DNA of 32,730 nucleotides from Carboxylicivirga fragile (lineage in GTDB: Bacteria; Bacteroidota; Bacteroidia; Bacteroidales; Marinilabiliaceae), in the NCBI GenBank assembly GCA_025499625.1, contig JAFMVD010000061.1, forward strand, positions 1-32,730, written 5' to 3'. Position 1 is the first letter of the stretch. Each line of letters begins with the position of its first letter. Made by a program: the position numbers and the translations under genes. Positions 1 to 32,730 of this stretch are shown one piece after another. The notes beneath the pieces are model-generated. The model had not been told where the DNA came from. It ran no database searches and saw only the letters and a list, made by a program, of their open reading frames with translations.

Positions 1-28
1 TACACTCATTAATAATTATGAAAAACAA

Positions 29-56
29 AGAGGCTAACCATAAATGATTAACCTCT
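29..56. terminator. Possible hairpin terminator near left edge
   Basis: AGAGGCTAA (29-37) can pair with TTAACCTCT (48-56) with one mismatch across a 10-base loop, and a T-rich run follows on the plus strand. It could end a gene lying left of the window. No open frame of note is visible in bases 1-125. Confidence 0.4.
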
Positions 57-125
57 AAATTTTATTTAAAATCTTGTTACTTCTGAAATTGCCTATGTAA
101 GCTAAGGTCTTTTTAGCCATATGTT

Positions 126-155
126 ATGCTTAACCATTTCTTTTTGGTTAAGCAT
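126..155 (-). terminator. Terminator of rsmE
   Basis: ATGCTTAACCA (126-136) and TGGTTAAGCAT (145-155) form a perfect 11-bp stem with an 8-base loop. The stem overlaps the first base of the rsmE stop codon on the minus strand, so it is well placed to end that transcript. Confidence 0.65.
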
Positions 156-850
156 TATTCATTTATTAAATGGATTGTATGAACGGCAACAACACCTGCC
201 GTTTCAGTACGCAAACGACTTGAGCCTAGAGAAACAGGTTTACAACCAGCAGCAATAGCTGACTCAACTTCTTGCTCTGAAAAATCACCTTCCGGCCCAA
301 TTAGCAGGGTTAAATCTTCCTGTGGTGAATAAGCCTTTTTTAGGCTTGGTTTTTCTGAGTTGTAGCAATGGGCAATGAAAGCCTTGCTAGTATCTATTTG
401 TTTAATAAAAGTATCAAATCGGGTAAGTTCATTAACTAAAGGAGCAAAGGCTTTAAGCGATTGTTTCATGGCTGCAATAGCAATTCGTTTGATACGATCT
501 ATTCGTATTTTTTTTCGCTCTGAATGATGGCATAACAAAGGAGTTATTTCGCTAATGCCGAGTTCGGTGGCCTTTTCAACCAGCCATTCATACCGATCCA
601 TGTTTTTGGTAGGCGCTACTGCTAGATGAATAGAAACATTTGGTAGCCCGTGTTTAGCAGTTTCGATATGTTCAATCTCACATCTTTTATGGTGAGCGGT
701 TTTAATTTTACCTGTGAAATAATGGCCTTTACCATCAGCAATGGTTATGATATCATCCACCTTGTGACGTAAAACATTAATACAGTGCTTACTCTCTGAT
801 TCGCATAAAATACCTTGGCCAGTAAAATTGGGGTCGAAAAAAAGTTCCAT
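155..850 (-). CDS. rsmE: 16S rRNA (uracil-1498-N3)-methyltransferase RsmE
   Basis: Predicted SAM-dependent methyltransferase that makes m3U1498 in 16S rRNA of the assembled small subunit; cytosolic. The 231-residue protein has the usual length and two-domain layout: an N-terminal PUA-like RNA-binding part, then a SPOUT knot domain. The SAM-binding knot motifs are visible as LLIGPEGDFS (around residues 183-192) and LRTETAGVVAV near the C-terminus. The ATG at 850 is chosen because the only longer start is a TTG at 869-871 that lies inside a perfect -7 promoter element. The gene follows the histidine kinase on the same strand with a 56-base gap but appears to have its own promoter and terminator. 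The assignment is firm. Confidence 0.95.
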   Translation of the reverse strand: MELFFDPNFTGQGILCESESKHCINVLRHKVDDIITIADGKGHYFTGKIKTAHHKRCEIEHIETAKHGLPNVSIHLAVAPTKNMDRYEWLVEKATELGISEITPLLCHHSERKKIRIDRIKRIAIAAMKQSLKAFAPLVNELTRFDTFIKQIDTSKAFIAHCYNSEKPSLKKAYSPQEDLTLLIGPEGDFSEQEVESAIAAGCKPVSLGSSRLRTETAGVVAVHTIHLINE

Positions 851-868
851 AAATATCAATTGTGGCGA

Positions 869-876
869 CAAAGATA
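869..876 (-). promoter_or_regulatory. Bacteroidota-type -7 element for rsmE
   Basis: On the minus strand this reads TATCTTTG, a perfect TAnnTTTG match, 18 bases upstream of the rsmE ATG. It predicts a start of transcription near 862-864 and a leader of only about a dozen bases. No clear TTTG -33 element is seen at the usual spacing. Confidence 0.5.
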
Positions 877-906
877 CGAATAAGCTAAAAAAGCCTGGTT
901 ACTTAT

Positions 907-3168
907 TTATAATTGGAGAATTTTTTTTGAAGCACTTACCGTATTTGGCAATTCAACTACGAATGTTGCTCCTTCACCAAACTGTGAGTTAACGTTTATT
1001 TTACCGTTCAGCAATTTAACAAGGCTTTGGGTTATAGATAAACCCAGGCCTGTTCCACCATGTTTTTTTATTGAAGATTCATCGACTTGTCGAAAGCGGT
1101 CAAATATAATCTTTAAATTCTCATCAGAAATACCAGGGCCTGTGTCTTTTACGCTGATTTTAAGTTTAGTGTTTTCAATAACCTCATAACTAATGGCAAC
1201 GTACCCACTATCAGTAAATTTTATTGCATTAGATATTAGGTTGAGCATTATTTGATATAGCCTTAGTTTATCTGAAGTAATTAAAAACTTATCATCCATG
1301 TTTGAAACAATAAGTCTTAACTCGATGTTCTTTTTTTGTGATTCGATTAGCTGTTTACCAATTGCTTGTAATTCTTGAAGTAATTGGTGAAAATTGAAGG
1401 AGTTATGCTGTATCTTTAGTTGACCCGACTCAATTTTACTTATATCGATAATGTCATTGATTAGTGTAAGTAGGTTTTCGCCACTGTTTTTTATGAATTG
1501 AAGGTATTCGATTCTTTCTGATTCAGTGTGTATTTGCTCGGTTAACAAATCGGTAAATCCCAAGATCGCATTCATCGGGGTTCTTATTTCATGCGACATG
1601 TTTGCTAAAAATGATGATTTTAAACGGTCACTTTCTTCCGCTTTTTCCTTAGCTAATGTAAGTTGATACTCAAACTTTTTTTGAGCATCGATATTCATAA
1701 TAATACCGGTCAAACGAACAGGATTATTCTGGTATCGTTCAGTGATTTTACCATGAATGGAAAACCATGATGCTTCTCCATTTTTCTTTATACATCTTAA
1801 TTCACATTTTATTGTATCCGTTTTTTGACTTTTGTGTTCGTCATATGCTTCTTTTAATTGAATGATGTCGTCGGGCCAAATGAAGTTTTTCCAATTAACA
1901 ATATCGATGTTAATTTCCTTTTTCGAATCATATCCAAGTAAGAGAGCAAACTGGTCATTTAAGAAGACATTGCCAGTATGAAAATCCACATCCCACAGGC
2001 CTTCATTGGCACCATCCATAGCCAACTCTAATCGCTCCTCGCTTGAAACCAAGCTAAGTTCTACCTTTTTACGCTTAATAATGTCAGAAATTAATATCAG
2101 AATGATGATAAGAAGAACTATAAGAACAGTAAGAACAATGATTAGCTCATTTTTAAATTCACGAATAAAGTCTACTGGTTCGTTAATTAAATTGTATTCA
2201 TTAATGGAATCAGGGATGCTGAAATTGTATTTTTCCAGTTGATTATAGTCAAGAATTATCTTTTGAGCAGGGCTTGTGAAAAGTGGTGGGTTCTCACCAT
2301 TTAAAAAGTTAGACATGAGATTAGCTGCATGCTTACCTTGATCTTTGGCTTGAATAATTTGACCACCAACAATACAATCGTGCAGTAAAAAATCCCAATT
2401 ACTATATATTGGAATGTTTATGCCATCAAAAAAATAATGACTTTCATGAATCATCTCATTGGGAATTCCATCTCGGTTTGTGTAGAGGCTTAGCAAGTAA
2501 ATTGCCTTATTTTCTTTATCCAGTTTGTTGAGTTGTTCCTTCAGTTTTGTCGGATTATCAGTATTTAAATAGGAGATTTTCAGATGATTTGCTGTTTTTA
2601 AAATTGCCTGATTAAATTGATTTGTAAAAATCTGACCTGAAAGTGTATTGTCCGAGATAACATAAATCTCATCAAGAGAGGGTTGCAGTTTCTGCATTAA
2701 CTGCAATGTGCCGCTTACATCTATTTTCTCCAAAACGACAGCAAGTTTCGAATCAATTTGTTCGAGATCATATTCCTCTACATTATTAACACCGCAAATT
2801 ACCGCAGGAACATTGCCCCAAATCTCGTTACCATGTTTGAGATAAAAATCGAAGGCTCTATTATCACTACATATTATTCCATCAATAGGATGCTTGCTGT
2901 ATTTAAGCGCATATTTAGTTTTCAGTGCGTCAAAGTAAGTATCAGAATTAAACCGTTTTGAATCCATAAATTCAGAAAAAATTCGAATGGATTCGTCAGT
3001 TTCAAAATGTTTAATTATGCTTGAGTTGATATCATTTGACCATTGATAACCGAAGTGATAGGAGTTTAAAATGACTATTTCCTTCAGTTTCTGGCTATAC
3101 CCAAGCGAAGAAAAGCTAAGGAAGAGCAGAATTTGAAAGAAACAAAGGTGTTTTTTATATTCTGACAT
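907..3168 (-). CDS. Membrane sensor histidine kinase with ABC_sub_bind-like periplasmic domain and PAS
   Basis: A 753-residue sensor kinase. It has a signal peptide ending near the GYSQ sequence, then a roughly 310-residue periplasmic region resembling ABC_sub_bind (periplasmic-binding-protein fold) sensors, beginning at IVILNSYHFGYQWS. One transmembrane helix lies around residues 339-361 and a PAS domain around 370-500 (SSEERLELAMDGANEGLWD). The HisKA domain carries the phospho-acceptor H526 in MSHEIRTP. The HATPase domain has an N box (LISNAIKFTD), G1 (DTGPGIS), F box and G2 (GGTGLGL). No receiver domain is attached and no response regulator is nearby, so its partner is elsewhere. The ATG at 3168 is preferred over an in-frame TTG at 3183 because it starts the signal peptide directly. 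The ligand is unknown. It is divergent from the sigma-factor operon. Confidence 0.9.
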   Translation of the reverse strand: MSEYKKHLCFFQILLFLSFSSLGYSQKLKEIVILNSYHFGYQWSNDINSSIIKHFETDESIRIFSEFMDSKRFNSDTYFDALKTKYALKYSKHPIDGIICSDNRAFDFYLKHGNEIWGNVPAVICGVNNVEEYDLEQIDSKLAVVLEKIDVSGTLQLMQKLQPSLDEIYVISDNTLSGQIFTNQFNQAILKTANHLKISYLNTDNPTKLKEQLNKLDKENKAIYLLSLYTNRDGIPNEMIHESHYFFDGINIPIYSNWDFLLHDCIVGGQIIQAKDQGKHAANLMSNFLNGENPPLFTSPAQKIILDYNQLEKYNFSIPDSINEYNLINEPVDFIREFKNELIIVLTVLIVLLIIILILISDIIKRKKVELSLVSSEERLELAMDGANEGLWDVDFHTGNVFLNDQFALLLGYDSKKEINIDIVNWKNFIWPDDIIQLKEAYDEHKSQKTDTIKCELRCIKKNGEASWFSIHGKITERYQNNPVRLTGIIMNIDAQKKFEYQLTLAKEKAEESDRLKSSFLANMSHEIRTPMNAILGFTDLLTEQIHTESERIEYLQFIKNSGENLLTLINDIIDISKIESGQLKIQHNSFNFHQLLQELQAIGKQLIESQKKNIELRLIVSNMDDKFLITSDKLRLYQIMLNLISNAIKFTDSGYVAISYEVIENTKLKISVKDTGPGISDENLKIIFDRFRQVDESSIKKHGGTGLGLSITQSLVKLLNGKINVNSQFGEGATFVVELPNTVSASKKILQL

Positions 3169-3313
3169 TTTAGGCGTTAGCAATGGTTAATGGCATTAGT
3201 TAATGAATGCTAAATATAAGTAAAACAATTCTTTTACTTGTAGTATATATAACTAATTCTTAAGAAGAATTTGTAAATTATTTTGAAAAAACAGAATTAA
3301 CGGCAAAGGTTTG

Positions 3314-3321
3314 TATCTTTA
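3314..3321 (+). promoter_or_regulatory. Possible -7 element for the ECF sigma operon
   Basis: TATCTTTA differs from TAnnTTTG at one base and lies 27 bases before the preferred sigma-factor ATG at 3349. No TTTG is found 19-21 bases upstream, so this may be a weak promoter or one used by an alternative sigma factor. Confidence 0.3.
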
Positions 3322-3348
3322 ATGGCGTCCTATAGGATGAAGATGATA

Positions 3349-3915
3349 ATGCAGAGTGAAAAATTATTAATAAAGCAAATTCAGTCGGGCGATAATATCG
3401 CCTTTCGTCGAATGGTCGAATTGCATCACCTTCGGGTAATTCACATTTGCTTGTCGTTTGTTCATAGCCCACAGGATGCTGAAGATATTTCTCAAGAGGT
3501 ATTTATTGAAGTTTATAAATCCATTAATACTTACCGTTTTGATGCAAGTTTATCAACTTGGTTGTACCGCTTAGCAGTCAATAAATCTTTAGATTTTCTC
3601 CGTCAGAAAAAGAGAAAGAAAAGAGGTTTTGGACTTGTTAATTCGGTGGATAGAAACGAACTTGAATCCATTAACTATGGGAATGATGATGTTGGGATTG
3701 AAGAAAAGGAGCGAATATTGCTTTTGCGATCTGCCATTGAGAAATTACCGGAACGGCAACGTGTGGCTATTACCTTATCAAAGATTGATGAATTAGGGCA
3801 GAAAGAGGTGGCTGAGCTTATGCAAACAACGGTTGCCTCGGTGGAAGCCCTGCTTATTAGGGCTAAGAAGAAGTTACATCAACTTTTGATAAAGCATAAG
3901 CAAGAAATTTTTTAA
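3349..3915 (+). CDS. ECF-type RNA polymerase sigma factor
   Basis: Cytosolic sigma-70 family protein of the ECF type, about 188 residues with only regions 2 and 4. Region 2 includes the DAEDISQEVFIEVYKSI core-binding segment and STWLYRLAVNKSLDFLRQ. Region 4 includes LPERQRVAITLSKIDELGQK followed by an HTH (VAELMQTTVASVEALLIRAK). The open frame extends to an ATG at 3322, but the extra residues look like translated leader and a -7-like element ends at 3321, so the ATG at 3349 is preferred; 3337 and 3343 are also possible. Downstream lie a small membrane protein and two Spy/CpxP-like proteins, which suggests an envelope-stress regulon with local control. The exact ECF group is not determined. 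Confidence 0.9.
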   Translation: MQSEKLLIKQIQSGDNIAFRRMVELHHLRVIHICLSFVHSPQDAEDISQEVFIEVYKSINTYRFDASLSTWLYRLAVNKSLDFLRQKKRKKRGFGLVNSVDRNELESINYGNDDVGIEEKERILLLRSAIEKLPERQRVAITLSKIDELGQKEVAELMQTTVASVEALLIRAKKKLHQLLIKHKQEIF

Positions 3916-3984
3916 TTGAGCGAAGGATTGTTTGGAGATAGACGTCTAATGAAATGAAAGACAATGAAGAAAGAGGATTTAAAT

Positions 3985-4323
3985 ATGGATAAGATTGACG
4001 ATATAATAAATTTGGATAGGGGGCATAGCAAATATGAACCTTCATCTGATTATGTAGATAGTCTTATGGATAAGATCGAAACCATTGATCTTGATCGATC
4101 AAGATCGTTTAGTTTGCTTTTTATAAGTGCAGCTGCGGTTGCAATTTTGTTTCTTCTAACTAATGTGTCGGTTATACTTTTTAATAGTAATTCGTCTATT
4201 TCAACTGAAATTATGGATGAATGGGCGGGTTTATACCAACAAGATGCTGGTGAAAGCTGGTACAATAGTGATGATTTAGATATGTTAGCTACAGTAACCA
4301 CAATAAATGAGGACAATGAATAA
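3985..4323 (+). CDS. Small single-pass membrane protein, possible anti-sigma factor
   Basis: No family is recognised. The 112-residue protein has an acidic N-terminal cytosolic stretch of about 42 residues, one strong transmembrane helix (LLFISAAAVAILFLLTNVSV) and a short acidic extracytoplasmic tail. Its position after an ECF sigma gene and its topology fit a minimal anti-sigma factor, but no ASD or zinc-binding H-x3-C-x2-C motif is seen, so this is inference from context. An ATG at 3964 is also in frame; 3985 is preferred because AGAGGA lies just before it. The end overlaps the start of the next gene, implying coupled translation. It contains a perfect 20-bp palindrome encoding the LDRSR segment. 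Confidence 0.7.
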   Translation: MDKIDDIINLDRGHSKYEPSSDYVDSLMDKIETIDLDRSRSFSLLFISAAAVAILFLLTNVSVILFNSNSSISTEIMDEWAGLYQQDAGESWYNSDDLDMLATVTTINEDNE

Positions 4324-4822
4324 GAATTGTAAATTGTGTTGGATTATTCTAGGGCTTTTCTTTGCTGCGAATGTGGTATTGCTCTCTTTGTGGTGGATGA
4401 GTTCTCAAAAGAAGACTGATCGATCGAGGGGAAGAGGGAAAATGGAGATGAAACGTTTAAGACAGCATCTCGAAAGTAATATTGGAATTGACTCTGTGCA
4501 GTTTGATGTGTTTAATAAATTGCGTCATGTTCATTTTGAACAATTAAATCATACAAAATTAAAAATCGACAGTATTGAAAGGCTCTTGCGTTTAGAGACT
4601 TTTACCGATAATAGCGATTCTTTAAAGGTTTATGGTCTCATTGACGAGATTGCCGTTTATCAAAAAGAGGTGGAAATGCAAAATTACATCCACTATCGAA
4701 AATTAAGGTCTGTCTGCAAAAGCGAAGAGCAACGGAAGCGATTGGATAGTAACTTTAAAAATCTAATTGATAAAAAACACGGGCGACACCGTAATAGATA
4801 CCGATCTGGTCGATCTAAATAA
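4316..4822 (+). CDS. Membrane-anchored Spy/CpxP-like (heavy-metal-resistance-type) periplasmic protein
   Basis: A 168-residue protein with an N-terminal membrane anchor (about residues 7-27), then a basic linker (KKTDRSRGRGK) and an all-helical, charged periplasmic domain. The layout of that domain (RLRQHLESNIGIDSVQFDVF, then HFEQLNHTKLKIDSIERLL) resembles the metal-resistance/Spy/CpxP/ZraP group, which act as periplasmic chaperones or stress sensors. The C-terminus is Arg/His/Lys-rich (KKHGRHRNRYRSGRSK). The start overlaps the preceding gene by 8 bases; an ATG at 4307 is also possible. Assignment to the superfamily is by pattern and is moderate. As part of the sigma operon it may act in sensing or feedback. 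Confidence 0.65.
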   Translation: MNKNCKLCWIILGLFFAANVVLLSLWWMSSQKKTDRSRGRGKMEMKRLRQHLESNIGIDSVQFDVFNKLRHVHFEQLNHTKLKIDSIERLLRLETFTDNSDSLKVYGLIDEIAVYQKEVEMQNYIHYRKLRSVCKSEEQRKRLDSNFKNLIDKKHGRHRNRYRSGRSK

Positions 4823-4907
4823 GTAATATGTAATTGAAAATAAGCTAAAAAGCAAGCGTGCACCTTGTTTTAATGTGATAGTTATGTCAAATTTTATTAA
4901 AATATTT

Positions 4908-4920
4908 CATGTTTAACATG
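4908..4920. promoter_or_regulatory. Palindrome upstream of the tandem Spy-like gene
   Basis: CATGTTTAACATG is a perfect 6-bp inverted repeat around a single central base, ending 16 bases before the ATG at 4937. It could be a protein-binding site or a small leader hairpin. No standard promoter was found in this 114-base gap, so the gene may depend on the upstream operon or on an ECF-type promoter. Confidence 0.3.
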
Positions 4921-4936
4921 ATTAAAATAATGAGTT

Positions 4937-5815
4937 ATGAGAAAGAGAAATTTAATTGCAGGATTGGTTGTGCTAATGATAGCAAGTGGATTAAGTATTA
5001 ATGCTCAGCAGCAACGCATGAGACAGAATAAAAAAATGTCTTACCAAAAAACTTCTGCGCAAAGTTCGTGTTTGAGTGACTTGTCGGCTGAGCAGCAGGA
5101 ACAGATGGAAGCTTTAAGAATTAAACATCTGAAAACAAATCAATCAAATTTAAATATGTTGAACGAGTTGCAAGCTCGAAAGGTAACGCTGCAAAGTGCC
5201 GATGAAGTTGATAGGAAGGAATTGAATAAATGCATCGAGAATATTAGTGGCATTAAGGTAGATATGCAGAAGCGTCGTATTCGTCATATGCAGGAAGTGA
5301 AAATGGTATTGGATGATGCCCAACTATTAGCTTTTGAAAACAAGCATAGGATGAACAATGGTAAAGGACGTGGAAACAGAAATTTCTGTGATGGTCAGGG
5401 TTCATCATCAAAAGGATATGCGAAAGGACATGGTCGTCGTGGTAATGGCCAAGGAAGAAGCGGACATAGAGGTAATGGCCAAGGAAAAGGGTATGAAAAG
5501 GCTGGTTTTACAGATGATCAAATAACTATAATGCAAACTTCACGTTTGGAATTGATGAAGAAGGAGCAACCATTGTTGAATGAATTAAATGAGTTGAGAG
5601 CAGCTTTAAAAACACAAACTTCTGGCCGTGATATTGATTATAAGAAAGTAGATAAGCTAATTGATGAGCAAGCTGATTTGCAATTGAAAATGGCAATGCT
5701 AAAGATGGATCATCAGCTTGAAATACGTCAGCAATTAAGCGATGAACAACGATTAATGTGGGATATGCGTCGAATAAAAGGAAAAGGACATAGAAGATAT
5801 ATGTCTGCTTTGTAA
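4937..5815 (+). CDS. Secreted protein with two Spy/CpxP-like domains
   Basis: A 292-residue protein with an N-terminal signal peptide (IAGLVVLMIASGLSINAQQ). Two helical units of about 90 residues resemble each other: the first (about 49-138) runs from LSAEQQEQM to the AQLLAFENKH segment, and the second (about 189-283) from AGFTDDQITIM to SDEQRLMWDM. Both start with an L/F-[ST]-x-x-Q segment and end with a [DE]-[AE]-Q-x-L/R segment, as in Spy/CpxP-type periplasmic chaperones. They are joined by a Gly/Arg/Lys/Asn-rich linker (about 140-187) with an internal repeat. It probably works in the periplasm as part of the envelope-stress response driven by the adjacent ECF sigma factor. The domain duplication is inferred by eye. 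Confidence 0.7.
   Translation: MRKRNLIAGLVVLMIASGLSINAQQQRMRQNKKMSYQKTSAQSSCLSDLSAEQQEQMEALRIKHLKTNQSNLNMLNELQARKVTLQSADEVDRKELNKCIENISGIKVDMQKRRIRHMQEVKMVLDDAQLLAFENKHRMNNGKGRGNRNFCDGQGSSSKGYAKGHGRRGNGQGRSGHRGNGQGKGYEKAGFTDDQITIMQTSRLELMKKEQPLLNELNELRAALKTQTSGRDIDYKKVDKLIDEQADLQLKMAMLKMDHQLEIRQQLSDEQRLMWDMRRIKGKGHRRYMSAL
5441..5486 (+). repeat. Short tandem repeat in the Spy-like linker
   Basis: GGTAATGGCCAAGGAA occurs at 5441-5456 and 5471-5486, a 30-base period that keeps frame and encodes the repeated GNGQG units of the basic linker. It looks like a recent duplication within the gene. Confidence 0.75.
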
Positions 5816-5848
5816 GAGACACTAAAATGTAGTTTGCTAATGCGGATG

Positions 5849-5888
5849 AAAATGGGTAGTTTGAGAGTTATTTCAGGCTACCCATTTT
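5849..5888 (+). terminator. Rho-independent terminator after the Spy-like gene
   Basis: AAAATGGGTAG (5849-5859) pairs perfectly with CTACCCATTTT (5878-5888), with an 18-base loop and a T-rich tail. It separates the sigma/Spy cluster from the transporter operon. Confidence 0.7.
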
Positions 5889-5925
5889 TATTTTAAATAA
5901 AAGTGAATAATGCGATGGTATTAGT

Positions 5926-5956
5926 TTTGATAAGCGTCTAAGAGATAATAAGTTTA
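5926..5956 (+). promoter_or_regulatory. Bacteroidota-type promoter of the ABC/RND operon
   Basis: TTTG (5926-5929), 19 bases, then TAAGTTTA (5949-5956) matches the Bacteroidota consensus TTTG-N19-21-TAnnTTTG with one mismatch. Transcription would begin near 5962, exactly where the first GTGTACG repeat starts. The leader would be about 140 bases. Confidence 0.6.
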
Positions 5957-5961
5957 AAAGT

Positions 5962-6065
5962 ATTAGTGTACGATATCGGAACAGGTGTATCATTATCGTA
6001 CATGTTAGTGTGAGAAGATTTTCATTAATACATTGAAAGCTAAATTAGTGTACGTAATTGTACGC
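5962..6065 (+). promoter_or_regulatory. Candidate operator array (GTGTACG repeats) before the ABC/RND operon
   Basis: The 11-base sequence ATTAGTGTACG occurs twice in direct orientation, at 5962-5972 and 6044-6054. The first copy also forms a perfect 9-bp inverted repeat, TGTACGATA (5967-5975) with TATCGTACA (5994-6002). The second copy is followed by GTACGC (6060-6065), giving an imperfect palindrome. The first site sits at the predicted transcription start, as expected for repressor binding. AGTGTA half-sites recall those of YtrA-type GntR regulators of ABC transporters, but no such gene is in the window, so the regulator is unknown. Confidence 0.5.
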
Positions 6066-6102
6066 TTTTTGATAAAAGAGCTTAACCTAAATCGAATTTA
6101 TC

Positions 6103-7011
6103 TTGAAAATTGAAATTAAGGACTTGAGTCAAGTCTATAAAAATGACTTTCGCGCACTGAGTCATGTGGATTTGGAAATTAATTCCGGAATGTTTGGTTT
6201 GCTTGGTCCCAATGGAGCTGGTAAATCAACTTTAATGCGCATTCTCGTAACGCTTTTGAATCCAACTCATGGTGATGTATTTGTAAATGGTATGAAACTT
6301 TCAGATAATCGAGCTGAGGTTCGTTCATATTTGGGCTATTTACCTCAGGATTTTCGGTTCTTTTCTAAACTAAAAACATGGGAGTTTCTTGATTATGCAG
6401 CTTCCTTAGCAGGTATCCGAAATAAGAAACAACGACTAGAGCAAGTGGATGATTTGTTGGAGCAGGTTGGTTTATTTGATTTTAGAAATCGCTTTGCTAA
6501 TAAACTTTCCGGTGGTATGAAACGGCGATTAGGTATTGCTCAAGCTCTTATTGGTGATCCTAAAATAGTAGTAGTTGATGAGCCAACTACAGGATTGGAT
6601 CCGGAAGAACGCATCCGATTTAGAAATATACTTTCCAATCTGAGTCAGCGTGAGGTTATTATTGTATTGTCAACTCATATTGTTGGTGACATTTCGTCAA
6701 CGTGTAGTCAAATGGCTTTATTAAACGGAGGAGAGGTACATTTCAAAGGTTCGCCAGAGCAATTTATTAAACAAACCGACGGTCATGTTTTTAAGACAAA
6801 TGTGACCTATGAAGAAATGAAATTGATTAGTGAAGCTTACCCAATTATTACCTCCGTTCCTGAAGCAGGAGGTTACGAGGTAGAGTTTGTGGCTAATGAA
6901 CTTAACGGGTGGAAAGCCGATACGATAACTCCGTCGTTAGAGCATGCCTATGTTTATTTTATGGAGTACATCGCCAACCAAAAACAAGTTTCCAATGATA
7001 TCCTTATTTAA
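6103..7011 (+). CDS. ABC transporter ATP-binding protein
   Basis: A 302-residue cytosolic ABC ATPase that should drive an ABC-2 type permease. Visible motifs are Walker A GPNGAGKST (35-43), Q-loop LPQDF, signature LSGGMKRR (from 135), Walker B VVVDEPTTGLDP (catalytic E160) and H-loop H192. About 80 C-terminal residues follow, probably accessory. The start must be non-ATG: TTG at 6103 follows an in-frame stop at 6088-6090 with no ATG between, and the protein begins directly at the first strand (KIEIKDLSQVYK). The stop overlaps the next gene by 17 bases. It is the first gene of the seven-gene operon. Its ATPase is closely similar to the C-terminal ATPase of the RND fusion (for example LDPEERIRFRN versus LDPRERIRFRN). 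Confidence 0.93.
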   Translation: MKIEIKDLSQVYKNDFRALSHVDLEINSGMFGLLGPNGAGKSTLMRILVTLLNPTHGDVFVNGMKLSDNRAEVRSYLGYLPQDFRFFSKLKTWEFLDYAASLAGIRNKKQRLEQVDDLLEQVGLFDFRNRFANKLSGGMKRRLGIAQALIGDPKIVVVDEPTTGLDPEERIRFRNILSNLSQREVIIVLSTHIVGDISSTCSQMALLNGGEVHFKGSPEQFIKQTDGHVFKTNVTYEEMKLISEAYPIITSVPEAGGYEVEFVANELNGWKADTITPSLEHAYVYFMEYIANQKQVSNDILI

Positions 7012-10000
7012 TGTAAAAACGGTTGCTCGGTTTGAATCAAAAACTCTTCTGAGAAGTTGGTTTTTTAGAATATTCGCAGGGATTGGCTTACTTTTCCTTC
7101 TGTTTTTCAATATGTTTGGCGTTACCGATTTAGGTGATGGTGGTTGGCCTGGGCGTTTGTTGCCGTCGGGTGTACCATATATGAATATTTGGATGTTAAA
7201 TATAGCTCAGGCTATTATAGCTGTATTTCTGTCAGCCGATTTTTTAGGACGAGATAAAAAGCTTGATACCACGGAGGCGTTTTATGTGCGTAGTATGTCG
7301 AATACTGATTACGTTATTGGAAAGACCATAGGTATACTAAAGGTTTTTGTAGGTTTAAATTTAATGGTGGTATTTCTTGGTTTGTTATTTATGCTTATAG
7401 CCAATGAAGTTTCGATACCATGGCTTTCATTTCTGATTTATCCACTGTTAATGTCCTTACCAACGTTGGTTTTTATTTTGGGTTTATCATTTTTTACAAT
7501 GACACTTATTCGAAATCAGGCCATTACTTTTGTTGTGCTGCTTGGGTTTCTAGCACTGTCACTTTTTTATTTACAGAATAAATGGTACGCTTTAAGCGAT
7601 ATTCTTGGTTTTTGGACTCCATTTATGCGATCCGATTTTACTGGTTTTGGTAATGAACTTGCGCTTATATATCAGCGATTTGCATACCTTTTATTGGGAG
7701 TAGGATTTATTCTGGCTACCATTTGGCGTTTACCAAGGTTGGAGCAGGCAAAAGGCCAAAAGCCTATACTCGGATTGTTCTTGATTATGTTCTTTGTTGG
7801 TGGAGCTTCTTTGTTATTTATGAAAGCAAAGATGGATCAGGATAACTTAACCTTACGAAGTGAAATGCGAACCTTAAATACGAATCTCAAGGAATCATCA
7901 TACCTAATAGAAGCTTATGCAATAAAATTTAAACATGAGAAGGATCAAATAAGTGTAGATGCTGAACTTGGTATACATGCATTAGCAGATAACGCTAACG
8001 AACTGGTATTGGCACTTAATCCGGGTTTGAAAATTAGGCAAGCCAATGTTAATGGAACCCGTGTTTCGTATAAACGAGATAAACATTTGGCCTACTTTGA
8101 TTTAAAAGGGGTTAACGCTTCACGTTTTAATTTATCTTTAAATTATGAAGGTGAAATTATTGATGCAGCCTTATTTCCAGAGATAGCGGATGAAGTTTTA
8201 TTGGATGAAAACAGAATTGATCCACTTCTTGCCAATAAGCAAGGTAGTTTTGTTACCGACAAATATGTGCTTTTAACGCGCGAAGCAAACTGGTATCCGG
8301 TTGTAGCATCAAAATTATATTGGACATCTTATCCATTTACAACAATGGATATAGAAGTGAGCACAGCTAATGATTTGGAAGTTATATCTCAGGGGAGTAG
8401 AGATGTAAATGAGAATGTATTTCGATACATAAGCAATGAACCATTGAATGCACATAGTATTGTTATCGGAGAATTTGAACGATTAACAACTAACATTGAC
8501 AGCATAGAGTTCAATTTATATTATCATCCATCACACGACTATTTTAAGGAGCACTTTTCTGAATTGTCTGATACTGCCTCTGTTGTTATCAAAAGCGTAA
8601 AGGATGATTTTGAAAGAAAACTGGGGCTGAAATACCCATTTCAACGATTCTCGATTGTTGAGGCGCCCATTAATATGTACAGTTATTTACGTAATTGGAC
8701 GCTGGCAACAGAAAATATAATGCCTGAAATGGTGCTGTTTCCTGAAAACGGTGGCGGTGATTGGCAAAATGATTTATCACGTATTACAAGAAGAACCAAA
8801 AGACGTAAAGAAGATCAGAATGAGGCTGTTTCTGACAAAGAATTACAGACCGATGTAATAAAGAATTTTCTTGGGGATAACTTTATTCAACCACGCAGTT
8901 TCTTTTGGGGGCGTCAGCGCGAAGGTGAGCGAAGTGTTGAAAATTGGGGGCGTTATCAAATCTTTCCATCTTATTTTAGTTATTCCAATTCAATTGTTGA
9001 AGAGAATTATCCACTGCTAACGATTGCACTGGAAAATTATTACCATCAGCGATTAAGTGAAACTCGACGCCGTGGTATAGGTGGATTATCAGCAAACGAT
9101 GAGGTAATTCTTAAGCTTCGTGATAAAAGTTTGGTTGAGCTAATTGATGAAGAGGATGTTAACATGCTTGGGAACGTTTTTGCATCTAAGGGAAGTCAAT
9201 TGTTTTCGGGCTTAAAGATTAATACCAACCAGAGTAATTTCAATGTTGAACTAGATACTCTTCTGACTAGAAGTCGATTTTCTAATATTGCCTTGGATAA
9301 TTTCTCAACATCTCTTTCTGAAATCTCCAATCTTGATTTCGAAAAGGTTTACAATAATTGGTTGAACGAACAATATAAACCAGCCTTTTTATTTGGAGAA
9401 GTCAGTGTATGGGAAGTGAAAGATGGAAATAGAGTACGGTTCTTTATGAAAGTACCCGTAAGCAATAGTGGTGATGCCGATGGCATTATAGCGTTTACTG
9501 TGCGCGAAGGACAGCAACGAAGAGGCGGTAGGGGGCGTTTCCGATCTCGTAACGACATGGAAGATGATGCGAATGAACAGAGTTTTCAAATTAAAAAAGG
9601 CGAAACCGCTGAAATAGGTTTCCTCTTGGATGATGAACCAAGGGAGTTAAAGGTGAATACTTTTTTAGCTAGAAATATTCCATCGACCCAACAGCTGAGT
9701 ACTGGAGATATTATTAAGGATAAACGTAAAGTTGATTTCTACGAAGGAAAACGTTTGTCAACCAAGACGATAAAATACAAAGAACCTTACGAAATAATTG
9801 TTGATAATGAGGATGAAGGATGTGAGATAATTAACACTGGTGAAAGCAAAACCATTAAAGATTGGTGGTTGAGTCGACAAAATGAAGATGATGAAAACGA
9901 TACCTATGGCATGATTCGATTCTGGAGTCCACCTGTGAAATGGAAACCTGTTGCAGGCGAGTCGTTTTTTGGCGAATACTTGAAATCGGCCTATTACAAA

Positions 10001-10324
10001 AGAAAGGGATCGGGTACAGGAAGCATTACGTGGACTGCCGATATTACTGAAACAGGTAATTATGAAGTGTACGCCTATGTGCCAGATTTTAACTTTGGAT
10101 GGGGGCGTGGTCGCGATCGGAAAAGTGTGGATAAAGATTATGAATTTACGGTACACCACGATGATGGCGATGAAGCGATTACAGTAACCATTAATAAGGA
10201 AAATAACCAATGGGTTTATCTTGGCGATTTTTATTTCTCTGAAGGAAAAGCCAAAGTACAATTATCAGACATGACCAATGTTGAATACGTTATTGGAGAT
10301 GCTGTTAAGTGGGTTAAAAAATAG
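6995..10324 (+). CDS. ABC-2 type permease fused to degenerate M1-peptidase-like and golvesin-like domains
   Basis: A 1109-residue membrane protein. About seven transmembrane helices lie in residues 20-278 (six in the ABC-2 permease core, the last around 257-278). Then comes a large extracytoplasmic part resembling M1-family (gluzincin) domains. ATEN at 571-574 sits where M1 enzymes have GAMEN, but no HExxH zinc motif exists; the equivalent region reads VIKNFLGDNF near 621-630. The last 178 residues (932-1109, YEIIVDNEDEG to DAVKWVKK) resemble the golvesin/Xly-type beta domain. Basic low-complexity loops occur (RRTKRRKEDQ, RRGGRGRFRSR). Permease/M1 fusions are known in Bacteroidota; here the peptidase part looks inactive and may bind substrate. 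The ATG at 6995 is chosen because it starts the helix-preceding MISLFNVKTVARFE segment. Confidence 0.85.
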   Translation: MISLFNVKTVARFESKTLLRSWFFRIFAGIGLLFLLFFNMFGVTDLGDGGWPGRLLPSGVPYMNIWMLNIAQAIIAVFLSADFLGRDKKLDTTEAFYVRSMSNTDYVIGKTIGILKVFVGLNLMVVFLGLLFMLIANEVSIPWLSFLIYPLLMSLPTLVFILGLSFFTMTLIRNQAITFVVLLGFLALSLFYLQNKWYALSDILGFWTPFMRSDFTGFGNELALIYQRFAYLLLGVGFILATIWRLPRLEQAKGQKPILGLFLIMFFVGGASLLFMKAKMDQDNLTLRSEMRTLNTNLKESSYLIEAYAIKFKHEKDQISVDAELGIHALADNANELVLALNPGLKIRQANVNGTRVSYKRDKHLAYFDLKGVNASRFNLSLNYEGEIIDAALFPEIADEVLLDENRIDPLLANKQGSFVTDKYVLLTREANWYPVVASKLYWTSYPFTTMDIEVSTANDLEVISQGSRDVNENVFRYISNEPLNAHSIVIGEFERLTTNIDSIEFNLYYHPSHDYFKEHFSELSDTASVVIKSVKDDFERKLGLKYPFQRFSIVEAPINMYSYLRNWTLATENIMPEMVLFPENGGGDWQNDLSRITRRTKRRKEDQNEAVSDKELQTDVIKNFLGDNFIQPRSFFWGRQREGERSVENWGRYQIFPSYFSYSNSIVEENYPLLTIALENYYHQRLSETRRRGIGGLSANDEVILKLRDKSLVELIDEEDVNMLGNVFASKGSQLFSGLKINTNQSNFNVELDTLLTRSRFSNIALDNFSTSLSEISNLDFEKVYNNWLNEQYKPAFLFGEVSVWEVKDGNRVRFFMKVPVSNSGDADGIIAFTVREGQQRRGGRGRFRSRNDMEDDANEQSFQIKKGETAEIGFLLDDEPRELKVNTFLARNIPSTQQLSTGDIIKDKRKVDFYEGKRLSTKTIKYKEPYEIIVDNEDEGCEIINTGESKTIKDWWLSRQNEDDENDTYGMIRFWSPPVKWKPVAGESFFGEYLKSAYYKRKGSGTGSITWTADITETGNYEVYAYVPDFNFGWGRGRDRKSVDKDYEFTVHHDDGDEAITVTINKENNQWVYLGDFYFSEGKAKVQLSDMTNVEYVIGDAVKWVKK

Positions 10325-10384
10325 ATAATATATAATGACAAAGGCGAAATCGAATTCGGTATCTCCTTACTCATCAACAAAAAA

Positions 10385-11881
10385 ATGCATAATTATATGA
10401 GATATTTATTACTCGGAAGTTTCTTGCTCCTCTTTTTAGCAGGGCCTTCAAATTCTTTATTTTCGCAACGCTTAATGACTCTGGAACAATCGGTAGAAGA
10501 GGCTTTAAAACAAAGTCCTGACATCGTTCGGGCGCGTTTGAATCAAGAGCGTTATCATGAGTTGTTAATTGCTCAAAAAGCCTCATTGAAATCCAGATTT
10601 AAACTGGATTTGAGCCCATTTTCATACCAAAATCAACGTTCATATCAGGATTATGCTCAGGAATGGTATAATACTCAGAAATTGCAAAGTTTTGGAAATT
10701 TCAACGTTAGTCAACCTATTATTTGGACCGATGGTACTTTAACTTTAAATAATCGTTTTGGTTGGGAGGATAATAAAAGTTCAACAACCGATAATCCTTT
10801 TACAGGTTTTAGTAATAGTTTAGATTTGAGGTTGGATCAACCTATTTTTACATACAATCGTCGTAAATTAGAATATAAGGAGATTGAGTTTAATTTCGAG
10901 AACTCTCAGTTAAACTATTCTCTCCAGGCTCTTAATGTTGAGAAGCAGATTACTCAGTACTTCTATCAGATTTATCAAAAACAGATGGAACTGATTACTT
11001 CACGAGAAGAGTGGAATAATCGCAAGAAAAGTTACGAGATTATCAAAAATAAAGTGGATGCTGGTTTAACGGCCAAGGAAGAAATGTTACAGGCTGAGTT
11101 GGATATGATGTCAAGTCAGTCGACTGTTCAGAATAACGAGACTGAATTGGAAAACATTAAAGATAATTTCAAACAAATGCTTGGTTTACCCTTTACAGAA
11201 GAGTTAATGGTAATTGCCGAGGTTTCTGTTTTACCTATTGATATTGATTTGGGCATGGCGGTTAATTTTGCCATTGCTAACCGAATGGAAATACGTCAAC
11301 GAGAAATTGATATTGAAACCGGGCAGTTTGAATTAATAAGAACCAATGCAACAAATGAGTTTAAAGGTAATGTTAGTGTTGCGGTGGGCTTATTTGGTAA
11401 CGACAAAAATTTAAACAACATATATGATGCACATAACAGGAACGATAACCAGGATGTGCGTGTAAGTTTTGAAGTGCCACTTTGGGACTGGGGAGAGAAA
11501 AAGGCAAGGATGCGTGCCGCTGAAGCTTCTTTACAAACCAGTGAGTATAATTTAGAGGATGAGAAAAAGAGTATTCGATTGGGAATCCGTCAAATTGAGC
11601 GTAACCTTCGGAATATGCTAATTCAAATTCAGATTGCGCGTAAAAATGAAGAGAATGCGCAGTTGACCTACGAGATTAATCTTGAAAAGTATCGCAATGG
11701 GGATTTAACCAGTATGGATCTTAACTTGGTTCAGAATCAGTTAACGCAAAAAAAGAATGCTTTGACTAATTCTTTAATCAACTATAAACTGGAGTTGCTT
11801 AATATGAAGCTTCAAACGCTTTACGATTTTGAAAATCAGCGCAGTATTATGCCTGATGTAAATGCTTACGAAACAAAATAA
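10385..11881 (+). CDS. TolC-family outer-membrane efflux protein
   Basis: A 498-residue protein with an N-terminal signal peptide (MRYLLLGSFLLLFLAGPSNS) and two repeats of the outer-membrane-efflux-protein fold. These have beta-strand segments that would form the barrel (FGNFNVSQPIIWTDGTLTL, DLRLDQPIFTYNRR) and long coiled-coil helices that would form the periplasmic tunnel. It begins with the typical MTLEQSVEEALKQSPDIVRA segment. Length fits TolC/OMF proteins. It should be the exit duct for the adaptor and RND pump encoded next; the adaptor gene follows after 7 bases. An ATG at 10397 also fits the signal peptide. The assignment is firm; the substrate is unknown. Confidence 0.93.
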   Translation: MHNYMRYLLLGSFLLLFLAGPSNSLFSQRLMTLEQSVEEALKQSPDIVRARLNQERYHELLIAQKASLKSRFKLDLSPFSYQNQRSYQDYAQEWYNTQKLQSFGNFNVSQPIIWTDGTLTLNNRFGWEDNKSSTTDNPFTGFSNSLDLRLDQPIFTYNRRKLEYKEIEFNFENSQLNYSLQALNVEKQITQYFYQIYQKQMELITSREEWNNRKKSYEIIKNKVDAGLTAKEEMLQAELDMMSSQSTVQNNETELENIKDNFKQMLGLPFTEELMVIAEVSVLPIDIDLGMAVNFAIANRMEIRQREIDIETGQFELIRTNATNEFKGNVSVAVGLFGNDKNLNNIYDAHNRNDNQDVRVSFEVPLWDWGEKKARMRAAEASLQTSEYNLEDEKKSIRLGIRQIERNLRNMLIQIQIARKNEENAQLTYEINLEKYRNGDLTSMDLNLVQNQLTQKKNALTNSLINYKLELLNMKLQTLYDFENQRSIMPDVNAYETK

Positions 11882-11888
11882 ACCAATT

Positions 11889-12968
11889 ATGCCTAAATAT
11901 CAATCAATGAATACGATAAAATCAATTTTAGCTGGCTTATTACTTACAATCGTAGTAGTGTCATGTAACAACGAAGCTAGTAGTTTTGAAACCGACGTTG
12001 CAGTTAATGTTTCAGTACTGGAAATTAAAAATAAACCAATAGAGCAGACTTTAATTACCACGGGTTCAATAAAACCTGCCATGGAAGTTAATCTAAAATC
12101 AGAAATGATTGGCTCATATCGCTTGTTAATAAATCCTTCTACGGGTCAGAAATATAAGATGGGTGATCGTGTATCTAAAGGGCAAGTGATTATTCAGTTG
12201 GAAGATAAAGAATACGAGAACAATACCAACCTTGAGGGAGCAGAGCTTGATTTAGAAATTTCGGAAATGGAATATAAAAAACAACAGGCTTTGTACGAAA
12301 AGGGTGGTGTAACTCTACGTGAATTGGTGAATTCGGAAAAGACAATGTTAACGGCTCAACAAACGCATGAGAACGCCCAATTGAGTTTAGATAAAATGGC
12401 TATTGAAGCGCCGTTTTCAGGTGTAATTACTGATTTGCCTTATTTCTCGCCTGGTATGCGAATTGAGTCGGGTAAAGATTTGCTTAGCATGATGGAATAC
12501 AATGTGATGGTAATGGATTTAAGTATGCCTGAAAATTTAATGGGACAGGTTAGAATGTCGCAACCAGTAAACATTATGAATTATGCTTTGCCCGATGATA
12601 CCATAAAAGGGACTATTTCAGAACTATCTCCTGCAATTGATATGGAAGCACGTACTTTCAAAGGACGTATAAATGTTGATAATCGCGAGGGCTTATTAAA
12701 GCCTGGAATGTTTGTTAAAGCTGAAATTGTTGTTGATCATCGCGATAGTGCCTTAGTGATTCCAAAGGATGTTATTCTAACTGAAGGTAATCGCAAGTTG
12801 GTTTTTGTGGCTAAGAAAGAAACTGCTGAGAAACGCTATATACGAACTGGTATCGAGAGTTTAACCGAGGTTGAGGTGCTTGGTACTGATTTAAAAGAGA
12901 ATGATCGCTTGATTATTAAAGGCTTCGAAACATTGAAGAATCGATCTAAGGTTAAAGTAGTTAAATAA
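11889..12968 (+). CDS. RND efflux periplasmic adaptor (membrane-fusion lipoprotein)
   Basis: A 359-residue adaptor with a lipoprotein signal: the hydrophobic segment ILAGLLLTIVVVSC puts the lipidated Cys near residue 26. It has the order of the HlyD/AcrA family: N-terminal beta strand, first half of the lipoyl domain (GDRVSKGQVIIQLEDKEYE), a short alpha hairpin (EYKKQQALYEKGGVTLREL), second lipoyl half (DKMAIEAPFSGVITDLP), beta-barrel and membrane-proximal domain (LKPGMFVKAEIVV). It should bridge the TolC-like duct and the RND permeases. Starts at 11862, 11889 and 11907 are in frame; 11907 begins right at the lipoprotein signal and is a good alternative. The short hairpin agrees with HAE-type rather than long-hairpin secretion adaptors. 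Confidence 0.92.
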   Translation: MPKYQSMNTIKSILAGLLLTIVVVSCNNEASSFETDVAVNVSVLEIKNKPIEQTLITTGSIKPAMEVNLKSEMIGSYRLLINPSTGQKYKMGDRVSKGQVIIQLEDKEYENNTNLEGAELDLEISEMEYKKQQALYEKGGVTLRELVNSEKTMLTAQQTHENAQLSLDKMAIEAPFSGVITDLPYFSPGMRIESGKDLLSMMEYNVMVMDLSMPENLMGQVRMSQPVNIMNYALPDDTIKGTISELSPAIDMEARTFKGRINVDNREGLLKPGMFVKAEIVVDHRDSALVIPKDVILTEGNRKLVFVAKKETAEKRYIRTGIESLTEVEVLGTDLKENDRLIIKGFETLKNRSKVKVVK

Positions 12969-12992
12969 AGTACTCATCACTAAAATATATTC

Positions 12993-15900
12993 ATGAGATC
13001 CATTTCACGATTCTCTGTAAATTATCCTGTAACTGTAGCCATGATTGTGTTGGGTATAGTATTGTTGGGTATTATTTCTTTATCTCGTTTGGGAACAGAT
13101 TTATTTCCAGATTTGCAAAATCCGCGTATTTATGTGGAATTGAAAGCGGGTGAGCGTTCGCCCGAAGAGATAGAAAAACGTTTTGTTGAGCAAATTGAGG
13201 CTTTATCTGTTCGTCAAAGTGGTGTGCTAAACGTATCATCGGTTAGTCGAGTTGGTACTGGAGTTGTTACTGTCGAATATGATTGGGGCAAAGATATTGA
13301 TGAGGCTTTTCTCGATTTACAAAAAGCATTAACAGCTATTTCTCAGGATTCGGATGTAGAAGAATTAAATATTTCCCGATTCGATCCTAACGCGGCGCCG
13401 GTTATAAAAGCTGCATTCAGTCATGCCGAAACGGAAGACATGAATGAGTTGCGAAAAATAGCGGAGAATTACATTCGTAATGAACTTATTCGTGTTGAAG
13501 GCATAGCCGATGTTCGTATTTCAGGCGAACTTACGGCTGAAGTTATGGTAGTGCTTGATCCGGGATTATTGGAAGTAAATGGCCTAAGCATAAATTCGGT
13601 TTTAAACACCATCAACAGTTTTAATCAAAACGTATCGGGTGGTTCCATTGAAGAGATGGGGCAGCGTTATATTATTAAAGGACTAAGTGCACTTGGGAAT
13701 CTGGACGATATTAGACAATTGGTTGTAAAAGTTCCGCAAAGTAGCTCAGTTCAAAATTCAACGAATGAAACGGAAGCGATAACAGCTCAGGCGGCCATCT
13801 TATTGCAAGATATTGCAGAGGTAAGCTTGCGCAACAGCGAGCCGGAAACCATTGTTCGATTGAATGGCAAACGATGTTTAGGTATAGCCATTTACAAGGA
13901 GACTCGTTTTAATACGGTTGCCGCTGTTGAAAAGTTAGAAGAAGCATTCGTTGCCATACAACAACGTTTACCCGGTTATGAATTAACTGTAATAAATAAC
14001 CAGGGAAGTTTTATTCAAAGTGCTATTGGCGAGGTTGAAGAAAGTGCCTTGATCGGAATTATTTTTGCTGTATTTGTATTGTTTCTTTTCCTACGTCGTT
14101 TTGGTGTAACCTTAATTGTAAGTATAGCTATTCCAATATCCATTATTGCCACTTTTAACTTGATGTATTTTAATGGTTTGACATTAAATATTATGACCTT
14201 GGGAGGTTTAGCCCTGGGAGCTGGTATGTTGGTGGATAATGCCATTGTGGTAGTGGAGAATATTTATAGGAAGGTTGAATTAGGTATACCAGTTAAACAA
14301 GCTGCAATTGAAGGAACCTCAGAGGTTGGAGGCGCTTTAACGGCATCTACCTTAACTACAATTGTTGTGTTTTTGCCAATTGTTTATTTACATGGTGCTT
14401 CGGGTGAGTTGTTTAAAGATCAGGCATGGACCGTTGCTTTTTCATTATTATCATCCTTGTTAGTTGCTTTATTGGTAATACCAGTTTTAAGTAGTTTCAT
14501 ATTTAAGAAATCAAAAACTACAGCAAAGCCAAGAGTTAAGCCAGCTGAAATAGGATATGAAAAGTATGGGAACTTCTTATCAAAGTTTCTGGATCGTAAG
14601 TATTATGTGATTATTGGAGCAATGGTTCTTGTTGCTTTAACAGGTATGTTAGTGCCACAAATGGGTAGCGAGTTTATGCCTGAGTCAGAGTCGAATGAAA
14701 TAACGATTGAAACGATCTTTCCTGCAGGAACTGCTTTATCTCGAACCGATGCTTCATTATCTCAAATGGAACAATTAGTGCTTGGTTCGTTTGAAGATAA
14801 GCTAAAATGGATTTATGCACATGCAGGACCGGAGTCTGGTGTTGAATCATCGTCATCCACAGAGCAAGGTGAAAATACGGGTTATTTAAAACTGATTTTG
14901 AATGATGGTGAGCATATCGCCTTCGCGGATTTGGTAGCGCATCTCAATAAATTATTTGATGGCATACCAGGTTTGGAATTAAGGTTCGTTCAAGATCAAT
15001 CGGCATTACAAACATTACTGGGTACAGATGAAGCACCGTTGTTAATTGAAGTGGCAGATGAGCAAATTGAAAATCTAGAGGAAAGTGCATCCATGATTAG
15101 TAATTTAATTCGGGAGGACGAGCAGATTTACAATATTAAGAGTTCGTTTGAGGACGGTGCGCCTGAGGTCAATGTTGTTATTGATCGTGTCCGTGCTGGT
15201 ATCTTTAATCTGGATGTGTCAACCATAATGGCCAATCTAAAGGATTATCTATCGGCTAAAGATGGTGGAAGAATGGAAATGAAAGGTGATTTGACCAATA
15301 TTAAGTTGGAAACACCCGATGTGCGCCTTGAGCAATTAAAAGATTTGAAAATATCAACTGGAGATAAGGAGGTCCTCCTATCAGAGGTTGCAACTATAAC
15401 GATTGGGCAAGCGCCACGAGAGCTAATCCGAAACAATCAGAAACGAGTAGCTCAGATATCAGCCATGGTAACGGATGAGCAACCCTTTGATCATTTAATA
15501 GCTGACCTTACGCAGGATATAAACCAATTGGATTTACCCGCTTCAACCAATGTTTCTATTTTAGGTGAAGAGCAAAAACGTAAGGATGCCTTTGGTAGTT
15601 TGCAGTTTGCTTTAATTCTATCCATTATTTTGGTGTATATGGTTATGGCTTCTCAATTTGAATCTTTGGTGCATCCATTTACCATTTTACTCACTATTCC
15701 CTTGGCTGGAGTTGGTGCAGTTTGGGCATTCTTTATACTCGGTAATACCTTTAATATTATGGCTTATATCGGTATTGTGATGCTGGGAGGAATCGCGGTG
15801 AATGATTCCATCATTTTGGTGGATGCCATCAACCAATATAAAAAGGCAGGTTTGGATTTGAAGGAGGCGATTATTGCTGCGGCTCAACAGCGTATTCGAC

Positions 15901-16112
15901 CGATAATGATGACTAGTTTAACCACTATTTTAGCTTTATTACCATTAACTTTTGGTTTTGGTGATAGTGCTGCTTTACGCTCGCCAATGGCCATAGCCGT
16001 AATTGGTGGTTTGCTCACATCAACCATGCTTACATTGCTGGTTATTCCTTGTGTGTATTACGTTTTCGATAATTTGTTTTATCCAGCGAAACGCACAAAT
16101 TCTAATAGCTAG
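12993..16112 (+). CDS. RND-type efflux permease (AcrB/MdtB-like)
   Basis: A 1039-residue inner-membrane proton-driven exporter with the standard RND layout: helix 1 at the N-terminus, a large porter domain, helices 2-6, a second porter domain and helices 8-12. In helix 4, LVDNAIVVVENIYR gives D415-N416 where AcrB has Asp-Asp. In helix 10, GGIAVNDSIILVDA has N937-D938 where AcrB has the relay Lys940. These changes occur in many AcrB-like family members, so the pump may still be active. The heavy-metal (CusA) signature is absent. It starts 24 bases after the adaptor gene and is followed by a second, fused RND gene. It probably forms a trimer with the adaptor and TolC-like protein. Confidence 0.95.
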   Translation: MRSISRFSVNYPVTVAMIVLGIVLLGIISLSRLGTDLFPDLQNPRIYVELKAGERSPEEIEKRFVEQIEALSVRQSGVLNVSSVSRVGTGVVTVEYDWGKDIDEAFLDLQKALTAISQDSDVEELNISRFDPNAAPVIKAAFSHAETEDMNELRKIAENYIRNELIRVEGIADVRISGELTAEVMVVLDPGLLEVNGLSINSVLNTINSFNQNVSGGSIEEMGQRYIIKGLSALGNLDDIRQLVVKVPQSSSVQNSTNETEAITAQAAILLQDIAEVSLRNSEPETIVRLNGKRCLGIAIYKETRFNTVAAVEKLEEAFVAIQQRLPGYELTVINNQGSFIQSAIGEVEESALIGIIFAVFVLFLFLRRFGVTLIVSIAIPISIIATFNLMYFNGLTLNIMTLGGLALGAGMLVDNAIVVVENIYRKVELGIPVKQAAIEGTSEVGGALTASTLTTIVVFLPIVYLHGASGELFKDQAWTVAFSLLSSLLVALLVIPVLSSFIFKKSKTTAKPRVKPAEIGYEKYGNFLSKFLDRKYYVIIGAMVLVALTGMLVPQMGSEFMPESESNEITIETIFPAGTALSRTDASLSQMEQLVLGSFEDKLKWIYAHAGPESGVESSSSTEQGENTGYLKLILNDGEHIAFADLVAHLNKLFDGIPGLELRFVQDQSALQTLLGTDEAPLLIEVADEQIENLEESASMISNLIREDEQIYNIKSSFEDGAPEVNVVIDRVRAGIFNLDVSTIMANLKDYLSAKDGGRMEMKGDLTNIKLETPDVRLEQLKDLKISTGDKEVLLSEVATITIGQAPRELIRNNQKRVAQISAMVTDEQPFDHLIADLTQDINQLDLPASTNVSILGEEQKRKDAFGSLQFALILSIILVYMVMASQFESLVHPFTILLTIPLAGVGAVWAFFILGNTFNIMAYIGIVMLGGIAVNDSIILVDAINQYKKAGLDLKEAIIAAAQQRIRPIMMTSLTTILALLPLTFGFGDSAALRSPMAIAVIGGLLTSTMLTLLVIPCVYYVFDNLFYPAKRTNSNS

Positions 16113-16139
16113 ATCAAGATCATCCAAAGAAAAGAATCA

Positions 16140-19100
16140 ATGAAAGAAATAATAAATAGGAAGGTTTTGGTTAGTATGTTTTTCCTGGCATTTACAATGC
16201 TGGGGGTGATTTCATACAAGCAATTATCCTTTGAGTTGGTGCCTAACACTGAATATCCATTGCTTTTTGTGCGAGTAAGTGCATCATCGCAATTGGATCC
16301 TATTCATATGGAACAGGAAGGTGCCATCCCGATTGAAAGTGTAATTAGTACCTTGGAAGGCATCGAAAAAATTGAGACACGTGTTAATCCAGGTAGCGCC
16401 ATGATATTTGTGTACCTCAGTCGTGATGCTGATATTAAGTACAGTTACTTGAAGTTGGTTGAGAAGATTGAGAGTTCGTCGGGTGTATTACCCGAAACAA
16501 TGATGGCTCAGGTTTTCAAGGCTGATATTGACCAATTGAATAATGAATTCATGACGATTCAGGTCAGGGGCGAAGGAGGTGCTGATCGCATCCGAAATAT
16601 AGTTGAGCAAGACATTAAAAGTACGCTTGAAAGCATTGATGGGGTTTCGGCTGTTGAAGTGTCTGGTGGACGCCAAAAGTCCGTTGAAATTATATTTTAC
16701 CAAGATGTACTGGATAGCTATGGCTTAACGAGTGGTCAGATACGCCAAATGATTAATGGTGGTCAGAATGAGAAGATTTTTGCAGGGGAGGTGATACAAG
16801 GGCAGATGCGCTATTACGTTACTGCTGAAGCGGATTACAAACACATCGATGAAATTAAGAATATTGTAGTTAAGGCCGACGGACCTGTTCTTCTTAAAGA
16901 TATTTCGGAAATAGAATTTGGGGTAAAAGAGGATGATTCTTATAGTCGTGTGAATGGCATGGAAGCAGTTTCTGTTTCTATCTCTAAAGATGCTCAGGTA
17001 AACCTAATCGATCTGTCGAAGAGTACCTTAGCCCAATTAGATGATATTAACGCGGCATACGAAGTCAAAGGGATTGAATTGGTGGTGGAGTCAAATACGG
17101 CTGAAACCATGGAGAATAACCTTGATGGTATCATTGAATTAGCCTTTGTTGGAGGAATTTTGGCATTGTTTATTCTGTGGATTTTCTTAAATAATATTCC
17201 CTTGGTTGGAATGGTAATGTTATCCATTCCCTTATCAGTTTATGGCGCATTTAACTTTTTCTATGCGGCCGACATTACTATAAATATACTAACCTTAGTC
17301 GGTTTGGCGCTTGCCATTGGTATGCTGCTCGATAACAGTGTGGTGGTGATGGAGAATATTTATCGGGTGGCATCAAAGGGGAAGTTAAGTAGCGAGGAAA
17401 GTGTTGTTAAAGGAACAAAGGAAGTCTGGCGATCGGTAGCGGCGGCAACTTTTACAACCGTTTCAGTATTTCTTCCATTTGTCTTTTCTGAGAATATTCT
17501 CTTTCGCGAGGTAGCCCGACATATCAGTGTTTCCATCGTATCTACCTTGTTGGTTTCCTTATTGGTGGCACTACTTTTAATACCGATGTTGACGCATGTT
17601 TTTCTATCGGGATTAATGAAGAACCGAATTGAAGCACTGGAAAAATTATCCTTGCATAACCGATTGGTTCAATATTATATTCTGTTACTAAAGGCAACAC
17701 TTCGTAAACCGGCAGCTACCATTATATCTGTGTTATTGTTGTTTTTCGTTGTGCTAATAATCAGTATTGGCGTAAGTATCAGTACAGCACAAGAGGCTGA
17801 AACTACAGAGTTTGTAGTAAGTGTTGATATGGCTTCTGGTTCAATGCTTTCGAATACAGATCTTGTGGTGAGAGAAATAGAAAAGCGTTTGGATAATCTT
17901 GAAGAGAAAGAGGACGTAATAAGTCAAGTTTTTGAAGATAGGGCAACTGTTACAGTTAAGCTATTGGACGATTACAAAGATCTTGCTGACAGGAGTATTC
18001 CTGAAATTCGGCAGGATATAGAAGAGCGGATTGACAATGTAGAAGGTGGTGAAATAAGTGTAGCCCAAGGAGGAACAAGTTCGATGGGTGGAGGCGGAGG
18101 CTTTGGCTCTAACCCAGGTATGGGCATGTTAATGTTTATGGGATTGGGTGAGCAGGAAGAAAAAGTTGTGATCAATGGAGAAGATTACGACCAAATGCTT
18201 GCAGTGGCCAACGATGTGGAATATTATCTCGAAAATGAAATAGATAATATGCGTCGTGTAAGAATATCATCGGCCAACAGACGACCCGAAGTGCATATTG
18301 ATATGGATGCCTACCTCATGGGAATGTATGACGTATCGCCTAATAATGTGGTGAATGAATTATTTACCTTTCGATCAGAAGTAGCTTCTGGTGGTCAGTT
18401 AAAGGTTGACAATGAAACCTACGATATCATCATGAAAACCATAGATGAGCCGGTACTAGAAGAGGTGTCGGCTAAGACAATGGAAGATTTGCAGAAACTT
18501 AATGTTAAGAGTAATGCTCAAAACATTATTCCATTGAAGGATTTTTCAACTATAAATTATTCCTCAGGTCGATCAGAGATTCAACGCGTCAATCAGCAAA
18601 AAGAAATTGAAGTGACCTACCAGTTTTCTGAGGAAGTTAATAGCTCGAAGACCTTATTGGAGGACGCTCGTAAGCAAGTTGATGAGTTAATTGCCAATAT
18701 TCCAAAATCGTCATCAGTTTCTCTCAAGGTAATTCATGAGGAAGATATGTTTGCCGAGTTTAAATTTTTAGGCTTGGTTGGTTTATGGCTTATTTTTATG
18801 ATACTAGCTTCGGTATTCGAATCGTTCAGCGCGCCAGTTGTAATGCTATTTTCGGTGCCCTTGGCAGCTATTGGTTCATTGTTGGCTTTGGTATTCACAG
18901 GTAATTCATTGATGAACCTTAATAGTTTCATTGGTTTCCTCATATTACTGGGTGTTGTTGTTAATAACGGAATTCTACTCATCGATTATTCCCGACAATT
19001 AAGGCGCGATGGTTATGGACATGCCCGATCATTGATGCAAGCCGGTATTTCGCGTATTCGCCCAATAAGTATTACTGCAATTACAACAATTATAGCCATG

Positions 19101-20852
19101 CTGCCTCTAGCAATGGGTAAATCAGAATATGTTGGAATACTGGGAGCTCCTTTTGCAATTACAGTGGTTGGAGGTTTGAGTTTTAGTACGCTTTTGACCT
19201 TAGTATTTATGCCAACTTTCGCCTTTGGACTTGAGAAAGCTTTGACCTGGATTCGTTCTTTGGCATGGGTTTTAAAAGTTGTCATGTATTTAAGTTGGAC
19301 AGTGGGTGCATTGCTTGTTTATTTCTTTGCAGATGTGTCCTTTGCCTGGCAGCTATTATACTATGTTCTTATAATTAGTGGAGTGCCATCCATACTATAT
19401 TTCGTTCTATCATCGCTTCGAATGGCCAATGAGCAATTGATTGAACAAGGTGATGATGTTTCTATTACCATTCGAAACTTGGTGAAGGTATATGATCGTG
19501 ATGGTCGGTTTATGCGCGAATGGAAAGCGCGTGAGGCAAAATACAAGGAGCGATCAAAACAGGAGTCAAAATCATTACGTGATATTCTAAAGAATCTTAT
19601 TTGGCAGGTACCTTTAATCGGATACATCTGTTATTTTACTTGGTGGTATGTCGAATCTGGTTTTTGGGGCTTGATTTTTACTGTCTTTAATTACTTTTTG
19701 TTTATGTCGGTGTATAATTCTATTGTGAGTTATTGGCGTAACAAAAGTACTACAGAATTAAAATGGGATAAAAAAATAAAGGTAGCCGTAAAATGGCTTT
19801 ATCCTTTATTTGCTGTCATCGCATATCACCTTAGATGGGATTCGATAGCTATGCTGGTTATCATTGCTACATTCTGGTATGCTATTTTGGCTTTAGTAGT
19901 GGCAGGTAATAAACTGAAGCGCGATCGTGTCAACATCGAACGTGTAACGGGTCGAATGGCTGGATTGCGAAGAACATTCTATCGTATGGTGCGGGCTATA
20001 CCTTTTATTGGTAAGGAGAAGGTACCATTTAAAGCGGTTAAAGGCGTGTCCATGGAGTTCAAAACAGGCATGATCGGATTGCTTGGGCCTAATGGTGCGG
20101 GTAAGACTACGCTTATGCGAATTATCTGCGGTATTCTCGATCAAAGTTATGGTAAGGTATATATAAATGGATATGATACTGCTGAAAAACGCGAAGAGTT
20201 GCAGGGCTTGATCGGTTATTTACCTCAGGAGTTTGGAACTTATGAGAACATGACAGCATATGAGTTTTTGGATTATCAAGCCATGGTGCGTGGGGTTACC
20301 AAAGATGAGGTACGTTATGAACGTTTAGAGTATGTGCTTAAATCGGTTCACATGTGGGAGCGCAAGGATGATAAGATTGGCGCATTCTCAGGAGGAATGA
20401 AACAACGTATTGGTATTGCCATGATATTATTGCATTTGCCTAAGATACTAGTGGTAGATGAACCAACTGCTGGTTTAGATCCTCGCGAACGTATTCGTTT
20501 CCGAAACCTACTGGTTGAGTTGAGTCGTGAACGTATCGTACTATTTTCAACGCATATTATTGAAGATATAGCAAGTTCGTGTAATCAGGTTGCTGTTATG
20601 AATAAAGGTGATTTGAGATATTGGGGTGTACCTAGTGAAATGGTGCAAATTGCAACTGATAAGGTGTGGCAGTTTGATGTGCCTGCCGAAGATTTTGATA
20701 GGGTTAATAAACAGTTTGTGATAGTACATCATATGCGAAACGGCGACAACATAAGAGTGCGTTGTTTATCAGAGCAGCAACCAATGGATGGTGCCGAAAA
20801 GGTAAATGCTGTGCTTGAAGACGCTTATATCTGGTTACTGAAGAACAAATAA
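16140..20852 (+). CDS. RND permease fused to an ABC ATPase with a membrane insertion in the ATPase
   Basis: A 1570-residue fusion. Residues 1 to about 1035 are a complete RND permease: LLDNSVVVMENIYR in helix 4 (D398-N399) and LLGVVVNNGILLID in helix 10 (N942-N943, no relay Lys). A Gly/Met-rich loop (about 645-671) lies in the second porter domain. About two extra helices follow (1040-1100). Then VSITIRNLVKVYD (1107-1119) looks like the first strand of an ABC ATPase, but the rest resumes only at PFKAVKGVSMEF (from 1296), after about 175 residues holding a charged helix and about four membrane helices. The ATPase is complete: Walker A GPNGAGKTT (1316-1324), LPQEF, signature FSGGMKQR (1416-1423), Walker B VVDEPTAGLDP (catalytic E1441) and H1472. 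The frame is open throughout, so this is one protein, not two genes. Confidence 0.92.
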   Translation: MKEIINRKVLVSMFFLAFTMLGVISYKQLSFELVPNTEYPLLFVRVSASSQLDPIHMEQEGAIPIESVISTLEGIEKIETRVNPGSAMIFVYLSRDADIKYSYLKLVEKIESSSGVLPETMMAQVFKADIDQLNNEFMTIQVRGEGGADRIRNIVEQDIKSTLESIDGVSAVEVSGGRQKSVEIIFYQDVLDSYGLTSGQIRQMINGGQNEKIFAGEVIQGQMRYYVTAEADYKHIDEIKNIVVKADGPVLLKDISEIEFGVKEDDSYSRVNGMEAVSVSISKDAQVNLIDLSKSTLAQLDDINAAYEVKGIELVVESNTAETMENNLDGIIELAFVGGILALFILWIFLNNIPLVGMVMLSIPLSVYGAFNFFYAADITINILTLVGLALAIGMLLDNSVVVMENIYRVASKGKLSSEESVVKGTKEVWRSVAAATFTTVSVFLPFVFSENILFREVARHISVSIVSTLLVSLLVALLLIPMLTHVFLSGLMKNRIEALEKLSLHNRLVQYYILLLKATLRKPAATIISVLLLFFVVLIISIGVSISTAQEAETTEFVVSVDMASGSMLSNTDLVVREIEKRLDNLEEKEDVISQVFEDRATVTVKLLDDYKDLADRSIPEIRQDIEERIDNVEGGEISVAQGGTSSMGGGGGFGSNPGMGMLMFMGLGEQEEKVVINGEDYDQMLAVANDVEYYLENEIDNMRRVRISSANRRPEVHIDMDAYLMGMYDVSPNNVVNELFTFRSEVASGGQLKVDNETYDIIMKTIDEPVLEEVSAKTMEDLQKLNVKSNAQNIIPLKDFSTINYSSGRSEIQRVNQQKEIEVTYQFSEEVNSSKTLLEDARKQVDELIANIPKSSSVSLKVIHEEDMFAEFKFLGLVGLWLIFMILASVFESFSAPVVMLFSVPLAAIGSLLALVFTGNSLMNLNSFIGFLILLGVVVNNGILLIDYSRQLRRDGYGHARSLMQAGISRIRPISITAITTIIAMLPLAMGKSEYVGILGAPFAITVVGGLSFSTLLTLVFMPTFAFGLEKALTWIRSLAWVLKVVMYLSWTVGALLVYFFADVSFAWQLLYYVLIISGVPSILYFVLSSLRMANEQLIEQGDDVSITIRNLVKVYDRDGRFMREWKAREAKYKERSKQESKSLRDILKNLIWQVPLIGYICYFTWWYVESGFWGLIFTVFNYFLFMSVYNSIVSYWRNKSTTELKWDKKIKVAVKWLYPLFAVIAYHLRWDSIAMLVIIATFWYAILALVVAGNKLKRDRVNIERVTGRMAGLRRTFYRMVRAIPFIGKEKVPFKAVKGVSMEFKTGMIGLLGPNGAGKTTLMRIICGILDQSYGKVYINGYDTAEKREELQGLIGYLPQEFGTYENMTAYEFLDYQAMVRGVTKDEVRYERLEYVLKSVHMWERKDDKIGAFSGGMKQRIGIAMILLHLPKILVVDEPTAGLDPRERIRFRNLLVELSRERIVLFSTHIIEDIASSCNQVAVMNKGDLRYWGVPSEMVQIATDKVWQFDVPAEDFDRVNKQFVIVHHMRNGDNIRVRCLSEQQPMDGAEKVNAVLEDAYIWLLKNK

Positions 20853-20863
20853 AATGTTGAATA

Positions 20864-21589
20864 ATGACGAAAAATATTTCATATAAAAGCATTTCTAACG
20901 CCACTTTTCTGAAATTCATTAAGTACAACTTAAAGGTGGTGTTTGGTAATAAGTTTATCTATTTCTTAGGTGCTTCATTAATTTTTTATTTGCTAATAAC
21001 CTCCATTAGTCTTTTTGGAGCTGATACAGTAAGTGTACAAGGGGTATATTATCAATTGATGTTTCCAGCTTTCTTGTTGGTATTTTTTCCTACTACATAT
21101 GGTATTCAAAACGATGAAGATGCTCGGATACTTGAAATCTTATTTGGTATTCCCAACTACCGTTATAAAATATGGTTAGTCCGATTGGTAATGGCCTTTT
21201 TTATGGTGTTTTGGTTTGTGTTTGTAATGGCAAACCTGAGTAGCGTCATATTAATCAATGTACCAGTTTGGGAAATAACCTTTCGCTTAATGATACCGGT
21301 TGTTCTATTTGGTATGTTAGGCTTTTTCTTTAGTACAGTAATAAAGAATGGTAACGGTACAGCAGTTGTAGTTGTTGTAATAGGATTAGTAGTTTGGATT
21401 TTGGTTGGGTTTTTGGAATACAGTTCCTGGAATGTATTTCTTAATCCTTTTGATTTACCTTCTAATATGAGTGAAGTCGTTTGGGCTAATGTTGTGGCTA
21501 AACACATTCGAACATGGGTGATTGTATCTGGTATTGCTGGTTTATGGGGACTTTTAAACCTCCAGAATAGAGAGAAGTTTATTAAATAA
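20864..21589 (+). CDS. ABC-2 type permease, short
   Basis: A 241-residue integral membrane protein with six predicted helices: FIYFLGASLIFYLLITSI, LMFPAFLLVFFPTTYGI, LVRLVMAFFMVFWFVFVMANL, LMIPVVLFGMLGFFFSTVI, VVVVIGLVVWILVGFLEY and TWVIVSGIAGLWGLLNL. The IQNDEDARILEILFGIPNYRYKIWLVR loop is typical of ABC-2 permeases, where it touches the ATPase. It starts 11 bases after the RND-ABC fusion, so it is the likely partner of that protein's C-terminal ATPase, or the half-partner of the larger permease encoded at the operon's start. It has no extracytoplasmic domain. It is the last gene before a strong terminator. Confidence 0.85.
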   Translation: MTKNISYKSISNATFLKFIKYNLKVVFGNKFIYFLGASLIFYLLITSISLFGADTVSVQGVYYQLMFPAFLLVFFPTTYGIQNDEDARILEILFGIPNYRYKIWLVRLVMAFFMVFWFVFVMANLSSVILINVPVWEITFRLMIPVVLFGMLGFFFSTVIKNGNGTAVVVVVIGLVVWILVGFLEYSSWNVFLNPFDLPSNMSEVVWANVVAKHIRTWVIVSGIAGLWGLLNLQNREKFIK

Positions 21590-21638
21590 TAGGGCCACAT
21601 TCATAGTTCAAATGGTATAAAAATTATACAGCATAAAA

Positions 21639-21658
21639 AAAGCGCCGAAAGGCGCTTT
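21639..21658. terminator. Bidirectional terminator between convergent genes
   Basis: AAAGCGCC, GAAA loop, GGCGCTTT form a perfect 8-bp GC-rich stem, preceded by an A-run and followed by a T-rich stretch. It can end the ABC/RND operon from the left and the small HTH gene from the right. Confidence 0.85.
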
Positions 21659-21684
21659 ATATATTTTGTTTGGTTACTCGAAGA

Positions 21685-21954
21685 TTAACTTTCTGCAAAG
21701 TGTTTTTTACCACTTAACATATCGCGGGCCATGTCTAAAATAGTTGTATCATCTAGTTCTACTATACCACCATCAGGTCCTTGCTCAAGATGAATTCCTA
21801 CACTTTTTCCTCGATCGTAGTTAGCACCGCCAAAGTAATTTCTTACTGTCTCTACGTCGAGGTGCAACTCATCGGCGATCGTCTTCATACTTCCATCAGG
21901 CAGACTATCTTTAATCTTCCTAAGTTGATTGAATGTGATTGTTGTTGTACTCAT
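21685..21954 (-). CDS. Small helix-turn-helix DNA-binding protein
   Basis: An 89-residue cytosolic protein. Its N-terminal part (TFNQLRKIKDSLPDGSMKTIADELHLDVETVRNYFGG) reads as a small HTH, with MKTIADELHLDVETVRNYF as the two helices. It is followed by LEQGPDGGIVELDDTTILDMARDML. Proteins of this kind occur widely in Bacteroidota without known function; I do not know a specific target. The ATG at 21954 is used because the only longer start is a TTG at 21978. It stands alone, convergent to the transporter operon and separated from the upstream kinase by 259 bases. Confidence 0.75.
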   Translation of the reverse strand: MSTTTITFNQLRKIKDSLPDGSMKTIADELHLDVETVRNYFGGANYDRGKSVGIHLEQGPDGGIVELDDTTILDMARDMLSGKKHFAES

Positions 21955-22071
21955 ATTGATAGTTTTTAAGTAACACAATACTTTGTACTAAAAATAGAAA
22001 ATTAATTTGAATATTAAAATTGAATTAATATAAAAAACAAATCTTAAACATTATTTAATGTCATTTAATTG

Positions 22072-22090
22072 CAAATATCACAAGTATTTG
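22072..22090. promoter_or_regulatory. Inverted repeat in the 21955-22213 gap
   Basis: CAAATA (22072-22077) and TATTTG (22085-22090) form 6-bp arms around 7 bases. The 259-base AT-rich gap separates two minus-strand genes and must hold the promoter of the small HTH gene. I could not place that promoter with confidence. Confidence 0.2.
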
Positions 22091-22213
22091 TTCTAGAAAA
22101 ATCGGAGGGACTTAAGAAGTATAAAGCGTTTTGCATGCTTTTTTAAACGGCTAGTTGTATTAATTTAAAATTAGAGATGAAAAAATAAAAAATGTTTAAC
22201 TTTTAAGTCGTAT

Positions 22214-23575
22214 CTATTCACTAATTGAAATGGCACTATAAGCTTTGTTTTCAATTGTAAAGTGAAACACCGTACCACGTTCAACATTGGCCTCTATCCA
22301 TATTTTTCCACCTAATGTTTCCACAATTCCTTTGGATATTGCCAAACCTAAACCAGTGCCATTTACAAATCGCTCTTCTGAATCAATTTTTGTAAATCGA
22401 TTAAAAATGGTAAGCTGGTCTTCTGCCTTGATGCCAATTCCTGTGTCACTTACGTAGCATTTTATACCAAATCTGATAGGAGTGATGCCTATGTTTATTT
22501 CTCCTTCATCCGTAAATTTAATGGCGTTATTGATCAGGTTAATAAATACCTGCTTCAGATAATGGCCATCTGTTTTTATTATAAATGCTGAATTCGGGAT
22601 AGTAAATTTTAACCTTAGATTTTTATGGTTCTTTATCTGATACAGATCTTTTAATTCAAGTAGTATATCTTTCAGGTCATTATCTTTAAAGTTAGTTTTA
22701 AGTTGTTTGGCTTCGATTATTGAAAAGTCAAGAATGTTTTCGATTATTTGTAATAAGTAATTGCCATTTTGAAGTATGGTTTTAATGTAGCTCCTTCTTT
22801 CTTCTTCGGTGTTATGCATTTCCATCAAGCTAATCTCTGAAAATCCAATGATGGCGTTCAAAGGAGTACGTACTTCGTGACTCATATTTGCCAAAAATTT
22901 TGATTTTAGAACATCGGCATCTTCAGCTTTTCTTTTGGCAATTTTTAATTGATCAATTTTATCTTCCAGTTCATATTGCAGTTCATTCTGCTGGTCAATG
23001 GTATTCTCAAGCCCACGTACCAGCATAGCCAAAGGTATTGCCACAACAGCTGAAATAGCAAAGGTGTTGGATGCCACGGTTATCCAGTGGAACGGAGTGT
23101 ATTGGGTTATACCTAGTTCGCCAAATACCTTGTATTCTAAACCGAGTGCTATAAGTGCAATAATTAGAAATGCGATGATAAGGCTTGTAATAGCTCCCTT
23201 TATTCTTAATAAAATTGAAGCTATAATAGTAAAGCCAATCAGGTAGGTATTACCTGCTCCTGCCGGGCCAAGTATTATTAACAACCCTATGGATACAAGA
23301 AATGGGATAGCAATTAGAGAAATGGCTCTGAAGGTGTACTTGAGTTTATTATTTAAAAAGAGGAATAGTAAAAAACCATAAGCGATAGAATCAATTATAC
23401 CTATAATGTATACTTCTTTAATAATGGACATATATATGCCAAAAGCACTGGCTATAAACCCAAATAAACAGATTAATAACAAAATACTGTTCAATACTTT
23501 GTTACGCCAATAAGTTATTCCCTCCTTTGGTTCAAAATCCTTCGTTTCGAACTGTTTATATACCCACTCCTTCAT
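22214..23575 (-). CDS. Six-helix membrane sensor histidine kinase
   Basis: A 453-residue kinase. Six predicted transmembrane helices fill about residues 28-185, with almost no periplasmic loop, suggesting it senses a membrane or intramembrane signal. A coiled coil follows (NTIDQQNELQYELEDKIDQL). The HisKA domain has H233 in MSHEVRTPLNAIIGF. The HATPase domain shows the N box (INNAIKFTDEG), G1 (SDTGIGIK), F box (IFNRFTKI) and G2 (NGTGLGLAI). No receiver or PAS domain and no neighbouring response regulator are present, so it is an orphan kinase. The ATG at 23575 begins the protein with a soluble segment of about 27 residues before the first helix. It is divergent from the cupin gene, sharing a 170-base gap. 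Confidence 0.9.
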   Translation of the reverse strand: MKEWVYKQFETKDFEPKEGITYWRNKVLNSILLLICLFGFIASAFGIYMSIIKEVYIIGIIDSIAYGFLLFLFLNNKLKYTFRAISLIAIPFLVSIGLLIILGPAGAGNTYLIGFTIIASILLRIKGAITSLIIAFLIIALIALGLEYKVFGELGITQYTPFHWITVASNTFAISAVVAIPLAMLVRGLENTIDQQNELQYELEDKIDQLKIAKRKAEDADVLKSKFLANMSHEVRTPLNAIIGFSEISLMEMHNTEEERRSYIKTILQNGNYLLQIIENILDFSIIEAKQLKTNFKDNDLKDILLELKDLYQIKNHKNLRLKFTIPNSAFIIKTDGHYLKQVFINLINNAIKFTDEGEINIGITPIRFGIKCYVSDTGIGIKAEDQLTIFNRFTKIDSEERFVNGTGLGLAISKGIVETLGGKIWIEANVERGTVFHFTIENKAYSAISISE

Positions 23576-23683
23576 AAAAATGCCTTACGTTATATAATTA
23601 AAAAAGTTCCCTTCCATGGCTATAGATTTATAGAAATTATTTTCTTATTTTTATTGAGTTTAAATAAAAGAAGCGAATTAAGT

Positions 23684-23714
23684 ACTTGACATGCAATGAT
23701 TGATCAAGTCAAGT
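23684..23714. promoter_or_regulatory. Candidate operator between histidine kinase and cupin genes
   Basis: ACTTGAC (23684-23690) and GTCAAGT (23708-23714) are perfect 7-bp inverted arms separated by 17 bases, in the divergent gap and 32 bases before the cupin ATG. A weak promoter-like pair, TTG at 23700 and TATTATAG at 23722, overlaps it. Confidence 0.35.
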
Positions 23715-23745
23715 TAAACAATATTATAGTACAAATACTAAAATT

Positions 23746-24093
23746 ATGAAGAAATCGTCACTTGTTGAGAATATAGAATACAAAGAAAATAGGCCAGCTA
23801 TTAATGTTTTATTTGAGAGCGATACCTCGAAAGAAATTCGGATAGTATTTCGGAAAGGGCAGGTTATGGCCGAACATAAAACTTCGTATCCAATAAGCGT
23901 TGAAATTTTTGAAGGAGAAATTGAGTTTGGAGTTAAAGGAGAAAAACTGGTTTTGGTTAGGGGGGACTTAGTGGCGCTTGATGCGAATGTGCCTCATGAT
24001 TTATTAGCAAATGCAGATAGCATTGTCCGATTAACACTTGCAAAGGGAGATTTGGTTCAGCGTGTTGTGAGTGTGGCAAAAGGTGAAAAATAA
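23746..24093 (+). CDS. Cupin-domain protein
   Basis: A 115-residue single-domain cupin. The beta-barrel motifs are seen as MAEHKTSYPISVEIFEGEIEF and LVRGDLVALDANVPHDLLA. The first motif keeps H and E positions (EHKTSYP, EIFEG) and the second keeps the PH (NVPHDL), so a metal site is plausible though reduced. Such small cupins often act as sensors or minor enzymes; no substrate can be assigned. The gene after it starts 17 bases downstream, so they are probably co-transcribed. Confidence 0.8.
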   Translation: MKKSSLVENIEYKENRPAINVLFESDTSKEIRIVFRKGQVMAEHKTSYPISVEIFEGEIEFGVKGEKLVLVRGDLVALDANVPHDLLANADSIVRLTLAKGDLVQRVVSVAKGEK

Positions 24094-24110
24094 TTTCAAA
24101 TTTATAAGTT

Positions 24111-24545
24111 ATGGCAACAATTAATACGTATTTAACCTTCAATGGGAATTGTGAGGAAGTTTTTGAATTTTATAAAAGTGTTTTTGGTGGTGACTATGAT
24201 CACTTTGGCAGGTTTAGCGAAATGCCTTCCGAAAAACCTTTGCCCAAAGAAGAAGCTGATAAAATAATGCATGTTTCTTTACCTATTAGTAAAGAGTCGG
24301 TTTTAATGGGAAGTGATTCGTCAGAAGCTTTTGGTAAGGTAACTAGTGTTGGAGATAACTTTTCAATATCAATAAACGCAGAATCTGAGGAAGAGGCGAA
24401 TATGCTTTTTAACGGACTATCTGAAGGTGGTAAGGTTAATATGCCCCTCGAAAAAACATTTTGGGGATCGTTGTTTGGCATGTTCACTGATAAATATAGT
24501 ATCAACTGGATGGTGAGTTACGATTACGAACAAAAGAATCAATAG
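24111..24545 (+). CDS. PhnB/YjdN-like VOC-fold protein
   Basis: A 144-residue protein of the PhnB-like branch of the glyoxalase/VOC superfamily. The start INTYLTFNGNCEEVFEFYKS and the FGG that follows are characteristic, then MHVSLPISKESVLMGSD, and the C-terminal WGSLFGMFTDKYSINWMVSY matches the usual ending in which the domain closes on itself. Function in this family is largely unknown; the name comes from an E. coli protein near phosphonate genes and does not imply a phosphonate role here. It lies between a cupin and a second VOC gene. Confidence 0.88.
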   Translation: MATINTYLTFNGNCEEVFEFYKSVFGGDYDHFGRFSEMPSEKPLPKEEADKIMHVSLPISKESVLMGSDSSEAFGKVTSVGDNFSISINAESEEEANMLFNGLSEGGKVNMPLEKTFWGSLFGMFTDKYSINWMVSYDYEQKNQ

Positions 24546-24605
24546 CTTATAATCAAGTGAAGTGTTGGAAATAGAATGTCGTTTTTTTACAATTTAACGA
24601 TTAAG

Positions 24606-24635
24606 CATGTTGCTAATTTTGACATGTTACTAATT
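24606..24635 (+). repeat. Direct repeat upstream of the VOC-AraC pair
   Basis: CATGTTGCTAATT (24606-24618) and CATGTTACTAATT (24623-24635) differ at one base and are 17 bases apart. They lie 13-43 bases before the VOC gene. Direct repeats are typical of AraC-family binding sites, and an AraC-type gene is the second gene downstream, so this is a candidate autoregulatory site. Confidence 0.45.
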
Positions 24636-24648
24636 AAAATACATAAAA

Positions 24649-25011
24649 ATGAAACGATTTTTTGAATGGGTAGAAATACCCGCAAGCAATTTTCAACGAG
24701 CAATTGATTTTTATTCAACTGTATTTGGTCTTACATTTAAAGTGATGGACTGCGGAACTGAGCAAATGGCATTTTTCCCAAATGGAGAAGGTGCCATCTC
24801 CTTTGCACCTGGTTTTACGCCATCTGATAAGGGTGTTTTAGTAAGTATAAATGTTGAGTCCGAAATTGATAAAACAATAGTGCTTATACAGAAGAACAAT
24901 GGAAAGATTGTGATACCTAAAACGAAAATTGAAGCTGAAGGTAAAGGCTATTTTGCTACCTTTATCGATAGCGAAGGAAATCAATTAGGTTTATATGGGA
25001 ATCCGGAATAA
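24649..25011 (+). CDS. VOC-family (glyoxalase/bleomycin-resistance-like) protein
   Basis: A 120-residue single VOC domain with the repeated beta-alpha-beta-beta-beta fold. The first half begins FFEWVEIPASNFQRAIDFYS and ends in AISFAPGF. The second half has LVSINVESEIDKTIVLIQKN and ends with FATFIDSEGNQLGLYG, the usual D-x-E/D-G-N-x-x-G-L closing motif. The reaction cannot be assigned. Its stop codon is immediately followed by the AraC-type regulator's ATG, so the two are co-translated, and it may be that regulator's target or sensor. Confidence 0.85.
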   Translation: MKRFFEWVEIPASNFQRAIDFYSTVFGLTFKVMDCGTEQMAFFPNGEGAISFAPGFTPSDKGVLVSINVESEIDKTIVLIQKNNGKIVIPKTKIEAEGKGYFATFIDSEGNQLGLYGNPE

Positions 25012-25800
25012 ATGAACATTGCTTATCCATTAAATGAATTAAGCGCTTATGTCAAATATTATTGGGAATTAAGTAGCTGCAATTCCAGCCATACATGCAT
25101 GAGCCATCGGGTAATTCCTGATGGCCTGCATACTATTTACTTCTATTTTTCTGCTATTCCTCAATTAAAAGGATTATCCTCTGCTATCGAAAGCAATATT
25201 TTCTTTAGTGGTCGAACTACTTCATTTTACGATCTTGATATAAAGGGGGCTATCGATTTATTTGCTGTGACTTTGCAACCTCTTGGAGCTGCAAGATTAT
25301 TGGGGAAATCATTACAAGAATCGTTAAATCACATGCTCACCTTGAGTGATTTACTTGGAGAATCAACCAATAAACTTGAGGATGAAATGAATCATGCTAC
25401 TGACTTTAATTCACGCATTGCTAGTGTTGAATCATTTTTAGTAGAGCGTTTATTAAAAACTGAACAACCTTATCATTTTAACTCTGTGAATGCAAGTTTA
25501 ATTAGTTTGGAAACTAAAGCATCTATCGCTAATGATAAAATAGCATTAAGTCAAAGGCAACAACAACGACAGTTCAAACAGCTAATGGGTATATCAATAA
25601 AGGCATTTGAGCGAATTGTGCGTTTTCAGAAGGCCTTATATTTAAAAGAAAAAAATCCAAGTTGTGATATACAAACTCTGGTTGAAGAATGTGCCTATTT
25701 TGATCAAGCGCATATGATTCATGATTTTAAGAAGATGAGTGGATATACGCCTAATAGTTATTTTAAAACATGCGATCTGCACTCCGATTATTTTTCATGA
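25012..25800 (+). CDS. AraC-family transcriptional regulator
   Basis: A 262-residue regulator. The N-terminal half (AYPLNELSAYVKYYWELSS, then RVIPDGLHTIYFYFS and FFSGRTTSF) matches the DUF6597-like domain often paired with AraC DNA-binding domains. The C-terminal domain (about 175-255) has the first HTH in SQRQQQRQFKQLMGISIKAF and the second in LVEECAYFDQAHMIHDFKKM, ending with SGYTPNSYFK. The ATG directly follows the stop of the VOC gene (TAAATG), indicating coupled expression. Likely regulates its own operon through the direct repeat at 24606-24635; the inducer is unknown. Confidence 0.88.
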   Translation: MNIAYPLNELSAYVKYYWELSSCNSSHTCMSHRVIPDGLHTIYFYFSAIPQLKGLSSAIESNIFFSGRTTSFYDLDIKGAIDLFAVTLQPLGAARLLGKSLQESLNHMLTLSDLLGESTNKLEDEMNHATDFNSRIASVESFLVERLLKTEQPYHFNSVNASLISLETKASIANDKIALSQRQQQRQFKQLMGISIKAFERIVRFQKALYLKEKNPSCDIQTLVEECAYFDQAHMIHDFKKMSGYTPNSYFKTCDLHSDYFS

Positions 25801-25855
25801 TTGAGTTTTTTGCTATTGTTGCTCGGAATAATTAGAAGAATCGTTCGAAACAATG

Positions 25856-25863
25856 TACTTTTG
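25856..25863 (+). promoter_or_regulatory. -7 element for the DEAD-box helicase gene
   Basis: TACTTTTG is a perfect TAnnTTTG match, 23 bases before the GTG start. No TTTG lies 19-21 bases upstream. Transcription would begin near 25869, giving a leader of under 20 bases. Confidence 0.45.
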
Positions 25864-25886
25864 CAATCAATTAAAAGTATAACACT

Positions 25887-27218
25887 GTGAAGTTTTCAGA
25901 TTTAAACCTTAATACAGTACTTCTTAATGCCATAGATGATCTTGGTTTTGAAGAGGCTACTCCGATTCAAGAGAAGGCATTTCCTGTGATAATGTCTGGT
26001 AAAGATATGTTAGGTATTGCACAAACCGGAACGGGTAAAACCTTTGCCTATGTCTTACCTCTGTTGCGTCAATTAAAATTTTCGAATCAACGACACCCTC
26101 GTGTTCTAGTGCTGGTTCCGACTCGTGAATTGGTAGAACAGGTGGCTGGTGAGTTTAGGAAGATGACGGAGTATATGTCAGTTCGAATTGGAGGCGTATA
26201 CGGAGGAACAAATATCAATACTCAGAAGGCCATGGTTTACGAAGGTCTTGATATATTAGTTGCCACTCCGGGGCGTTTGATTGATTTAAGTTTGACAGGA
26301 GTTTTACGATTGAAGAATATTCAGAAGTTGGTGATTGATGAGGTGGATGAGATGCTTAATTTAGGATTTCGTTCTCAACTTGAGCAGATAATGGACATCT
26401 TACCTGAACGCAGACAGAACTTGATGTTTTCGGCAACTTTAACAGAAGATGTTGACCAGCTTATAAATGTGCATTTTTACCAGCCACAAAAGGTTGAAGT
26501 TGCGGTTACAGGTACACCTGTTGATAATATTTTCCAGAGTGCATACGCTGTGCCTAACTTCCATACTAAACTTAATTTCTTAAGATTTTTATTGGATGAG
26601 AATGCTGATATGAATAAGGTATTGGTGTTTGTGAAAAATAAACAGATTGCCGATTTATTACATTCTGAATTGGAAAGTTCATACCCTGAACTAGTTGGTG
26701 TTATTCATTCAAATAAGTCGCAAAACAACCGTTTTAGAATGGTTGAAGAATTTTTAAATGGTACACTTCGAATATTAATTGCTACAGATGTGATTGCCCG
26801 TGGTATGGATATTCGAAATGTAAGTCATGTTATCAATTACGACATGCCGGAAGAGCCAGAGGCGTATATTCACCGGATTGGTCGTACTGGTAGGGCAGAA
26901 GCGGAAGGTATTGCAATTGCATTTATTACAGAAGATGATCGTGGAGCCTGGAAAGCTGTACAGAATTTAATGAATAAGTCGATTAACCTGGAAGAGCTGC
27001 CTTCAACGGTTCGAGTTTCTGAAATGTTACTGGCTTCTGAAGAAGAAGTTTTACCTGGTTTGAAGTTGGTTAAGGCTCCTAAGCCTACAGTTGCTAAAGG
27101 TGCCGCTTTTCATGAGAAAAAAGATAAAAACAAGAAAAGTAACGAAGGAGGTTCGTACCGAAGAAAATTAGCTGCAAAATATAAAAAGCCAAAAACAAGA
27201 GGTCAAAAAAGAAAATAA
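25887..27218 (+). CDS. DEAD-box ATP-dependent RNA helicase (RhlE-like)
   Basis: A 443-residue cytosolic RNA helicase with all core motifs: Q motif (LNTVLLNAIDDLGFEEATPIQ), motif I AQTGTGKT (45-52), Ia PTRELVEQV, Ib TPGR, motif II as D-E-V-D (151-154) instead of D-E-A-D, motif III SAT (182-184), motif V ATDVIARGMDI and motif VI HRIGRTGR (329-336). A basic Lys-rich tail (from about 400, HEKKDKNKKSNEGG, ending TRGQKRK) probably binds RNA. The start is GTG at 25887: an in-frame TAA lies 15 bases upstream with no ATG between, and the Q-motif region begins at once. It may work in ribosome assembly, RNA decay or cold adaptation. A lipid kinase gene follows 44 bases later. Confidence 0.95.
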   Translation: MKFSDLNLNTVLLNAIDDLGFEEATPIQEKAFPVIMSGKDMLGIAQTGTGKTFAYVLPLLRQLKFSNQRHPRVLVLVPTRELVEQVAGEFRKMTEYMSVRIGGVYGGTNINTQKAMVYEGLDILVATPGRLIDLSLTGVLRLKNIQKLVIDEVDEMLNLGFRSQLEQIMDILPERRQNLMFSATLTEDVDQLINVHFYQPQKVEVAVTGTPVDNIFQSAYAVPNFHTKLNFLRFLLDENADMNKVLVFVKNKQIADLLHSELESSYPELVGVIHSNKSQNNRFRMVEEFLNGTLRILIATDVIARGMDIRNVSHVINYDMPEEPEAYIHRIGRTGRAEAEGIAIAFITEDDRGAWKAVQNLMNKSINLEELPSTVRVSEMLLASEEEVLPGLKLVKAPKPTVAKGAAFHEKKDKNKKSNEGGSYRRKLAAKYKKPKTRGQKRK

Positions 27219-27262
27219 CTAGCGAATAATTTAAATCAAAAATCAGTAATATCTAATTTAAA

Positions 27263-28252
27263 ATGAAGAAGCGAATTCTATTTCTTATTAATCCAATTTC
27301 GGGTATTGGTAAACAACGAACCGTGGAGCAATTGGTTGAAAAAGAAATTGATTCGGATAATTTGGATGTTGAGATACAATATACCGAGTATCAGGGGCAT
27401 GCTCATGAGTTAGCCAGTGAGGCTGTTGGTAAATTCGATGTAGTGGTTGCTGTAGGGGGAGATGGAACGGTGAATGAGGTGGGATCGGCCTTAATCAATA
27501 CTTCTGTTGCTATGGCAATTATCCCTACTGGTTCAGGAAATGGCTTGGCTCGTTACCTTGATATTCCTCTGCGTATTAATCGTGCCATACAAGTAATTAA
27601 TTTGATGAATTTTAAGAAGATTGATACCCTGAGTGTTAATGGCCGTGTTTCGTTAAATGTAGCAGGCATTGGTTTTGATGCTTTTATCAGTCATCGTTTT
27701 GCAAATATTAAAGAGCGTGGACCCATTGCCTACATGAAGATGATCCCTAAGGAATTTGCGAATTATAGTTCGCTTACCTATACCATTACCATTGATGATG
27801 AAGTATATCAATTACCAGCTTTCTTGTTAAGTTTTGCTAACTCTTCACAATGGGGTAACGATGTACATATTGCTCCGCAAGCAAAGATTGATGATGGTTT
27901 AATTGATGTTTGCATCATAAAGGAATTTCCAAAGTTTGCAGCACCTGCCTTGTTAATTAGTTTACTGGATCAAAGTCTTGATCAAAGACCCTACGACGTT
28001 ATTACGCAGGCGCGTAAAATAATCATAGAATGTGAGGAAAACATGCTGGGGCATTTGGATGGAGAACCGCTTGATTTAGGTAATAAGGCTGAAATAAAAA
28101 TAAAACCACTATCATTAAAAGTTGTTATTCCTCCTGATAATTTTAGAAGAAATGCCTTGTTAGAGCCATTTAAACCATTGAAAGATATATTACCTCCATT
28201 GCCCAATATATCACAACTACCAAAAGGTTTGCTTGGGAACAAAAGTGAATGA
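27263..28252 (+). CDS. YegS/BmrU-family lipid kinase (diacylglycerol kinase-like)
   Basis: A 329-residue protein of the diacylglycerol kinase catalytic (DAGK_cat) family. The N-terminal domain starts RILFLINPISGIG and holds the ATP-binding GGDGTVNE (65-72) followed by AIIPTGSGNGLAR. The C-terminal domain has LNVAGIGFDAFISHRF and DDGLIDVCIIKEF, with the closing LGHLDGEPLDL. It should phosphorylate a lipid such as diacylglycerol at the inner face of the membrane. Linkage to an LtaS-like phosphoglycerol transferase and a phospholipase downstream fits a role in recycling diacylglycerol. The ATG is well placed just before the first strand. Substrate identity is not shown by sequence. Confidence 0.92.
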   Translation: MKKRILFLINPISGIGKQRTVEQLVEKEIDSDNLDVEIQYTEYQGHAHELASEAVGKFDVVVAVGGDGTVNEVGSALINTSVAMAIIPTGSGNGLARYLDIPLRINRAIQVINLMNFKKIDTLSVNGRVSLNVAGIGFDAFISHRFANIKERGPIAYMKMIPKEFANYSSLTYTITIDDEVYQLPAFLLSFANSSQWGNDVHIAPQAKIDDGLIDVCIIKEFPKFAAPALLISLLDQSLDQRPYDVITQARKIIIECEENMLGHLDGEPLDLGNKAEIKIKPLSLKVVIPPDNFRRNALLEPFKPLKDILPPLPNISQLPKGLLGNKSE

Positions 28253-28331
28253 GCTTACTTCATCTGAATTGCTTTATAGGTTAAATCGATAATTTCTGAT
28301 ATATTCACTTGTAAATTGTTAATTTATTGGC

Positions 28332-29240
28332 ATGTTATCAAAGTTGTATTTTTCATTAGCCTTTTTAATACTCGCGAGTTTGTGTACTAATGCACAAGAG
28401 CTATTCGAAAGTCATTCATCGCGCTTGGCCGAACAGTGGGATTTAAATGATACCTTAAAAGGGCAAAATAATCTGTTTCAGGTAAGAGAATACAAACCTG
28501 TATATGTGCTTCTAGCTAATTATACATCTGATATCAATCAGATGCCATTCAGCGATAATCCGAACAATGTTGTAACTGAACCTGTACCATTAACTAATAC
28601 CGAGTTAAAGTTTCAACTAAGTTTTAAAACAAAGGTGCTTGATAAGGTGATGGGGAAGAAATTAAAAGGCTCTTTCTGGATGGCATATACCCAAACATCG
28701 CGTTGGCAGTTATACAACGAAGAAATATCTCGTCCCTTTAGAGAAACCAATTACGAACCGGAATTCATGTATGTGGTGCCTACACCTTATACGATTTTTG
28801 GTATACATGGCGTTTTTGCAGGTATCGGTATTAATCATCAGAGTAATGGCCGTGGTAATCCTATTTCGCGAAGTTGGAATAGGGTAATAGTGCAAATGGG
28901 TTGGGAAACTAAAAATACCACCATATTATTAAGGCCATGGTGGCGTATACAAGAGTCGGCCGAAATAGATGATAATCCTGGTATTGAAAATTACATTGGC
29001 CGATGTGAATTATTATCTGCCTATAGTAAGGGGCGTCATAATTTGAGTATGATTGCCAGACACTCCCTGCGATCAGGAACCAGAAACAGAGGCAGTATCC
29101 AACTTGATTATGCATTTCAGATATGGGATAACCTAAAGATGCATACCCAGGTTTTTCATGGTTATGGAGAGAGTATGATTGATTTTAACCACAAACAAAC
29201 TACCATTGGTTTAGGTTTTTCTTTAACCGAATGGCGATAA
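28332..29240 (+). CDS. pldA: Outer-membrane phospholipase A (OmpLA/PldA)
   Basis: A 302-residue protein with a signal peptide (LYFSLAFLILASLCTNAQ) and an outer-membrane beta-barrel of alternating strands. The catalytic triad of OmpLA is visible: H169 and S171 in INHQSNGRG and N183 in SRSWNRV, with the 14-residue His-to-Asn spacing of the E. coli enzyme (H142, S144, N156). It hydrolyses phospholipids that appear in the outer leaflet and keeps outer-membrane asymmetry; activity needs calcium and dimer formation in the known enzyme. The protein ends on EWR. The 79-base gap from the lipid kinase gene could hold a promoter, though none is clear. Confidence 0.92.
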   Translation: MLSKLYFSLAFLILASLCTNAQELFESHSSRLAEQWDLNDTLKGQNNLFQVREYKPVYVLLANYTSDINQMPFSDNPNNVVTEPVPLTNTELKFQLSFKTKVLDKVMGKKLKGSFWMAYTQTSRWQLYNEEISRPFRETNYEPEFMYVVPTPYTIFGIHGVFAGIGINHQSNGRGNPISRSWNRVIVQMGWETKNTTILLRPWWRIQESAEIDDNPGIENYIGRCELLSAYSKGRHNLSMIARHSLRSGTRNRGSIQLDYAFQIWDNLKMHTQVFHGYGESMIDFNHKQTTIGLGFSLTEWR

Positions 29241-29259
29241 AAATTGATTGAATAAAAGT

Positions 29260-30141
29260 ATGGATTATAAAAGTAAAGAGTTGGCATCCAAAGGTGTAAT
29301 GCCTGTTTGGTTGAGGATAGTATTGGTTATTTTTTCGTTTCTTTTTTTGACAGCAATATTCCAAATTATTGGAGTGGCAACTACTGATATTAGTATGGAT
29401 GATTTAATGCATTCTGAAAATTTGAGTACTGGTCAAATGTTTTTTTTACAGTTTTTAGGAACGCTGGCGATGTTTTCTGTAGTTCTTTTTTATCGTAAAT
29501 TCATCGATAAACTATCGATTAAATCCTTAGGGTTTGGATTAAAGTGTTTTAACAAAGATATGATAAGAGGCTTTGTTTTAGCTTTAATATGCATCGGAAT
29601 GGGCTCTTTAGTTTTATATGTTCTTGGCTATGTTGAAATTGAAAATAATGAGGTGTCTTATGTTGGATTTTTACTTCAGTTGCTTCTGTTTTTTTTGGTA
29701 GCTGTTAACGAAGAAGTATTGGTTCGAGGTTACATATTAAACAATTTAATGCTTGTTTCAAATAAGTATTTGGCTCTCTTTATTAGTTCATTAATATTTA
29801 TGGTGCTGCATTTATTAAACCCTAATTTATCTACCATTGGTGTTATAAATCTTTTTTTGGCAGGCATAATGTTAGGTAGTGCCTATGTATTTACACAAAA
29901 TCTATGGTTTGCCATTAGTTTGCACTTGTTTTGGAATTTTATTCAAGGGCCAGTCATGGGCTATTCCGTAAGTGGTATGGCAATGGATTCAGTTTTTAAG
30001 TTAAAGCTTAGTGGGAATGAAATATGGCATGGAGGAGCTTTCGGTTTTGAAGGTTCGCTTATGTGCACAATTGTTTTGATTGTATCAATAGCTTCTATTA
30101 TTGGGTATTATCATCGTAGCAAAAAGGTGAATTTGAAGTAA
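29260..30141 (+). CDS. CPBP-family intramembrane metalloprotease
   Basis: A 293-residue multi-pass protein of the CAAX-protease/bacteriocin-processing (CPBP, ABI) family. It has about eight predicted helices. The three catalytic motifs are seen: EEVLVRG (E151, E152, R156), FMVLHLLNPN (H184), and SLHLFWNF (H222, N226). These residues bind the metal or catalyse proteolysis in the membrane in characterised members. The TTG at 29248 gives four more residues, but the ATG at 29260 is preferred. The gene begins 19 bases after pldA and is probably co-transcribed with it. Substrate unknown. Confidence 0.88.
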   Translation: MDYKSKELASKGVMPVWLRIVLVIFSFLFLTAIFQIIGVATTDISMDDLMHSENLSTGQMFFLQFLGTLAMFSVVLFYRKFIDKLSIKSLGFGLKCFNKDMIRGFVLALICIGMGSLVLYVLGYVEIENNEVSYVGFLLQLLLFFLVAVNEEVLVRGYILNNLMLVSNKYLALFISSLIFMVLHLLNPNLSTIGVINLFLAGIMLGSAYVFTQNLWFAISLHLFWNFIQGPVMGYSVSGMAMDSVFKLKLSGNEIWHGGAFGFEGSLMCTIVLIVSIASIIGYYHRSKKVNLK

Positions 30142-30222
30142 AATCAGTTGGATTACTATTTTCTAATTTTTTTAAAAGGCTCAGATATTTAATACTTTCT
30201 TAATTCTGAGATGAATAATTAC

Positions 30223-30230
30223 TATACTTG
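30223..30230 (+). promoter_or_regulatory. -7 element for the LtaS-like gene
   Basis: TATACTTG differs from TAnnTTTG at one base and lies 58 bases before the ATG. A 6-bp inverted repeat, CTCAGA (30180-30185) and TCTGAG (30205-30210), lies across the -33 region. No standard TTTG is seen there. Confidence 0.35.
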
Positions 30231-30288
30231 CACAAAATTTTCGAATAATTTAAAGCTAGCTTAATCAGCTTTTAGATTTGGTGTAAGA

Positions 30289-32241
30289 ATGAATAGAATA
30301 GCAAAAGTTTTAAAAAGTAATAAGTCCGAAAGATATACCAACGAGTATTTGGTGCTCTTGTATCGATTTGCATTAATGATGCTCTTCTTCACTGTTTTTA
30401 GAGTTATCTTTTTTGTTTTCAACACAAGTTCATTTCCTGATGTTACCTTAGGCAGCTTCATAAGAATACTGCAAGGAGGATTAATGTTTGACCTTTCTGC
30501 TTTATTGTATCTAAATGGCTTATACTCTATTTTATGCATTTTACCTTTCCCATTCAGGTTTTCTAATGTTTACCAGCGGATAGTTAAGTGGATTTATATG
30601 TTGTTTAATGGGCTAGGAATAGGTCTTAATTCAATTGATATTATCTATTTCCGTTTTATCAATAAGCGTACTACATATAATGTCTTCGATATTTTAAGCA
30701 ATGAAGATAACATGTTGGCTCTATGGGGGCAGTTCTTCATCGATTTTTGGTACATCGCTCTCATATTTATTCTAGCCATTATTTCGTTGTCATATCTGTA
30801 TTCCTATTTTAAACCTAAACCTTTTAGGTTCTCTATAAAATGGATTCAATATCCTGTTTCGCTTGTTGTTTTGGTATTGTTTGCAGCTTTGTCAATTATC
30901 GGAATTCGTGGTGGATACAGGCATTCTACTCGACCTATAAATATGAGTAATGCCGGTAAGTTTGTTGAATCTCCTTCCGAAATGGCTTTAGTCTTGAATA
31001 CACCTTTTTGTATTATTCGCACATGGAATAAGAAGAGTTTTCAGGAGGTGCATTATTTCTCGACAGAGGAACAACTAGAGGCAGTTTATAATCCTGTTTA
31101 TACACCTTCCGATTCGGCTGTTGTGAGTCGGAAGAATGTGGTGGTATTTATATTAGAAAGTTTTAATGGTGAATATCTGGGCGCATTAAATAAAGATTTG
31201 GATGAGGGTAATTATAAAGGATATACGCCATTTATCGATTCCTTGATGCAGCATAGTTTTGTTATTGAAAATAGTTTTGCAAATGGTCATAAATCCATTG
31301 ACGCGATGCCTTCAGTTCTGGCATCGGTTCCTTCGTTGGTATTACCCTATACTGTATCGGAGTATTCGTCGAATAAGGTGAATGGTATGGCCGAGTTATT
31401 GGCTAAGAAAGGTTATGAGACAGCGTTCTTTCATGGCGCTCCAAACGGATCAATGGGTTTTGATGCTTTTGCCAAAATATCTGGTTTTCAAAAGTATTTT
31501 GGAAGAGATGAGTATAATAACGATGATGATTTTGATGGTATATGGGGCATTTGGGACGAACCATTTTTTCAATTTTATGCGGATGAAATGAATCAAATGC
31601 AAGAGCCCTTTTTTACTTCATTGTTCTCGATTAGTTCACATCACCCATTTAAAGTGCCGGAGAAATATGAAGGCGTATTCCCCAAAGGGCCTCTGCCAGT
31701 GCATGAATGTATTGGGTACACTGATAATGCTTTGAGAACCTTTTTTGCAAAAGCCAAAACTATGCCTTGGTATAATAATACCTTATTTGTGATTACGGCC
31801 GATCATAGTTCGGCTTCGCATTTTAAATCATCACATAATAGTAGGAACACATTTTCTATTCCGCTATTCTTTTATAGTCCGGGTGATTCATTGGTAAAAA
31901 AATGGGATAGTGGTATAGCACAGCAAATCGATATTATGCCAACGGTACTTAATTACCTTGAGTATGATGAACCTTATTTGGCCTTTGGAAACGATTTGTT
32001 TGATGAAGATGCTGCGCGTTTTACAATGAACTATACCAATGGTTATTACCAATTTGCACAAGGTGATTTATTGGTTTACTTCGACGGAAAGGAAATACGT
32101 AGCGTGTTTGATGTCAAAGATGATCCTTCGTTGAAAAATGACATTAAAGAATCAATTGATTATAAAAATATTGAGCGCAATTGTAAGGCCTTTGTTCAGC
32201 AGTACAATAATCGCATGATTGAGGATCGATTGACACCCTGA
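30289..32241 (+). CDS. LtaS-like membrane phosphoglycerol transferase (sulfatase fold)
   Basis: A 650-residue inner-membrane enzyme. The N-terminal third has about five helices (residues 25-205), and the rest is an extracytoplasmic alkaline-phosphatase/sulfatase domain. Residues match those known for LtaS: E290 in VFILESFNGE, D505-H506 in ITADHSS, and the nucleophile position in NGHKSIDAMPS, which is S336 rather than the usual Thr. Members move phosphoglycerol from phosphatidylglycerol to a glycan or lipid (as for teichoic acid or osmoregulated glucans) and release diacylglycerol. In a Gram-negative host the acceptor could be a periplasmic glycan, lipopolysaccharide or capsule. The gene ends before a 13-bp hairpin terminator. 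Confidence 0.9.
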   Translation: MNRIAKVLKSNKSERYTNEYLVLLYRFALMMLFFTVFRVIFFVFNTSSFPDVTLGSFIRILQGGLMFDLSALLYLNGLYSILCILPFPFRFSNVYQRIVKWIYMLFNGLGIGLNSIDIIYFRFINKRTTYNVFDILSNEDNMLALWGQFFIDFWYIALIFILAIISLSYLYSYFKPKPFRFSIKWIQYPVSLVVLVLFAALSIIGIRGGYRHSTRPINMSNAGKFVESPSEMALVLNTPFCIIRTWNKKSFQEVHYFSTEEQLEAVYNPVYTPSDSAVVSRKNVVVFILESFNGEYLGALNKDLDEGNYKGYTPFIDSLMQHSFVIENSFANGHKSIDAMPSVLASVPSLVLPYTVSEYSSNKVNGMAELLAKKGYETAFFHGAPNGSMGFDAFAKISGFQKYFGRDEYNNDDDFDGIWGIWDEPFFQFYADEMNQMQEPFFTSLFSISSHHPFKVPEKYEGVFPKGPLPVHECIGYTDNALRTFFAKAKTMPWYNNTLFVITADHSSASHFKSSHNSRNTFSIPLFFYSPGDSLVKKWDSGIAQQIDIMPTVLNYLEYDEPYLAFGNDLFDEDAARFTMNYTNGYYQFAQGDLLVYFDGKEIRSVFDVKDDPSLKNDIKESIDYKNIERNCKAFVQQYNNRMIEDRLTP

Positions 32242-32254
32242 TTAAGTTAAAATA

Positions 32255-32289
32255 CAAAATAGGCTAGAAGTAATTCCTAGCCTATTTTG
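32255..32289 (+). terminator. Strong terminator after the LtaS-like gene
   Basis: CAAAATAGGCTAG (32255-32267) pairs perfectly with CTAGCCTATTTTG (32277-32289), with a 9-base loop. The stem can also work from the minus strand, so it may serve the small minus-strand ORF that ends at 32363. Confidence 0.8.
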
Positions 32290-32362
32290 AAATATGATCA
32301 TAAATTGATATGAATAAATAGAGATTCTAAAAATACCTATTTTTGATTTGTATCAGATTGCT

Positions 32363-32527
32363 TTATTTTAAATATTCGTCGGGTATAAACATGTCGGGCG
32401 TAAGTTGACTTGTTGCACCTTTATCATCTTTGTAATCATCCTCATATTTTTGCATGATATCTTCAATAAATCCTCTTTTGGCTAACTCTTTCATTATATT
32501 GTCTTTGGTTTCTTGAGATGTTTGCAT
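32363..32527 (-). CDS. Short hypothetical ORF, possible 3' remnant of a gene
   Basis: A 54-residue charged frame: MQTSQETKDNIMKELAKRG, then an acidic stretch with EDDYKDDKG, ending TPDMFIPDEYLK. The frame stays open for another 19 codons upstream (to 32584, reading TYSHKDFKKAKKIIKKEEP) but no ATG exists there and an in-frame TAA lies at 32585-32587. Composition is protein-like on both sides of the ATG, so this may be the C-terminal end of a gene whose 5' part has been lost, or a small genuine gene. No family is recognised. Without it, bases 32290-32642 hold nothing I can name. Confidence 0.35.
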   Translation of the reverse strand: MQTSQETKDNIMKELAKRGFIEDIMQKYEDDYKDDKGATSQLTPDMFIPDEYLK

Positions 32528-32642
32528 AGGTTCTTCTTTCTTTATTATCTTCTTTGCTTTTTTAAAATCTTTATGCGAGTAAGTTTAGTACATGACAAAA
32601 CTGTAAATAATTGACAGTCAACTAAATAAGATGTATGTTTTC

Positions 32643-32673
32643 TTGCTTAAAACCTTGGCATTCAGTATCTTAC
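32643..32673 (+). promoter_or_regulatory. Possible promoter at the right edge
   Basis: TTG (32643-32645), 20 bases, then TATCTTAC (32666-32673) resembles the Bacteroidota promoter pattern with two mismatches in the -7 box. It would start transcription near 32680, just before an ATG at 32698. Confidence 0.3.
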
Positions 32674-32697
32674 AAAGGATTTCTGAAGTCTTTTGTA

Positions 32698-32730
32698 ATG
32701 AATACGAATACCAAGGTAGATACCAAAAAT
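32698..32730 (+). CDS. Possible start of a gene cut by the window edge
   Basis: An ATG at 32698 opens a frame of 11 codons (MNTNTKVDTKN) that runs off the window. The only support is the promoter-like sequence just upstream; the fragment is too short to recognise. Confidence 0.25.
   Translation, partial: MNTNTKVDTKN

Follow-up and report, generated by a model that had tools for sequence, protein, structure and literature searches.

A conserved polypeptide that joins an RND permease to a split ABC ATPase, encoded in a seven-gene block of Carboxylicivirga fragile

The window analyzed here, a stretch of 32,730 nucleotides from Carboxylicivirga fragile (contig JAFMVD010000061.1, forward strand), encodes a polypeptide, designated RND-ABC, in which a complete RND permease and an intact ABC ATPase core are joined in one chain. 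Sequence comparison and structure prediction together reveal the fusion, an ATPase fold that is split between its first two strands by predicted membrane helices, ATPase motifs that are intact, and a seven-gene block to which the fusion gene belongs. The sequence anatomy of the protein is firm, and the fusion together with its constant partner genes suggests a single pump that draws on two energy systems. Pumps of the RND and ABC types are conventionally assigned to different energy classes. A single conserved chain containing both is a handle on whether ATP powers or gates an RND porter, on the joining of a threefold with a twofold machine, and on the way in which an ABC ATPase accommodates a membrane domain inserted after its first strand. 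The gene and its parts are as follows.

16140..20852, + strand: RND-ABC fusion gene, a single ATG-started frame of 1570 aa without internal stop
16149..19220, + strand: complete RND permease part, residues 4-1027 (PF00873, ACR_tran, E 2.6e-150, profile positions 5-1016 of 1021)
19266..19418, + strand: pair of additional membrane helices following RND TM12, residues 1043-1093 (AlphaFold, hydropathy)
19464..19493, + strand: first ATPase strand with A-loop Tyr1118, residues 1109-1118 (alignment, PSSM, DSSP)
19494..20027, + strand: membrane insertion with four long helices, residues 1119-1296 (alignment, AlphaFold)
20028..20849, + strand: ATPase core from the second strand to the C terminus, residues 1297-1570 (PF00005, Foldseek)

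The RND part has the full-length two-repeat fold, scoring 502.6 bits against PF00873 (cut-off 28), and it matched MdtB (9lyq) with an E value of 4.4e-62 by phmmer. In the Pfam search, ABC_tran (PF00005) matched residues 1301-1444 over profile positions 2-137 of 137 with an E value of 6.4e-28. The uninterrupted 1570-codon frame with RND and ABC parts described in an earlier note on this DNA was confirmed by frame analysis, by Pfam and by homologues. The homologue set comprised 105 frames, 101 of them distinct, and was aligned in 101 rows with the window included. Both ends of the alignment were spanned by 77 distinct frames of 1561-1612 aa, counting that of the window and two (L075 and L094) that reach the end of their DNA stretch without a stop; in a single-contig genome (G002) the frame is 1580 aa. 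Since these 77 full frames derive from many assemblies, an accident of sequencing or assembly is excluded, and the assembly error that the earlier note had named as a refutation failed as one. No support for a sequencing, assembly or fusion accident was found, irregular rows being otherwise explained: the gene of L052 looks split at the joint because of an N gap, and that of L104 is split within the RND part, which may reflect a sequencing error or a real break. The possibility that homologues are always two separate genes was likewise contradicted, as the RND and ATPase parts lie in one frame in every homologue in which both sides and the joint are present.

The motifs of the ATPase were conserved across the alignment. 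Walker A Lys1322, Q-loop Gln1363, signature Ser1417/Gly1418, Walker B Asp1440/Glu1441, D-loop Asp1447 and H-loop His1472 were identical in 100 of the 101 distinct rows, the sole row devoid of the motifs (L039) deriving from a contig that ends before the ATPase. Thus, the complete Walker A, signature, Walker B and H-loop motifs noted earlier in the window are retained in all rows but the truncated one. The A-loop Tyr1118 was present in 99 rows, with gaps in the remaining two. A PSSM was built from the 11-residue first strand of 17 orthologues of ABC1, a stand-alone ATPase encoded in the same block, and used to search 79 RND-ABC proteins of more than 1500 aa. The site at residue 1108, or its equivalent, ranked first in 74 proteins and second in one; the remaining four were missed by the locating pattern, and their aligned rows carry strands such as IEIQNLTKVY.

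Residues 1028-1570 were modeled with AlphaFold, yielding a mean pLDDT of 73.6 with 19 rows and of 85.7 (pTM 0.70) with 84 rows. In both models DSSP assigned a strand to residues 1109-1118 (model residues 82-91), and all other listed strands lie at or beyond residue 1297, within the ATPase; in the 84-row model the second strand covers residues 1297-1307 (model residues 270-280). Since a DSSP strand requires a hydrogen-bonded partner, the strand at 1109-1118 must join the ATPase sheet in the models, with only ATPase strands as possible partners, which is the packing that the earlier note had looked for in a structure model. The place of this predicted strand in the ATPase fold is read from the DSSP labels; the conserved Tyr, the PSSM and the DSSP assignment rule out the alternative that residues 1107-1119 are a strand-like decoy. 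Foldseek lists obtained with the ATPase domain were led by ATPase structures (4yer, LptB, NosF and ABCA), and the best NCBIfam match of both the fused ATPase and ABC1 was DrrA, below the model cut-off. Among the matches listed, the fusion orthologues were followed by ABC1 and ABC1-like ATPases at ∼205-235 bits, with other ATPases at 156 bits or less.

The 84-row AlphaFold model places four long helices between the two strands, at approximately residues 1146-1170, 1174-1202, 1208-1233 and 1236-1262, together with two shorter flanking helices. Two additional helices, residues 1043-1063 and 1068-1093, precede the first strand and were absent from the earlier note. The distance from the A-loop Tyr to 'PFKA' ranged from 166 to 209 residues with a median of 180 in the 99 measurable rows of 101, in none of which are strands 1 and 2 directly consecutive. 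These results agree with the gap of about 175 residues and about four membrane helices originally proposed, and the insertion point is common to all 99 of these homologues. The alignment showed that the insertion is poorly conserved in sequence except at its ends. Searches of the insertion against Pfam produced only chance-level matches (the best, 0.0027, for one of 34 rows), as did a profile search of the PDB (best 0.088). Assignment of the insertion to a known membrane domain was rejected on the basis of these searches and of Foldseek lists led by ATPase chains; the longer ABCA alignments in Foldseek had an rmsd of ∼14 to 24. No insertion-free form was found among the aligned rows, which were obtained with queries that themselves contained the insertion.

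The fusion gene is the sixth of seven genes that form the block in the window, a setting absent from the earlier note. The other members are listed below.

6103..7011, + strand: ABC1, stand-alone ABC ATPase of 302 aa with a TTG start (PF00005, E 2.1e-31)
6944..10324, + strand: ABC2big, ABC-2-type permease with a periplasmic part and Golvesin_C, 1126 aa (Golvesin_C, E 2.8e-18)
10385..11881, + strand: TolC-type outer membrane factor, 498 aa (PF02321, E 2e-36)
11862..12968, + strand: periplasmic adaptor (RND_mfp), 368 aa (TIGR01730, 190 bits, cut-off 94.9)
12993..16112, + strand: RND1, ordinary RND permease, 1039 aa (PF00873, E 1.4e-211)
20864..21589, + strand: ABC2small, ABC-2-like permease of 241 aa adjoining the fusion gene (orthologue matches)

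The adaptor and TolC genes lie on the same strand and in the same gene row as both RND genes, constituting a tripartite set. Homologues of ABC2big begin near position 6995. The ABC2_membrane_2 profile was above cut-off in two of four ABC2big orthologues (L038 and L039) and below it in the window copy (E 0.035). A faint Peptidase_M1 match was obtained for the window copy (E 0.0096), unlisted for the four orthologues scanned, and no HExxH motif was found in the window copy. At another locus of the same genome (L149:2441-6928, minus strand), an ABC1-like ATPase is encoded with a 1194-aa M1-peptidase/ABC-2 permease, a pair that is likely a relative of ABC1/ABC2big. ABC2small of the window had no Pfam match, including at E ≤ 1, and its profile found no PDB sequence at E ≤ 1; ABC2_membrane_3 was detected at E ≤ 1 in 7 of 41 orthologues, the best with an E value of 6.2e-8. 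An hhalign comparison of ABC2small with the N terminus of ABC2big was weak (probability 0.7%, E 0.078), and the proposal that the two are clear sister permeases was rejected on that basis.

The order ABC1-ABC2big-OMF-MFP-RND1-RNDABC-ABC2small was fitted by 104 loci, a figure that includes duplicates (some obtained by two routes) and leaves genes on the other strand uncounted. Genes were labeled by Blast after discarding matches of ≤100 bits or <24.5% identity, from which ABC2small was exempt, and the 104 do not include L052 and L047, neither of which yielded a fusion frame that passed the filter. All seven genes were present in 14 loci, ABC2big to ABC2small in 46, and RND-ABC with ABC2small only in 23, the other 21 showing different partial stretches, genes that are split or a single additional gene. 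For rows that start after ABC1, the retrieved DNA ends no more than 529 bases before the first visible gene, indicating that the genes not seen lie outside the retrieved DNA and are not lacking from the locus. An ABC1 orthologue of 58-64% identity was found on the same contig and strand in all eight named records tested, about 14-15 kb upstream of the fused ATPase domain. In 82 of 100 loci ABC2small either overlaps RND-ABC or starts within 50 bases of its 3' end, and the median gap is 8. One locus without an RND1 frame contains N runs (L083), two have RND1 in two frames (L086 and L123), and one has an extra RND gene after the block (L113). In two Bacteroides loci (L111 and L113) a second adaptor and RND pair, with 24-27% identity to those of the window, follows immediately on the downstream side.

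The block is directly preceded by a group of genes that could be a local regulator.

3322..5815, + strand: ECF sigma factor, two small ORFs and a Metal_resist/Spy-like protein

Genes related to the ECF and Spy-like genes were located upstream in five relatives (L163, L164, L171, L150 and L153) and in part in three (L166, L154 and L035). They were not found upstream in L155, L156, L158-L162, L165 or L167-L170, where diverged versions could be missed; L169 and L170 belong to the same genus, L155, L156 and L158-L162 are distant records, and L157 was too short to judge. The genes look local since they were not found in several relatives, including members of the same genus, and were rejected as part of the block core. 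The region is flanked by histidine kinases on the minus strand, one at 907-3183 with PAS and a weak ABC_sub_bind match below cut-off and the other at 22214-23575 with MASE11, and an outer membrane phospholipase A (PF02253, E 1e-96) is encoded at 28332-29240. The same genome also encodes another type of RND fusion (L129:265-4608, minus strand), a protein of 1447 aa in which ACR_tran is followed by an OEP (TolC-type) domain.

RND-ABC occurs in mostly Bacteroidota-related bacteria, beside the same partner genes. A search of 40 related genomes with residues 1097-1570 showed that frames of ∼1570-1585 aa recur throughout the genus and elsewhere in the order, in further genera and families, together with a few shorter frames of 882 (G008), 421 (G013) and 1252 aa in small contigs. 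Within the family, 34 of 71 genomes matched at E ≤ 1e-110, including all 14 of the genus. The samples of the class and phylum, for which three candidates per genome were scored, yielded 5 of 395 genomes at E ≤ 1e-110 and 6 of 395 at E ≤ 1e-90, respectively, figures that may be low; the genome of the window is counted at all three levels. A scan of named genomes returned at least 566 relatives at E ≤ 1e-3, a loose threshold that plain ABC ATPases can also pass, and the best 80 of these loci match ∼462-543 of the 543 query residues. Titles among the best 80 include Carboxylicivirga, Prolixibacter, Draconibacterium, Marinilabilia, Marinifilum, Bacteroides faecis, Parabacteroides, Cyclobacteriaceae and Saprospiraceae, together with metagenome-assembled genomes titled Melioribacteraceae, KSB1, Calditrichota, Krumholzibacteriia, Deferribacteres and Actinomycetota, labels that can be wrong. 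Frames spanning both ends were obtained from the Melioribacteraceae, KSB1 and Deferribacteres records (L072, L084, L107 and L061) and partial frames from the Calditrichota, Krumholzibacteriia and Actinomycetota records (L088, L112 and L068). Cultured strains among the best 80 include Prolixibacter bellariivorans, Marinilabilia salmonicolor, Draconibacterium mangrovi, Bacteroides faecis and two Parabacteroides sp., so that the system is open to testing. In the genus of the B. faecis record (G434) the fusion is present in 5 of 80 genomes, that record included. One article describes a dicumarol-induced 'ABC-type' pump operon of seven tags in B. uniformis, BACUNI_01926-01932 (PMC12694919), a candidate member of the block family that, with the fusion in so few genomes of that genus, is no more than a lead.

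For the function of the window block we favor, at about an even chance, a seven-gene hybrid exporter, namely a tripartite RND pump that has a mixed RND trimer and incorporates an ATP-powered ABC-2 exporter. ABC1 and the ATPase domain of RND-ABC would form the nucleotide-binding pair of an ABC-2 exporter resembling DrrA, NosF and ABCA, and ABC2big and ABC2small would be its membrane halves; given the neighboring genes for another ATPase and for two ABC-2-like permeases, a built-in ABC-2 exporter is the simplest use of the fused ATPase. Six helices, two preceding its first strand and four following it, would hold the fused ATPase in the membrane, and the RND part would tie it to a trimer of RND1 and RND-ABC. 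The two tandem RND genes, for both of which the best PDB sequence match was MdtB, suggest a mixed trimer like that of MdtBC, in which the presence of a single RND-ABC chain, or of two, would make the threefold symmetry of RND compatible with the twofold symmetry of ABC; RND1 and RND-ABC could also form separate trimers. ATP would move an amphiphilic or lipid-like substrate from the inner leaflet to the outer leaflet or the periplasm, where the periplasmic and Golvesin parts of ABC2big would handle it before the RND trimer, adaptor and TolC channel take it out of the cell. In this proposal we infer the subunit partnership, the stoichiometry, the direction of transport and the substrate, the last of which is a guess from family resemblance.

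A less probable reading, which we regard as doubtful, is that the fused ATPase acts through the six extra helices to drive or gate rotation of the RND trimer, replacing the proton or acting beside it, with ABC1, ABC2big and ABC2small feeding the RND part. It draws on the single frame shared with RND in homologues holding both sides and the joint, on the fully conserved ATPase sites, on helices that link RND TM12 directly to the ATPase, and on residues of the proton relay. The latter in the window RND-ABC are TM4 Asp, TM4 Asn, TM10 Asn, TM11 Arg and TM11 Thr. The first TM4 Asp was found in 83 of 83 non-gap rows, Asn at the second TM4 position in 80 of 83 (two Thr and one Ser) and the TM10 Asn in 97 of 97, whereas MdtB and MdtF hold Asp and Lys at the latter two positions. 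Compared with the AcrB proton-relay pattern of TM4 Asp-Asp, TM10 Lys, and TM11 Arg and Thr, RND-ABC departs from this HAE-1 set at those two positions. However, RND1 shows the identical pattern, as do 3 of the 11 other RND loci that were compared in the genome (L133, L134 and L135; two further RND frames, each in two pieces, L141-L144, were excluded from the 11), and the pattern therefore does not mark a fusion-specific loss of proton use. Loss of the relay was for this reason rejected as a sign of ATP drive, and the proton pathway of RND-ABC may be intact, given that the protein retains the first Asp of TM4 together with Arg and Thr of TM11. Also against an ATP-driven porter is the full ABC-2 partner set adjoining it. 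An arrangement in which one ABC ATPase on a linker of six helices sets the pace of the RND trimer or drives it, so that a proton pump of threefold symmetry and an ATP pump of twofold symmetry work in one cycle, is similarly unlikely.

It is also possible, with the same low probability, that the block encodes two transporters of one pathway, the ATPase domains of RND-ABC forming a homodimer (two chains in a 2:1 trimer) with ABC2small alone, and ABC1 with ABC2big constituting a separate ABC transporter. The adjacency of ABC2small to RND-ABC and of ABC1 to ABC2big is consistent with this division, as is the free-standing pair at L149, but the two pairs were never seen apart within this block. Considerably less probable is a role of the ATPase solely as a sensor of ATP or a switch of assembly that recruits or gates the RND pump, with no ABC-type transport through it. 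Fusion alone is no proof of transport and ABC2small is weakly recognized; however, all checked hydrolysis residues are kept and ABC2small travels with the RND-ABC gene. An error of sequencing, assembly or gene fusion as the origin of RND-ABC is extremely improbable in view of the 77 distinct frames of 1561-1612 aa and of matches in each of the 14 genomes of the genus, in two of which (G008 and G013) the frames are short.

A hybrid of the RND and ABC transporter superfamilies in one chain is apparently undescribed: a full-text literature search, mostly outside subscription journals, returned no RND-ABC fusion in the titles or abstract starts among the matches listed, and public annotation probably names such proteins plain RND permeases. 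The ATPases of NosDFY, ABCA and GldA match the fused ATPase domain by Foldseek and HMM, and none of them is known to have its first two strands separated by a membrane insertion. The pair at L149 is 41% and 22% identical to ABC1 and ABC2big, respectively; its permease has a clear Peptidase_M1 match (E 3.5e-17), in contrast to ABC2big with its weak match and Golvesin_C at the end. The block has an RND permease, an RND_mfp adaptor and a TolC channel in common with HAE-1 pumps of the MdtABC and AcrAB type, and mdtBC is a tandem of two RND genes as are RND1 and RND-ABC. Unlike those pumps, its RND-ABC chain adds six helices and an ABC ATPase, the block adds an ABC ATPase and two ABC-2-like permeases, and the TM10 Lys is replaced by Asn. 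MacAB-TolC resembles the block in ATP-driven export through an adaptor and TolC, and differs in operating without an RND permease and in the membrane fold of MacB. In the DrrABC/MmpL7 system, which lacks TolC, the components are separate proteins and the RND protein belongs to the MmpL type. Mycobacterial export of PDIM requires both DrrABC and the RND-family protein MmpL7, for which a scaffold role with DrrABC has been suggested without direct evidence (PMC11539658). As described there, a DrrA-like ATPase and ABC-2 permeases share an export route with an RND-family protein, which provides a precedent for the block (PMC11539658).
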